A stretch of 42,526 nt of DNA from a virus. This document shows positions 1 through 42,526 of this stretch, piece by piece. The stretch spans positions 1 to 42,526 of the IMG/VR virus record IMGVR_UViG_3300044699_000072; one strand, given 5' to 3'. Position numbers and translations under genes: made by a program. Under the pieces are notes generated by a model, which made no database searches, was not told the origin of the DNA, and was given only the letters and a program-made list of their open reading frames with translations. Numbering within the stretch: position 1 is the stretch's first letter; every line of letters begins with the position of its first letter.

Positions 1-43
1 AAACACCCCGCCTACTCGAAATCACCGCAGGTCACCACCGTGA

Positions 44-232
44 CGCCTAGCTAGCAAACTTGGGTCAGGCTTGGCTCTTGGTCTTATGGCAGACGCCATA
101 GGTGCAGCGACGGGTAGCAAGTATGGGATGTATCAGTTTGCTGGTGGTCCTGTCGCTGGCGATGTGGCAGACAGCTTTGAGGCTATTACCGAGGGCGCGC
201 AAGGTAATTTCGACCCCTCAAAAAGAAAATAG
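44..232 (+). CDS. 3' end of a rightward gene, probably a virion protein (partial)
   Basis: The open frame from about base 44 to the TAG at 230-232 encodes a glycine- and alanine-rich tail (GSGLALGLMADAIG, then YQFAGGPVAGDVADSF). It resembles the C-terminal ends of large internal virion or polyvalent phage proteins, but no domain can be named. An in-frame stop at 41-43 is probably an indel artefact, since neighbouring genes are also broken. The gene is convergent with the leftward block. The same orientation as the right-hand structural genes suggests that the window ends are near each other on a circular map. Reading frame is convincing; function is inferred. Confidence 0.45.
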   Translation, partial: RLASKLGSGLALGLMADAIGAATGSKYGMYQFAGGPVAGDVADSFEAITEGAQGNFDPSKRK

Positions 233-268
233 CCAAGACCGTCCCATTTGTCGGAACGGGCTTGGCTA
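230..268 (-). terminator. Terminator of the leftward block
   Basis: An 8-bp stem (TAGCCAAG at 230-237 with CTTGGCTA at 261-268) is followed on the minus strand by TTTTCTTTTT. It lies just past the stop of the last leftward gene and overlaps the stop of the converging rightward gene. Confidence 0.6.
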
Positions 269-283
269 AGAGAGTCGGAGCGC

Positions 284-508
284 CTACGAGGAAGAATCCC
301 TTTGGCCTCGGGAACGTGGAGACTCCTCGGAACTTTGGTCTGCCTCGACGATAGAGATATCGAACCAGAGCTTCGCAGTTTCGACATGGGTTATTGCGAT
401 CGCAAGGCCTCGATGCTCGACTTCTGCCGAGGTACTCTGAATGTCGCGCAGGTCTGAGATGAGCTGCTGACATTGTTTCTGAATCTTCTCAATTCTTTGG
501 TCCTTCAT
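284..508 (-). CDS. Small helical protein, candidate Acb2/Tad1-type hairpin (anti-CBASS or anti-Thoeris) protein
   Basis: This 74-residue protein has a charged N-terminal helix and then the segment RGLAIAITHVETAKLWF. That pattern (R-x-L-A-x-A-x-T-x-x-E-x-A-x-x-W) resembles the helical hairpin of small phage proteins of the Acb2/Tad1 type, which sequester cyclic-nucleotide signals made by bacterial CBASS and Thoeris defences. The C-terminus is Ser/Arg-rich and probably disordered. A strong ribosome site (AGGAAGG, 3 bases upstream) fixes the start at 508, overlapping the end of the ATPase gene. It is the last gene of the leftward block. The family link rests on a short motif recalled from the family, so it is a hypothesis; a generic coiled-coil protein is the alternative. 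Confidence 0.45.
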   Translation of the reverse strand: MKDQRIEKIQKQCQQLISDLRDIQSTSAEVEHRGLAIAITHVETAKLWFDISIVEADQSSEESPRSRGQRDSSS

Positions 509-1691
509 GTGCCTTCCTCTTCCATTCTTCGAGCTGTTTGACGTAACCTGGAGTTAACTTATAGAAAATATGCCCGCCTCTAGTCTCTGCTGTCACCGCC
601 TTTGCTTCTGTTAAAGTCTCAATGACTCGATTCAAGACGAATGAATCGACGTCACCAAAGAGCTTCTGTAATACCTTTTGCCTGGTCAGTTCGTAGTCTG
701 GTGCCTTTGCTAGAACATGCAAGACCATCGATTGATGTTGAGAAATCTCCGACTTACCACCTGCACCTTGCAGGATTTTGTCTACGTGAGTAATCAGATT
801 CGAGCACGCTGCAATCGATTGCTCGACGTCTTCAAACTGTAATTCGAGTGTAGCATCCCGTGCAAGCGCGCAACACATCGCTACCTTCTCGACGTGGTTG
901 TGAATTCGTTGAACCGTTCCAGTTCTATCCTGAGCATCTCGACGACGTAGTTCGTAGTACCAATCGTCGTAGGTTCCTTTTGCTTGTCTAGAATACTGGA
1001 ATTGCCCCTTGACCTTAGAGATTTCGACAAGATGCTCAGCCGCGATAAGCGGGTCGAACTTGAGCTTCGGTGCCTCAGTTAGCGGATTGATATGACCCCG
1101 CTGTTCCTCGTAGACCATCAAGGTGCGCCCCAAAAAGCCACCCTCAATGTCCTTCGCATGAATGACGTCTCTAAAGTGCGCGGGTGAGCTAGCTCCGAGC
1201 ATAGTCAGACAGACGTTCTTCAGCGTATCGATTCCTGCCCCTTTCATGGTGTTCTTCCATGACTGGTTATAGTGCGTGTCGTACAGCTCAGTCAAGACCG
1301 ACAGCGAGTGAGGGTCTTGAATGACAAAGTTGACAAACTCCCCCGATACCAGAAAGCCTCGGCTATCCGGGATAGGCGGTCTGCCATTACGGGTTGTGAT
1401 AGTCCCGAGGTCTTTCACTACTGCCTGGATAGAGTTACGCCCTGATATTACTCTGGTAGTATCGACGCATGTAACTAGCTCCTTTGCCAGCCATATCGGC
1501 CAGCCCTTGCCGAGTCCAGACTTCCCTAGCAACATTACGAAAAGATTAGGTGACAGCTTGTAGTAGAACTTGTCGAGAAAAACATTACTACTACTTACTG
1601 CTGAGATGGCTGCGACTGCTGACCACCAAATCCATTGCTTAGGGGACTCTACCTCAGCCGATGACTCCATGATTGTGTCGAGCCACGACAT
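489..1691 (-). CDS. DUF3987-type P-loop ATPase, probable replication helicase/primase component
   Basis: The 400-residue protein has a Walker A motif GKSGLGKG at about residues 56-63, after a short helical start (SPKQWIWWSAVAAIS) typical of the DUF3987/YfjI-like phage ATPases. Residues about 155-195 (MLGASSP..FRDVI, GGFLGRTLMVYEE) match the sensor part of that family. The C-terminal 70 residues look like a winged helix (VLHVLAKAPDYELTRQKVLQKLF to GHIFYKLTP). Such proteins usually sit beside phage polymerases and are taken to be helicase-like, although the reaction is not shown. It starts 7 bases after the polymerase stop, which fits a replisome operon. No separate primase was found, so a missing or unseen N-terminal primase is possible. 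Confidence 0.7.
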   Translation of the reverse strand: MSWLDTIMESSAEVESPKQWIWWSAVAAISAVSSSNVFLDKFYYKLSPNLFVMLLGKSGLGKGWPIWLAKELVTCVDTTRVISGRNSIQAVVKDLGTITTRNGRPPIPDSRGFLVSGEFVNFVIQDPHSLSVLTELYDTHYNQSWKNTMKGAGIDTLKNVCLTMLGASSPAHFRDVIHAKDIEGGFLGRTLMVYEEQRGHINPLTEAPKLKFDPLIAAEHLVEISKVKGQFQYSRQAKGTYDDWYYELRRRDAQDRTGTVQRIHNHVEKVAMCCALARDATLELQFEDVEQSIAACSNLITHVDKILQGAGGKSEISQHQSMVLHVLAKAPDYELTRQKVLQKLFGDVDSFVLNRVIETLTEAKAVTAETRGGHIFYKLTPGYVKQLEEWKRKAHEGPKN

Positions 1692-1697
1692 AGTCGT

Positions 1698-2960
1698 TCA
1701 GGTCCTTATAATTCTTCCGACCTTGGCCTCTGAGGGAATCGAGATGATACCTCTGGGCAAGGTGCAATTGGCAAAATCGATAGGCATCTCCATTGCAGGG
1801 ACAGCTATCGACAGATACTTATCAACCTCGGTTTCGCGCACCAGTGCTATAAGTGCGTCGTGAGCTTCATTGAAAATGCCAGTCGTATCTGAGAACGCGC
1901 CCCACATACGAACGTCATTTGCAGTTTCGTCTCGAATCTTCAGTAAGGCCCGCTTAGTGTTGTCTGTGATTGTCGACTGGGGAATCTGTGCGTAGCCTTC
2001 CTTCTCAAGTTCGTGGTCGAAGCGGCCAAAGAACTGACGTCTGCGACCAAAAGGGTTAACCAAGATGCGGTCGTTATCTCTCAACGCCTGCCGCACCTCT
2101 GTGTGAAACACACCACGAATGTTCGGGGAGAATTCATGGAACGTGTCGAGAATCTGTCCGGCACGCCACTCCGAAATCTGGATGTCGATATGGAACTTCT
2201 TAGCGTCTGTATTCACGATCTCCATCAGACGCTTCTTGCCCATATCATATCCACCAGCGTGCCGAGTAGTTTTTCCCACGAACCGTAGCTCATAGGTGAC
2301 ATGGTCCGGGGAAACTCGGAATATCCATGAGCTAGTCAGCTTGTGCACATCGACCGTATCGAACAGCTTGAGTAGTTCGTAGTCATTGGCAAGCAAAGCT
2401 ACTACGCGAGCCTCAGCCTGCGAGCTATCAATCTCTACAATGACGTAGCCTGGGTCTGCGATGAACTGACTGCGTAGGTCAGACCCAGTATCGCCGTGCT
2501 TCGTCATGGTCTGAAAGGCCAGACCAATCTTGTGCGGGCGCAACGGAGCTTTGAGCAAAGCAGTTGACGATCTCCCCGTCTCAGCCCCGACTATGCGAAA
2601 CGAAGTTCTCATTCGTCCATCATAGTCTGGACTAGCATTAAGGTAGGTGCCTAGCGTCTTACGCACCCTACGAACTAGCAGAATGTCCGTCAGGATTTGC
2701 TTCTGTAGTTCTTCCTTACAATGATTGCCTTGGAGCGCAACGAGCGTATCCTCATCGACACCCTTACGGAAGGGCAGTCCCATGTCGCGATAGAGGAGCG
2801 TGCCTACTTGCTTAGGCGAATTGACATTGACTGTATGCCCTACAGCATGGTCGAGTCGCTCTTGATATTCTTTGAGCTGCTCTCGATACTTTTTCTTGAG
2901 CGCTTTTTTCCTCTCGGGATCAACAAGTAAGCCAACAGACTCCATGTCACGATAGGCCAC
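1698..2960 (-). CDS. DNA polymerase I family A, palm/fingers part (C-terminal piece of a frameshifted gene)
   Basis: This frame holds the polymerase domain. Motif A is EIDSSQAEARVVA (Asp at about 178), motif B is R-x3-K-TTRHAGGYDMG (Lys at about 230, Tyr at 238), and motif C is HDA (367-369) where cellular Pol I has HDE. It copies DNA for phage replication. The coding sequence continues upstream without a real start: in the next frame at 2961-3025 the residues ELDVYGLREFYYN lead straight into the annotated first Met. One base is missing near 3022, in the codons for EVFEA|EDAELD, so this is one protein with the exonuclease piece at 2840-3997. The joined product would be about 800 residues. Confidence 0.9.
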   Translation of the reverse strand: MAYRDMESVGLLVDPERKKALKKKYREQLKEYQERLDHAVGHTVNVNSPKQVGTLLYRDMGLPFRKGVDEDTLVALQGNHCKEELQKQILTDILLVRRVRKTLGTYLNASPDYDGRMRTSFRIVGAETGRSSTALLKAPLRPHKIGLAFQTMTKHGDTGSDLRSQFIADPGYVIVEIDSSQAEARVVALLANDYELLKLFDTVDVHKLTSSWIFRVSPDHVTYELRFVGKTTRHAGGYDMGKKRLMEIVNTDAKKFHIDIQISEWRAGQILDTFHEFSPNIRGVFHTEVRQALRDNDRILVNPFGRRRQFFGRFDHELEKEGYAQIPQSTITDNTKRALLKIRDETANDVRMWGAFSDTTGIFNEAHDALIALVRETEVDKYLSIAVPAMEMPIDFANCTLPRGIISIPSEAKVGRIIRT

Positions 2961-3997
2961 ATGCAGTCTATTAACGTAGTTGTAATAGAATTCCCGGAGA
3001 CCGTAGACATCCAGCTCGGCATCTTCGCCTCAAATACCTCGTATGTAATAGCTGCGTCTTTCGCGTTGTAAAGATAAAGCCTGTCGTAGCTGTCCTTCTT
3101 CGGATTAAACTCTTTCCCTTCCGTTTTATAGTATGGCTCCTCAGTCCAGATGGACGCTAAGAAAGCCAGTCCTAACGGGAACTCAGGATACAATGTATGA
3201 GCCATCAACATCGTATCAGCGTAGAGATTCGCTGGACGAAAGCAACATGGGGAACGCAGCTTCTGGTCGTCGAACTTGAAATTCTGCCCAATGAGCTGGA
3301 ATCTTGGATCGTCAAGAACCTTCCCAACGAACTGCCACATCTGGACCAGTTCATGGGGCGGCACCCACTCGCGCTGCTTCTCATCTACCAAATTCAACAA
3401 CGGAATGGAGATAGCATGAAAGCGACTGAAGGCTAGAGACACGCAGACAGGAATACACTTGACCGTCTCGATGTCAACCGCCACCTTCCACTTGCCGTCA
3501 TACTGGCGTATGAATCGAAAGACGTCGAGAGAATTCCTAGCTACCGTCAAGGTCCGAGATGGCACTAGGTAGTCCGGAAATTGAGCTTGGCGCAATGCCT
3601 TCTCAAAGTCCAGTATTACATAGGCGCGCGCCGCGTAGTCAGCTACCTCACCACCTGCTTGACGTAGTAAGTGCGCGGGGTGGTAAGTCGAGATAACCTT
3701 CTGCTTACCGTCTGTAGACCTGAGAACTGAGCCACGGAACACCTTGATGCCCGTCTTACCTGTCAGAGCTTGGAGAGCGGTGTTGCCAAGCGCGAGGACA
3801 GCATTGGGTCTAACGACCGCAAGTTCTTCGTGCAGGTCAGTGACTGATTGAGCTAGAGATACACCTATCTCGTTCAGACGCTGTAGGTCGTTTTCTGGTG
3901 GGCGGAATTTGACGACGTTGGTTATGTAACAGTCATTGCGATGGATTCCTGCCGTCGTTACAAAGGGAAGTGAGGAGTTCTCCTGCTGCTCCGACAA
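2840..3997 (-). CDS. DNA polymerase N-terminal piece: uracil-DNA-glycosylase-like domain plus 3'-5' exonuclease
   Basis: Real coding runs to about 3025; the last 60 residues of this frame are out-of-frame. Residues 1-130 are the second half of a type 4/5 uracil-DNA glycosylase-like domain (CYITNVVKFRPPEND; STYHPAHLLR). The first half lies upstream in another frame at about 3955-4110, with the hallmark VGEAPGYEENLAGRAFVG, so one indel lies near 3955-3965. Residues about 170-330 are the DnaQ-like exonuclease: VDIET (Exo I), QNFKFDDQKL (Exo II) and YNAKDAAITYEV (Exo III). The start is not resolved and probably lies inside the 3' end of the preceding gene. A similar glycosylase-like N-terminus is reported for the polymerase of phage SPO1. 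Confidence 0.82.
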   Translation of the reverse strand: MSEQQENSSLPFVTTAGIHRNDCYITNVVKFRPPENDLQRLNEIGVSLAQSVTDLHEELAVVRPNAVLALGNTALQALTGKTGIKVFRGSVLRSTDGKQKVISTYHPAHLLRQAGGEVADYAARAYVILDFEKALRQAQFPDYLVPSRTLTVARNSLDVFRFIRQYDGKWKVAVDIETVKCIPVCVSLAFSRFHAISIPLLNLVDEKQREWVPPHELVQMWQFVGKVLDDPRFQLIGQNFKFDDQKLRSPCCFRPANLYADTMLMAHTLYPEFPLGLAFLASIWTEEPYYKTEGKEFNPKKDSYDRLYLYNAKDAAITYEVFEAKMPSWMSTVSGNSITTTLIDCMWPIVTWSLLAYLLIPRGKKRSRKSIESSSKNIKSDSTML

Positions 3998-4083
3998 ACG
4001 CGCGCCCAGCTAGATTCTCCTCATAACCCGGTGCCTCACCTACGATTGCGAGTTTGGCACCGATGGGACCTGAGCCGGGGACT

Positions 4084-4404
4084 TCATTTGGCTTTCCATT
4101 TGTTCCTACGGTCCTTCCGCATCGACATCCAGAGAACCATGATGACGCACAGGTCGCGCTCCGTGTCCTCTATTGACTCGTTCTTGACCTCCTTGCCGTT
4201 GTTCTCGATATTGGCAAGACGGTATATCTTCTCGCCTATCCGACCCAAGAATCCTGAGTCGTCAGGGTCATTGAATACCTTGGACATCTGACCGGCGAAT
4301 CGGTAGTTTGCAAACGGGTCCTCGTCTGATGCGTAGTCATGGGACTTGAGCTTGTGCAGCTCACCAGCTTCCTTGAGTAGCTCGTAGAATGTCTTGCTTG
4401 CCAT
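4084..4404 (-). CDS. Nmad1/DUF1599-like small protein
   Basis: The start at 4404 follows AGGAGGAAGTCA, so longer upstream extensions are not needed. The 106-residue protein shows the pattern LKSHDYA..DPFANYR, then GFLGRIGEKIYRLANIE and NESIEDTERDLCVIMVLW. This His/Asp, Arg-x-x-x-Lys and Glu-Asp-x-x-x-Asp-Leu layout is that of the Nmad1 (DUF1599-like) proteins, helical proteins linked to phage nucleotide or DNA modification and related in shape to MazG-like pyrophosphatases. The exact reaction is unknown. It sits between the DUF7768-like gene and the polymerase, where a nucleotide-pool enzyme would make sense. Confidence 0.6.
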   Translation of the reverse strand: MASKTFYELLKEAGELHKLKSHDYASDEDPFANYRFAGQMSKVFNDPDDSGFLGRIGEKIYRLANIENNGKEVKNESIEDTERDLCVIMVLWMSMRKDRRNKWKAK

Positions 4405-4414
4405 TGACTTCCTC

Positions 4415-4759
4415 CTAGTCTTGGTCGACATCGTCAATTCTTCGGAACTCAACTCGGATATTGTATTTGGTTGCGATGTCGATTCCGGCTCGCATACCTG
4501 CGGTGACTCCGTAATCTTCGTAGACCACGACCTTGTCAGCGCAGACATACCATGCCTGCCCTGCTCGCATACCAAGTTCTCGATCCCCTTTAGACAGTTC
4601 GTCCAAGATGCCGGGTTGGTCAAAGAGTAAGTGTGATGCATATGGGGCCTCGCCCCTACTAAGAGAATCCTTCATAGCTCGGCGGGCGTAGTCCTTGTTG
4701 AACTCGATGGCCGCACGAGTGACTGCTGACAACGGTGACTCGATAATGACTCGGAGCAT
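4415..4759 (-). CDS. DUF7768-like protein (nucleoside deoxyribosyltransferase-like fold)
   Basis: The start at 4759 (MLRVIIESPLS) follows AAGGAGGCGTA and overlaps the previous stop as TAATG. The 114-residue protein has the family layout IIESPLS at the N-terminus, EAPYASHLLFDQPG in the middle, then DRELGMRAGQAW, ADKVVVYEDYG, TAGMRAGIDIA and a final strand. This is a small Rossmann-like fold resembling DUF4406/DUF7768 and nucleoside 2-deoxyribosyltransferases. A role in nucleotide metabolism is an inference. Its neighbours (polymerase, Nmad1-like, methyltransferase) suggest nucleotide or DNA modification. Confidence 0.65.
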   Translation of the reverse strand: MLRVIIESPLSAVTRAAIEFNKDYARRAMKDSLSRGEAPYASHLLFDQPGILDELSKGDRELGMRAGQAWYVCADKVVVYEDYGVTAGMRAGIDIATKYNIRVEFRRIDDVDQD

Positions 4760-4902
4760 TACGCCTCCTTGACTTTGTCGTCTGGAAAAAGAATCTTCTT
4801 CGCTTCGATACACTCCGGACATACGCACACGGCGCGCACGATGGTGTCGGAAGGAAGCTCGGTTGAAACTGACTTGTGACAGAACCAGCACCAGAGTCTC
4901 AT
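4759..4902 (-). CDS. 47-residue zinc-knuckle protein
   Basis: A small gene starts at ATG 4902, which overlaps the stop of the ParB-methyltransferase gene (TAATG) and uses AAGGAGGAG in that gene's end as ribosome site. It ends at 4759, overlapping the next start in the same way. It encodes two Cys pairs, CWFC near residue 5 and CVCPEC near residue 32, the signature of a treble-clef or zinc ribbon. Tight coupling on both sides makes it a real gene. A DNA- or RNA-binding accessory role is likely, but unproven. Confidence 0.75.
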   Translation of the reverse strand: MRLWCWFCHKSVSTELPSDTIVRAVCVCPECIEAKKILFPDDKVKEA

Positions 4903-6170
4903 TACTCCTCCTTGATTCCAAGACGTTTGCATCCTTTGGAATATGATTCCTGGTCTCTGTCGATGGCAATGAAAGGCCGCTTCATCTGCTTGGCAGCGTC
5001 AGCGACTACGAAAGAACCTGCGAATGGATCGATGACTGCGTTACCCTCATGGCTGCACTCATCGATTAGCTTCTTCATGAGCTCGACTGGCTTCTCGTTG
5101 GGGTGAATGAGCTTGACTGGTGGGACTGCGTCGACGTCGAAGAACGAAGTGTCCTGGACCGAACTCTTGAGAACAGGGTTGCCCTTGACTGCGAGCAGGA
5201 TGAACTCGAAGTCTCGACCATGTTCCCATGCTGTGACGCCTCTTCTCGATAGCGATTTCAGCTTGCGCCAAAACAGAGGAGTCTTCGCTACTCGGAAGCC
5301 AATCTTCTCAAGTTCGCCTGTGACCTTTCGCACCTCATTAGGATTCTCGGGGTCAGGCTCGGTCCTACCACCATACCAGTGGTAATCATCCATACCGGCG
5401 AACATGTAGAGAAATGAGTCATACCGCATGACACGGTAGAGCTCGCGAAACACTGGGAGGGTTCGCTCATCCAGTCGGAGGGTAGGGTCAAAGAATCGGA
5501 GCCAAGGAGGGTCGGTGACACAGACATGGAAGATGTTATCCGGTAGATGCTTGAGCGCCACGGCAGAATCAGCACAGAATACCTGATTCATCTTGATGGG
5601 GAACCCACCTGCCCCTGCCATCTCCTCATTGTCCATTCGCTTGGCTGTGATCTGGACCAGACGCATCGCGGTGCGCTTGTCCTTGACCTTCGACAGCGAC
5701 GGGTCTTGCCTGACGGCGCGCGCGAGCTGAAGGTCTTGAGACGTCTTACCGAGAGCCTGCTGAAGTGCAGCGGCTGTGTCGCGCACCGACCAGCCAACCT
5801 TCTGATGTCCACCACCCTGCTCGGGAGGCTTGCCATGAATCAGCTGCTTGAGCAGGTGCAGCCTCTCGACCATCATCACCGACTCGAACCACTTCAGATT
5901 GTAGCGCCGCAGGTTCTCGTGGAGTGCAATCTCTTCCTGCTGGTTGTCGCTCAGCCCCTCGTGGACTGATACTTCGATCTCAGACCAACCTAACTGCCTT
6001 GCTGCGTGCAGACGTTTCCTTCCTGTGATCAAAGCGAAAGAGCCGTTCATTCGGTGAACAGCTACCGGATGCAATTGACCCTGCTCCTTCAGAGACTCAG
6101 CGAGATTTGCAATCTCCTCAGGATCAAGAACTTCTTCTTTGGTTTGGATTTCGTCGATGCCTAGCTTCAT
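4902..6170 (-). CDS. ParB-like domain fused to a DNA (N4/N6) methyltransferase
   Basis: Residues 1-95 form a ParB N-terminal domain: DPEEIANLAESLKEQGQLHPV, then TGRKRLHAARQLGW and ENLRRYNL. Residues about 195-415 form an S-adenosyl-methionine-dependent amino-methyltransferase. The catalytic motif TDPPW (219-223) comes before the cofactor motif VIDPFAGS (379-386), the order of beta-type enzymes, and NEKPVELMKKLI lies between. It probably methylates adenine or cytosine in phage DNA, protecting it from host restriction. ParB-methyltransferase fusions are known in phages. One copy of the 21-bp palindrome lies inside its own coding region at 6042-6062. It overlaps the preceding small gene by ATGA. 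Confidence 0.85.
   Translation of the reverse strand: MKLGIDEIQTKEEVLDPEEIANLAESLKEQGQLHPVAVHRMNGSFALITGRKRLHAARQLGWSEIEVSVHEGLSDNQQEEIALHENLRRYNLKWFESVMMVERLHLLKQLIHGKPPEQGGGHQKVGWSVRDTAAALQQALGKTSQDLQLARAVRQDPSLSKVKDKRTAMRLVQITAKRMDNEEMAGAGGFPIKMNQVFCADSAVALKHLPDNIFHVCVTDPPWLRFFDPTLRLDERTLPVFRELYRVMRYDSFLYMFAGMDDYHWYGGRTEPDPENPNEVRKVTGELEKIGFRVAKTPLFWRKLKSLSRRGVTAWEHGRDFEFILLAVKGNPVLKSSVQDTSFFDVDAVPPVKLIHPNEKPVELMKKLIDECSHEGNAVIDPFAGSFVVADAAKQMKRPFIAIDRDQESYSKGCKRLGIKEE
6042..6062. promoter_or_regulatory. Dispersed 21-bp palindrome, copy 1
   Basis: GCCGTTCA-TTCGG-TGAACAGC is an inverted repeat with 8-bp arms (one mismatch) and a 5-bp centre. It lies in the ParB domain coding region. Three other copies are at 13428, 17172 and 27595. 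Confidence 0.6.
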
Positions 6171-6433
6171 CGTCGTCCTCTCAGCTTCTTCGTCTTGTCA
6201 CCCCGATGAATGAGCTGCCGCCGTTCTGCCTCATCGAGCAAAGCGTCGTAGGCTTCGGGCCAGGCAGCATAGAACGAGACGACGCCCTCTGATACCTCAG
6301 CAAGGTCATTCATGCCCAAGCTGACCAGATTGTTCATACGGCTTCGCTCGATCAGATGAATCGTATTGAGAAGATGCGGAGTCGCCATCTCGCGCGGCTC
6401 AATCTCAAAACCTTCTTTCGTCACCCACTTCAT
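6167..6433 (-). CDS. Conserved small phage protein, function unknown
   Basis: The 88-residue protein begins MKWVTKEGFEIEPREMATPHLLNTIHLIER. A start of this type (K/R-W-T-x-x-G, then a short acidic linker, M-x-x-x-H-L-x-N-x-I-x-x-L-E-R) is recurrent in small phage proteins of unknown role. The rest is predicted to be helical with a basic tail (KTKKLRGRR). The ATG follows AAGGAG. It overlaps the ParB-methyltransferase start by ATGA, so the two are translated together. Upstream lies a possible structured RNA at 6456-6541. Confidence 0.7.
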   Translation of the reverse strand: MKWVTKEGFEIEPREMATPHLLNTIHLIERSRMNNLVSLGMNDLAEVSEGVVSFYAAWPEAYDALLDEAERRQLIHRGDKTKKLRGRR

Positions 6434-6455
6434 GATTGCTCCTTAGAAAGACGCT

Positions 6456-6541
6456 CGCTGGATGTACATCTAAGCCTGGTCCGACGTAGGGACCGCCATA
6501 GCTACCCTAGTTATTCCGAGCGTATTACCTAGCATCCAGCG
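6456..6541 (-). ncRNA. Candidate structured RNA or leader element
   Basis: A perfect 9-bp closing stem (CGCTGGATG at 6456-6464 with CATCCAGCG at 6533-6541) encloses about 68 bases. Inside is a second perfect hairpin, GGTCC/GGACC with a 7-base loop (6478-6494). It lies in a gap without coding capacity between two leftward genes. It has no tRNA T-loop or anticodon layout. Strand is assigned from the direction of transcription. Confidence 0.4.
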
Positions 6542-6547
6542 TTACGA

Positions 6548-6732
6548 CTACTTCAGGTTCTTGGCGAGGTCGTCGTCCGACGGCTCGTCCGGCGAGTCTT
6601 CCGCTTCCTCGTCGTCCCTCGTCACCCTCGAACGCTTCGTCGTCCTCGTCATCGACCTGGATCGTCCTGAAGCTCGGGAACTTCCTTCTCCAGTTCCTTC
6701 ACTTCCTCTTCCATTTTCTTTTGTTCCGACAT
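6548..6732 (-). CDS. Acidic disordered protein (frameshifted small gene)
   Basis: A start at 6732 (MSEQKKMEEEVKELEKEVP) is followed by two frame changes. Reading on gives SFRTIQVDDEDDEAFEGDE and then DDEEAEDSPDEPSDDDLAKNLK with a TAG at 6548-6550. The joined product is about 60 residues, almost all Asp, Glu and Lys. It has no fold signature; acidic tails of this kind are found on phage ssDNA-binding proteins and DNA mimics. The breaks lie in GA-rich runs and are probably sequence error. Function unknown. Confidence 0.5.
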
Positions 6733-6774
6733 GCGACCTCCTGCAAAGTGACTGTGTAGAAAGCTGATGAAACG

Positions 6775-6806
6775 ACCGTCCGGAGGTCGGTAAACCCCCG
6801 GACGGT
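6775..6806 (-). terminator. Intergenic GC-rich hairpin
   Basis: A perfect 9-bp stem (ACCGTCCGG with CCGGACGGT) with a 14-base loop lies between two leftward genes. The T run after it is weak (CGTTTC), so it may attenuate or stabilise RNA rather than fully terminate. Confidence 0.45.
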
Positions 6807-6837
6807 ATGGGAAACTAGCCGATGGGACGAAAGTCGG

Positions 6838-7209
6838 CTACTCGTTCTGCATCCGTCCCTCGTACTCACGATTCTTCACGTAGACCATGAGCTTCTTGCC
6901 GATGGGGAAGTTCGGATCAATCTCCGCACCTTCCTTCTCGACCTTCTGTCCGCACGCCTCGACGAAGGGAACTGCGAATCCCATCGCCTTCTCGTTGAAC
7001 AGCCTGTAGACGATGACGCCCTGAAGCTCCTTGCCGTCCTTGTTCTTTCCGGCAAGAATCTCCAGCTTGTAGTTCCAGTTCGTCGAGCCGTCGCCCTTGG
7101 AAGGCTTGACCTCGACCGACTTGACGACGACTGGATACCAGTTCGGGTCAAGGATGATCCCACGCTTGAGATCATCGGCGGTGATTCGCATCTTCTGGCC
7201 TTGTGCCAT
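6838..7209 (-). CDS. DUF669-like phage protein, probable ssDNA-binding/recombination accessory
   Basis: The 123-residue protein has a beta-rich middle (YPVVVKSVEVKPSKGDG, NWNYKLEILAG, LQGVIVYRLFN) and a final conserved-looking stretch KKLMVYVKNREYEGRMQNE. The last codons suggest a one-base loss: the next frame reads on as VADFRPIG and a stop, giving NREYEGRMQNEVADFRP, the usual type of ending for DUF669-like proteins. Those proteins often sit next to Sak4-type recombinases, as here. ssDNA binding is inferred from context only. The start follows CTAGGAGAGTGTT. Confidence 0.5.
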   Translation of the reverse strand: MAQGQKMRITADDLKRGIILDPNWYPVVVKSVEVKPSKGDGSTNWNYKLEILAGKNKDGKELQGVIVYRLFNEKAMGFAVPFVEACGQKVEKEGAEIDPNFPIGKKLMVYVKNREYEGRMQNE

Positions 7210-7229
7210 AACACTCTCCTAGATTGGTA

Positions 7230-7263
7230 AGTCAGGGTTGATCAGTCAGGTTAGTTAGTCAGG
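7230..7263 (-). repeat. Three CCTGACT repeats in a leader
   Basis: AGTCAGG (CCTGACT on the coding strand) occurs at 7230, 7244 and 7257, spaced 14 and 13 bases, upstream of the DUF669-like gene. No function is evident. Confidence 0.4.
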
Positions 7264-7276
7264 TCACTCTCCTTGG

Positions 7277-8160
7277 TTAGCCGAAATTCTCTGGAACCTC
7301 TATCGCGTTGTTGGTCGCGTGATAGAGTCCAATCTGCTCTCGAATGATGGGCAGGAGCAGTCCATGCCTGCGAGCAAAGTGAGGATTCACGTTGCCTGCA
7401 TCATCCTTCGGGTAAGCAGTAAAGTCGATTTCATCTGCAATCGGAAGAGCCGTCTTAGCCCAGTCGTCCCAACGTTGCGCGTGATGATTCGATACTGCGG
7501 TCTGCCGGTCGGTCCGACTGCGGTATCGAAGTGGTAAGCCTCGTCAAAGTAGGCAGGAATCTCCGCGACTGTCTTCTTCGCTCCGCTATTAACCAGCGTC
7601 CTCGAGTAGGAGATGTTACCCTCTCGGCTCTTGTTCGTCACATCGAGAACGTGGGCCGTCATGATGACGTGACACTTCGTTCCGTTTCCTGAGATGACCC
7701 TCAAAGCGTCGACCACCTGGTTGATGCCGTTGGCTTCGCCGGAGTAGTCTTCGATTTGCGTGAGCGCGACGCCGCCTCTCTTCAGCTTTTGCTTCCCGGC
7801 TTCGCCGCGAGCAATAAGCATGAGCGAGATGAGCATACGCGACAATGCAGTGAGCGAGTCCATGCACAATCCAGCGTAGGGATTGTATGAAATTAGTCCA
7901 TCGAGTTTGTTGCACAGCTCGCCCCAGCAGGTCTCACCTGTGTATGTGTCAAACTTGATGTGGTCCCGATACTTCCTCAATTCGGGGTGATTGAAGTGGT
8001 AAGACCAGAGGACGAATCCGCTGGTCTAAGTCAAAGAAGTAAATGTCTTCAGTCCCTTCCGAGAAGGAAGCGGCTGCGATAGTCTTTCCAGTCCCAGGGT
8101 CGCCTTTGAAAATCGCAGTCAATTTATCCCCGATAGCAATGCGTCAAGTCCGCTTGCCAT
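7277..8160 (-). CDS. Sak4-like RecA-type ATPase (frameshifted)
   Basis: Three frames join into one protein of about 290 residues. The start MASGLDALLSG at 8160 leads after an indel into IFKGDPGTGKT (Walker A, about 8110-8085) and DIYFFDLDQRIRPL. The intact middle frame, 7387-7980, has the Walker B-like strand GLCMDSLTAL and CHVIMTAHVLD. After another indel near 7470 the end reads DWAKTALPIADEIDFTAYP and stops at 7277-7279. This is the layout of phage Sak4 single-strand-annealing ATPases (AAA_24), which promote phage recombination. An HNH gene overlaps its start. A defence-unrelated replication role is most likely. Confidence 0.75.
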
Positions 8161-8584
8161 TTTTGTCCTTCCTTTTAAGCATATTAACGCACTCTCTACA
8201 TGAACGATGACCGTATCTTACGATCAGATTGCTACCTGAGTAGGCATGACCTCTAGGACAATGCGTCTTTGCAGCCTGATCCTTAGCTCTTTGCCATCCA
8301 GTCGTTCTTCCCTTTTTTGCTGCGTCTCTTGCATTTTGTCCGCGAGTGCCTTCCCACAAATGCTTTGGCTCAATACAATTGGGAGTGTCACAAGCATGAC
8401 AACACTCGTAACCCTCTCGTATTGGACGACCTAGCTTTTCTTCCAATACAAGACGTGTTAATTTCTGAGACCGACCATCACGCCATACAATTGGATATCC
8501 CGCCTCATTTAGAGACTTTGTTACCAGCTTGCAAGGCGTGGTGGTCACTAGGAACCCCCTCGACTCTGGAAGTTCGAGCCCCAC
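8144..8584 (-). CDS. HNH endonuclease
   Basis: The 146-residue protein has the HNH core CCHACDTPNCIEPKHLW followed by N-x-x-D and KKGR, the pattern of free-standing phage homing endonucleases. The C-terminal CPRGHAYSGSNL and RSCRECVN form a second Cys-containing DNA-binding module. It is wedged between a small coiled-coil gene and the Sak4-like gene and overlaps both, as an invading homing gene would. Its start is uncertain, because the first 15 residues share bases with the upstream gene. Lower GC content than its neighbours is visible by eye. Confidence 0.85.
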   Translation of the reverse strand: MGLELPESRGFLVTTTPCKLVTKSLNEAGYPIVWRDGRSQKLTRLVLEEKLGRPIREGYECCHACDTPNCIEPKHLWEGTRGQNARDAAKKGRTTGWQRAKDQAAKTHCPRGHAYSGSNLIVRYGHRSCRECVNMLKRKDKNGKRT

Positions 8585-8742
8585 GGACGATACGCATTGT
8601 CTGTGGCGCGCTCCAATGCGATGATCTTGCTTTCGAGAACCTCGACCTTCTCGATAAGTTTCTTGACCAGATCGAGGATAGCTTGATCATTCTTCATGCT
8701 ACCCTCGCTGACCTCCTTGATTGCTTGCGCTACTGGGTCCAT
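8548..8742 (-). CDS. Small coiled-coil protein
   Basis: The 64-residue product is mostly one amphipathic helix with a heptad pattern (DLVKKLIEKVEVLESKIIALERA), so it is probably a coiled-coil oligomer. The tail is short and polar. It starts 9 bases after the stop of the zinc-ribbon gene. No function can be assigned. Confidence 0.65.
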   Translation of the reverse strand: MDPVAQAIKEVSEGSMKNDQAILDLVKKLIEKVEVLESKIIALERATDNAYRPWGSNFQSRGGS

Positions 8743-8751
8743 CCTAGCTCC

Positions 8752-9039
8752 CTATGGCATGACGGTCGGAATGTTCAACGGTGGAAGTGTGAAGGTCTCT
8801 TCCTCCTTCTTCCTCTTCGTGCAGGACTTGCAATGGGGCTTCGCGAGAATACCGTTGCTGTCACGGTAGATAAGCGTCACCTTCTCGCAAACCCAGCAGA
8901 TAGTCTTCTTGCCTACGATCCTGTCCTCGAACAGATAATGTGTGCAATCTGGAAGCGCGCACTCGTAGACACGACGACTATACGGACCCTTCCCTAGCCT
9001 CCCTCTCTTATACTTGTGGACGTGTTTGAAGCTCGGCAT
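8752..9039 (-). CDS. Zinc-ribbon protein
   Basis: The 95-residue basic protein has Cys at YECALPDCTH, then ICWVCEK and HCKSCTKRKK, which give two likely zinc sites. The N-terminus is rich in Lys, Arg and His. A nucleic-acid-binding role is likely, and phage transcription or recombination factors often look like this, but no family was recognised. It lies directly after the PD-(D/E)XK nuclease gene. Confidence 0.7.
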   Translation of the reverse strand: MPSFKHVHKYKRGRLGKGPYSRRVYECALPDCTHYLFEDRIVGKKTICWVCEKVTLIYRDSNGILAKPHCKSCTKRKKEEETFTLPPLNIPTVMP

Positions 9040-9040
9040 C

Positions 9041-9964
9041 TTAGACTCCTAATTTCGAGTAGTCCCTGGTGTGTGGACTCCAAGGCTCAGCTACCCGATA
9101 CTTCGATTCGATTGCGTATTCTCTTGCCTCCGGTATCTTGGTGCAGATGGGCATGAAGATGCAGCCAGAGTATTTGTCACACGACGTGTAGTTGGGCGGC
9201 CAGACATCATTCTCAAGGTAGAAAGCGTAGACCTTGAGCCAATAGGTAGCCCAGTATTGCCATTCAGCAATCCTTCCCTCGGGATAACTGAGGACAATTC
9301 GTTGGAATCTCTCCTTGGCAGGGAGTGTTTTCTGAAAGCCAATACGATTGACAATCAACCTCGGAGTATCGAGCGCCCAACAGTAGCCCATGAATTGATT
9401 GCTAAGGTCTGAGACATCAGAGCGACGCGACGCCGTCTTGTGGTCTCCGACGAACACCCCCATCGGGGAGTCAGCAACCAAGTCCACGATGCCCTCGTAG
9501 AGAATGACTAGGTTTCTCATCCTCGTAGAGCTTCGTGAGAACGATTGCTCGATCTCCAGAGGAATCCACCCGTCACCTGCGAAGTGAATGGGCATACTCT
9601 CGAAACTGCTTCAGACATTCGTTCCGATACTCAGGTTCGAGGTCCATGTCGAAAGACTGCGAGCCGCCCTATCTCGACGCAGGTTTCGACCAGCTTCGTT
9701 GATCGGCATCCCGATAAACTTCGCGTAGGGATGCGGCATCTCCTTCCCGTCAATCGTGACGGTCAGGTGATGAGGTTTCGGATTCAGGATGCGCCCGTAG
9801 TAGATACGGATGGCAGCATCCGATGCATCAAGTCACCGCGCTCTAAGAGCCTCGGCTTTCTTGTGCGGCCGTAGATTCAGGCCAAACTCCAGATTCACCT
9901 TACGACCGCACGATGCGACCGTATTGAGAATCTGTGAGTCAGCTACTAAGGTCTTTTTGCTCAT
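9041..9964 (-). CDS. PD-(D/E)XK nuclease, Cas4/RecB-like (frameshifted)
   Basis: The intact frame 9041-9595 has the catalytic core: GIVDLVAD (Asp at 38) and VGDHKT (Asp 51, Lys 53), then SNQFMGYCWAL. Near the C-terminus CDKYSGCIFMPIC resembles the cluster-binding or zinc-binding Cys set of Cas4-like nucleases. The N-terminal third lies upstream in other frames from ATG 9964: MSKKTLVADSQILNTVASC, then ALERGDLMHR, YYGRILNPKPHHLTV and EYRNECLKQFREYA. At least three indels separate the parts. The joined protein is about 305 residues and probably acts in phage recombination or DNA end processing with the Sak4-like ATPase. Confidence 0.75.
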
Positions 9965-10251
9965 TGGTATTTGTCTTAACGTCCTTTAGCTTACTGACGT
10001 CCTGTGGATTCACCCAGAGATATTGCTCTTTACGCAGGTCGATGAACCTCGGGACGACCATCTCCACTCTCACGACGTATCCCGTCTGCGTCTTGTATTC
10101 GTTCTCCCTGAGAATCTCCCAGCTTCTCGCCTCTGCAATCACCCTCAGATAGTCGACGCCGTTCTGAAAGTGGTGAAGATAGTGAATGTCTCAAGCTCCC
10201 TCGTATTGGGCTTGCGAATGGTCAGCAATGCAAGGGTCTCTTTGCTTCCAT
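9939..10251 (-). CDS. Small protein of unknown function (frameshifted)
   Basis: The start at 10251 follows AGGAGTTTAGC and reads MEAKETLALLTIRKPNTREL, then HYLHHFQNGVDYL after indels, and joins the clean frame 9939-10142 (VIAEARSWEILRENEYKTQTG). The joined product is about 100 residues with mixed alpha/beta character and no recognised domain. Its end overlaps the start of the nuclease gene. No function assigned. Confidence 0.5.
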
Positions 10252-10252
10252 G

Positions 10253-10485
10253 CTAAACTCCTGTATGTCCGCAGCTATCGCAAACGACTTGAGTTCCATG
10301 CCACGGAGCAGTTTGGACAATTGGAACCTCTTGCTTTGGGCTTGCGACGGTTTTGCTCGTCTTTTCCCTGGCGCGCACCTTCTCATGTAGACTGCCCCAA
10401 CCCGATAGAACATCTCGTTGTTATCTACTTCAGCGACTAGCACTCTGATGTCTGCTTCACTATAGCGTTTGTTCAGGCGCATCAT
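10253..10485 (-). CDS. Small zinc-ribbon protein (frameshifted)
   Basis: It begins MMRLNKRYSEADIRVLVAE and DNNEMFYRVGAVYMRR, then changes frame. The continuation reads KPKARGSNCPNCSVAW and, one frame on, CDSCGHTGV with TAG at 10253-10255. The two Cys pairs, CPNC and CDSC, form a classic zinc ribbon, so the product of about 80 residues probably binds nucleic acid or protein. The next gene starts two bases before the stop on the coding strand. Confidence 0.5.
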
Positions 10486-10686
10486 CTTCGTCAGCCACCA
10501 TGCGCGCGCTCAGACCACGCGCAAAGTGGATATGATGGCAGCAGACAAAAGCCTTGATGCCCATGCTCTGATCTGGGTCCAGAGATTAGACCTGCCGGGT
10601 AGACCATCGTCCTGTCCTCTGGCTTCAGATTGCAGCCTGGACAGCACGATTGACTACGCCGATCTCAGTGCAGGTCAGGATGAACA
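10460..10686 (-). CDS. Remnant or frameshifted small Cys-rich protein
   Basis: No single open frame spans this gap, but the frames read in turn CPGCNLKPEDRTMVYPAG, then DPDQSMGIKAFVCCHHIHFARG and VADEDDAPEQTL with TAG at 10460-10462. These parts together look like a zinc-knuckle protein of about 70 residues. The start is not resolved; it probably overlaps the stop of the upstream gene. It is low confidence because at least two indels are needed. Confidence 0.35.
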
Positions 10687-10950
10687 CTACTTGACCAACC
10701 TCAGTGGCTTGATGTGCCCATGTCTGGTCATCACACGGACCTTCTTCGTGATCTTGTAGGTCGGGCAGATAATGCCGAAGTACTCAATGACCATCTGCTC
10801 CATGACCCAGGAGACTGATTGCCGCTCCGAGTGGGCAATCACCTTGAGCGCGCGCTTGACTGCCGGAGGAAGACCACCCGTGTTGCTGATGCGCTTCTCT
10901 CCGTTCGCCAGCCGTGGCGCAATCGTCTTTTTCCACTTTTTAGCTGCCAT
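10687..10950 (-). CDS. Small basic protein, possible ribbon-helix-helix type
   Basis: The 87-residue protein has a basic N-terminus and two helices around GLPPAVKRALKVIAHSERQS and SWVMEQMVIEYFG. That layout (short strand, helix, turn, helix) fits ribbon-helix-helix DNA-binding proteins, but the strand is weak. It overlaps the end of the upstream coding frame. A DNA-binding role is inferred. Confidence 0.55.
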   Translation of the reverse strand: MAAKKWKKTIAPRLANGEKRISNTGGLPPAVKRALKVIAHSERQSVSWVMEQMVIEYFGIICPTYKITKKVRVMTRHGHIKPLRLVK

Positions 10951-11072
10951 GTTTTTTTCTCAAGCTCCTCAATAATCTCTAGAAGTAACGCGATGATGAC
11001 CTTGTTCTTGGTGTTTGCGATTGCAGATCGAATTCGTGCAATCAGAGTCACCTTGACTTCGTCTTCGTCCAT
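10839..11072 (-). CDS. Small helical protein, C-terminus uncertain
   Basis: The start MDEDEVKVTLIARIRSAI at 11072 fits a gene overlapping the previous stop. Residues to about 40 (NTKNKVIIALLLEIIEELEKK) form a helix. Beyond this the frame runs inside the next gene, so the true stop is probably near 10950, lost by an indel in the run of A at 10956-10962. Function unknown. Confidence 0.4.
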   Translation of the reverse strand: MDEDEVKVTLIARIRSAIANTKNKVIIALLLEIIEELEKKTWQLKSGKRRLRHGWRTERSASATRVVFLRQSSARSR

Positions 11073-11485
11073 GTCAGTGTGTCTTGACTGGTGCTGCCTT
11101 CTTTGTTCGTCCTGTCGATGTAGCTCAGCGCCGCAGTAAGGAGGTCCCACGACGTGCGACTGATGACCCACTCCGAACCCTCCAGGTGAGTCTCGGTGAG
11201 TCGATACTTCTTGTCTGCTGCAACGTACATCAGTGACCAGCGATAGTCACCCTGAGTCATCATGCGCATCTCCTCCCTGTAGCGCTCCACGACGCAGACC
11301 CACGCCTCAAGTTCGATAGCCCACATCGCAGCCTCGGCGTCATTGCCTCTGGAGTGAGCCTCCTTGCCAGCTTGAAAAGCGTTGACCATGACGTGCTGAG
11401 TGTGACTGACGAAGTCACCCTGGTCGAGCTGCTTGACGGTCTTCAGGTTGCGCTCGATGAGTCTTGTCAGAATCTCCTGTCTCAT
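11048..11485 (-). CDS. Hypothetical protein next to the SNF2 helicase
   Basis: The start at 11485 (MRQEILTRLIERNLK) overlaps the helicase stop by ATGA and is preferred to the Met four codons upstream, which is inside the helicase gene. The 145-residue product is mainly helical (HTQHVMVNAFQAGKEAHSRG, AAMWAIELEAWVCVVERYREE), then turns beta-rich. No domain is recognised. Co-translation with the helicase suggests a partner role. Confidence 0.7.
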   Translation of the reverse strand: MRQEILTRLIERNLKTVKQLDQGDFVSHTQHVMVNAFQAGKEAHSRGNDAEAAMWAIELEAWVCVVERYREEMRMMTQGDYRWSLMYVAADKKYRLTETHLEGSEWVISRTSWDLLTAALSYIDRTNKEGSTSQDTLTWTKTKSR

Positions 11486-13110
11486 TGAAGCTTCCATCCC
11501 TTGAGTCCTTTCGCAAAGAGAATGTCGGCCAGCTCTTTCATCAAGCCTTGTTCGTCGTAATTGAACTCAGCGCTCTTACCACTGTAGGCCTCATGAGTGA
11601 TCATGCGCTTCTTCTCGACCAGGTCCGAAAGGTATTCGTCAATAGTTCCGATCGCCACCTGGTAGACTGCGTTGATGATGCTCGCTGCGGAACCGATACG
11701 GCGGAACCTCGCTTCGGCCTGCTCCTCGTTGGCAGGATTCCACTGGCGCTCCATCACAATGCAATCTGAGCAAAACTGCAAGTTCAAGCCTTCGCCAGAG
11801 GCAAGCGTTGACGCAATCATGACCCTCGCGCTAGCGTCGTCTTTGAATTTCATTACGACTTCGTGGCGCGCTTCGGGAGTCAAGTCCGACGTCAAGCTGA
11901 TCGGCATCGTGAGGCCCATCGCCTGGCACACTGTCGAAAGCAGCTCCTCAACCTTGCCGTGGACGTCCTTGTGATGTAGGAAGATTACGATCTTGCGCTC
12001 GTTCTGAGTGAGGAAGTCTGTCACGTAGTCCACGACAGGCTCAACCTTGGCCAAGCCAGTCAAGTGCTTCATGTGCGTCATGTATTCCAAGATGCCGCCT
12101 GAGCCAAAGGTCTTCATGTCGCCTTTGGCGTAGCGCTCTTGAAAGTCCTTGAGCAGCTTCTCGTAGCGTTCCTCGACGTCTGCGCCAAGTTCGGCGTATC
12201 GGAACGTCCGATTCAGGCTTGGCATATCTGGCATGACTTCCTCGACCGTGCGCCTGATGATGAAGTCCTTCGTCTTTTCAGCGAAGTACTCAGGGTCCTT
12301 CAGACCACCAGCCTTCGCTCCCCAACCGTTGTTATACATCTGCACGTAATTGTTCTGGAATCCACGGTAGGAATTGAAACGCTCCGGCTTGAGGATGTTC
12401 AGGATCGTGAAGTATTCCTCGGCGTTGTTCTTGATCGGCGTGCCACTCAGACCCAGCACGTAAGGAGAGTAGGCTGCAATCTTGCGAACCAGAGCCGTCC
12501 GTTGCGCGCTCGGGTTCTTGATGTTCTGCGTTTCGTCGATGATGACGCAGTCGAAACGCCCCTTCATGAAGTCTTCGTCCTGTGCCCAAGCACAGCGACG
12601 CAGCATATCGAACGAAATGATGACGATGTTGAAGCCAAACTCCGTGAGTGGCTTCTGATTCTTGTTCTCGATGACCTGATTCATTCCAAGCTCAGGCCCG
12701 AGGAAGCGATACGCCTCATGTGACCACTGATACTTGAGCGTTGACTTCGTGATGACCAGAGTCTTCTTCGCCTTCTCCCTCATGCGCCAGAGAAAAGCGA
12801 GAGCCTGCACCGTCTTGCCCAGGCCCATCTCGTCGGCAATGAGGCATCGACCATTCGCTTCGATAGCGAACGCCGAGCCTTTCTTCTGGAATTCGTAAAG
12901 CTGCCTGCCATCAACAGACTTGAACAAATCCCAGGATTCTTCCGTCGCCTCGACATGGACGAGAGCGTCCATCAAGGTCGTGTGACCGCAATCGAAGGTG
13001 ATCGACCAGTAGTTACCTAGTCGATATCGTTTGGTCTCCGTCGCCAGCTTTTTGCAATACTCGCATCTGTAGCGAGCCTGCGTCTGGCCTTTCAGCGCAA
13101 CAACACTCAT
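11482..13110 (-). CDS. SNF2-family DNA-dependent ATPase/helicase
   Basis: The 542-residue protein starts with a zinc ribbon (CEYC at 16-19, CGH at 41-43) followed by a complete SNF2 core. Visible motifs are DEMGLGKT (Walker A, 93-100), IIDETQNIKN (a DETQ variant of the DEAH box, 192-195), LSGTPIKN, and VMERQWNPANEEQAEARFRRIG (motifs V-VI). These enzymes translocate on duplex DNA and remodel protein-DNA complexes. In phages they are thought to help replication or recombination. The start follows GGGAG 10 bases upstream. It is one of the few large intact genes in the leftward block. Confidence 0.92.
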   Translation of the reverse strand: MSVVALKGQTQARYRCEYCKKLATETKRYRLGNYWSITFDCGHTTLMDALVHVEATEESWDLFKSVDGRQLYEFQKKGSAFAIEANGRCLIADEMGLGKTVQALAFLWRMREKAKKTLVITKSTLKYQWSHEAYRFLGPELGMNQVIENKNQKPLTEFGFNIVIISFDMLRRCAWAQDEDFMKGRFDCVIIDETQNIKNPSAQRTALVRKIAAYSPYVLGLSGTPIKNNAEEYFTILNILKPERFNSYRGFQNNYVQMYNNGWGAKAGGLKDPEYFAEKTKDFIIRRTVEEVMPDMPSLNRTFRYAELGADVEERYEKLLKDFQERYAKGDMKTFGSGGILEYMTHMKHLTGLAKVEPVVDYVTDFLTQNERKIVIFLHHKDVHGKVEELLSTVCQAMGLTMPISLTSDLTPEARHEVVMKFKDDASARVMIASTLASGEGLNLQFCSDCIVMERQWNPANEEQAEARFRRIGSAASIINAVYQVAIGTIDEYLSDLVEKKRMITHEAYSGKSAEFNYDEQGLMKELADILFAKGLKGWKLQ

Positions 13111-13161
13111 GATAAGTAATCTCCCGCGACATCTTTTACGTGCGTCGCGCGCACGAGCGCT

Positions 13162-13332
13162 CTACGCTCTCTCGAACATCCCGTCTTGAATGGGCTTGAA
13201 TCTGTCGTCAAGCTGGTTACCGACGAGCACCAGTGCGTCAAATACGCTGATGTTGCGCGGCTGATCAATGAGAACGAACGAAATCAGTCCAATAAACAGG
13301 ACTGGGTGAGTGCTGCGAACATCGATATACAT
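13162..13332 (-). CDS. Small protein, first gene after a leftward promoter
   Basis: The start at 13332 (MYIDVRSTHPVLFIGL) follows AAAGGA 9 bases upstream; an alternative Met lies at 13353 without a ribosome site. The product of about 56 residues has a hydrophobic stretch, VLFIGLISFVLI, that could be a membrane segment, followed by NISVFDALVLVGNQLDDRF. It lies 40 bases after the promoter at 13379-13407 and before the SNF2 gene. No function assigned. Confidence 0.5.
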   Translation of the reverse strand: MYIDVRSTHPVLFIGLISFVLIDQPRNISVFDALVLVGNQLDDRFKPIQDGMFERA

Positions 13333-13378
13333 TCTGTCAATTCCTTTCGTCATGGTATCGGTTCCGAGCTAACACTTG

Positions 13379-13407
13379 AGCATAGCATCGATCGGTGCGG
13401 AAGTCAA
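13379..13407 (-). promoter_or_regulatory. Sigma70-type promoter, leftward
   Basis: On the minus strand TTGACT (13407-13402), 17 bases, TATGCT (13384-13379). A palindromic operator abuts the -35 box with a 2-base gap. It would drive the helicase-to-polymerase half of the leftward block. Confidence 0.75.
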
Positions 13408-13409
13408 GT

Positions 13410-13424
13410 GTGTAAAAATTACAC
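13410..13424. promoter_or_regulatory. GTGTAA-N3-TTACAC operator, copy 1
   Basis: GTGTAA-AAA-TTACAC is a perfect inverted repeat immediately upstream of the leftward -35 box. A matching site with the same spacing occurs at 16724-16738. Confidence 0.65.
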
Positions 13425-13427
13425 TGT

Positions 13428-13448
13428 GCTGTTCATCCGGTGAACAGC
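13428..13448. promoter_or_regulatory. Dispersed 21-bp palindrome, copy 2
   Basis: GCTGTTCA-TCCGG-TGAACAGC, both arms perfect, lies 3 bases beyond the operator at 13410-13424. Confidence 0.65.
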
Positions 13449-13451
13449 TGA

Positions 13452-13619
13452 CTACCTTGCCTCGGTCCAGACCATGCGATGAATCTTGTCCCAGTCTACG
13501 GTGCAGTCCGTCTTGAGCCTGGAAGTGAGCATCTCACCAGTCACGTCTGATACGTGGACGAGGAGCGCGCCGTAGGAGTAGAGCGTGTAGAATTGAAACT
13601 TCGTGATGAAAAGAGTCAT
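13452..13619 (-). CDS. 55-residue protein of unknown function
   Basis: The ATG at 13619 overlaps the upstream stop as ATGA. The frame reads MTLFITKFQFYTLYSYGALL, then HVSDVTGEMLTSRLK, ending in WDKIHRMVWTEAR. It is the last gene before the promoter at 13379. It has no recognised domain; the N-terminus is aromatic and beta-like. Confidence 0.6.
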   Translation of the reverse strand: MTLFITKFQFYTLYSYGALLVHVSDVTGEMLTSRLKTDCTVDWDKIHRMVWTEAR

Positions 13620-13903
13620 TGTCTGTCTCGAATCTCCTGATAAATCTGCATCACACCACGCTGGACTATGCTTAGGCAGATACCAGTAGCGTGCAATGGC
13701 GAAGCCATGACGAATTGCTTGACGACGTTGAGTAGCGCGATTAAGACGAGAGTCGGGTCTTCCTGTTTGTTGTTCAATATCGGCACCAGGGTCATCCAGA
13801 TTCCAGTTTCGATCTGGGTCACCTTGACGTCGAGCGCGAGTCCCTTCATGTCGTCAAGGAACTCGCGCTCTTGAGTGGTCTGTGGCTCGTCGTTCTCGGG
13901 CAT
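13616..13903 (-). CDS. Hypothetical protein
   Basis: The 95-residue acidic protein starts MPENDEPQTTQEREFLDD after GGAAGAAG. A hydrophobic middle (LVLIALLNVVKQFVMA) is flanked by soluble segments, so it is probably a helical bundle rather than a membrane protein. It is coupled to the next gene by ATGA. Function unknown. Confidence 0.6.
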   Translation of the reverse strand: MPENDEPQTTQEREFLDDMKGLALDVKVTQIETGIWMTLVPILNNKQEDPTLVLIALLNVVKQFVMASPLHATGICLSIVQRGVMQIYQEIRDRQ

Positions 13904-13905
13904 TG

Positions 13906-14526
13906 CTATGACTTCTTCCCATCGAATTGAGTAACTCGACCACTTGCTCTCTCGTCGGTGTCAGTCCCGTCTTTGAATTAGGGACCAACATCATTTTCTT
14001 GATCAGACTCTCGTAGGCCGCATTTCCAGGCGCTACGTCTTGCTTTGGCTTCGTCGCTGTTGGCTTACTGACCTTGAGCGTTCCGTCTGAGTTGACCCTG
14101 GGGCGCGCCTTGGCCCGGTATTGTCTGTCTTTTTCGCGCAAGGCCTCGCGATCTTCTTTTTTTCAGGTCCCTCGACCACTGGTCGTCGATGTCCATCAAG
14201 GCCTGAGTCTCGACCTGCAAAACCTTAATCAAGTCTTGCATGTCCGCTATCTTGTATTTGATCTCCTCATGCTTCATTCCAGAGACCACGGTCGAATTGA
14301 ACTTGTCAAGATACGCTTTCTGAAGGCGCTCGTTGATCGGCGTCGTGCTCGGCGTCACTTCGACTGCATCGCTCTTGGCTGTAGGAAGCGGTGTCCCTGC
14401 AATCAATGACTTCGCCATGCAAGTCATGCACATTCCGTTGACCAAGTCGACGTCTTTGGAGTCTGGACAGTATTCGCAGTCTCCCTTCGACCTGACTTCG
14501 GCAGTCTTCGTCGTTCCGTTCGTCAT
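13906..14526 (-). CDS. Zinc-finger plus coiled-coil protein (frameshifted)
   Basis: The start MTNGTTKTAEVRSKG at 14526 overlaps the metallopeptidase stop by ATGA. A CEYC...CMTC pair (about residues 16-37) forms an N-terminal zinc site, followed by a long helix (IKYKIADMQDLIKVLQVE). A one-base change in the run of T at 14158-14163 shifts the frame. The true continuation is EDREALREKDRQYRAKA, then the frame 13854-14141 (ESLIKKMMLVPNSKTG, EQVVELLNSMG), ending near 13906. The joined product is about 205 residues. Function is unknown; Cys pairs and charged helices suggest nucleic-acid binding. Confidence 0.6.
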
Positions 14527-14852
14527 TCCGTGGCCTCCGCGGCAATCTGGACCTGAGGCATCCAAAGGCTTTCGCTGTCGAACAGCAGAGCGTCTAGAAT
14601 CATCGTGAAGCGCGCCTCATGATTTGTCTTACCGTGGCGCAGCATCTCGACTGCGTGGGCGTACTCGTGAAGCACTAGACCCACGCGCAAGTATCCGTAG
14701 GGCGCTCTGTGACGTCGTGGGTCGTAGGGCGTCTCTGGCAAGCTGACATATCCTCTCAGCTTACCTGTCTTGGCGTCTTTGATCGCACCGCCCCATCCGC
14801 GCGCTGTCCCTTTGCCGTTCCGTGGCGCGCGCAATTTGACTCGTGGCGCCAT
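14523..14852 (-). CDS. Small HExxH zinc metallopeptidase-like protein (SprT-like)
   Basis: The 109-residue protein has VLHEYAHAVEM (HExxH at 62-66) and a third His at KTNHEARF (78). This spacing is like the short SprT/zincin core. A beta hairpin precedes it (RGYVSLPETPYD) as in that fold. A protease or zinc-dependent structural role is inferred. The frame stays open upstream of the chosen Met with ALPTWHISDCHNARQAV, so the real start may be further left on the coding strand if an indel lies near 14955. Confidence 0.6.
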   Translation of the reverse strand: MAPRVKLRAPRNGKGTARGWGGAIKDAKTGKLRGYVSLPETPYDPRRHRAPYGYLRVGLVLHEYAHAVEMLRHGKTNHEARFTMILDALLFDSESLWMPQVQIAAEATE

Positions 14853-14889
14853 GATCGTGGTCCGAACAGCTTGTCGTGCATTATGGCAA

Positions 14890-15000
14890 TCAGAAATATG
14901 CCATGTCGGGAGTGCAAGGCGTCTGATGGGCTTGACGCAGTCGACCAGGGTTGATCGACTGTGCTGCTACACAATCATACTCGCCTGCGATTTTTGCCAT
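14890..15000 (-). CDS. 36-residue ORF, or 5' end of the metallopeptidase gene
   Basis: The ATG at 15000 follows AGTAGGAGACTTAGACT and opens MAKIAGEYDCVAAQSINPG, stopping at 14890. Its ribosome site is good. Switching frame near 14955 would fuse it with the peptidase upstream extension (DCVKPIRRLALPTWH). Either a tiny gene or the broken N-terminus of the next one. Confidence 0.35.
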   Translation of the reverse strand: MAKIAGEYDCVAAQSINPGRLRQAHQTPCTPDMAYF

Positions 15001-15027
15001 AGTCTAAGTCTCCTACTCTTGAAAGGC

Positions 15028-15264
15028 CTATTCGTCAGGCCACTTTTTAACGTGTGCTTTAGTCAGCTTCTCGATTCGAGCCAGGGAGTTTTTGTATACC
15101 GCTCTCATGGCTTCGGCGTTCGTCTTGCCCCGGTATCCTGACATTGTCAGGTCCTGCTCGCTGGCGCGCTCAATCTCTCTCAGGTAGTCGTAGGTATTGA
15201 GCTTCTCTTGCTGTATCGCCGCTCTCAGGACAACCAGGTCTTTCTCCTCGGCTTCGGTTGTCAT
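15028..15264 (-). CDS. Small helical protein
   Basis: The start at 15264 (MTTEAEEKDLVVLRAA) overlaps the upstream stop as ATGA. The 78-residue product is one long helix region with a Lys/Arg-rich end (RIEKLTKAHVKKWPDE), which fits a coiled-coil partner protein. No function recognised. Confidence 0.6.
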   Translation of the reverse strand: MTTEAEEKDLVVLRAAIQQEKLNTYDYLREIERASEQDLTMSGYRGKTNAEAMRAVYKNSLARIEKLTKAHVKKWPDE

Positions 15265-15500
15265 TTCATCCACTCTCGCAAACTGTAATATGTGACACCA
15301 TTGTCACGCTCCGTTGTGATCTTACCCCTCAGATTAGGTAGCACTCTGTCTAAATCGAAATGTGTCATGCTACCGTAAGTCTTACGGAGTAAGTCATTGC
15401 GCTTCATTCGACCGTAACGGGCTAATGTCTGGATTACCAGTTTTTCGGTAGCAGGCCCGGAAAATCCGTGGCCGACTAGTTCGTCATTAGTGCTCGTCAC
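15261..15500 (-). CDS. Winged-helix-like small DNA-binding protein
   Basis: A GTG start at 15500 follows AGAGGGGCAGG. Residues about 20-79 read as three helices and a wing: KLVIQTLARYGRMKRNDLLRK, then DLDRVLPNLRG and ITTERDNGVTYYSL. It is the first gene after the promoter at 15589-15617 and lies close to a GTGTAA-type palindrome, so it is a candidate regulator of the phage operators. Evidence for DNA binding is structural pattern only. Confidence 0.55.
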   Translation of the reverse strand: MTSTNDELVGHGFSGPATEKLVIQTLARYGRMKRNDLLRKTYGSMTHFDLDRVLPNLRGKITTERDNGVTYYSLREWMK

Positions 15501-15524
15501 TTGTCTGTCACCTGCCCCTCTAGT

Positions 15525-15539
15525 ATGTAATTCTTACAC
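15525..15539. promoter_or_regulatory. GTGTAA-N3-TTACAC-like operator, copy 3
   Basis: ATGTAA-TTC-TTACAC matches the operators at 13410 and 16724 with one change. It lies in the leader between the promoter at 15589 and the GTG start. Confidence 0.45.
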
Positions 15540-15588
15540 TGTAGGGCCGTAAGTTGTTGCGTTTGTTACACTTACGCGCCGTAGGCAG

Positions 15589-15617
15589 AGTATACCATAC
15601 CTGCCTGCCAATTGCAA
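15589..15617 (-). promoter_or_regulatory. Sigma70-type promoter, leftward
   Basis: TTGCAA (15617-15612), 17 bases, TATACT (15594-15589) on the minus strand. The leader has a 7-bp hairpin, CGTAAGT with ACTTACG. Confidence 0.6.
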
Positions 15618-15689
15618 CCCACCCTAGCGTATCGAGTCAAAAACTTGACGATCCAAAAAATTGGTCGGTGAAGGTTTTTGTCATGTCTG

Positions 15690-15865
15690 AAAAAAAAATA
15701 TATAAAAGGAAGACATCCCCTATACCCTATGTCTGGCGATCGCTGTAAGTGACTGCAAACAAAGGAGTTATCGCCTCATACCCGGTCTCAAATGATACGA
15801 ATATCATACCAATATCATACTAATCGTTTACTAATCGAGCACTAATCGAGCACTAATCGATCAAG
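15690..15865. other. Candidate replication origin: AT-rich tract plus 11-bp iterons
   Basis: An A-rich run with ATATATAAAA at 15690-15708 is followed by direct repeats at exact 11-bp steps from 15800: AATATCATACC, AATATCATACT, AATCGTTTACT, AATCGAGCACT, AATCGAGCACT and a partial copy at 15855. Helically phased repeats next to an unwinding tract are typical of iteron origins. The gene-free gap 15501-16169 contains no convincing ORF. Confidence 0.55.
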
Positions 15866-16112
15866 CCCTTTTTCACGTTTTCGGGATTGTCGAAATCGAA
15901 AACCTCCGTCAAAAATGGCTTGACAAAACATCCGATGCGGGTCGACCGCTGTGCGCCGCTGTAGGGCGCGCGGTTCGCCCGGTAGGGTAAAGATACCCGA
16001 TCGGCATTTGATCGCCCCATATTCGATCGTGGGCCGTTCTACGGGGTGTCTGGCGCATATGTGCGGAAAACCGAACGCCTACCGGATTCCGTCGGTGCGC
16101 TCCGATCAGACG

Positions 16113-16149
16113 AAAAAAAGGCACGACCCCATGAAGGAGTCGTGCCTTT
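16113..16149 (-). terminator. Rho-independent terminator
   Basis: AGGCACGAC and GTCGTGCCT form a 9-bp stem with an 11-base loop. On the minus strand it is followed by TTTTTTT, and it lies 20 bases after the stop of the leftward gene 16170-16643. Confidence 0.85.
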
Positions 16150-16169
16150 GTGTGTCGCGAGCGGTGAGT

Positions 16170-16643
16170 CTACAGACCCATCGCCTCGATCTTCGCCAGA
16201 GCCTCGGCCTCGGAGATGTTGTAGGCTTTGGCGAGGTTCTTCGCGGCTGCCTGCTTCGCCTTATCAGGACCCTCCACGAGAACGGCCAGCTTCTGCGACT
16301 CGCGCGACTTCGCGCCGAGGTCGTTGCCGTAGAAAAAGTCCTTCACGAGACACGGACCATCGAAGTCCGGTTCGCCTTCCTCGTCCAGCTTGAACGTGGT
16401 CTCGACCCCGTCGCAGATGGCGAGAGCGCCCTTGAGGTTCGTCGGGACAAGCTGGAGGTAATCCTTGCTGTAAGGCTTGGATTCGACGTTGCGCTTCACT
16501 TCCTTGATACGCGCAACGATGTCGCCAGCTTCGATCGCTGCCTTGACCGACTCGGTCTGGCGCGCGATCTCGGTCGCGAGGTCGAGGTCTCCGCCCATCT
16601 TCGTCGGATCGGAATCTTCGCCTGCGATTTTGCGTAGTGCCAT
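16170..16643 (-). CDS. Hypothetical early protein, 157 residues
   Basis: The start MALRKIAGEDSDPTK at 16643 is set by AGGGAG 9 bases upstream and by the strong promoter at 16693-16721; upstream residues of the open frame overlap that promoter. The protein is charged and helical, with RIKEVKRNVESKPYSKDY, then a beta-rich middle (GDGVETTFKL-like, CLVKDFFYGND), and ends in NLAKAYNISEAEALAKIEAMG. It has its own promoters and terminator, so it is probably an abundantly made early protein. No family recognised. Confidence 0.75.
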   Translation of the reverse strand: MALRKIAGEDSDPTKMGGDLDLATEIARQTESVKAAIEAGDIVARIKEVKRNVESKPYSKDYLQLVPTNLKGALAICDGVETTFKLDEEGEPDFDGPCLVKDFFYGNDLGAKSRESQKLAVLVEGPDKAKQAAAKNLAKAYNISEAEALAKIEAMGL

Positions 16644-16692
16644 TTTTACACTCCCTGATCTGGTGGGCGCGGCATGCGCCCGAACCGAGATC

Positions 16693-16721
16693 ATTCTACA
16701 TGATCAGCTTACGGATGTCAA
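16693..16721 (-). promoter_or_regulatory. Strong sigma70-type promoter, leftward
   Basis: TTGACA (16721-16716), 17 bases, TAGAAT (16698-16693). The palindromic operator at 16724-16738 abuts the -35 box with a 2-base gap, as at 13410. Confidence 0.85.
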
Positions 16722-16723
16722 CA

Positions 16724-16738
16724 GTGTAGGAATTACAC
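16724..16738. promoter_or_regulatory. GTGTAA-N3-TTACAC operator, copy 2
   Basis: GTGTAG-GAA-TTACAC; one arm mismatch. Position relative to the -35 box is the same as at 13410-13424. Confidence 0.65.
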
Positions 16739-16804
16739 GGTTGCCCGCAGCGTGGGCGTCGCTATTCAATTGTCAAAGAACCGCAATCCCGAACTAACAG
16801 ATAC

Positions 16805-16833
16805 ATTCTAACATCGCCCGTTGCGTTTGTCAA
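16805..16833 (-). promoter_or_regulatory. Second leftward sigma70-type promoter
   Basis: TTGACA (16833-16828), 17 bases, TAGAAT (16810-16805), in tandem with the promoter at 16693. Confidence 0.7.
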
Positions 16834-16879
16834 GTCTCGCGGCCGTCAGGCCCGAACCGCATCAGCAACGAACAAGACC

Positions 16880-16908
16880 AGTGTAATCGATCACACGCCA
16901 GATGTCAA
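16880..16908 (-). promoter_or_regulatory. Third leftward sigma70-type promoter
   Basis: TTGACA (16908-16903), 17 bases, TACACT (16885-16880). The near-palindrome GTGTAATCGATCACAC overlaps its -10 box. Confidence 0.6.
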
Positions 16909-17041
16909 CTACCAATATTGTAATCGTTATGATACAATTGCTTGGATATTTTGAATCCAATTTTTTGAACTGGACAGAATGTGATGGCAAGGCGCGCATA
17001 CTGTCAGATTGCAGTAGACTAGGGCGTATGACCCCCGCAAC

Positions 17042-17127
17042 GGGTCCCATTTCGCCCGGGATTCCGAAGACGTCCGCAATCCGTTTGTTTTCCGTTTATA
17101 TGTTGGGTCCCATATCAAAGGGTCCCA
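17042..17127. repeat. Three GGGTCCCAT repeats
   Basis: GGGTCCCAT occurs at about 17042, 17105 and 17119 within the promoter region. No ORF is convincing in 16644-17298, which otherwise holds promoters in both directions. Confidence 0.4.
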
Positions 17128-17171
17128 TGACAACACCGTAGGAGAAAATAGGGTAGCTGCCCAAATGACCT

Positions 17172-17192
17172 GCCGTTCACCCAATGAACAGC
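17172..17192. promoter_or_regulatory. Dispersed 21-bp palindrome, copy 3
   Basis: GCCGTTCA-CCCAA-TGAACAGC, one arm mismatch, 26 bases upstream of the rightward -35 box. Confidence 0.6.
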
Positions 17193-17217
17193 TGATTCCT
17201 TAGCAAAGTCGCACGAT

Positions 17218-17246
17218 TTGACTCGAAAACCGTTTCGTGTTACGAT
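17218..17246 (+). promoter_or_regulatory. Sigma70-type promoter for the packaging/structural block
   Basis: TTGACT (17218-17223), 17 bases, TACGAT (17241-17246). Its position shows that the true start of the next gene is the Met at 17299. Confidence 0.65.
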
Positions 17247-17298
17247 CACGCGCGCACGCGATAAAGACCAACAGGTGCTCAAAAATTCGGACCTGAAC

Positions 17299-18051
17299 AT
17301 GGGATTCATCACGGAAGAAGAGGCACGGCGCAGATTGACGTCTGGGGATAATCTCTTAAACCGCTTGCCTCGTGCTGGTTCCAATCCGTACAAGGACCCG
17401 GAAGCGGAGATTGTCCCTGGACTTGAATCTGCTGCCGAGGAATTTGCCGAACCTGAGCCTACCGAATTCGATGATGCCAAGGATGATGATCCCGATGTCC
17501 TTGACGCTGTCGACGAAGCCCTAGCTCGCGCAAGGACAATCTCCTCTTCAAATGACCCAGTTCGGATAGCAGTCCTCGCCGCCAGGCGAACGCTTCCTCC
17601 GAAGCAACGTGGTGGTCGCTATCCCGGACAAGTCGCTACTCCTGCTGAATTTCGCGCACTGATCGGAGCTGCCGCTCGTCTTGGTAACACCAGACAAGTA
17701 GCAGAAGCCACCGGCTTGGGTATGCTCGCCGTTCATAACTACAAGAACGGTAAGACATGTAACGCCGCTGAACCCAACCCTTCGATGTTGCAACAAATCG
17801 AGGAGAAGACGCTCGGCATCAGGGATCAAGTTCTAGGAATCCTGTCCTATACGGTTGCGGGTATTACTCCAGAGTCATTGGAAAACAAGGACCCAAAAGA
17901 GCTCTCGATTATTGCCCGCAACCTTTCCTCCATCATGTCGTCTACCAAACCCCCAGCGGACTTCGGAGACAAGACGACAAACGCTCAGGTCATTGTCTTT
18001 TCACCAGAACAAGAGAAGGAAGACGCATACGACACGGTCGAGGCTGGTTAG
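17299..18051 (+). CDS. Small terminase subunit-like DNA-binding protein
   Basis: With the start MGFITEEEARRRL the protein has 250 residues; the longer TTG start at 17218 would include the promoter. The first 75 residues are acidic and disordered. Residues about 105-165 carry a helix-turn-helix (AEFRALIGAAARLGNTRQVAEATG, MLAVHNYKNG), followed by helices and SIIARNLSSIMSSTKP, as in phage terminase small subunits that bind pac/cos DNA. The position at the head of the structural block supports this. No direct proof of packaging function. Confidence 0.6.
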   Translation: MGFITEEEARRRLTSGDNLLNRLPRAGSNPYKDPEAEIVPGLESAAEEFAEPEPTEFDDAKDDDPDVLDAVDEALARARTISSSNDPVRIAVLAARRTLPPKQRGGRYPGQVATPAEFRALIGAAARLGNTRQVAEATGLGMLAVHNYKNGKTCNAAEPNPSMLQQIEEKTLGIRDQVLGILSYTVAGITPESLENKDPKELSIIARNLSSIMSSTKPPADFGDKTTNAQVIVFSPEQEKEDAYDTVEAG

Positions 18052-18098
18052 CCAACCCCTCCGAAGTATGCCGTGCTGTTCCGAAGTGAGATTGAATT

Positions 18099-18353
18099 AT
18101 GCGTGGATTCGTACGAAAGCTCTTCAGTGAAAAAGGATTCGCCTTCGTCGAGGGCGAGGACGAACGAGACTACTTCCTGCACTGGTCGAAAGTTTCGCGC
18201 GCCTCTGTTCCGTTTCGGAACATTAAAGAGGGCGACAAAGTAACTTTCGATCACGAAGAAGGTGACCAGGGTCCGAAGGCCCTCAACGTGGTTGTCATAA
18301 GACAGCCAATGGAGAATCCCAATGAGTCCAGTCGAAGCACCGCAGAAGCCTGA
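18099..18353 (+). CDS. Cold-shock-domain protein
   Basis: The 84-residue protein is a single cold-shock domain: RGFVRKLFSEKGFAFVE (RNP1-like), DYFLHWSKVS (RNP2-like), IKEGDKVTFDHEEG and GPKALNVVVI. It should bind single-stranded RNA or DNA. The last 15 residues are unordered and overlap the next gene. Phage cold-shock proteins are known but not common, and host mRNA or antitermination roles are possible. Confidence 0.9.
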   Translation: MRGFVRKLFSEKGFAFVEGEDERDYFLHWSKVSRASVPFRNIKEGDKVTFDHEEGDQGPKALNVVVIRQPMENPNESSRSTAEA

Positions 18354-19017
18354 CACGAAAGACCAGAAAGACCGCGAAGCAACGATGCGCGGCGACAAAG
18401 CCGAGCAGAATCGTCGGGAGAACTTCCTCCAACAGGAGAAGGTTCACCTCGGCCCCGGAGTTCTGATCGTCAAGACGAAGCAAGGCGAACTGCTCGCAGA
18501 GCCGGGCATGATCGTCCTCTACGTCAACGGCGAGCCCGGAGTTCTGTCGCAGGAGGTCTACGAGCATCTCGGTGGCGACTACGCCAAGCTGCTCCGAACG
18601 ACCTACCTCGAAGGCGCAATCGCGCGCCGCAGAGATGATGGTCTGCCGGAGCTGACCAAGGAAGAGCTCGCAGAAGTCGAAAAGAACTACGACGAGACGC
18701 AGGGCGAGAAGACGAAGGCAGCCGCCGACAAGAAGGAGCGCGCCGAGAAGGCCAAGGAAAAGCCGGCCGTCTGGGCTTCAAGCAAGAACGCGCCCCCGAC
18801 AGCGACTCCCACAGAAACGGGAACGATTGCTCCGAATCCCGACCTTCCTGCTCCTCCGGATTTCGACTTCCCGGTTCAACGCAAGGATGGAAAAGTCGAA
18901 CCCCAGGAGTCTGGCACTCCGCCGCGCACGGTTACGACGCCTCAGACCGCCAAGCCTGTCCCTCCGGGATCGAACGTGCCCGGTGACAAGGCAGCTCTTC
19001 CAACCGAGAAGAAGTAG
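18322..19017 (+). CDS. Hypothetical protein with Lys/Glu-rich helix and Pro-rich tail
   Basis: The start follows GGAGAATCCC and overlaps the cold-shock gene. The 231-residue protein has a charged N-terminus, a small beta domain (LGPGVLIVKTKQGELLAEPG, MIVLYVNGEPGVLS), a Lys/Glu helix (AAADKKERAEKAKEKPA) and a Pro/Thr-rich C-terminal half. It is intact and lies in the structural block, so it may be a minor virion or assembly protein. No family recognised. Confidence 0.65.
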   Translation: MSPVEAPQKPDTKDQKDREATMRGDKAEQNRRENFLQQEKVHLGPGVLIVKTKQGELLAEPGMIVLYVNGEPGVLSQEVYEHLGGDYAKLLRTTYLEGAIARRRDDGLPELTKEELAEVEKNYDETQGEKTKAAADKKERAEKAKEKPAVWASSKNAPPTATPTETGTIAPNPDLPAPPDFDFPVQRKDGKVEPQESGTPPRTVTTPQTAKPVPPGSNVPGDKAALPTEKK

Positions 19018-19078
19018 TCAATTCCAATTCGAGATCAAGTCTCCCCAATAACCTCGCAACTCAATGGAGCGCGCCACA

Positions 19079-19744
19079 ATGAAGAAGATAGTCCTAGCCC
19101 TCTCGATGTTGCTGTTTGCATCAGCCGCGCACGCATCAACATTCCTTCAGTTCAATCAGGTCAATTTCAACGACCCGTGGCTCATCACGGAGTCGGGCGG
19201 CGTCACGACTTCAATCGTGGCAATCGACGTCCCAGTGAATGTGACGTTCGACCCCGCCTTTTGCACTGAGCCGACCTGCGGTGGCGCAACGAACGGTGTC
19301 TATACTCTGAACTTCAACGCGACCAATACCTCTACAGCGACGAATTCTGGTGGGATCATCACGCAGAATTACGCCGGTCAGATATCGTTTACTCAGGGCG
19401 CGCTCAACCTTCTGACGGTCAATTTCGCTGATGAAGTTCTCGGTTCCGCAGGTGGCAGCAATCCGACACTCAACGCCTCACAGCCACCCGATACCTTCAC
19501 TGGCACATCGGATGTTTTCGATCCGCTGCGCCTTGGTATCCCGAGGGGATTTTCGCTCTCCTTTAGCGACTGGTTGCCTGGGCTATCCATTACCGGAACA
19601 ACGATCAGTTCAGCCGACGCCGATGCGACAGGCACATTCAACGCGTCATTGGTTGAGGTCTCCGAAGTTCCTGAGCCGGCGAGTCTGATTCTTCTCGGAT
19701 CGGGTCTCGCTGCTCTTGCAGCACGTCGACGCAAACAGCAATAG
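19079..19744 (+). CDS. Secreted PEP-CTERM domain protein
   Basis: The start MKKIVLALSMLLFASAAHAS (Met 19079, GGAG upstream) is a textbook signal peptide cut after AHA. The mature part is Asn/Thr-rich and beta-like. The C-terminus SEVPEPASLILLGSG, followed by AALAARRRKQQ, is a complete PEP-CTERM sorting signal: Val-Pro-Glu-Pro, a membrane helix and an Arg cluster. Host exosortases recognise this and place the protein at the cell surface or matrix. The frame also starts 5 codons earlier at 19064. It sits between virion-block genes with the same base usage, so acquisition is old or the gene is functional. A role in surface change or exclusion is inference. Confidence 0.88.
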   Translation: MKKIVLALSMLLFASAAHASTFLQFNQVNFNDPWLITESGGVTTSIVAIDVPVNVTFDPAFCTEPTCGGATNGVYTLNFNATNTSTATNSGGIITQNYAGQISFTQGALNLLTVNFADEVLGSAGGSNPTLNASQPPDTFTGTSDVFDPLRLGIPRGFSLSFSDWLPGLSITGTTISSADADATGTFNASLVEVSEVPEPASLILLGSGLAALAARRRKQQ

Positions 19745-19773
19745 TCAAGCATAGAAAGAGAGTAGTCAGAGAT

Positions 19774-20235
19774 ATGTCAAGACTCGCACTAATCACCTAC
19801 CTCGACGGTCGGGATGTCGATCCCGGCTACGGTGTCCCAGCTCCGCCGAACTATCCCTCGCAGGGACTTCCGGGCGGCGGTGGCCATCCTTCTCAGGGAT
19901 TGCCGGGACTTCCTCCGGGCGCTGTCACTCTTCCGGTCTTTCCGTGGGACCCGACGATTGACAACAGTCTGCCCGGCGGTGGTGGACATCCCAGTCAGGG
20001 ACTTCCTGGATCAGGCGGTCGACCGGATCAGTCGTTGCCTGGATCGGGTGGTCGTCCGGACCAGTCGCTTCCTGGCTCTGGCGCACAGCCGGATCAGGGC
20101 TTGCCGCGTCCTGGTCGCAAGTACGTCGTCAAGTGGCTCGCTTGCGTCGGCCTGATTCTCGTGCCGGACAACAGCTTGCCAGGTCAGGGCGGTTCCATCG
20201 ACAACGAACTTCCCGAGACGCCGGAACCGAAGTAA
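19774..20235 (+). CDS. GLPG-repeat protein
   Basis: The 153-residue protein is built from repeats of the type PSQGLPGGGGH and PDQSLPGSGGR, about eight copies, with a short hydrophobic stretch KWLACVGLILV before the last repeats. Similar Gly/Leu/Pro proteins occur in phages near the packaging genes, and their role is unknown. Triplet-like Gly spacing could give a collagen-like or polyproline structure. It is flanked by the PEP-CTERM gene and a structured intergenic region. Confidence 0.7.
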   Translation: MSRLALITYLDGRDVDPGYGVPAPPNYPSQGLPGGGGHPSQGLPGLPPGAVTLPVFPWDPTIDNSLPGGGGHPSQGLPGSGGRPDQSLPGSGGRPDQSLPGSGAQPDQGLPRPGRKYVVKWLACVGLILVPDNSLPGQGGSIDNELPETPEPK

Positions 20236-20240
20236 GTCAA

Positions 20241-20319
20241 GGAGGGTCATTCAGTTAGGCCCGAGATAACGCAAGGGTCGACTGCATGCTGGGGAGTCTG
20301 CTGGGCTGGATGACCCTCC
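20241..20319 (+). ncRNA. Candidate structured RNA in an intergenic leader
   Basis: A perfect 10-bp closing stem (GGAGGGTCAT at 20241-20250 with ATGACCCTCC at 20310-20319) encloses inner stems AGGCCC/GGGCT and GACT/AGTC. It ends 9 bases before the GAGGTG ribosome site of the next gene. Size and layout are like the element at 6456-6541. Confidence 0.45.
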
Positions 20320-20336
20320 CACGTTTTGAGGTGATT

Positions 20337-20580
20337 ATGCCGACATTCTCAATTCCAATCGGTGTTCCGACGGTGCTGGCGACGAATCAAGTTTACGCGT
20401 TGCCACTTTCACCTAAGGTCTCGGTCTATTCCGACGCAGCAGCGACGTTGGAGCAAGCCAACGACTTTACCTTCGCTGCGAAACAGGCTGTTGTCTTCGC
20501 TGCTGGAGTGGCGCCCTCTTAACGCCGCCTTCATTCGTGCAACGGCAGGAACTCCCACGATCATTCTCAAGAGGGGTTAA
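20337..20580 (+). CDS. Small head/decoration-type protein (frameshifted)
   Basis: The start at 20337 (MPTFSIPIGVPTVLATNQ) follows GAGGTG. The frame is good to about residue 59 (FAAKQAVVFAAGVAP). It then continues in the next frame as LNAAFIRATAGTPTIILKRG and stops at 20580. This beta-sandwich-like pattern, ending in a T-T-x-x-x-K strand, is common in small phage structural proteins that decorate heads or fibres. One indel at about 20514 is probably error. Confidence 0.55.
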
Positions 20581-20969
20581 TGAAACTTCTTCCTCTTCTT
20601 CTCCTGCTCTTTGTCGCGGGTTGTGATCAAAATATCGACGTAATTCTACCGACCGATCCTACTCCGGTAGTCGTATCTAATACGTTCGAGTTTCGAGTAA
20701 CTGGAAATGCTCAACAAGTTCGTATTAGATACAGCAATCCGGTCGATGGCACAAGTCAGGTTTCATCGGCTTTGCCATTCTTCACGTCGTTTCGATCTGA
20801 TCGGGACTACGTGTTTCTTTCACTAGACGTCACACCGCTCAATTTTCCATTTAGTGTGACGCAACCTTTTATCTCTGCTCAGATTCTCGTGAACGGCGAA
20901 GTATTCGGGCAAGCATCATCGACCGAGTTTCTGGAAACCGTTTCAATCAGTGGAACCTGGAGGAGATAA
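20580..20969 (+). CDS. Phage-encoded lipoprotein
   Basis: The N-terminus MKLLPLLLLLFVAGCDQN is a lipoprotein signal with the lipobox VAGC, so the mature protein begins at Cys 15 and Asp at +2 could retain it in the inner membrane. The mature 115 residues are beta-rich, like an immunoglobulin or MmpS-like fold (NTFEFRVTGNAQQVRIRYS, SAQILVNGEVFG). A superinfection-exclusion or envelope role is the usual guess for such genes. It overlaps the previous stop by one base. Confidence 0.75.
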   Translation: MKLLPLLLLLFVAGCDQNIDVILPTDPTPVVVSNTFEFRVTGNAQQVRIRYSNPVDGTSQVSSALPFFTSFRSDRDYVFLSLDVTPLNFPFSVTQPFISAQILVNGEVFGQASSTEFLETVSISGTWRR

Positions 20970-21142
20970 TGCTTTACTTTCTACTTTGGCTCTGCGTGCT
21001 CGGTGCGGTAGCTTGGTATGTCGATGCTTACATACCAATGACCCCGATGATCAAGGGGCTATTCAGACTGGTTGTAATCATCATCGTCCTTGTCCTCTTG
21101 TTCCAAATCCTCAGTAACTTTGCGCCACCGTCGATGAGGTGA
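20969..21142 (+). CDS. Small two-helix membrane protein, possible holin
   Basis: The 57-residue gene starts after AGGAGATA and overlaps the lipoprotein stop (TAATG). It has two hydrophobic segments, YFLLWLCVLGAVAWYV and LVVIIIVLVLLFQILS, joined by the turn YIPMTPMIKG. This could be a small holin or a Thivi_2564-like membrane protein. No endolysin is next to it, so the holin call is weak. Confidence 0.65.
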   Translation: MLYFLLWLCVLGAVAWYVDAYIPMTPMIKGLFRLVVIIIVLVLLFQILSNFAPPSMR

Positions 21143-21144
21143 CT

Positions 21145-21294
21145 ATGCCTGCAAAGAGCGCCGCACAATATCGTTTCATGCAAGCTGCCGCGCACGGCGG
21201 ACTGAAGGGGCCACAGGATATCTCGTCTGCTGTTGCCAAGGAGTTCATCAAGAAGACTCCTCCGAAGCAGCGTAAGATGTTTGCGAAGCAGTAA
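21145..21294 (+). CDS. Small DUF3008-like protein
   Basis: The 49-residue product MPAKSAAQYRFMQAAAHGG, then AVAKEFIKKTPPKQRKMF, has the pattern of DUF3008-type phage proteins (P-K-S-x-A-Q-x-R-x-M at the start and a Lys-rich end). It overlaps the terminase start (TAATG), so translation is coupled. Function unknown. Confidence 0.65.
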   Translation: MPAKSAAQYRFMQAAAHGGLKGPQDISSAVAKEFIKKTPPKQRKMFAKQ

Positions 21295-22229
21295 TGCCCT
21301 TTCAGACAATCGACGATACGAAAGTCTGGGAGCCTAGCAAGCGCCAGACAGATTTCATTCGTATCCCTGATACGATTTTCGAGGCGCTCTACGGCGGCGC
21401 AGCAGGCGGAGGTAAGTCAGAGATTCTCTTGATGCTCCCCATAGCTAGGGGTTGGTATCAAAATGCGGGATTCAAAGGCATCATCTTTCGACGAACTTTT
21501 CCCGAACTCGAAGAATCTCTCATTCCCCGTTCAAGAGATATTTACCCTTTATTCGGTGCAACTTATAACGATACAAAACATCGATGGACTTTTCCTTCAG
21601 GTGCTTGGATTCAGTTCTCGTATATGGTTCGGTCCGAGGACGCGCGCTCGCACGATACGGCAGAATATAACTACATTGCATTCGACGAATTAACGGCGTT
21701 CGAGGAATTCCAGTATGTTTATCTTACGTCACGTTGCAGAACCGCAGACGAAGGTCTTCCTGCTGTCGTGCGTGGCGCTACTAATCCTGGGAATGTTGGA
21801 CATTCTTGGGTAAGAAAGAGGTTCGTCGAGCCAGCTAAGAACGGATACGCCAAGATTTTTGATCGGGCTGCTAAAAGCTATCGCATATTCATACCTGCGA
21901 AGCTGACTGACAACCCGTTCTTGATGAAGGCGGACCCTAACTACATTAACCGCCTCCGACTTCTGCCAACAGCAGAGCAGAAGACGAAGCTCGAAGGCGA
22001 TTGGTGGGTATTTACTGGTCAGGTTTTCGACGAGTGGCGTTACGAACACTTCGCTGGAGAGCCGGCAAATGCTCTCCACATGATTGATCCTTTTCCTCTT
22101 CCATCTTATTGGCCTCGAGTCGCAGCAATTGACTGGGGTCATACAGCGATGACTTGGATTGGTTGGGCGGCTATCGCCCCAAACGGTCAAGTCTTTCTAT
22201 ATCGTCAGTATGGGCAGAAAAAATCGTAA
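21294..22229 (+). CDS. terL: Large terminase subunit, ATPase part (frameshifted gene, piece 1)
   Basis: Residues 34-42 are the Walker A motif GGAAGGGKS and residues 127-133 the Walker B YIAFDEL. The sequence GIIFRRTFPELEESLIPRS and the motor arm follow the phage terminase layout. The nuclease domain begins near residue 285 (VAAIDWGHTAMTWIGW, an RNase H-like first Asp). The frame breaks at about 22219 and continues in 22159-22443 and 22397-22972. Joined length is about 560 residues. It packages DNA through the portal. Confidence 0.92.
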   Translation: MPFQTIDDTKVWEPSKRQTDFIRIPDTIFEALYGGAAGGGKSEILLMLPIARGWYQNAGFKGIIFRRTFPELEESLIPRSRDIYPLFGATYNDTKHRWTFPSGAWIQFSYMVRSEDARSHDTAEYNYIAFDELTAFEEFQYVYLTSRCRTADEGLPAVVRGATNPGNVGHSWVRKRFVEPAKNGYAKIFDRAAKSYRIFIPAKLTDNPFLMKADPNYINRLRLLPTAEQKTKLEGDWWVFTGQVFDEWRYEHFAGEPANALHMIDPFPLPSYWPRVAAIDWGHTAMTWIGWAAIAPNGQVFLYRQYGQKKS

Positions 22230-22443
22230 AATTTCCGAGTGGTCGGCGGACTTTGTTCGACTATCTCAGGGCGAACTCATTGATTCGGTGGTTATCGATC
22301 CTTCTGCAAAGCGCAAGGAGGGGGATCAGAAATCGATCCTGGCGCAGTTCGAGGAGGTATTGAATCCACCTGGGGCGCAACAGAACTTCCGAATCAGTGT
22401 CGCAGACAATGATCGAGGTAAGCGGCAAGATGTTGATGCATGA
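22159..22443 (+). CDS. terL: Large terminase subunit, middle of nuclease domain (piece 2)
   Basis: True coding covers roughly 22220-22415: GRKNRKISEWSADFVRL, IDSVVIDPSAKRKEGD and GAQQNFRISVADND. The strand with VVIDPSAK supplies a nuclease acidic residue. A second indel near 22415-22425 moves the frame to the last piece. Confidence 0.75.
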   Translation: MVGRLSPQTVKSFYIVSMGRKNRKISEWSADFVRLSQGELIDSVVIDPSAKRKEGDQKSILAQFEEVLNPPGAQQNFRISVADNDRGKRQDVDA

Positions 22444-22972
22444 GTTCTTGAGATGGAAGCCAAGACCTCCTCGCATCGTGCCGCAAGAGGGATTCAATAT
22501 TGAACTCGGTGCGCGAATCTTCAGAATTCATGGCGAGAAAGCATTTCGAGAGTATGCCTCGATGTTCGAGCCAGAAAAGCCTGAGAGTAACATCCCGAAG
22601 CTCCAGGTTTTTCGAGACTCTCGACTCTACGTCGCCAAGGAATTGCAAGCTTTCGAGGACGTCATCCCGCTTTGTGTCTACGATGACGTCAAGACTGAGG
22701 ATGTTCAGGAATTCGACGGTGATGATCCTTACGATGGGGGACGATACCTACTGAAAGAGGTCCACCGTTGGATCGAACAGTCAGTTACCGTCTCTGCTTC
22801 GCGAGAGAAAGTGAACACAGTCCTCGAATACTTGAATAATTCGGGGGATGTGACAGGTTTCTACCGTAGGATGGAGAAATTAGAGCGAGATCAGAGATTG
22901 GCCGACAGACCAGTCAAGCTATTTCACAAGAGACCAAGACGACGTAGAGGTTTTCATTATGGGATTCATTGA
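22397..22972 (+). CDS. terL: Large terminase subunit, C-terminal part (piece 3)
   Basis: Coding from about 22420 reads GKMLMHEFLRWKPRPP, then IPKLQVFRDSRLYVAKELQ, and YDDVKTEDVQEFDGDDPYDGGRYLL, in which the Asp of DDPYDGGRY closes the terminase nuclease. The sequence ends with a basic tail. It is followed by a small gene starting at 22959. Confidence 0.75.
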   Translation: MSQTMIEVSGKMLMHEFLRWKPRPPRIVPQEGFNIELGARIFRIHGEKAFREYASMFEPEKPESNIPKLQVFRDSRLYVAKELQAFEDVIPLCVYDDVKTEDVQEFDGDDPYDGGRYLLKEVHRWIEQSVTVSASREKVNTVLEYLNNSGDVTGFYRRMEKLERDQRLADRPVKLFHKRPRRRRGFHYGIH

Positions 22973-23336
22973 TTTCTTCAGACCTTCATACAAACTACCT
23001 CAAGGTTGTGCAGGATGTGCGGCTCGCATGGCGCACATTGAGGATTTGCAGAATTTGCTCAAGTCAGAACGAGCAGGTAATGCGACTTTGCAGAGCATTC
23101 TGCTCCAGAACTCTCGTCTGAGTGTAGTGGCAACTCCTTCTGCTGAACAAGAGGAGATGAAACCGCTCAGACAGATGAATACAGCCCGGCAATTGAGGGC
23201 TCAGGCTGAGGATAGAGAGCGCGCCGCATTTCCGAACGCTCGAGCGGATTATTGGGCAAGAGTGAGAGACCAGCACGAATCAGCAGGTAAGCTACCTGTC
23301 AAGGAAGAGGTAGTCGAAGAGAAGAAAGATGCCTGA
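22959..23336 (+). CDS. Hypothetical protein with Cys motif and coiled coil
   Basis: The 125-residue protein has CAGCAARM at residues 17-24, then a helix likely to form a coiled coil (HIEDLQNLLKSERAGNATLQ), and a charged C-terminus (VKEEVVEEKKDA). The start overlaps the terminase end and the stop overlaps the next start. Location suggests a head-assembly or packaging accessory. No family recognised. Confidence 0.65.
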   Translation: MGFIDFFRPSYKLPQGCAGCAARMAHIEDLQNLLKSERAGNATLQSILLQNSRLSVVATPSAEQEEMKPLRQMNTARQLRAQAEDRERAAFPNARADYWARVRDQHESAGKLPVKEEVVEEKKDA

Positions 23337-26300
23337 AGAATCCTGGGTAGACTACTTTCGTCGCATAACGACTCCGCGCATCCCGCAGATGCCGATGCAG
23401 TCTGTGCCATTTCCTCGCTCGTGGGATGAGCTTGGGACGAATGTAGAAAAGTCAGGTGTTCCGGACATCGCTCGTGGCCTTTACAATGACCCGATAGGCA
23501 CGCTTGCAAGTGGCGCGAAAAAGTGGTGGGAAAATACGACTCTGCCTGGTCAGGTCATGCAGAAGGCATCGATTCCGACCGACATCGCAGCGCGCTCCCT
23601 TGAGGGTTACATAGACGATCCTACGCAGACTCCTCTGGGCGCGGTTGGTAGTGCGCTGAAGACTACCGACATGAATCGACCCATCGAGGAACTGAAAACT
23701 CCATCGTCTGTCCTTGAGCAGAAGGGGCTTTTCAACAAAGCCGACCCGATTTCTAAGGCTGCCGTCAAGCTTGGTATTGACGCCATTGCCGACCCTACTA
23801 ATCTACTCCCTGTCGGTGAAGCTGTCAAAGTGGCGGCGCTCCCATTTGGAGCGTTCAAGAAAATTCACGGGATTAAGCAGCTTGCTCATGGTTCGCACGC
23901 AGGGAAATTTGAAACATCTAAGATGGTTCAGGAGGGATTCAACCAGAAAATACCAGACAAGTCTGACCTTCTTAATCGTTGGTTTCATTCCGCTCCTGTT
24001 ACTCCAGAGGGATATGATAAAGCTATTGAGGCAGGTGACATACCTCATAGCTCAGTTTCCAAGAGTTTCGGTGATGTCACAGTTCCAGTAGATATCCATC
24101 CAGATAAGCTGGTCATGGACTGGACTAAACCCATTCCGTGGGAAGACGTTGATGCTGTCATTCAAGGTCTAGACCCGGTTCGGGACAAGGAAAAGATACG
24201 AGCAATTAAGGACAAGTTCAAGAAGCAGGCGAGGTATCTTCCTCAGCCGCAAGCTGCTTCTGAGCCTGGGCCTGTCAAGATTGCTGGCCTCCTGCCTGAA
24301 AGAGCTAAGGAAGCGCCACTCTGGGATTACGCCAATGATCCCGCGACAGGTAAGACCAAGAAAGTTGTCACCCAATCTACAGCAGGTGGTCCAGCTGAGC
24401 AGGAGAGGATTGCTGTCCAAAAGCTGGAACGTGAAATGACCCAAGGTCGGGTCTATGGTCGTGGTGGTGGAGCTGAGAAACACGGCTCAGCCGCTTTGCA
24501 TCCTACGACCGACTTGCAGGTGAGAGGTAAGAACATCGCAGGTATCTACCATCATGATTTTGGTGGCGGTGAGAAGCCAGCGATGGCATCGCCCCCATCT
24601 GAAGTCATGGTGCAGGACCCGAAGTTCTGGCATCCAGATGTAAATTGGAAGCCTTTCAAGACCTTTGAGAATCAGCCGACTCCTATTGATAAGCCTGCCA
24701 AAGTCCCGCTCCCAATCGGGGCTGAGGGTAAGGGCGGGGTCATGATGCAATACCCGCGAGAGATTCCAATCGAGTCTATTGCTGTTGAGAATAGCATCGG
24801 CGGCTCGACCCGGCCTGCGGCTGGTAAGAACGCTGACGTAATCGAGAACATCAAGGTTACTCTCCAAAAGCATGGGCTTAATCCGAAGTATTATCTTTAT
24901 AGCCCGGCACTTATGGAGAAGCATCCAGATGACATATTTAAAGAGGTCATCAAGACTCTGAAGTATGCCGGCGGTCCAGATACAGCGCAGGATGCTGCTC
25001 TAGATATCGAGAAAATTCAAAAGGGATTCAAGGGCGCGCCACTCAAGCTGGGAAAGAAGAGCAAGAGTATTCCGTTTGACCAAGACGTGATTGACAGTCT
25101 TGATGACGATCCTACTGGTGAGAAGGCTCACATACAATTTATAGCGAATAATTGGGACGATTTCAATACAGAGCAGAAAGGCTACTATCAACAACTCTAT
25201 CCCGACATCTTCATATCGAAAGCCCCGGCTGGTAAGGTCAAGGCTAAGATGAAGGAGATGGCTCAGGGTAAGACTCCTGAGCCAATTGAAACTCATCTTA
25301 ATGATATCAAGTCAGTTCTTGAATCCCATGATATCAATCCTGGTATCCTGGTAGACTACGGATTGACGAAAGCGGACATAGGTAAGTGGACTCCTGAGGA
25401 GCTTCATCAAGAAGTCATTGAAATTCTTCAGAACAATCTGAATCATGATCACGTTCCAGGAGCTCCAAAAGCGGCACAGGAGCTTTCCGAACTCTGGAAG
25501 ATGAAGCAAGGTCCTAGGATTGAGATTACAGAACCACGAGCCAAAGACCCAGAAGATTACTGGATGGATGACATAGATATTTCGGATCCAAATCCTGCTC
25601 CCGGTGAGTGGGGCTCTACTTATCCTCCTCCGAATATGGGGAAAATGTCACATGGCATACCCCAAGTTCATGTTGATGACGTAAAGAAGATTCTCAAGAA
25701 GCATGGGCTTACAGGTTACGAGGAAATTCTTGAGGGATCAATTCAAGACTCCTCAGTAGATGAATTTCATAAAGGTGTAATCTCATTTCTCAACGCTGGT
25801 AATCCAAAGGAGTGGCCTGCAGCAGACGAGATTGAAAAGCTCTGGGAAAAGAAGCAGGCGATGCAGACTATCCTCGGAGCAAAGGGGAAGGCTTCCGACC
25901 CTGCTAAGCTTTGGGCCGAGATGTCTCCACAAGAGAAAATAACTCTGGCCGAAGTCAATCCTACGAAGTATCTTCAAATGTCGGATGCAGCTATCAAGGC
26001 TGCGCCTTTTGATAAACAGGTTCCTCTTCCTCCTGTGCCTCCGTATACTCCACCTTCACAGAAGATAGACGTCTTTAACCCGATAGGTGGTAAAACGATA
26101 AAGACGTTTAACAGTAAAGACGAGGCATTAGATTGGATTGAGTCACATCCAGATAAGGGAAGTTTGGATTGGGCAACGCACGACCCAAGTTATGAGGATG
26201 CTACTGAAAAAGAGGTCTATGAGAACAAGCTAAAAAATCTTCCTGTTGATCCGGTCAAACCGATTGAGGGAACAAACAAAGGACTCTTCCAGCTCAAGGA

Positions 26301-27000
26301 CTCGAATCCAAATCTAACTGGAATTCATGAGAAGCAGATTTATACGGTAGGTGGTAAGGACTATATCTTCAAACCAACGAAGCATCCGTATGCTCCATAT
26401 CAAGAGCTCACAGCAAACAACGTCGCAAAGTTAGCTGGATTGCCCTCACCGGACATGACAGTCGAAACGATGGGCAATAAGACTGGGACGATGCAGTCAG
26501 TCTTTGGTAACAAAACAGATTGGCCGACTCTGCGCGGCCCAAAGGCGCCAAAGCTGGAGAGTCTGACAGCCAGCCAACTCATGGATATTATCCGCAATCA
26601 GCCTGTCGACTGGCTTACAGCCAATCACGACGCTCATCGCGGACAGTGGCTCGTTACGCCGACCGGTATCATTGAAGTAGATCGAGGTCAGGCGTTCAAA
26701 CATTGGGGTGAAGACTCCCTGGCTAAGGACTACAATCCAAACGCGAAGTTTGGTGAGGAACCTTCGATTTACATCGGAATTCAAAAGCTCTGGAAAGAAG
26801 GCAAGCTACCTCAATTATCTAAAGCAGATATTGATGAAGCTCTCATGGGGACTGTTACTAAGCTCCATGACAACAAAGGCTATGTCCGGAACGACCTGAT
26901 GGAAGCTCTAGAGCGCGCCGGGAAAGACCACCTCAGAGAAGCAGCAGATGAGCGATTCAATAATTTGCTGCCGGACATGCGTGCGTTTTGGTACAATTAA
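23329..27000 (+). CDS. Large minor-head-like protein with helical repeats and a kinase-like C-terminal domain
   Basis: A 1223-residue intact frame lies between terminase and portal, where MuF-like minor head proteins sit. Residues 185-270 (AHGSHAGKFETSK, WFHSAPVTPEGYDKAI, VPVDIHPDKLVMD) resemble a mono-ADP-ribosyltransferase-type fold. Residues about 504, 654 and 781 each begin a helical repeat of the type VK-x2-L-x-KHGL, ending with a helix like DEIEKLWEKKQ. The C-terminal domain from about 981 has YIFKPTKHPYAPYQEL, NHDAHRGQWLV (1100) and GIIEVDRGQAF (1115). This is the HxDxH...D pattern of HipA/PI-kinase-like folds. It could be injected and act in the host. Enzyme activity is unproven. Confidence 0.6.
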   Translation: MPEESWVDYFRRITTPRIPQMPMQSVPFPRSWDELGTNVEKSGVPDIARGLYNDPIGTLASGAKKWWENTTLPGQVMQKASIPTDIAARSLEGYIDDPTQTPLGAVGSALKTTDMNRPIEELKTPSSVLEQKGLFNKADPISKAAVKLGIDAIADPTNLLPVGEAVKVAALPFGAFKKIHGIKQLAHGSHAGKFETSKMVQEGFNQKIPDKSDLLNRWFHSAPVTPEGYDKAIEAGDIPHSSVSKSFGDVTVPVDIHPDKLVMDWTKPIPWEDVDAVIQGLDPVRDKEKIRAIKDKFKKQARYLPQPQAASEPGPVKIAGLLPERAKEAPLWDYANDPATGKTKKVVTQSTAGGPAEQERIAVQKLEREMTQGRVYGRGGGAEKHGSAALHPTTDLQVRGKNIAGIYHHDFGGGEKPAMASPPSEVMVQDPKFWHPDVNWKPFKTFENQPTPIDKPAKVPLPIGAEGKGGVMMQYPREIPIESIAVENSIGGSTRPAAGKNADVIENIKVTLQKHGLNPKYYLYSPALMEKHPDDIFKEVIKTLKYAGGPDTAQDAALDIEKIQKGFKGAPLKLGKKSKSIPFDQDVIDSLDDDPTGEKAHIQFIANNWDDFNTEQKGYYQQLYPDIFISKAPAGKVKAKMKEMAQGKTPEPIETHLNDIKSVLESHDINPGILVDYGLTKADIGKWTPEELHQEVIEILQNNLNHDHVPGAPKAAQELSELWKMKQGPRIEITEPRAKDPEDYWMDDIDISDPNPAPGEWGSTYPPPNMGKMSHGIPQVHVDDVKKILKKHGLTGYEEILEGSIQDSSVDEFHKGVISFLNAGNPKEWPAADEIEKLWEKKQAMQTILGAKGKASDPAKLWAEMSPQEKITLAEVNPTKYLQMSDAAIKAAPFDKQVPLPPVPPYTPPSQKIDVFNPIGGKTIKTFNSKDEALDWIESHPDKGSLDWATHDPSYEDATEKEVYENKLKNLPVDPVKPIEGTNKGLFQLKDSNPNLTGIHEKQIYTVGGKDYIFKPTKHPYAPYQELTANNVAKLAGLPSPDMTVETMGNKTGTMQSVFGNKTDWPTLRGPKAPKLESLTASQLMDIIRNQPVDWLTANHDAHRGQWLVTPTGIIEVDRGQAFKHWGEDSLAKDYNPNAKFGEEPSIYIGIQKLWKEGKLPQLSKADIDEALMGTVTKLHDNKGYVRNDLMEALERAGKDHLREAADERFNNLLPDMRAFWYN

Positions 27001-29487
27001 ATGGCAATCATCAACGAAGACGCCGAAGAACAGATTCTCCCAGATGAGCTGATGCGAGGTCTGTCTGCTCTCGTTGAGCAGATTGACCTACGGGACCAGT
27101 TCGCTCGGGATCGCTTGATGAAAGTCTACAAGCGTAACGAGTATTTTTGGGAAGGCATCCAGAACATCTACTTCTCCGAAGTCGCGCATGATTGGCGATA
27201 CTTCGGTGCAGATGACGAGGAGAACTCGGACCCTTACGAGGAAGCAAATATTGAGGCCAAAGTCGTCAACATTTACAAAGCGCATGGTGAGATCATCATT
27301 GCAGCGATTTCTCAAAGTCTTCCTTCGACGAGGTTCTTTCCGAACGACGCGGACCAAGCCGCTGACATTTATACCGCACAGGCATTTTCACGACTCGCGG
27401 AGCTCATCAGAAAGCACAACAAAGCGCCGTTTCTCTTCATGAAGGCTATCGGGCTGCTCTACAATCAAGGCGTCATCGCAGCCTATACCTACAACGACCG
27501 TGATGAGAAATACGGGGTAGATAAGGTCGACCACTACAAAGACATCACAAAACAGATGGGCATTGACTACTGCCCCGATTGTGGTGCAGAGTTAGCTGTT
27601 CACCCGATGAACAGCCCGGAGGAACCGGCGTCGGGGTTGCCATTGGCTCCGGCGCCGGGACCGTCGGCTCCGATGGAGGGCATGCCCCCTGCGATGCCAG
27701 AGGGTCCTCCTCCGATGCAAGGTATGCCTCCCGAGATGCCCCTGCCTCCAGACATGGAGCAGATGCCGGGTGAGGAGTTCCCTGCTCCACTTCCATTGCC
27801 GATGAGTCCTGAGCAGCAAACTATGCCGCCTCAGGATATGGCGATGTGTCCTAACTGTGGACCTGTATCGCCATTCTCGGACATGCAAGAGGAGCAGGAA
27901 ACTGTTCTGGACTTCACCGAAGTCATCCCGAAGTGCAGGCAGATCATTGAGCTTTACGGAGGAACGAACGTCCAGATTGCGCCACGCGCCAAGACCCTGA
28001 CTCAGTCGGGTTACTTGATCCTCAACGACGAGCACGATGTCGCTGAGATGCAGGATCGCTTCCCTCATATCGCGCACAAGATTTCAGCTACGGCTGATAG
28101 CGAGCGATACGATCGGTGGGCGCGCTCCCCAAGTATCGTCCAGTCAGATGACGACGCTGAAATTTGCACTTGCAGGCAGGTCTGGCTGCGACCCTGGATG
28201 TTCAACAAGCTGGGCAAAGCCGATGACGAAACTGTCATGGCTCTGCGCGATAAATTTCCAAGCGGAATCCGAGCCATCTACATCAATGACGTCCTAGCGG
28301 AAGTCAACGATGAGGACATGGACGAGTTTTGGACCGTCTCTGTTGACCCAATTCTGGATCGAGTTCACGGACAGCCTCATGCTAATCCGATGATTCCGAT
28401 TCAGGAAATGACGAATGAGCTCTTCCAGCTGACTATCGAGACCATTCGGCATGGAATTCCAGAGACGTTCGTAGATTCATCCATCATCGATTTGCAGAAA
28501 TACGCGAGACAGGAAGTCAGTCCTGGATCGATGTATCCTGTCAAAGCTCCCGTTGGAGGTAACATTGGAGCTGCCTTCTACACCAACAAAGCTGCAATGT
28601 TGTCTCGCGAACACAAAGAGTTCGCTGATGACCTGCAAGTCGCTGGGCAATTTGTGCTTGGTACAGTACCATCTGTCTACGGTGGATCGCAACAGGGAGG
28701 GTCTGATACCGCAGCAGAATACAGCATGTCTAGAGCGCAAGCCCTTCAGCGTTTGCAGATTATCTACAAGATGATCTCATTCTTCTGGACTGAGCTTGAG
28801 AGCAAGGCGGTCAAAATCTACGCCAAGAATATGAAGACTGACGAGAAAATCGTCAAGTCCCAAGGCAAAAATTCATACGTCAACGTCTGGATTCGCAAGG
28901 CTGAGATGACTGGTGAAGTCGGACAGGTCGAGCCAGAATTGAGCGAGCAGTTCCCTCTGGCGTGGGCTCAGAAGCGCGATATCATGATGCGCCTCTTGGA
29001 GCTCAATTCGGATGCCATCAATGAGGCTCTGTTCCATCCGGAGAATCGTCAGGTAGTTTCGGAGCTTGTTGGTATTCCTGAGCTTACCGTGCCGGGCAAT
29101 GCTGACAGGACCAAACAACTCTACGAGATCTACGAGCTACTCAATGCTGAGCCTCAGCAGATCGGAGTCAACCCGCTCGATGGCACGCCAATGCTACAGC
29201 CTACTGTGCCGGTGGAGCAAGAGGTTGATGAGCATCAGGTTCATATCGCGGTTATTAAAGAGTGGTGCGTTTCTGAGATCGGCATGGACCAGAAGATGAC
29301 GAATCCTCCTGGTTACATGAACGTCATTGCGCACTTGCAAGCGCACGTCGAGATCAATCAGCAACAGATGATGCAGCAAGCTCTCGCATCTGCCGTTCCT
29401 GAGCGCGCCGAAAAAGGTAAGCCAAGTCCGCCAAAAGGTAAAGATACTGAATCGATTCCAGCACCACGAGGAGTAGCCAATGCTTAG
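27001..29487 (+). CDS. Portal protein with zinc knuckle and Pro/Met-rich insertion
   Basis: The 828-residue protein starts at the base after the previous stop. Its layout matches large podovirus-type portals: an acidic N-terminus, RNEYFWEGIQNIYFSE, VNIYKAHGEIIIAAISQSLP, and a long helical C-terminal half (HIAVIKEWCVSEIG, a Gln-rich end). A CPDC pair (191-194) and a CPNC pair (283-286) would form one zinc site, but about 75 residues of Pro, Met and Glu lie between them. Sequence downstream includes MYPVKAPVGGNIG and PSVYGGSQQGGSDTAAEYS, typical portal features. The 21-bp palindrome copy 4 lies in the stretch coding for the first Cys pair. Confidence 0.85.
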   Translation: MAIINEDAEEQILPDELMRGLSALVEQIDLRDQFARDRLMKVYKRNEYFWEGIQNIYFSEVAHDWRYFGADDEENSDPYEEANIEAKVVNIYKAHGEIIIAAISQSLPSTRFFPNDADQAADIYTAQAFSRLAELIRKHNKAPFLFMKAIGLLYNQGVIAAYTYNDRDEKYGVDKVDHYKDITKQMGIDYCPDCGAELAVHPMNSPEEPASGLPLAPAPGPSAPMEGMPPAMPEGPPPMQGMPPEMPLPPDMEQMPGEEFPAPLPLPMSPEQQTMPPQDMAMCPNCGPVSPFSDMQEEQETVLDFTEVIPKCRQIIELYGGTNVQIAPRAKTLTQSGYLILNDEHDVAEMQDRFPHIAHKISATADSERYDRWARSPSIVQSDDDAEICTCRQVWLRPWMFNKLGKADDETVMALRDKFPSGIRAIYINDVLAEVNDEDMDEFWTVSVDPILDRVHGQPHANPMIPIQEMTNELFQLTIETIRHGIPETFVDSSIIDLQKYARQEVSPGSMYPVKAPVGGNIGAAFYTNKAAMLSREHKEFADDLQVAGQFVLGTVPSVYGGSQQGGSDTAAEYSMSRAQALQRLQIIYKMISFFWTELESKAVKIYAKNMKTDEKIVKSQGKNSYVNVWIRKAEMTGEVGQVEPELSEQFPLAWAQKRDIMMRLLELNSDAINEALFHPENRQVVSELVGIPELTVPGNADRTKQLYEIYELLNAEPQQIGVNPLDGTPMLQPTVPVEQEVDEHQVHIAVIKEWCVSEIGMDQKMTNPPGYMNVIAHLQAHVEINQQQMMQQALASAVPERAEKGKPSPPKGKDTESIPAPRGVANA
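27595..27615. promoter_or_regulatory. Dispersed 21-bp palindrome, copy 4
   Basis: GCTGTTCA-CCCGA-TGAACAGC, both arms perfect, inside the portal gene. Confidence 0.6.
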
Positions 29488-30775
29488 GTCATTTCCAATC
29501 TTCTTCTCCCCTGATACTTTCGGTGGGCCAAGTAACGGTCAGTCCGACATGGACATCCTCAACGCTCCTGACGAGCCAGCTGAAGGCGAGAAGCCTGAAG
29601 CAAAGGAAGTCGAGATTGAGCCTGAAAAGGAAGAGAAGGTTCTCTCAGACGCAGAACTAGGGGATGTCACGTTTGACGATGAAGAAGAACCAGCGAAGCC
29701 AGAAGTCAAGGAAGAAGAGCCAGAGCCCGCAGAAGCGGCAGAAGACGCCGAAGTCCCAGCAGGCCAGCTCAGATTCAAGGATATTAAAGCCAAGTATCCT
29801 AACATTTTCAAGGAACTCCCACAGCTCGCACAAGCTATCAGAAATGATAGAGCGTATGGAGAGGTATTTGCGAGTCCTGAGGATGCCCAAGAAGCGGCTC
29901 AAAGAGCGAGCTACTTCAACAAAATCGAGAACTCGCTAGCGAGCGGTTCTCCGGTAGAGCTACTCACTGATCTCGAAGCAGGAAATGCTGAGGCATACAA
30001 GAAAGTCGTCCGGAATTTCCTGCCTGCGATCAAAGAGAAGTCGATGGAGATGTATGCCGAGATCACACTCCCGGCCATCAACGATGTTTTACGAAGTGCG
30101 GTTCGTGATGCGGAAGGGTCCGAGAACGTCAACCTCCGTAACGCAGCTTTGCACATCGCAAAGTATCTCTACGGTAAGCCAGAGATACCAAATGCTGAAG
30201 GCAAGAAGCAAGAGCCGCATCCTGAGGAAGAGAAACTCAAGAACGAGCGGCAAGCCTTCTGGCAAGAAAAAGCTAACGACTTCTCGAATGAGTGTTATTC
30301 GGAAGGTCGGGAAGCTACCCTCGCGGAAATTGCGAAGGGTATCGACGATGATAAATCGACTTCTCCTTTTCTGAAGAAGACGTTGAAGGAAGCCATCTTT
30401 AACGAGGTTGACGCACAACTCGGTAAAGATGCGCGCCACCTTCGTCAAATTAACGTATTGTGGCGCAAAGCCGAGTCGACTGGGTTTCCCAAAGAGGTAC
30501 GCAGAGAGATCATCAACGCCTATCTGCGAGGCGCTAAAGCCTTGATTCCCAGTGTTCGACAGAAGCTGCGTGCTGAGGCTGGTATTGGCGTAGTTCAGCC
30601 AAATGGTCAGCCGAAACAAGAGCAACCGACTCCCAAGCGAACTAACATTCCCGCGTCTGGTCGGAGCGCTACAGGTCAGGCCGCTAAAATCCCGTCGGCC
30701 CGGGACGTGAACTGGAGCAAAACCTCTGACATGGACTTCCTGAATGGAAGGTATACGCCGAAGAGAAGACAGTAG
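29480..30775 (+). CDS. Scaffold-like capsid assembly protein
   Basis: The 431-residue protein overlaps the portal stop. A Glu/Pro-rich acidic N-terminal quarter (residues 30-100) is followed by alpha-helical sequence (AGQLRFKDIKAKYPNIFKEL, EITLPAINDVLRSAVRD) and ends in KTSDMDFLNGRYTPKRRQ, a basic tail like those that bind the coat. It lies between portal and major capsid, the normal place for a scaffold. No protease or maturation signal seen. Confidence 0.75.
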   Translation: MLRSFPIFFSPDTFGGPSNGQSDMDILNAPDEPAEGEKPEAKEVEIEPEKEEKVLSDAELGDVTFDDEEEPAKPEVKEEEPEPAEAAEDAEVPAGQLRFKDIKAKYPNIFKELPQLAQAIRNDRAYGEVFASPEDAQEAAQRASYFNKIENSLASGSPVELLTDLEAGNAEAYKKVVRNFLPAIKEKSMEMYAEITLPAINDVLRSAVRDAEGSENVNLRNAALHIAKYLYGKPEIPNAEGKKQEPHPEEEKLKNERQAFWQEKANDFSNECYSEGREATLAEIAKGIDDDKSTSPFLKKTLKEAIFNEVDAQLGKDARHLRQINVLWRKAESTGFPKEVRREIINAYLRGAKALIPSVRQKLRAEAGIGVVQPNGQPKQEQPTPKRTNIPASGRSATGQAAKIPSARDVNWSKTSDMDFLNGRYTPKRRQ

Positions 30776-30787
30776 GAGTTACCTGAC

Positions 30788-32071
30788 ATGGCGATGGACG
30801 AAACACAGGTAGCTGCCGTAGAACTGGAGAAAGTCCGAAAGAAGATTCCGGTTCTTTTCGACAAGGAAGACACGTTCTTCTCCCAAATCGAAAAGGGCGA
30901 GGTCGAAGTGATTTCAAACCGGGATATGCGTATCCCGCTCGAAATCAGACCTGGCGGACGCTTCGGACACTTCGATCCTGCTGGCGGCGATCTCGGACGC
31001 GGCGAAGGACCGGGCTACGAGAAGGCAATCATCAATACGGTCCACCTGCGCCACGCGATTGAGTGGCACAAGAAGACGGAATGGGCGACGGACGACGCTC
31101 GCAAGGCTGTCGTTCAGACCGTCAAAAAGCTGCTCGCATCGGGTATGACGGAGTTCCGTCGTGCCGTTGATGCGCTCGCAGTTTCATCGGATGGCACTGG
31201 CACGCTCGGAGTAGTTTCTGGATACTCCACGGCTGGTGGCAAGGACACGCTCACGTGCGCGTCGGACGGTTACGGCGTGCGCTTGATGCGCTACGGGCAG
31301 ATGCTGTCGTTGTACGATACGACGTTGGCCGTCCGCAAGCCCTTCGCGGGTGCTGCGACGATCAACGGTGAAGCACCCATCGACATTCACGACCTGCAAA
31401 ACAAGCTGGTCAGATTGAATGGCGCTGCGACGACCCCGGCGGTTGGCGACAAGCTCGTTGTTTCGGGCCTGTCTGCTACGCCTCCGACGTCGTTGTTCGG
31501 TGTGCCGTATCACATCTCGAACGCATCGACTGGCGCATGGCAGGGACTTGACAGAGCGCTGTTCCCGGAGATTCGGTCGAATCGAGTCAACGCGAACAAC
31601 ACTCCTCTGGCACTTCCCTACGCGCGTGTCGCGCTCAACAAGGTTGGTGACCGACTCGGTTCCAGCTTTGACGTTGGCGTCCAGGCTTGGATGCACCCTG
31701 CTCAAGTTCAGGCGTATGAGGAGCTGGGTCAGCTGGTCATGGTCGTCAACAAGGAAGCAAGAAAGCAGAACCTCGATCTCTACTTCGGAGATGGAGAGGG
31801 CTGGACTCTTGCTGGTGCGCCCATCCGCAAGCACTTCTCGTGGGACAAGAGACGGATTGACTTCCTCGCGATGAGCACGTTCGGTCGCGCGGAAATGCAT
31901 CCCATCTCGTTCTACGAGGTGGACGGTCGGAAGATTTTCGAAATTCGTGGTGCCTCTGGTGGCGTCGCGGCTTCGCAGATTTTCTACGTGACCGGTTCCT
32001 TCAACATCTACAACACGAACCCGGCAGCGAGTTCGTACATCGACAACTTGGCCGTCCCAACCGGCTACTAA
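30788..32071 (+). CDS. Major capsid protein
   Basis: The 427-residue protein follows GGAGTTACCTGAC. It has the flow of HK97-fold coat proteins of large podoviruses: an N-arm (KVRKKIPVLFDKEDTFFSQ), EVISNRDMRIPLEIRPGGRF, an E-loop-like Gly-rich stretch, the P-domain, and late strands DFLAMSTFGRAEMHPISF and ASGGVAASQIFYVTGSFN. Position after the scaffold and before a strong terminator supports a very highly expressed protein. It is intact and has high-GC codons. Confidence 0.85.
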   Translation: MAMDETQVAAVELEKVRKKIPVLFDKEDTFFSQIEKGEVEVISNRDMRIPLEIRPGGRFGHFDPAGGDLGRGEGPGYEKAIINTVHLRHAIEWHKKTEWATDDARKAVVQTVKKLLASGMTEFRRAVDALAVSSDGTGTLGVVSGYSTAGGKDTLTCASDGYGVRLMRYGQMLSLYDTTLAVRKPFAGAATINGEAPIDIHDLQNKLVRLNGAATTPAVGDKLVVSGLSATPPTSLFGVPYHISNASTGAWQGLDRALFPEIRSNRVNANNTPLALPYARVALNKVGDRLGSSFDVGVQAWMHPAQVQAYEELGQLVMVVNKEARKQNLDLYFGDGEGWTLAGAPIRKHFSWDKRRIDFLAMSTFGRAEMHPISFYEVDGRKIFEIRGASGGVAASQIFYVTGSFNIYNTNPAASSYIDNLAVPTGY

Positions 32072-32076
32072 GGAGT

Positions 32077-32107
32077 AGGGGGAGGTCGAGAGGCCTCCCC
32101 CATTTTA
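32077..32107 (+). terminator. Rho-independent terminator after the capsid gene
   Basis: GGGGGAGG and CCTCCCCC form an 8-bp GC stem with a short loop and are followed by ATTTTAA. It separates the capsid block from the tail block. Confidence 0.8.
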
Positions 32108-32109
32108 AC

Positions 32110-32541
32110 ATGGACAAAGTCGAATTAGAACGTATCAATCGTGAGCTTGAGCTAAAGTGGGGTGGTAGACCTCGATACCGAGTGGTCTTTGCCAACGACC
32201 AAATCGAGGTTCGTGAGAGAGTAGATCATCATGGGCATCATGAGGTAGCAAGGTTACTGAAGTATTACAATTGTCATGATTGCTACATCCTCGAGATGGA
32301 CGTGCAGAGATACGGAGCGCCACCGGCAATCAGAGACTGGAACGGCTACGAGATGATTTGGCCGTTCAAGAAGCCTGGGACTAACGAGCCGATTGATCCG
32401 AATCTTAAGGTGTGCATGTTCATTACTCAGAGTCTAGAGACTAATCCAAAGAAAACTGCTAAAGACTACTTCGACATGGAGAAGAAAGAATTCGATGCCG
32501 AAGTCCAACAAAACTTTGAGATGCTCAGTGAGGATGATTAG
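32110..32541 (+). CDS. Hypothetical protein
   Basis: The 143-residue protein begins 3 bases after the capsid terminator with MDKVELERINRELELKW. It has VVFANDQIEVRER and CHDCYILEMDVQRYG, and ends in an acidic tail. Similar proteins sit between capsid and adaptor genes in phages; no function is established. The CHDC pair could bind metal. Its stop is immediately followed by the next start. Confidence 0.7.
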   Translation: MDKVELERINRELELKWGGRPRYRVVFANDQIEVRERVDHHGHHEVARLLKYYNCHDCYILEMDVQRYGAPPAIRDWNGYEMIWPFKKPGTNEPIDPNLKVCMFITQSLETNPKKTAKDYFDMEKKEFDAEVQQNFEMLSEDD

Positions 32542-33198
32542 ATGCCTTCAAATCTTGGAACAGTAGCAACAATTGTTTCTCTCTTTCCTTTCGACGTGTT
32601 CGAGAGGAAACCATTGATTCCCAGTATCTATCGTGTCGCCGCCTCCAAAGAGGAAGGCAAACCGGAGATACTGATTGTTCAAGAGGGACGTTTCTACGTC
32701 TACCTCGACGAATACCGCGGCTCAATGACAATCAGGACGCCTGCACTAACGATTGCTGAATCGGTCGTGCGCGACTTTCTTGACGGCCAATTCGTGCTGG
32801 ACGTCGATGCGCGCCCCGCAATCTGGACCGTCCCTGGCGAATGGAGCAAAGCGGAGATTCTCTCAGACGCGACTCAGAAAGAGCGCATCGCAGAAGAGAG
32901 TCGAGTCCAGCTCAACTGGTTCAAACGCCTTGTCCTGATTGCCGACGATGAGTGGGGCAAGTTCCACCAGCATCGCATGATCTCTGACATGCAGCGCGTA
33001 GCGGGAAAGCGTCTGCGTCTCAATCGTGAGTGGATGGTTGAGATGACGCCAGAGAATCTCATCGATTGCCCCGGCTGTGGCGTGACCTTGCACAAGAAGG
33101 TCGCGGTCTGCCGCGAGTGCGGATGCGTCATTGACCCTGTGAAATACAAGTCTTTGCAGTTCGTTTCGGACGCAAAGCATCTTGAACCAACGAGGTAA
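32542..33198 (+). CDS. Hypothetical protein with C-terminal zinc ribbon
   Basis: The 218-residue protein has a beta-rich N-terminal half (EILIVQEGRFYVYLDEYRG) and a C-terminal ribbon CPGCGVTLHKKVAVCRECG at about residues 173-191. It begins directly after the previous stop and ends 3 bases before the adaptor. Probably a virion or tail assembly component, by position only. Confidence 0.65.
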   Translation: MPSNLGTVATIVSLFPFDVFERKPLIPSIYRVAASKEEGKPEILIVQEGRFYVYLDEYRGSMTIRTPALTIAESVVRDFLDGQFVLDVDARPAIWTVPGEWSKAEILSDATQKERIAEESRVQLNWFKRLVLIADDEWGKFHQHRMISDMQRVAGKRLRLNREWMVEMTPENLIDCPGCGVTLHKKVAVCRECGCVIDPVKYKSLQFVSDAKHLEPTR

Positions 33199-33201
33199 GT
33201 C

Positions 33202-33853
33202 ATGCTCGCCAGCGAGATAATGGACGAAGCTGCGGCGTTGATGAACGACTCGCAGAAGTTTACGTGGGGGTATACTGAGCTCCTGCCGTATCTACGTCGT
33301 GCATATGCGACGATGGAGCTTCATTTCTTTCTCAATGGCGTGCGCGAACTGAAGGAGATTTCCGCCAATGTCGCGGTGCTCGCAGACGCGAAACAAATCA
33401 TTCCTCCAACCGACTTCGTTCAACCGATTTCGATTGAGGAGCGACCTTACTTGAGCTCTGACTCCTTTTCGCCCATGCACGAATCCGAGTGGGGAGGAGA
33501 CCTCAAGAGCGATGATATTCAGTATTGGGTCTTTCGAGAAGGAGAGCTCAACATCAATCCTCCGAGAACAGACCGTGAGGTCAGACTTCGATATCGTAAG
33601 AGCTTCCTACCGATTACGAGTGAGAGAAACGAACATTACAGTCCTGCTTCTCCAAGCCGTTATCTGTCAGCCGAAGACTGCTGCAAATGCGGTCAGCTTT
33701 CGGTGCAGCAAACCGCGGAGAGAGCAGGGACATCCTCACACTCCGAGCAAGCAGCTGTCTCGATATGTTGATCAGGTGCATGAGATCAGAAACCAACAAG
33801 GAATCAAGTATCGTCGTAGACCTTACGGGCGAGACGACGTGCAGGGAGGTTGT
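33202..33853 (+). CDS. Head-tail adaptor protein (frameshifted at its end)
   Basis: The frame 33202-33771 is good to about 33640: EIMDEAAALMNDSQKF, YLRRAYATMELHFFLNG, IIPPTDFVQPISIEERP and YWVFREGELNINPPRTDREVRL. This is the common podovirus adaptor layout. The end then needs indels: AKTAANAV, then LDMLIR, and MHEIRNQQGIKYRRRPYGR in further frames, ending just before the ATG at 33855. The usual adaptor ends with an Arg-rich motif like the RRRPYGR seen here. Confidence 0.7.
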
Positions 33854-33854
33854 A

Positions 33855-34326
33855 ATGCCGCAGTATCCTGGAAGAATGAGAAACGTTACGGCGATGCAAA
33901 AGGGCGCAAGCCGAAGCATTTCCAATTATGGTTCATCGTCGATTGACAGCAGCGGAGCTCAATGCTGGCGTCGATTTGCTCCAAGCTGCGCGCCGGTTCA
34001 AGATATCGACTGATTGATGCGAGCTTCATTGCAGTCGGTGGCAACGTACGCTGGCGCGACGGACGTTCGTATCACAGGCGTGCAGGGGTGGCGCGACGGT
34101 ACAGCTTGTCACCCGCTGTTATCGCTGGCTTGACTCGTGGCAAGAATGGCCCCGACCTTGGCGAACGACACCCAGACACTGGCCATCCTCCTCAACGACG
34201 GTCGTGCCTCGCATCAACCGACCGATTGCTGGCACACCCATCCGAGTCGTAAAGACGGCTGCGGCCACACTCACGGGTGCTCACACACGTCGACGTCATC
34301 GCCAATTTTCCTGCTGGAAGGGCTAA
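33855..34326 (+). CDS. Conserved tail-region protein (frameshifted)
   Basis: The start MPQYPGRMRNVTAMQKG follows GGGAGG. Later frames read AEAFPIMVHRRLTAAELNAG, LIDASFIAVGGN, TRGKNGPDLANDTQTLAILL, and THVDVIANF with LLEG before TAA at 34324-34326. These parts assemble to a well-known kind of phage tail-region protein (FPI-x-VHR-x-LTAAELNAG at the start, a beta sandwich end). Several indels are needed. Its stop overlaps the next start (TAATG). Confidence 0.55.
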
Positions 34327-36137
34327 TGATCGAGAACCACGTTCCAATACCGATTACGACCCTTTAATGGTCTATGGGACCGTGGTCCTGACGAGGGCTA
34401 TTCCTCTCGAATCATTTTGCACTGGCTTCAGAACCTCAAATTCAAGCCAGCTTCATTCTATACCAGAGAAGGTTCTATTCTGGTACGTAGTTTGCGGAGC
34501 AGTCCTCCGCTTTCCACGTTTACAAGATTAACAGGTCAGGCTTCTCGCCTCTCATCCTTCTTAACAACAATTCAATCTACGATTCAGTCAACATGGGAGT
34601 GCCCATCTTGACTATCCCTGGAATGATAGACTTTTCCATGGAGGACTTTCTTTGACCGGGCATACATCACCCCGCATAACGGGACGACTGGCTTGCCTGG
34701 TCAATACATTCACTACTACACTGGTTCAGGAGTAGCGAGAATTGCCGGTGAAGTGGTACCGGCACTGGTGCGATAACTGGCGTTGAGGGTTCTCTACGGG
34801 AAACTTCGACCGCGGGACGACATGCCTGGGCAGTCCGCTTTTGAGACTGCTTCAGGCTACGTCACTCCGTTCGGTGCCTATGGTGTAATCTGCTGTGACG
34901 ACGGCAGGTATGAAATCGTTTAATCTGGTCTAACATCCCTACTGGTCCTGCTGGCACGATTGCCCAGAGTTCTGATGGGGACGAAGATGTCGAAGAAGGC
35001 TGGAAATAGCGACTATGCTAATCAAGAGTGGTTCATCATCCCGAACGGACGCATCGCGGATAACCACAACAGTTAAAACAGTTAGCTATTTCGACGCTGA
35101 CCTCCACCGACCAAGCAGACTATATCCTTGAGCAGCTATCCGCCTATCCCTGCCGGAGTTGGGATTACCTCGTATCAAGGAAGCATTGGTGTGTGGGGGA
35201 GGACGCGAACCAATCGACTGTCAGAGTCTCCCGAGCTGGACAACCCGAGTCCTTCAATTCCGTTGAGGGCTTTCTCCAGTCGAGCCGACGAACGGTGGAG
35301 GAGTTAGAAACTGCGTAGAGTTTCGCTCATCCCTCTACATCCTGAAAGCTCAGAGATGTTACGCTACGCAGGCGACGGACCAAGAGGGCGCTGTTCTGAG
35401 CTGTCCTCTACTCGATGGTTCGGCAGGGACAGAATGCCACGGTGTTGGTAAAATTTTCGAGCGGAACTCAACACCGTAGACAAATACCCTCATAGCCTCA
35501 CGACGGGGCCTTCTCCTTTTCACAGGTACACTTCTCTGAGGAAATGACTTGGAAAGTAAACGATATCTGGAAAAGGATTCACAAAGACTCATTTTCATCG
35601 AGTGCAGGTAGCGGTAGATGCAGACTCTCATTTCGTCTACGTCTACCCTGCCTCTTGATGGCTCGCTTGTAACAAAAGCACTGCTCTTTGGGGACTATAC
35701 TGAGGGCTGGACTCATGCGAAAATTAAGTGGTCTCTCATGGAGCTTCCCGCACAATCCGTATCGATTGCACTTGATGTCGATGACGTTATCAAAGGCGGT
35801 TATCTTCAGATATGCAAGGCAAGACCAAAACATTTACAAGCTGGTTGCTGATTGTTAGAAACGATTACGACGCTGTTCTCATTAGTGTGTTTGACGACTG
35901 GTCAGCTTCCAACAGACTCTAAGGGTGAGGTCTTCCATCATGGTGGAGTACGCTTCAGAATCTATGGTGAGGGAAATCTCGACTCTGGTAATCACCTGTC
36001 TAGATGGTGCTCAGGTTTTCAACCTCTCATGCAATTTCGTTGCAGCTACGCCTGGTGTCTATCACCTTAGGACCTTTAACGCACAGAGTGAGAAGATTAC
36101 GGTCCGGGGTGTTCTCAATAACATTAACCGTATATGA
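34326..36137 (+). CDS. Tail protein, about 600 residues (heavily frameshifted)
   Basis: No frame is open for long, but phrases in order across frames fit one gene: NGLWDRGPDEG (34.37 kb), TREGSILV, MGVPILTIPGMIDFSMEDF, HNGTTGLPGQYIHYYTGSG, EWFIIPNGRIADN, NCVEFRSSLYILKAQR, TECHGVGKI (35.43 kb), LLFGDYTEGWTHAKIKWSL, then SEKITVRGVLNNINRI. The order and phrasing match the large tail protein that follows the adaptor in many environmental podoviruses (possibly tail tube or nozzle type). The start ATG 34326 overlaps the previous stop. At least ten indels are implied. Confidence 0.5.
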
Positions 36138-38476
36138 CTGTTACTAAGATTTGGGTACTTCGTCAGACAGCTTTGGCCTCACTAGGCCGCAATGACCGAT
36201 CTTGTTTGGAGAAGGTCCCACAGCGGGACTCACGAATTGATTCCTTAGGGAATGACGAACGCTCTGTTCTCATCCTCAAGGACATACTCCGCGAACTCAA
36301 CAAGGACATTACTTCGATAAGCACGGCTATTGAGCCGATTCTAGAGCCCCCTGTAATTCCTACTCACGGTGGTGGTATTGGGACAGTTCCAGCACCTACA
36401 GACCTTCAAGCTCAAGTTCTCCCTCTCAGTATTCTTTTAATGTGGAGTTCTCCAGAGCTTCAGCTCGACTGTATGAAATTCGCCGTAATCTAGTTCTCGA
36501 TTGGAATACAGCGTCATTATGTTACTCGCACGCCATCTCTCAGTGTCAACCTGGCACCCCATCAAATCAGGAGGATACTATTTCCTAATCAAGACACTTG
36601 ATAGCTTGAGTAACATATTCTCCAGATTATGACTCTGTTCCTGTCACAATTTACAACCCCAATACACCGACCATTACGCTATCGGTTATAGACAATAATA
36701 CGTCCTGTTGGGCTGGAACAATCCGATGACACTTTCAACATAGACTTCTATAGAGTCTATAAGAACGGGTCAGTTCTCGGTACGATTCGCGCGACCTTTA
36801 CTTCAATTTTTGAAAACAATCGCTGCGCTCTATACTTCATGGACATAGAAGCCGTAGATATCCGCGGGAAATGTCGGTGGCAAAGGAACAGTCACAGCTC
36901 AGGGTCAACACCGCCACCTGACTTGTTCTTGGGACCAAAGAGTTATCTGGTCTCAATGGAACAAGAGTCATGTTCTTCGCCAGCCGTATCTTCCGAGCTT
37001 TGCTCGCTTGTATCTCAACCAGAGACTTGGGCACAGCATTTCTCGACTCGTAGCTGGGCTAAACATTCAAGCTCAGCTAACTGCTGGCTATCCGCTCTAC
37101 ATACAGCCGACTGTCTTGACTGGTTCGTATGAAGAAGTCATTAGACTACGGCACAGCGATTCAGAACGTAATTGTTACGATTACCTATCAAGTTACACAG
37201 ATAGTGCCGCAGGTTAAGGTCCTTATTCAAGATGGCATTTTCATACGGACGGTATTGCTTATACACTATTTACGCCGGAGCATCACAATTTGCTCAAAAC
37301 TTCAACGATACCTCAAGTTTCGACTTGAGTTTACTGGCTTGAGTGACAAGGCTCTTGCTAGAATACGCCTTTCGTGATCGATAACCATCGACGTCAAGCG
37401 AGAGATAGATTCTGGAGAGATTATTGCGTCCGCTGGAGATGTCGGTGGAACGCAAGTAATGTTTAACAAAACCTTCAAGGACATAGATTCGATACCTGCA
37501 CAGCAGATGCTATCGAGCCTATCGACGCCTCATCTACGCTTTTGATGACGTTCCTGACCCTACTTACTTTTTTGTCTTGCGCTTGATACCACAGGAAATA
37601 GCAGTGACGTATCTCATCTACCTGGAAGGGCGCGGGATAGTCTAATGTGGGAGCGTTGGAATCAGTCAACCAAGATATCGAGAAGAGCACCGATAATGGT
37701 GGCTCATGGACTCTCTTGGATTGGAATGCCAGCATCATTACTCAGGGAGTAATTGATCCTGCGCGCCTGCCTCCTGCTGGTGGACTTGGTGACGTAGTTG
37801 GTCCTGCTGGTGCCACTGATGATACCGTAGCTTTATTCAGTGGCACGACAGGTTAAACTCATCAAGGGCTCGACATTATTTTTTTACGTCCGCGGGTCTG
37901 ATACTTAGTTTTGGAGCTAAAAACAGCAGCAGTTCCTGCACTACGACCAAAATGGTGCCACGCTCGAAGCTGTATTAGGCAATCAAGCAAATTATGCGGA
38001 TTTTCGATGTCTTAGTTTGTTTTACTAATTACTAATGTTGATACCACCGGCTATTACAGGTTTACCGTTTGCTTAATTATACAGTTGTCTGGTCTACGAC
38101 TGGAACTCAGCCAGTTTATCGGTAATGGAGCGCTCATTGGACGCTACCTACGGATATTGGACCTCTCTGCTTCGTTCGCATCAGACTTTACGTCGGTACT
38201 ACTACGACGTTCGGCACAGGTGCGTTTATGTTCTCGGTTCCTCTTACGATGAATCAAGCTGGTGGCACCGATGCTTGACGCTCACGGCTCGGATGCCAGT
38301 GACGGAGCAGCGGCTTATCGTGGCATGGCACGCTTTGACAACGCGAATCGAGTCACTATATTTCAGCAACTTCTACCACTCCGAAATTGCCCGTGATGGG
38401 TACTGGCACTTACTCATCACGCAATGGCGAGTACTGACGATTAAACATACTGGGGCATTTATGAGGTTGGGTAAAT
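36134..38476 (+). CDS. Fibronectin-III-type tail/fibre protein (heavily frameshifted)
   Basis: The gene begins MTVTKIWVLRQTALASLGRN at 36134. From 36.37 kb the frames read GTVPAPTDLQAQVLPLSI and YNPNTPTITLSVIDN, then FYRVYKNGSVLGTI, typical FN3 strands. Next come YLNQRLGHSISRLVAG, then the fibre part: DNGGSWTLLDWNASIITQG, DPARLPPAGGLGDVVGPAG and VALFSGTTG with KLIKGSTLFF. The end reads FGTGAFMFSVPLTMNQAGGTD. Such FN3 plus collagen-like or beta-helical fibres attach tailed phages to cell surfaces. Limits between this gene and any second fibre gene are not certain. Confidence 0.5.
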
Positions 38477-38477
38477 T

Positions 38478-38643
38478 ATGGAGCAGCCGATTACTCTCGA
38501 AGAGTCTACCTCTTACTTGTGAAAAAAGACGTATTGATTTTCAGACTTGGAAGTCAATTAATAAGTTAGCTAATGACGAAGGCTGGATAGAATAGAAGAA
38601 CAGCTTGTCGCCGAGTTAAAGGGAAGCTAGAGGAAATTCATGG
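38478..38643 (+). CDS. Small coiled-coil protein (frameshifted)
   Basis: The start MEQPITLEESTSYL is followed, one frame on, by VKKDVLIFRLGSQLI and then EEQLVAELKGKLEEIHGK. The joined product is about 55 residues and mostly helix. Small coiled-coil proteins of this type are often found after tail-fibre genes. Low certainty because two indels are needed. Confidence 0.4.
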
Positions 38644-39503
38644 CAAAATCGGCAAGGCCAACGAACACCTCACCATATTCATACCGTCCTGGACATTGAT
38701 CAAGCGATGCGGCGGACCGCGGCGACTCTGTTCGTCGCGACACCGACCAACCATTCCCCTGAACTCAATCCGGTGGAATCGGACCACAAAGATATTTGAA
38801 AGAGTGGGACGGCACGACCTGGATTGCACAAGTTATCGAATTCCGGGTGTGGGACAGGAGCTGCTCTGCCTGGAGGATATCGCGTCAAGCCTGGGTTTGG
38901 CACGATGTGTCTGTCCAAAACGCCAATTGCTGTTGCTATCACAGGAGGAAGTGCGTCGGCGCTCAATCTGGCAAATTGCACGCACTCTGGAACATTCACG
39001 GCTAACGCTACACCTGGGCATTGGGACCCTGAGTGTCTTAGGTAATGGAAGCTGGACTGCACAATTCTTTGCACCCAGCTGGATTCAAAACGGCACGCCT
39101 CATATATGGCAATGATGGTGTTACAGTGCAAGTCATGCACGCTGTGAGCTCTGTTGTTGGCTTCATGGTTTACGGCAACATGCAGGCTCGTTTTCCAAAT
39201 CGCATGGGCTATCCCGGCGGGCGTCGATTTGTGGTGCAACATTCTAAATGGCGAAGTCTCCTGGTTCACTTTGGGTAGTAGGAGCGTCGCTCAGGTATGT
39301 TTCTGAGACATGGCAAGGAAGTGGTCTATCCAGGGAGATATGTTAAGGACCTCCCTCACCCTTATCTGTTCCTGGTTTCCCTTTGGATTCAAGGTAATAA
39401 TATCTTTTCGTAAATCAGGCAGGTAGTACGTCCTTAAAGTGCCACATAATTGGACTGGTGGATATCCTGCTGGCGTTAACAAAGGTATAGCTCAATTTGG
39501 GTA
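38641..39503 (+). CDS. Tail-region protein with Trp-rich motif (frameshifted)
   Basis: The first ATG at 38641 opens MAKSARPTNTSPYSYRPG. Later frames give KEWDGTTWIAQVIEFRVWD, RRISRQAWVWHD, KPGFGTMCLSKTPIAVAITGG and SALNLANCTHSGTFTANATPG, and end in NWTGGYPAGVNKGIAQFG at 39503. The WDGTTW phrase is common in phage tail and fibre proteins. It is the gene before the His-x-Asp protein. Exact function not known. Confidence 0.4.
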
Positions 39504-39545
39504 GAAGGAGAATTTCTCCGCTGGCTCGAAGCAACGGGCGGGGAA

Positions 39546-40117
39546 ATGTGGTGTCATCAAGACCAGCATGGTGACGCTATTGCGCATATAGATACAGCTC
39601 ACGTAGACTCTCACTCAGATAGTCATAACGATACTGCGGACATGGTGATACTCATAACGACGTAGCTCACAGCGATACATCTCATAGTGATTCACATACT
39701 AATACGGCTCATAGTGATTCACCATGGAGACGTGGAACATACAGACGGTCAACACACTGAATTACCACTTGACACTGGTATATCTCATTATGATGGAGCG
39801 GCCACTCCGACACTCCCATCAAGACTATCACACTGACGTTGAACATTACGACGGACATACAGATACACATAACGCATGGCTATGTAGCGCACATAGACAG
39901 GCCCGCACACATAGTGACTCACACGGAGATTCAGCGCACGTTGACTCACACAAAGCGATTAGAGCACACGTAGATAAAGCTCATAGTATACTCAATACCG
40001 ACTCGGCTCATGGTGACTCTCACTCAGACGTAGCACATCAAGACGTCGCTCACGGCGATCACAACGATTGCAACAACTGGTGGGCATGTTGACAACCCGA
40101 CATTGATTGGAACATAG
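39546..40117 (+). CDS. His-x-Asp repeat protein, candidate maturase substrate (frameshifted)
   Basis: Four frames join into about 190 residues packed with His-x-Asp: HGDAIAHIDTAHVDSHSD, then HGDTHNDVAHSDTSHSDSH, HHGDVEHTDGQ, HSHQDYHTDVEHYDGH, HSDSHGDSAHVDSH, and HGDSHSDVAHQDVAHGDHND (40.0-40.07 kb), about 30 copies in all. The end reads GGHVDNPTLIGT and stops at 40115-40117, touching the maturase ATG. The upstream open frame begins near 39486, so the true start may be earlier than the ATG at 39546. The pattern is like the His-Xaa-Ser substrates of radical SAM systems, but with Asp. Metal-binding fibre tip is the alternative. No other domain is visible. Confidence 0.6.
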
Positions 40118-41280
40118 ATGACTGTTGAATATCTCCCCGTCGGTATTGCGTGTAACCTGAAGTGCGAGTATTGCTATCAGGACTCAATGCGCGATGCTGG
40201 CAATATCAATACTCCTCGGAATTGGTACGAGGTCGAAAGCCCAGATGAGAATGGGTCAGCCCTTTACTGTCTTGGTGGAGAACTCTGCTTGCGCCTATTG
40301 ATCATCTTCATGAAGTCTGGCCTTCGGCCTCAGTCGTTTTGGTAGTAACGGTATTCAGACGAATGGTGTCTTGATTACTGACGAACATATTGCAATGTTT
40401 GAGAAATACAACGTAGGAGTAGGCATCTCCATCGATTGGTCCGGGTGGCTTAACGAGCGCGCGTCAAAGACAATGAGGAAACAGAGAAGACTTTGCTTGC
40501 TATCAGAAAACATTTGCGAGGCAGGTCGCGCACCATCACTCATCGTGACGATTCATAACAAGAACGGGACGAGAGTCCCAGAGCTTCTTGATTGGTTTCT
40601 AGCTCTTAGAGGTCAAGGAGTCCAGTATTTGAACCTCCACAATCTAGAGGTTGAGAAAGGCATGCCCAATCTTACCATCCCTGAGGAGAGGAGATTCAGG
40701 CTTTTTCAGCATCTATGAATGGTCCAAAGGTTCAGGCATGTATGTCGAGCCTTTACTGATATCGTGAAACTCCTTACGGAGGAAGACCCACAGGTAAATT
40801 GCACTTGGAATCATTGCGACCCAATGACAACCAATGCTGTACAGGGAATCAATCCTGATGGGTCGCGCTCCACATTGCGGTAGACTAATAAGGATGGTAT
40901 CAATTGGGTAAAGTCTGACCAGCCTGGTTTTCGAGAGATACCTTATTCTGCATCAAACTCCTCAAGAATTTGGAGGGTGTCAGGGTTGAAAATACTTTGC
41001 ACATTGCAAAGGACAATGTCCCGGCACAGCCATTGATGGTGATTGGCGTAATAAGACCATCCATTGCAAGCTCTGGTATTCACTTTTTTCGCACATCGAG
41101 AATGACCTTCGTGCATCGCGGGACAACGAATTCTCATTCCGACAATAAAGAGGCCAAGCCGCTCGCAACGTGGCGTGGAAATCACGGTGACTCCCAACAT
41201 GGCGATACTCCGCATGGTGACAGTCATGGGGACCATACAGATTACGGAATTCGTGCTACATTTTCTAGAGAAGGCTCCAG
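40118..41280 (+). CDS. Radical SAM/SPASM maturase with C-terminal His-Gly-Asp tail (frameshifted)
   Basis: The start MTVEYLPVGIACNLKCEYCYQ at 40118 abuts the repeat gene. CNLKCEYC is the CX3CX2C cluster loop, and LGGE (40.28 kb) the S-adenosyl-methionine strand. The frame 40371-40718 has VGVGISIDWSGWLNERAS, SLIVTIHNKNG and VQYLNLHNLEVEKG, typical of SPASM enzymes. After VNCTWNHCDP and GINPDGSRS, one frame at 40.96-41.08 kb reads EFGGCQG, CKGQCPGTAIDGDW and KTIHCKLWY, the SPASM auxiliary-cluster cysteines. A tail follows with NHGDSQHGDTPHGDSHGDH. It would modify a peptide by radical chemistry; the His-x-Asp protein is the obvious candidate. End is set by the next likely start. Confidence 0.75.
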
Positions 41281-42526
41281 ATGCAACGACTTAATGTATC
41301 AATTCCAGAGTTTACTCGTACTGCTTGGGTGTCAGAGTCAGCTCGACAGGCTTGGGTAGTTATAAGATAGCTGCGATTAACTCAGCTGGTTCGAGATAGA
41401 ACGAAGCTCTGTCGCTATGGGAGTACGACCTGGTGGGCTTACAGAGCATCGAGCCTGATAATCTGGTCCGCTTCCAACAATGGTGCGCGGATCAATCGTT
41501 GGGTATGGTCATCGTCGGACAGGAAGGGGTATCGCCAGTCTATGGTAATGCCGCAGTTCCTGTCACGCCTGGCAAGGCATGGACGTATCGAGTCTACTTT
41601 GGTAAAGACCCGGTAGGTTTTTGCTAATGCTTGGGGGAAGGACGAACTAGAGATTGGGAAAGCTCTTGGCTATCCACCTTGCTGCTCTATCTTCTTTAAC
41701 TGGAACTGGAAGCAACAGGGATTGGCGCGACCTAGTCTACCCATGATGCAAGGTCAGGATTAGGATAACTGGACCGCATACTTTAGCACATTCTTTTGAG
41801 GCAATATTGGAGTGCGCGCCACATTTCATCTACCTTGTTCTTTCCGATTGCCCACTTTCGGATATGACACAGCTAAGCGTATCCTGGCGCACGGATCGAA
41901 GCAACAGGATTTGCGGAGGAGATGCTTTGGATTGAGGAGATGCTTAATTGGCCTATTCGATGGTCCTCCTTGCATGGGGTGACTATTGTAACGACGCCGA
42001 TTATGAAATCGTTTCCTCTTCAGACGCTCTTTCTACAGCTGTAGTCTATGATAGAGAAGGTCCCAGTCTATCCAGACGAAGGTGCAACTGGGGTCGATTT
42101 TCCGTTTCGTATGGTGAGCCAATGGCTCTCAAGGGAATCGAAGATACCTGGACGGATAATGGATTCTCAAGTCTCTTTGCCATGCGCCACTCGCATGACT
42201 CGATTCTCAATGCGATTGGTCCAATTCCTCTTGGCAAGGAAGGGTCTTGGATTTGGGTTGTGGAAATGGAGCGCAATCAAGCGAATTCAAGGAAGTGACC
42301 CTGACATCAAACCAATGGGTGTAGAGATTGACGAAGCCAAGTGTAGTAAAGCCTCGCTCTTGGGCTTTGATATCTTTGGTCTGATATCGTGCGCACTGAT
42401 TCCTACTTGTGCTGACATACCTCATGTTATCTGGTCTCTATCAATCGACTCATGGAGCTAAATGCTACGCTCTTTCTCAGTAAGCTCAGCAAGCATACAA
42501 GTTCCTAGTCGTCTATGGGTATCAGG
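41281..42526 (+). CDS. GYPPCC-domain and class I methyltransferase protein, partial (frameshifted, runs off the window)
   Basis: The start MQRLNVSIPEFTRTAWVSES at 41281 opens a new protein; segments of it lie in three frames. Next come QSIEPDNLVRFQQWC and VTPGKAWTYRVYFGK, then GKALGYPPCCSIFFNWNWK (41.66-41.71 kb), VRATFHLPCSF, EEMLWIEEMLNWPIRWSSLHG, MRHSHDSILNAIGPIPLGKEG and, at 42.24 kb, VLDLGCGNGA followed by KPMGVEIDEAKC. The last two are motif I and the acidic strand of a class I S-adenosyl-methionine methyltransferase. The CC-containing domain is not recognised for certain. It ends at the window edge, so it is incomplete. Confidence 0.6.

Follow-up and report, generated by a model that had tools for sequence, protein, structure and literature searches.

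The palindrome GTGTAA-N3-TTACAC, found three times in the viral DNA analyzed here (IMG/VR record IMGVR_UViG_3300044699_000072, positions 1 to 42,526; hereafter the window, 42,526 nucleotides), is, judged by its sequence and placement, a real and conserved operator family with a fixed geometry relative to the -35 box, and it almost certainly serves as the docking site of a control protein. In the window, copy 1 is followed by 2 bp (AC) and a minus-strand TTGACT -35, and copy 2 by 2 bp (TG) and a minus-strand TTGACA -35 (Table 1), confirming both spacings reported in an earlier note on this DNA. The motif as worded in that note is exact at the first site but carries one mismatch at the second, and the third site that it placed at 15525 is present, also with one mismatch. 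Copy 3 has no adjoining -35; the -10 of the TTGCAA-17-TATACT promoter is found 49 bp upstream of it. The promoter associated with copy 2 is one of three minus-strand promoter-like sites in its region, the other two starting at 16833 and 16908.

Table 1. Positions of the operator copies, promoters, second palindromes and associated genes in the window.
Feature	Coordinates	Strand	Sequence or match	Remarks
Primase/helicase	489..1691	minus	phrog_14296	DUF3987-like, below Pfam cut-off
SNF2-type helicase gene	11482..13110	minus		Downstream of operator copy 1
Promoter of SNF2-helicase operon	13379..13407	minus	TTGACT (13407-13402)-17 bp-TATGCT (13384-13379)	Predicted from consensus match only
Operator copy 1	13410..13424		GTGTAA-N3-TTACAC, GTGTAAAAATTACAC, 0 mismatches	From sequence; kept at the same promoter in relatives
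Second palindrome copy	13428..13448		GCTGTTCA-N5-TGAACAGC	Close upstream of copy 1 when read on the minus strand
SprT-like gene	14523..14852	minus	Pfam SprT match weak, E 0.04
Stand-alone winged-helix protein	15261..15500	minus		Relative of phage primase/helicase C-terminal domain
Operator copy 3	15525..15539		ATGTAATTCTTACAC, 1 mismatch	From sequence; position common to 7/7 genomes
Promoter upstream of copy 3	15589..15617	minus	TTGCAA (15617-15612)-17 bp-TATACT (15594-15589)
First early gene	16170..16694	minus		Most tightly operator-linked gene, distant phages included
Early promoter of gene 16170-16694	16693..16721	minus	TTGACA (16721-16716)-17 bp-TAGAAT (16698-16693)
Operator copy 2	16724..16738		GTGTAGGAATTACAC, 1 mismatch	From sequence
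Second palindrome copy	17172..17192			In front of rightward late genes

With at most one mismatch allowed, the window holds 3 sites, whereas 200 dinucleotide shuffles averaged 0.03 and never gave more than 1, and 12 related phage records hold 22 against 0.33 expected, counts that are not independent because sites and records share descent and the promoter stretches of G001/G010 and G004/G011 are near-identical. At this tolerance single records carry 0-5 symmetric sites, about 2-5 being typical. When up to three mismatches were allowed the window showed no enrichment of the motif (12 sites versus 9.4 expected), and a reversed-pattern control returned 0 sites in all 14 records searched.

The geometry was assessed at 76 promoter-like sites (at least 10/12 matches to consensus) in 11 records, counting palindromes of at least 9/12 and trying 75 offsets. 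The palindrome stood 1 bp (n=7) or 2 bp (n=5) from the -35 in 12 cases, and a second copy one site further upstream was seen eight times, at gaps of 15 (two), 21 (three) and 22 bp (three); one stray palindrome occurred at a gap of 37 and none at the remaining offsets. Loss of spacing in relatives, which the earlier note had named as evidence against its proposal, was thus sought and not encountered, the gap being held at 1-2 bp. The sequences between -35 and -10 vary among genomes, whereas the operator is constant. Some relatives (G013, L139 and L160) also carry the operator at the late rightward promoter. A wider search for an operator next to a -35 returned 15 stretches, nine of them from clade members (seven known contigs together with L160 and L166); the others (L156, L158, L163, L167, L168 and L169) were rejected as members, since their protein matches were remote at best and never close to 50% identity, and they look like chance occurrences.

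Copy 3 is similarly constrained in position, lying 49-50 bp downstream of the -10 in all seven genomes within a leader that has itself diverged. This leader belongs to the SprT-like operon, and the copy stands about 43-57 bp from its beginning; the SprT-like gene is the first after the copy where the stand-alone winged helix is missing. An RNA hairpin at the leader copy was considered and rejected, as the inner pair (site positions 6 and 10) is broken in four of the seven genomes (G001, G002, G004 and L139).

In some distant relatives the place appears to be retained with another sequence. The palindrome TGTCC-N8-GGACA stands 0-3 bp before a TTGAC box in 9 of 71 distant loci and, as far as its sequence can tell, is a case of the same place with a different specificity. 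Inverted repeats in general show a modest excess at distant-locus promoters, with 22 of 225 at the -35 versus 11-14 at shifted positions.

We tentatively favor, as the most likely reading, a phage-encoded early repressor that binds the operator, inferring its binding, its phage origin and its repressive action. A dimer would sit on the palindrome directly upstream of the -35, its center near -44/-45 relative to the predicted start, and another dimer would often occupy a site 14 or 20-21 bp beyond it on the upstream side. It would act at the leftward promoters of the early genes and, in certain relatives, also at the rightward late promoter. Made early, the regulator would hinder RNA polymerase at near-consensus promoters, a dimer at the leader site would form a block downstream of the start, and build-up of the protein would turn early transcription down. 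Since the abutted promoters already score 9-12/12 to consensus, most of them 10-12/12, those of the geometry scan having been pre-selected for strength, there would be little need for an activator.

The product of gene 16170-16694 is the best single candidate for the operator-binding protein because the linkage between operator and gene persists even in distant phages. Seven of the eight records covering this promoter region carry an abutting copy of at least 8/12 at a -35, the exception being G012, and in three of the five distant loci that have a copy (L067, L071 and L080) it is followed after 73-153 bp by a gene of the same family. This family gave no Pfam or PHROGs match above cut-off and no recognized DNA-binding domain, and its structure model is poor (pLDDT 55.6).

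The regulator could instead be a class II-like activator that contacts sigma or the C-terminal domain of alpha near the -35 and raises the promoters after infection, a less likely reading that ranks second. Sites of class II activators adjoin or overlap the -35 at about such positions, and both the fixed spacing and the gap of 1-2 bp with a center near -44/-45 are close to this arrangement; the operator at the late promoter of three relatives is also in keeping with it. In L071 and L080 a weaker promoter follows the site at a distance of about 42-43 bp, an arrangement more in line with an activator than with a repressor acting as a block. However, the strength of most abutted promoters speaks against activation, and a copy placed in a leader, beyond the start, does not agree with it.

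An unlikely alternative places early transcription under the control of parts of the replication machine, with the winged helix of the primase/helicase, or its stand-alone copy, reading the palindromes. Profile comparison relates the C-terminus of the primase/helicase, a winged-helix domain, to the protein at 15261-15500. The replication protein would also read a second palindrome beside early promoters, its build-up would close early transcription in the manner of plasmid Rep proteins, and the lineage would swap the operator sequence without shifting its position relative to the -35. This second palindrome, GTTCA-N5-TGAAC, occurs at 42 sites, with 4-7 scattered through each of the longer records, and the consensus half-site of the 42 is identical to the type 1 repeat of phage P4, TGTTCACC (NC_001609). 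The likeness to P4 alpha and its origin repeats extends to proteins, in that a winged helix forms the end of the primase/helicase here and a small stand-alone one is also present; a title in the reference list of PMC4234260 refers to homo- and heterodimers of winged-helix proteins in P4. The palindromes here differ from those of P4 in being scattered, with no P4-like cluster. Comparison with P4 alpha by hhalign gave a probability below 1% for both the whole protein and the winged helix, from a single P4 sequence and shallow alignments, and the P4 origin-binding domain was not among the 50 structure-match entries listed for 15261-15500. Across 24 loci (one a fragment lacking the domain) the recognition helix of the primase follows phylogeny when set against operator type and decides nothing.

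That the stand-alone protein at 15261-15500, which the earlier note had named as a candidate, is itself the regulator, autoregulating through copy 3 before its own gene, we consider improbable. Part of the suggestion stands: the model shows three helices and a two-strand wing (H15-29, H34-40, H47-53, E61-66, E69-74; pLDDT 74.3), the best PDB matches are winged helices (for example HxlR, Z 9.9, rmsd 4.1, 69 aligned; Zalpha, Z 9.8, rmsd 1.6, 62 aligned), although Foldseek gave none with an E of 0.001 or lower, and the gene starts 25 bp directly behind copy 3. However, only four of eight genomes (the window, G003, G004 and G011) carry a stand-alone winged helix in this slot, while G001, G002, G008 and L139 lack it and operators are present in all eight, so the protein was rejected as a clade-wide regulator. 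No stand-alone relative was found in 72 other loci, nor among viral contigs with the window protein as query, and the four proteins have diverged strongly, recognition helix included, whereas the operator has not.

The chance that a host protein binds the operator, with the phage borrowing a host regulator, is comparably slim: no general regulator was found among the conserved phage proteins, which would suit such borrowing, but the other palindrome at the same place in some distant phages looks like phage-specific specificity. Least probable by far is an AT-rich, UP-like element contacted by RNA polymerase with no regulator, for while UP elements lie upstream of the -35, where this palindrome with its AT-rich middle also stands, they consist of A/T tracts without a conserved G/C dyad, and here the outer GTG/CAC and the dyad symmetry are kept and tandem and leader copies recur at fixed distances.

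Scans of genome contigs for a host, with primase and capsid-like alignments, found no relative. A DNA search with 15000-18500 returned no phage record, and protein searches returned only distant matches, all below 60% identity. Literature searches, which covered open-licence papers only, found no paper on this operator, so it may have been published elsewhere. The analysis offers a first regulatory map for a phage lineage known here only from metagenomes, comprising one operator at early promoters, a copy fixed in a leader and a genome-wide second palindrome that matches a P4 replication repeat. If the link between winged helix and primase/helicase is functional, replication would be tied to early shut-off; if it is not, this would be a normal phage operator with some regulator.

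Viewed against known systems, the operator is an ordinary kind of phage switch in an unstudied phage group. Lambda-type operators (Cro/CI) are palindromes that overlap the promoter core and differ among related phages. The sites here resemble them as short, sometimes tandem palindromes at early promoters whose sequence varies at the same place among related phages, but they abut the -35 from upstream and do not overlap the core, and neither a known repressor gene nor a divergent repressor promoter was found. The stoperators of cluster A mycobacteriophages offer a parallel for sites of one regulator both at promoters and at another fixed place inside a transcribed region, as at copy 3 (PMC9283540 and PMC6550527); according to PMC9283540 they are asymmetric and numerous, whereas the sites here are palindromic and number about 2-5 per record. 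For the plasmid pIGRK, PMC6854812 describes RepR and RepR' as both repressing transcription, the short form of the replication protein being a negative regulator. There the two are in-frame forms of one gene, unlike the separate, diverged gene here, and the pair offers a possible model for how a winged helix that stands alone but is kin to a replication protein might act.

The operator GTGTAA-N3-TTACAC occurs three times in the window at no more than one mismatch, against 0.03 expected, and shows no enrichment there at a loose three-mismatch threshold. Copies 1 and 2 adjoin the promoters of the SNF2-helicase operon and of the first early gene (the 16170 gene), respectively, each 2 bp from the -35 box as the earlier note described, although copy 2 carries one mismatch. 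The third site reported there is also real, but lies downstream of a promoter with no -35 box beside it. Whole-record searches of the window and 13 others found RTGTAR-N3-YTACAY in 12 of the 14, and the reversed pattern used as control in none; the two records lacking it (G009, G010) are both short fragments. We then counted palindromes matching at least 9 of 12 positions at 75 offsets from each of 76 promoter-like sites from 11 records. The gap was 1 bp (n = 7) or 2 bp (n = 5), second copies lay at 15 (n = 2), 21 (n = 3) and 22 bp (n = 3), one remaining case lay at 37 bp, and all other offsets were empty. Thus the geometry is fixed in relatives, but at 1-2 bp and not at exactly 2 bp as had been proposed.

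The helicase promoter carries two operator copies, 14 or 20-21 bp apart, in most relatives. At the 16170 gene region, a copy matching at least 8 of 12 positions abuts a promoter in seven of the eight records covering it, the exception being G012, where no such abutting copy was found; L139 has a site here too, but lacks a -10 at the normal distance. The operator is also present at the rightward late promoter of three records (G013, L139, L160). These counts are not independent events, since G001 and G010, and likewise G004 and G011, are nearly identical over these stretches. The leader copy (copy 3) lies 49 bp after the promoter -10 (50 in G001) in seven genomes (the window, G001, G002, G004, G008, G011 and L139), followed by ACTA in each; its position is kept while the sequence between has diverged. 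An RNA hairpin at this site is unlikely because in four of the seven the inner two bases of the dyad do not pair.

The regulator originally proposed was the 79-residue protein encoded directly behind copy 3, whose predicted structure is a winged helix (pLDDT 74.3). BLAST revealed no relative in the collected loci or in viral_contigs; the same slot in G003, G004 and G011 encodes small winged helices. A profile of the primase/helicase C-terminus (3 clade and 20 distant sequences, none stand-alone), run on 2391 frames, recovered the stand-alone proteins of G004 (5.8e-9), G003 (2.4e-8), the window (6.2e-7) and G011 (1.1e-3), with the next-best frame at 2.7; smaller earlier profiles scored the window protein less well (E 2.2, 0.011 and 7e-5). 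The window protein is thus related to the C-terminal domain of the replication protein but stands alone. It is not the general regulator, as the slot holds no winged helix in G001, G002, G008 and L139 despite their operators, and the profile search found no stand-alone winged helix in 72 other loci.

The distant loci number 71, with a helicase identity of 36-53%. Five distant loci contain the operator at no more than one mismatch (L023, L063, L067, L071, L080), and in the last three a copy precedes a gene of the 16170 family by 73-153 bp. Distant members of this family were found in only 7 of the 71. Because L071 and L080 are alike, these perhaps represent two independent cases. Domain and family searches recognised no domain in the family, whose product is the first candidate for the putative regulator or else its most conserved target. 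We tentatively lean towards repression through the operator by a putative phage protein, given the near-consensus promoters, the leader copy and the tandem sites. Activation by such a regulator is somewhat less likely; it would suit L071 and L080, where the site stands at a distance from weaker promoters.

A different palindrome, TGTCC-N4..10-GGACA, was counted 22 times in 17 of the 71 distant loci, with an N8 spacer in nearly all cases; the reversed control gave 5. The N8 form stops 0-3 bp short of a TTGAC box in nine loci (L013, L015, L022, L024, L026, L031, L035, L075, L078). Part of the wider group thus preserves the architecture with an altered sequence.

Searches for isolated phages found no isolated close relative of the window (IMG/VR virus record, 42526 bases). 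Its close relatives are metagenome contigs: nine loci whose SNF2 helicase shows 71-76% identity, three of which lie in records near 50 kb in length. The DNA polymerase, terminase and tail genes are each one open frame in relatives, unlike the split genes of the window, whose many frameshifts are probably sequencing indels.

Features of the window, with observations on relatives
Feature	Position	Strand	Remark
Operator copy 1	13410-13424
Operator copy 2	16724-16738
Operator copy 3	15525-15539
Winged-helix gene	15261-15500	-
16170 gene	16170-16694	-
Leftward genes	from about 16.7 kb	-	DNA replication and recombination: primase, DNA polymerase, Sak4-like, exonuclease, SNF2 helicase
Rightward genes	from about 17.2 kb	+	terminase
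GTTCA-N5-TGAAC	6045-6059, 13431-13445, 17175-17189, 27598-27612
Repeat GGGTCCCAT	17042, 17105, 17120		two or three times before late genes; kept in 8/8 records checked
Dyad GTAAG...CAAACAAAG...CTTAY	about 15745-15780		in leader ahead of copy 3; also directly upstream of late -35 in G001, G004, G008, G010 (about 8 bp, by eye)
Dyad GTGTAATCGATCACAC	16881-16896		one mismatch, 4-base centre; over -10 of promoter starting at 16908
DNA polymerase, terminase, tail genes	1698-3997, 21294-22972, 34277-42461		broken into overlapping frames
Small protein	284-508	-	weak match to Acb2/Tad1 hairpin domain (Pfam PF24729, E 7.6e-4, below cut-off); possible anti-CBASS protein
Radical SAM enzyme (Pfam E 2e-13)	39724-40883		in pieces here; adjoins protein full of His-x-Asp repeats (L090 = G001, 13151-15234)
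DNA methylase fused with ParB N-terminal domain	4902-6170	-	kept in relatives; one GTTCA palindrome within gene
Cold-shock-domain protein	18099-18353	+	adjoins late genes; kept in 8 clade records

The second palindrome, GTTCA-N5-TGAAC, has 42 copies in 12 records, against four in all for the other twelve spacers between 0 and 12, and lies upstream of helicase operators, before late genes and within genes. Its modal half-site, GGTGAACAGCTA, equals the type 1 repeat of the phage P4 origin (16 annotated features), which most copies give as TGTTCACC, complementary to GGTGAACA; GGTGAACAG is contained in 18 of the 42 palindromes. The phage proteins here show no sequence relation to P4 alpha, so the likeness is one of sites only and not of membership. 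P4 alpha binds its origin repeats via a winged helix, according to PMC4234260, whose cited titles include one dealing with homo- and heterodimers formed by winged-helix proteins of P4. Further comparisons are provided by plasmid pIGRK RepR and RepR' (PMC6854812) and by the stoperators of cluster A mycobacteriophages (PMC9283540, PMC6550527).

Follow-up and report, generated by a model that had tools for sequence, protein, structure and literature searches.

A radical SAM/SPASM module of tailed viruses that may crosslink His-x-Asp repeats in tail fibres

Many tailed bacterial viruses, and an archaeal one in a provirus-like region, carry a module in which a protein rich in His-x-Asp (H-x-D) motifs is coupled with a radical SAM/SPASM maturase. 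The best explanation, which we hold with moderate confidence, is that this virus-encoded maturase puts many His-Asp/Asn crosslinks on tail fibres. The module is described here from a 42,526-base virus record, analysed over its whole length (hereafter, the window), together with its relatives. A radical SAM module was known before in the Thermus phages Cumys and phiMa: the accessible text of PMC11437467 reports its three genes, one of them of unknown function, as functionally linked and present in prophages too, and no mention of H-x-D repeats was found in that part of the account. The proposed substrate, its chemistry and the range of the module, far wider than in the same accessible text, are new here.

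The cassette in the window

The three genes lie on the + strand and are the last three of the record, 3′ of genes that match a relative's contig by tblastn; the terminase-, portal- and capsid-like labels of the upstream window genes were given from position and sequence alone. The features are the following:

38700 to 39247, + strand: upstream fibre-like gene (start approximate, frame broken; assigned by eye)
39248 to 40117, + strand: H-x-D repeat protein, the proposed substrate (frame broken; relatives in L003, L006 and L062)
40118 to 41280 (end approximate), + strand: radical SAM/SPASM maturase (frame broken; intact relatives)
near 40151-40174, + strand: CX3CX2C of the maturase, with two SPASM Cys groups further on
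41189 to 41272, + strand: H-x-D tail at the maturase C-terminus (HGDSQHGDTPHGDSHGDHTDYG)
41281 to 42526, + strand: fusion of a DUF483-like domain with a class I methyltransferase (broken frame, truncated where the contig stops)
42238 to 42300, + strand: methyltransferase motif VLDLGCGNG

The repeat gene begins at 39248 (MAKSPGSLWVVG), upstream of position 39546, where the first-pass annotation had started the cassette. Its product comprises an N-terminal triple GSxWxEG-like domain, then about 30 H-x-D motifs and finally the C-terminus HVDNPTLIGT. The number of about 30 motifs, already proposed in that annotation, is real: within 39540-40117 the word CAYNNNGAY occurs 30 times on the + strand and never on the opposite one; in 300 dinucleotide shuffles its count averaged 2.9 and did not exceed 8, and its median over 578-nt stretches of the window is 0. 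The stop codon of this gene (40115-40117) directly abuts the maturase ATG at 40118, as had also been noticed, and in the intact relatives stop and ATG likewise overlap or abut. In searches with the relatives' proteins (tblastn), the enzyme spans 40118-41272, and the third gene starts at 41281 and extends past 42443, the module of the window remaining colinear with these proteins though its frame keeps changing. A blastn search against phage records gave no match. Most of the frame breaks lie beyond ~34 kb, and elsewhere ORFs as long as 1223 and 828 aa are intact; such clustering over the final ~8 kb suggests that reads were left uncorrected where the contig ends.

The end of the upstream gene shows a feature of its own. 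In the relatives, the gene preceding the repeat protein often ends in [IV]PVGx[DN]x[WY] (L062, 7658-7951; L003, 6439-7065; L041, 8660-10252; L057, 4406-5155), and the IPAGVDLW-type end of the upstream gene in the window (~39150-39247) matches the [IV]PVGxDxW end of these relatives.

Coupling of the repeat protein and the enzyme

An alignment-based scan yielded 43 loci in viruses and 11 in bacteria, and two of those in bacteria are weak matches. In the stretch around the locus, an H-x-D/N-rich ORF was present in 42 of the 43 maturase-bearing viral loci, usually adjacent to the enzyme, and the exception (L031) is an 8 kb fragment. A DUF483-like gene accompanies the viral maturase wherever the contig continues (43 contigs). 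In the case of phage phiLo, no repeat protein adjoins the maturase, and three of them lie at 4-10 kb, after baseplate wedge genes; these adjacent genes (phiLo_135 to phiLo_137; MH673673.1, 141511-147367), annotated as hypothetical, encode about 58, 104 and 75 H-x-D/N motifs.

Two reverse searches made no use of enzyme sequence. The first one employed a DNA pattern of four H-x-D motifs at period five, which matched at least 120 stretches; among the matches listed, 38 ORFs passed a filter of motif number, x diversity and spacing diversity, and one of them (L079) was dropped by eye as a low-complexity DDLGHDD-type frame. The enzyme, counted when it lay within the stretch, elsewhere in the record (G001, G005) or at another locus of the same record (L159, L023), was present in 33 of the 37 contigs with an irregular repeat ORF among the matches listed, and it is lacking from the simple codon repeats whose match included no maturase sequence, again among the matches listed. 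Four contigs of this set have no enzyme: in L145 the ORF continues past the contig end, and L084, L113 and L135 are probable fragments of the G005 phage type, which would lack the enzyme purely through fragmentation. In G005, the maturase has other H-x-D proteins next to it, and a collagen-like H-x-D fibre is encoded 51 kb away. The second search, carried out with the GSxWxEG domain, found 33 loci, 30 of them with the enzyme and the remaining three cut by contig ends.

As to the early concern that the genes might prove to be separated, or that the repeat protein might occur without the radical SAM gene, adjacency is kept in the intact relatives, and neither reverse search found an irregular repeat protein without the enzyme on a clearly complete stretch. 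Repeat and enzyme are coupled, a statement that we make with high confidence, and it is very probable that the enzyme modifies the repeat.

Tail setting of the module

Several H-x-D proteins match known tail components. The one in L033 is homologous to the central tail fibre J (phrog_31, 2.7e-47) and to other fibres (phrog_5616, 6.2e-57), those in L046 and L127 match tail-fibre profiles (phrog_7809, 1.8e-6, and phrog_863, 1.4e-4, respectively), and in L006 an upstream gene hits the profile 'tail protein and host specificity'. Baseplate genes lie upstream of the module in Cumys, phiLo and L223, the Cumys module following baseplate and collar-fibre genes, and in G005 the repeats are joined to collagen-like fibres. 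In the case of the GSxW-type repeat protein of the window, no profile match was obtained, and the link to the tail is its position beside tail genes. The initial proposal of a virus-borne repeat substrate and a SPASM maturase that belong together in the tail-gene region is supported, whereas the product looks less like the peptide envisaged then than like a structural protein modified at dozens of positions. The repeats mostly occupy the C-terminal part of the substrates. The phage substrate ORFs span roughly 170-1480 aa, and small substrates occur only in the Chthonomonas-type copies.

A C-terminus of the HxDxPx[LYF][IV]G type is found, in a loose form, in 41 of 68 substrate ORFs (positions 40085-40117 in the window), and is possibly an anchor or recognition end.

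Constraints on the repeat motif

The motif was analysed in 63 non-redundant repeat regions (12,363 residues) picked for H-x-D/N. His is followed by D/N at +2 in 2161 of 2233 cases (97%), versus 6% at +3 and +4, a +2 level that is partly by construction because of the way in which the regions were picked. Tyr and Phe played no part in this choice, and D/N occurs at +2 of Tyr in 44% and of Phe in 48% of the cases, versus about 21-23% at other offsets, an excess for which the bootstrap of the difference excludes zero. Leu, Ile and Val are depleted at the aromatic slot, with D/N avoided at their +2, and Trp shows no preference.

Substitutions were followed in 25 pairs of related repeat proteins, some of them overlapping. 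The motif His is changed at 3% of sites, and 31 of the 56 changes lead to Y, W or F, although part of the H-to-Y signal may be mutational, since this is a one-base change. The third residue (X3) is changed at 11% of sites, and 169 of its 197 changes (86%) are exchanges between Asp and Asn. The middle residue (X2) and the spacers are changed at 35% and 31%, respectively, and synonymous change is similar across all classes. The motif H and D/N are under selection while x drifts, and the consensus site reads [H>>Y,F]-x-[D>>N].

The maturase and its partner

The enzyme of L003 matches the radical SAM profile PF04055 with 64.7 bits (cut-off 29.5), and in the window the profile matches positions 40139-40225, under the cut-off where the frame breaks. 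The CX3CX2C and the SPASM cysteines read at first pass are both present, the latter in the layout Cx(9-15)Gx4C ... Cx2Cx5Cx3C ... C and invariant among the relatives: the L003 cysteines C234/C254, C288/291/297/301 and C317 have invariant equivalents across 55 sequences. Comparison with NCBIfam gave many weak matches, the top models including AmcB, DynA, anSME and YhhB, of which AmcB and YhhB form cyclophanes, and none of the matches comes near its cut-off. The named cyclophane families (AmcB, YhhB, XyeB, GrrM/OscB and FxsB) reach at best about 86 bits, against cut-offs of 310-450. The AlphaFold model of the maturase (pLDDT 87.9), made without the rows of annotated phage records, has anSME and ChlB (9gm3, TM 0.65) as its closest folds, anSME being also the best PDB sequence match (5.8e-24). 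Membership of the anSME family was rejected, at 75 bits versus a family cut-off of 349.

The maturases themselves bear the motif of the substrate. An H-x-D motif occurs in the C-terminal tail of 51 of 56 maturases and in none of the bacterial ones, with 242 motifs in the tails versus 33 within the first 330 residues. No docking of this tail is seen, because the model leaves it disordered (pLDDT below 50), and self-modification, tethering or inhibition are possible roles for it.

The third protein had been described as a methyltransferase, and a class I domain is indeed there, but only as the C-terminal half; the N-terminal half is DUF483-like, both in the window and in the relatives. The methyltransferase half is absent from the third gene of the Thermus phages and of the Chthonomonas-type copies, so that methylation, which had been entertained as the product, is at most accessory. 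The PF04467 (DUF483) profile gives 23.9 and 22.0 bits for a gathering score of 25, the Cumys counterpart is a DUF483-domain protein according to its published record, and the DUF483-like protein shows invariant Cys. The model made for the fold of the DUF483-like half is confident, and the PDB hits listed for it are methyltransferases. The enzyme is accompanied almost constantly by the DUF483-like protein.

Proposed mechanism and its alternatives

The most likely pathway would start with a radical SAM/SPASM enzyme acting repeatedly on the consensus triplets that tail-fibre or baseplate-associated proteins carry in their C-terminal part. The enzyme would most likely take a hydrogen from the C-beta of Asp/Asn, and this carbon would then be bonded to the aromatic ring two residues earlier, in the case of His presumably at C2, by analogy. 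Tens of small cyclophane rings, each costing 2 H, would result, and these may make a fibre that is otherwise extended stiffer and better protected. A near-constant accessory in this pathway would be the DUF483-like protein, whereas the fused methyltransferase would carry out an optional later step. An i,i+2 cyclophane is the best reading of the product, and we consider it fairly probable; the wider claim that bacterial and archaeal tailed viruses encode cyclophane synthases, which staple fibres with tens of His-Asp/Asn C-C rings, we put at slightly better than even. No phage-tail cyclophanes were found in the literature searched, a coverage that leaves most subscription journals outside.

Links of this kind are known from small peptides. 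In the accessible text of PMC11002830, the i,i+2 links run to the C-beta of a third residue, which may be Asn or Asp among others, and start at His C2, Tyr C3, Phe C4 or Trp. HaaB bonds the C2 of His to the i+2 C-beta, YxdB the C3 of Tyr to the C-beta of Asp, and OscB the C7 of Trp to the C-beta of Asn/Asp; the His-to-Asp/Asn pair of the phage module is not among the triceptide pairs in that text. The triceptide enzymes (XncB, OscB, MscB, YxdB, HaaB, YhhB) are similar in that a radical SAM/SPASM protein stands beside an aromatic-x-X3 substrate of the i,i+2 type. However, they act on small precursor peptides, whereas the phage module is viral, deals with tail fibres or large proteins of roughly 10-100 sites, keeps a DUF483-like partner and has an enzyme that bears the substrate motif; moreover, known triceptides use Trp, whereas the phage repeats show no Trp enrichment at the aromatic slot. 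ChlB, a multiple cyclophane synthase according to the title of Ruel et al. 2025 as cited in the accessible part of PMC12636437, is alike in the predicted fold. In the case of anSME, the likeness in sequence and fold goes with a different substrate motif and, unlike the anSME setting, no sulfatase was seen nearby. The His-Xaa-Ser systems (HxsA-D), to which the first-pass annotation had linked the cassette, share a radical SAM enzyme and a His-x-(polar) repeat substrate, but differ from the module, whose X3 is Asp/Asn and whose enzyme is single. Membership was rejected, since HxsA (TIGR03979) had no match at E<=1 in 9 records, and HxsB (TIGR03978) and HxsC (TIGR03977) reached at best 48.6 of 370 and 35.5 of 267.9 bits.

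Another chemistry on the same H-x-D sites, either C-N or ether crosslinks, Asp beta-oxidation/hydroxylation or epimerisation, finished by the DUF483-like protein and the methyltransferase, is the rival that survives best, though we regard it as unlikely. An oxidase, anSME, accounts for the fold of the maturase as well as ChlB does, DynA, one of the top profiles, has a C-N-linked product, and the constancy of the DUF483-like partner with its invariant Cys would fit a finishing step; nevertheless, the strict i,i+2 spacing from aromatic to Asx, the D/N exchange and the replacement of His by Tyr or Phe fit ring closure at C-beta better.

The tip of T4 gp37 binds iron through H-x-H motifs. Since both His and Asp can ligate metals and fibre ends are where the repeats lie, the H-x-D repeats could form a metal-binding trimeric needle while the enzyme acts on another target, but this would leave unexplained the near-perfect co-occurrence with the maturase, even in G005, where the two are unlinked. 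A link to C-beta predicts the D/N tolerance and the aromatic replacement, whereas metal binding does not obviously do so, and the needle appears improbable. Still less probable is the modification of DNA or another nucleic acid, as proposed for Cumys/phiMa in the accessible text of PMC11437467, according to which homologues in some cyanobacteria neighbour genes for deazapurine DNA modification. Against this, the tail module ends with the repeat protein, which is the constant third partner, the SPASM layout is that of peptide maturases, and nearly all phage copies bear the H-x-D tail.

If fibres are indeed crosslinked by the maturase, virion proteins would receive RiPP-type radical chemistry at dozens of sites per chain, and an enzymatically crosslinked viral structural polymer would be a new use of triceptide-type chemistry. 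It would also offer a new explanation for fibre stability, as a widely distributed feature of viruses, and enzymes, some of them from phages of thermophiles, that process large substrates repeatedly. Finally, the rSAM/DUF483 module of the cultured Thermus phages would become directly testable.

Distribution of the module

Six contigs with the same gene order emerged when the first 75 enzyme residues were used as the query; in those of the six that were read, the genes are intact with one exception, L002, whose enzyme has a break. The repeat genes of three relatives map to 7066-8001 (L003), 7114-8001 (L006) and 7961-8992 (L062). A search of viruses for the same gene triple, recommended at first pass, found intact copies in dozens of viral contigs and in Thermus phages; among the cultured ones, Cumys, phiMa and phiLo carry the module (tblastn), and the product of Cumys_13 has 54 H-x-D motifs. 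A sequencing artefact, to which the broken frames throughout the last ~8 kb of the window might point, is refuted as the origin of the cassette by these intact copies, which keep the same order in independent metagenomes and cultured phages, and can be given practically no weight.

Haloarchaeal viruses or proviruses also carry the module, since a Halomicrococcus plasmid has it in order: baseplate J, a protein with GSxW plus [HY]-x-D, the enzyme and the DUF483-like gene. On a Halorussus plasmid (L222, 6001-8206), the enzyme and a DUF483-like gene are present and no repeat protein was found nearby; a pattern scan of the whole plasmid gave no repeats either, and the same scan also missed the known repeats of L223. 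The Chengkuizengella locus looks like a prophage. In the Chthonomonas/Armatimonadetes loci (L052, 12161-12502; L054; L055), a short H-x-D peptide after a signal-like sequence adjoins the maturase and DUF483-like genes, a set that is possibly a cellular RiPP-like cluster.

Two further arrangements were observed. L042 (6001-8913) contains a tandem pair of maturases, and a 104.9 kb phage contig (L189, 7495-11909) has several collagen-like and H-x-D/N proteins beside the maturase, with another fibre of this kind 51 kb off.

Follow-up and report, generated by a model that had tools for sequence, protein, structure and literature searches.

A phage radical SAM/SPASM maturase with a His-x-Asp arm, encoded beside a His-x-Asp repeat protein: a candidate system for crosslinking a tail protein

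Results

Gene layout in the window

The DNA stretch analyzed here (the window) comprises 42,526 bases and covers an IMG/VR virus record in full. Clean long open reading frames (ORFs) extend across 1–33.9 kb; beyond ~33.9 kb the listed frames are short and broken, with frame breaks throughout the last 8.6 kb (positions 33900–42526 are possibly a poorly corrected long-read contig end). A megablast search of positions 20000–42526 against the phage collection returned no match. Using the proteins of relatives as guides, the genes of this region were located in the order HxD-repeat protein (HxD being the triplet His-x-Asp), radical SAM (rSAM)/SPASM enzyme, DUF483/methyltransferase-like protein, with the following features:

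39248–40117, plus strand: HxD-repeat tail-associated protein (putative substrate), frame-broken; from tblastn with the repeat proteins of relatives and from HxD clusters
40118–41294, plus strand: rSAM/SPASM maturase gene, split over three frames, with an early CxxxCxxC; from tblastn and Pfam
40800–41121, plus strand: SPASM portion of the maturase, from NCTWNHCD through GCQGCKYFAHCKGQCPG and further; from the frames and tblastn against L006, L008, L012 and L018
41177–41272, plus strand: substrate-like C-terminal arm NHGDSQHGDTPHGDSHGDHTDYGIRAT, with the HxD array proper at 41183–41242; from translation, tblastn and HxD count
41281–42502, plus strand: DUF483-like and methyltransferase-like protein, frame-broken, starting MQRLNVSIPEFTRTAWVSESARQAW; from tblastn with the L008/L015 homologues

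The repeat protein of the window has an N-terminal head, MAKSPGSLWVVGASLRYVSE, and HxD clusters that begin at 39555; its C-terminus, read directly in frame, is ...HVDNPTLIGT-stop (stop at 40115–40117), just 5' of the enzyme ATG. The corresponding proteins of L002 and L003 end in ...PVNLGP and ...HVDNPVLIGP. The end ...NNWWAC given by the plain ORF list looks like a frame artefact, judging by the L003 homologue, whose ending has a close counterpart in the window in another frame. Pieces of the maturase were recovered by tblastn at 40118–40291, 40285–40320, 40323–40934, 40678–41121 and 41177–41272 (the arm), and its end was placed by comparison with relatives and by a TAA at 41292–41294, which the start of the DUF483-like gene overlaps. 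The L003 homologue of the latter gives Pfam matches to DUF483 and methyltransferase, and PADLOC reports a weak mad2 match over its methyltransferase part, as well as a partial viperin-type match as the only hit on the enzyme.

The arm and its reading frame

An earlier note on this DNA had claimed that the maturase itself carries His-Gly-Asp repeats. The frame from 41168 indeed reads TWRGNHGDSQHGDTPHGDSHGDHTDYGIR, with five HxD within 41183–41242, and the reality of the arm is in our view virtually certain: four HGD fall within 17 residues, whereas 200 mononucleotide-shuffled versions of the window never gave more than two within 26 residues. Its codons vary synonymously (CAC/CAT for His, GGT/GGC/GGG for Gly, GAC/GAT for Asp), a pattern that fits selection on the protein and not a fresh DNA repeat. 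Since the maturase is split among three frames, a shared frame of the arm and the SPASM domain cannot be proven from the window alone. In the intact relatives L012, L008 and L018 (arm identity to the window arm of 72%, 66% and 79%, respectively, over 28–32 residues), the arm comes after SPASM in the same frame, and the possibility raised in the note that the repeats belong to a separate gene fails in all three. The wording that the maturase ends in the repeats needs correction, as they lie near the C-terminus and these relatives run on with GIPAT..L or GIRAT..L; placed by comparison, this extension would reach ~41294 in the window, in another frame.

Distribution of the enzyme and of the arm

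All counts below describe the closer part of the family, as the best 80 of 237 matches were kept in the search for relatives and the best 80 of 422 in the search of bacterial genomes. A first scan gave two virus loci (55–57% identity), an alignment scan 16 loci, and a wider scan 78, many of them on contigs already found (best 80 of 237). The phage collection contributed the Thermus phages Cumys, phiMa and phiLo (47–48% identity); bacterial genomes contributed eight close loci followed by a sharp drop in score (best 80 of 422), and three plasmid records, two of them haloarchaeal, hold relatives at 32–39%. Removal of near-copies from loci L004–L108 left 74, of which 71 have the whole core.

When an arm is called from at least two in-frame HxD at the enzyme end, it follows the SPASM domain in frame in 56 of the 71 enzymes among the matches listed (55/63 from phages and viruses and 1/8 from bacterial genomes), so that the same tail is found in related maturases, where the earlier note had proposed to look for it. 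Two HxD within the last 90 residues occur in none of 72 other rSAM proteins of the same genome scan (among the matches listed), and the arm label changes five times on the core tree vs. 13.8 times in shuffles. The 15 enzymes without an arm, again among the matches listed, are those of L045, L048, L051, L056, L058, L060, L067 and L078 and of the bacterial loci L101–L106 and L108. Eight of these 15 (L045, L060, L067, L078, L101, L102, L103 and L105) adjoin an HxD-rich ORF, so that the reaction does not generally require the arm. A DUF483 profile built from 11 of the 74 loci matches 68/74 and, outside these 11, 57/63.

Several loci show further arrangements. L101, L102, L103 and L108 (Acidobacteriota, Frankia) have short HxD-bearing frames near the rSAM gene (ORFs of 69–155 aa in L101–L103) in RiPP-like clusters with armless enzymes, and in L103 and L108 the enzyme and DUF483 form one fusion protein. 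Near an armed rSAM enzyme, L107 encodes an actinobacterial protein (8829–9302) whose N-terminus is secretion/lipoprotein-like and whose C-terminus is rich in HxD. Tandem pairs of maturase genes are found in L087 (4491–5996, 5998–7941) and in the record of L216 (28987–30300, 30664–31860); the second gene of L087, as well as L090, has a long arm built of PHGDHTD units.

Co-occurrence of HxD arrays and the enzyme

Arrays were also collected by an enzyme-blind DNA pattern of four HxD in a row, which matched at least 120 virus DNA stretches. The array criterion (at least 10 HxD in frame, at least five middle residues, 80% of His in HxD) was set after viewing the arrays and before the enzyme search, and it was met by 17 records, several of which were contigs already known from the search for relatives, and two of which (L205 and L271) have near-identical arrays. 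The enzyme is present in 15 of these 17 records, among the matches listed; it was not found in L197, where the array is doubtful, or in the 17.6-kb record L266. In 101 other pattern-matching records an enzyme match was found in four (among the matches listed), of which L208, L216 and L220 look like real arrays missing the criterion, and L287 is a weak rSAM match of 75 residues. L285 combines a real-looking array with no enzyme within its 18.9-kb record. In the family loci, [HYFW]x[DN] arrays occur in 65/74 vs. 2/72 control loci, both controls at the bare threshold, the control records being of mixed length (4–251 kb) and some of them mere fragments. Taken as a whole, we consider it very likely that the enzyme acts on the array.

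HxD arrays recur in several protein contexts, namely long phage proteins, short bacterial peptides, the actinobacterial lipoprotein-like protein and the enzyme arm. The view of the earlier note that the repeat, shared by the maturase and the separate upstream protein, is the functional unit agrees with this picture of a portable unit.

The repeat protein as a putative tail substrate

The putative substrates are represented by 79 HxD-rich ORFs from 64 loci, chosen by HxD density. Separately, 22 to 54 HxD were counted in intact ORFs upstream of the enzyme. The head of the repeat protein is predicted to be an all-beta domain (mean pLDDT 89.6) for which no clear relative of solved structure was found (Foldseek E at best 0.19, Z at best 3.7); this does not by itself prove a new fold. 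Among viral proteins the head has a single match at E ≤ 0.001, to an unnamed protein of 342 residues (43% identity), and searches of Pfam, PHROGs and NCBIfam with the repeat protein gave no family, with sub-threshold matches only. As for neighbors, the L003 gene upstream of the repeat protein weakly matches tail-fibre families (E 1.7e-4), and the Cumys repeat gene sits among annotated tail and baseplate genes. In phiLo, several large ORFs rich in HxD lie on the minus strand, opposite the rSAM gene (L022:14807–19046); they hold 72, 101 and no fewer than 17 HxD. In L016, a second protein of that phage (7879–9330) has short HND/HGD inserts, so that HxD segments may be linkers in other phage proteins.

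The arrays follow a rule broader than the triplet by which they were found. When repeat regions are delimited by HxD alone (107 regions, 12,099 residues), His stands at -2 for 2181 of 2493 Asp, and 120 of the 312 Asp without it (38.5%) have an aromatic residue in that position (Tyr 72, Phe 39, Trp 9), as compared with a mean of 21.2 (SD 4.1, maximum 35) in 500 shuffles that held the H and D of each HxD fixed and shuffled the rest. Because such shuffles keep the composition and not the period of the array, an offset control was run, in which the aromatic share for the same 312 Asp was 4–6% at the other tested offsets and 11% at +2. A looser lag count placed Phe six residues before Asp in 70 of 178 cases, an effect that disappears once the count is restricted to Asp lacking His at -2. 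The residue two after His is Asp in 2181 cases, Asn in 60, His in five and Ser in four. As read from these sequences, the array rule is aromatic-x-Asp/Asn.

This rule bears on an unlikely alternative, according to which the arm is a His/Asp tail that binds a metal (iron, zinc or nickel) and loads or guards the enzyme, the array likewise being an uncrosslinked metal-binding fibre. The pair His-x-Asp commonly serves as a metal ligand, and flexible tails rich in His are found on metallochaperones; moreover, aromatic swaps are rare in the arm itself, with 285 His vs. 11 Tyr at the position two before Asp. In the arrays, however, Phe (39) and Trp (9) replace His in register, and Phe is no metal ligand, so that the Phe/Tyr/Trp substitutions argue against metal binding by the arrays, being less telling for the arm. 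All SPASM cysteines are kept in armless enzymes, and metal binding does not explain why an rSAM enzyme occurs in the same record as the arrays.

Fold and predicted chemistry of the enzyme

The assignment to the radical SAM superfamily is supported by C12, C16 and C19 (CxxxCxxC), invariant in 57 relatives, by PF04055 (E 3.9e-16 in L002 and 1.2e-8 on read-through pieces of the window), by PHROG 1802, an rSAM family (2e-28), and by rSAM proteins as the top fold neighbors. The SPASM domain follows the seven-cysteine formula Cx9-15Gx4C ... CxxCx5Cx3C ... C, with C234, G249, C254, C288, C291, C297, C301 and C317 (L008 numbering) invariant in 57/57. The nearest solved folds are tied, ChlB at Z 29.6 (2.8 A, 318 residues) and anSMEcpe at Z 29.3, and a sequence-profile search of the PDB ranks anSME first (5.6e-22 vs. 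5.7e-18 for ChlB). The nearest NCBIfam models, both far under cut-off, are those of the dynobactin maturase DynA (68.1 of 450 bits for L008; 82 bits for L002) and the cyclophane maturase AmcB (70.8 of 425). L008 likewise misses the cut-offs of the cyclophane models YhhB (55.7 of 445), GrrM/OscB (39.3 of 310), XyeB (36.3 of 450) and FxsB (28.4 of 370), of the anaerobic sulfatase maturase model TIGR03942 (62.6 of 349 bits) and of HxsB (28.3 of 370 bits). The enzyme is thus outside every named NCBIfam family listed.

As in triceptide systems, aromatic-x-residue triplets (HxD/HxN, with Tyr/Phe/Trp swaps at -2 only) adjoin the enzyme. Crosslinks from residue i to i+2 made by rSAM enzymes are described in PMC11002830 for Tyr-Asp (YxdB), Trp-Asn/Asp (OscB), His-Ala (HaaB) and His-Arg (YhhB), and a reference title in PMC12636437 terms ChlB a multiple cyclophane synthase. 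Because the aromatic-x-Asp/Asn triplet matches such known i/i+2 crosslinks and lies beside an enzyme of this kind, the array is best read, from motif, fold and context, as a cyclophane substrate; another oxidation is also conceivable. Overall, a cyclophane-type link is what we would predict with reasonable, far from full, confidence. The tie of anSME (not known as a crosslinking enzyme) in the fold comparison, its lead in the sequence profile and the missed cyclophane cut-offs count against the crosslink reading.

For the Thermus phages Cumys and phiMa, the published description of an rSAM/DUF483 module suggested DNA modification, drawing on cyanobacterial neighbors with deazapurine genes (PMC11437467). 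For the whole cassette this is highly improbable: the gene just upstream of the rSAM gene in both phages encodes an HxD-repeat protein of 342–343 residues with 53–54 HxD, the one of Cumys lying beside the annotated tail and baseplate genes; the targets of the top fold neighbors are peptides or proteins; and array and enzyme co-occur.

Composition and origin of the arm

The arm comes after a helix that follows the SPASM domain and spans, from first to last HxD, 6–219 residues (median 15), the longest expansion being that of L093; a short segment such as GIPAT..L, GIEVVWL or VPVKV often comes after it. An AF2 model of L008 (57-row alignment, mean pLDDT 89) assigns a pLDDT below 50 to residues 359–380, which include the array (361–375), and ~76 to the next ten, as for a flexible segment on a confident core. 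The idea that the arm docks into the active site in the predicted model was considered and not borne out, the pLDDT of the arm being below 50; AF2 does not place the arm.

Gly is the middle residue in 57.5% of the 285 HxD of 57 arms (one of them from a cut ORF, and ~5 of the 285 being an HPD of the post-SPASM helix) vs. 16% in the repeat regions of the 79 HxD-rich ORFs. With this HPD left out, as it also was from the arm counts in the window and in frame and from the arm span, the per-locus mean Gly share is 65% in the arm vs. 17% in the repeat proteins of the same locus (43 loci); the arm has the higher share in 40 of the 43, and the two shares are uncorrelated (Spearman -0.11, p 0.50). The sequence HGDHTD occurs 33 times in the 4,672 post-core residues of the 57 arms and five times in the 28,421 residues of the 79 HxD-rich ORFs. 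Repeat proteins with at least four HxN are found in 14 loci, in one of which (L035) the enzyme ORF is cut; the arms of the other 13 hold one HxN in total. In L027, L028, L035, L069, L070 and L074, many HxN stand beside HxD in the repeat proteins, and the readable enzyme arms stay HxD. Both synonymous codons for His or Asp are present in 41 of the 47 arms that have at least three HxD.

As possible roles of the arm, the earlier note had offered a tethered second substrate, a metal-loading segment or a handle that pairs enzyme and substrate. These data do not sustain a reading of the arm as a plain second copy of the substrate, since its Gly preference is uncorrelated with that of the repeat proteins of the locus and it keeps HxD where they use HxN. 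Copying of the arm from the substrate of the same locus was rejected on the same lack of correlation. Because the HGD/HxD bias is independent of the substrate and synonymous codons are mixed, the arm appears to be selected in its own right rather than copied recently from its neighbor. A tolerated by-product, i.e., repeat DNA of the neighbor captured by recombination, might be expected where the repeat gene abuts the enzyme gene, as it often does, and where arms are expanded, as in L093; this reading is largely refuted, and very unlikely, given an arm kept in most enzymes among the matches listed, with few changes on the tree, a motif preference uncorrelated with the neighbor and mixed synonymous codons.

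A somewhat unlikely, but weightier, alternative is that the arm is a docking peptide, never modified, which attaches either to the tail protein, at its head or its repeats, or to the DUF483 partner. It draws on the arm's own consensus (HGDHTD), which is independent of the motif of the substrate, and on the position of the DUF483 gene, which in many phages lies directly 3' of the armed enzyme, and in armless loci is fused to the enzyme (L103, L108) or upstream of it (L045, L056, L058, L060). Yet this order is not strict, as DUF483 is directly downstream in armless L067 and L078 and upstream in armed L071, and the arm consists of the very triplet on which the enzyme is predicted to act. Indeed, the HGD bias of the arm, independent of the substrate motif, fits a docking or metal-binding segment equally as well as a substrate.

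Discussion

Our preferred reading, which we hold at just under even confidence, is that a phage rSAM enzyme crosslinks a tail protein and that it engages the repeats through its arm, a flexible segment in cis that resembles the substrate and is probably self-modified. The upstream gene would provide a tail-associated protein composed of a small beta-sheet head and a long aromatic-x-Asp(/Asn) array, in which nearly all first residues are His. In each triplet, the rSAM/SPASM enzyme would link the ring of the first residue to the beta carbon of the third, producing a three-residue cyclophane with a loss of 2 Da, whereby the array would become a chain of small rigid rings. The flexible HGD/HTD arm at the C-terminus of the enzyme, being built from its predicted target triplet, may be able to enter the active site as a substrate-like segment in cis. 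Its modification, by its own enzyme or by a neighboring copy, is a prediction for which we see the prospects as evenly balanced, and a tethering role, by which the arm would keep the enzyme engaged with the repetitive tail protein, is suggested more tentatively. A further, rather doubtful extension pictures phage tails as poly-cyclophane rods, with the enzyme first stapling its own arm, the rings holding it on the growing rod, and the enzyme working along the array.

If this reading is true, radical SAM crosslinking, known from short peptides, would also harden virus particles, with dozens of rings per chain, and the DNA modification suggested in print for the Thermus-phage module would give way to a testable role in protein modification, in cultured phages. 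The substrate-like arm would offer a natural way to study how rSAM enzymes work through long repeats, and structural studies could use it directly as a cis substrate.

Among known systems, the His-Xaa-Ser type has His every few residues in a repeat protein beside rSAM maturases. The present cassette shares with it (HxsB) a repeat protein with regular His beside an rSAM maturase, whereas its third residue is Asp or Asn, with four Ser vs. 2181 Asp, which sets the arrays apart from HxS. The sulfatase maturase anSMEcpe, which oxidizes one Cys/Ser in a sulfatase, is similar in fold (Z 29.3), in rSAM/SPASM architecture and as the best PDB sequence match; unlike in that protein, the curated sulfatase-maturase model is not reached here. 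The triceptide rSAM enzymes (XncB, OscB, MscB, YxdB, HaaB, YhhB, ChlB) likewise combine rSAM/SPASM architecture with an adjoining aromatic-x-residue triplet substrate, ChlB being the top fold match. In contrast to their short peptides, the substrate here would be a phage tail-associated protein with 22 to 54 HxD, the enzyme bears its own HGD arm, the curated cyclophane models stay far under cut-off, and the crosslink is a predicted one.

A published counterpart is the rSAM module of Cumys and phiMa (Viruses 2024, PMC11437467), with the same order of HxD-repeat protein, armed rSAM enzyme and DUF483. The section of that paper on the module is silent on the HxD repeats and the arm; judging by the gene order, its third module gene, a protein of unknown function, is most likely the upstream HxD-repeat protein. 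In the literature covered, including work on phage rSAM enzymes and queried by terms other than HxD, we found no account of HxD arrays and no other paper on this cassette. A resemblance in layout only is seen with the borosins (omphalotin-type), in which the core peptide forms the C-terminal part of the enzyme; versions in which enzyme and precursor are separate are also described (PMC8429565). Those enzymes are alpha-N-methyltransferases fused to a core peptide; here, an unrelated rSAM/SPASM enzyme has a separate putative substrate and, in addition, carries a substrate-like arm at its own C-terminus.
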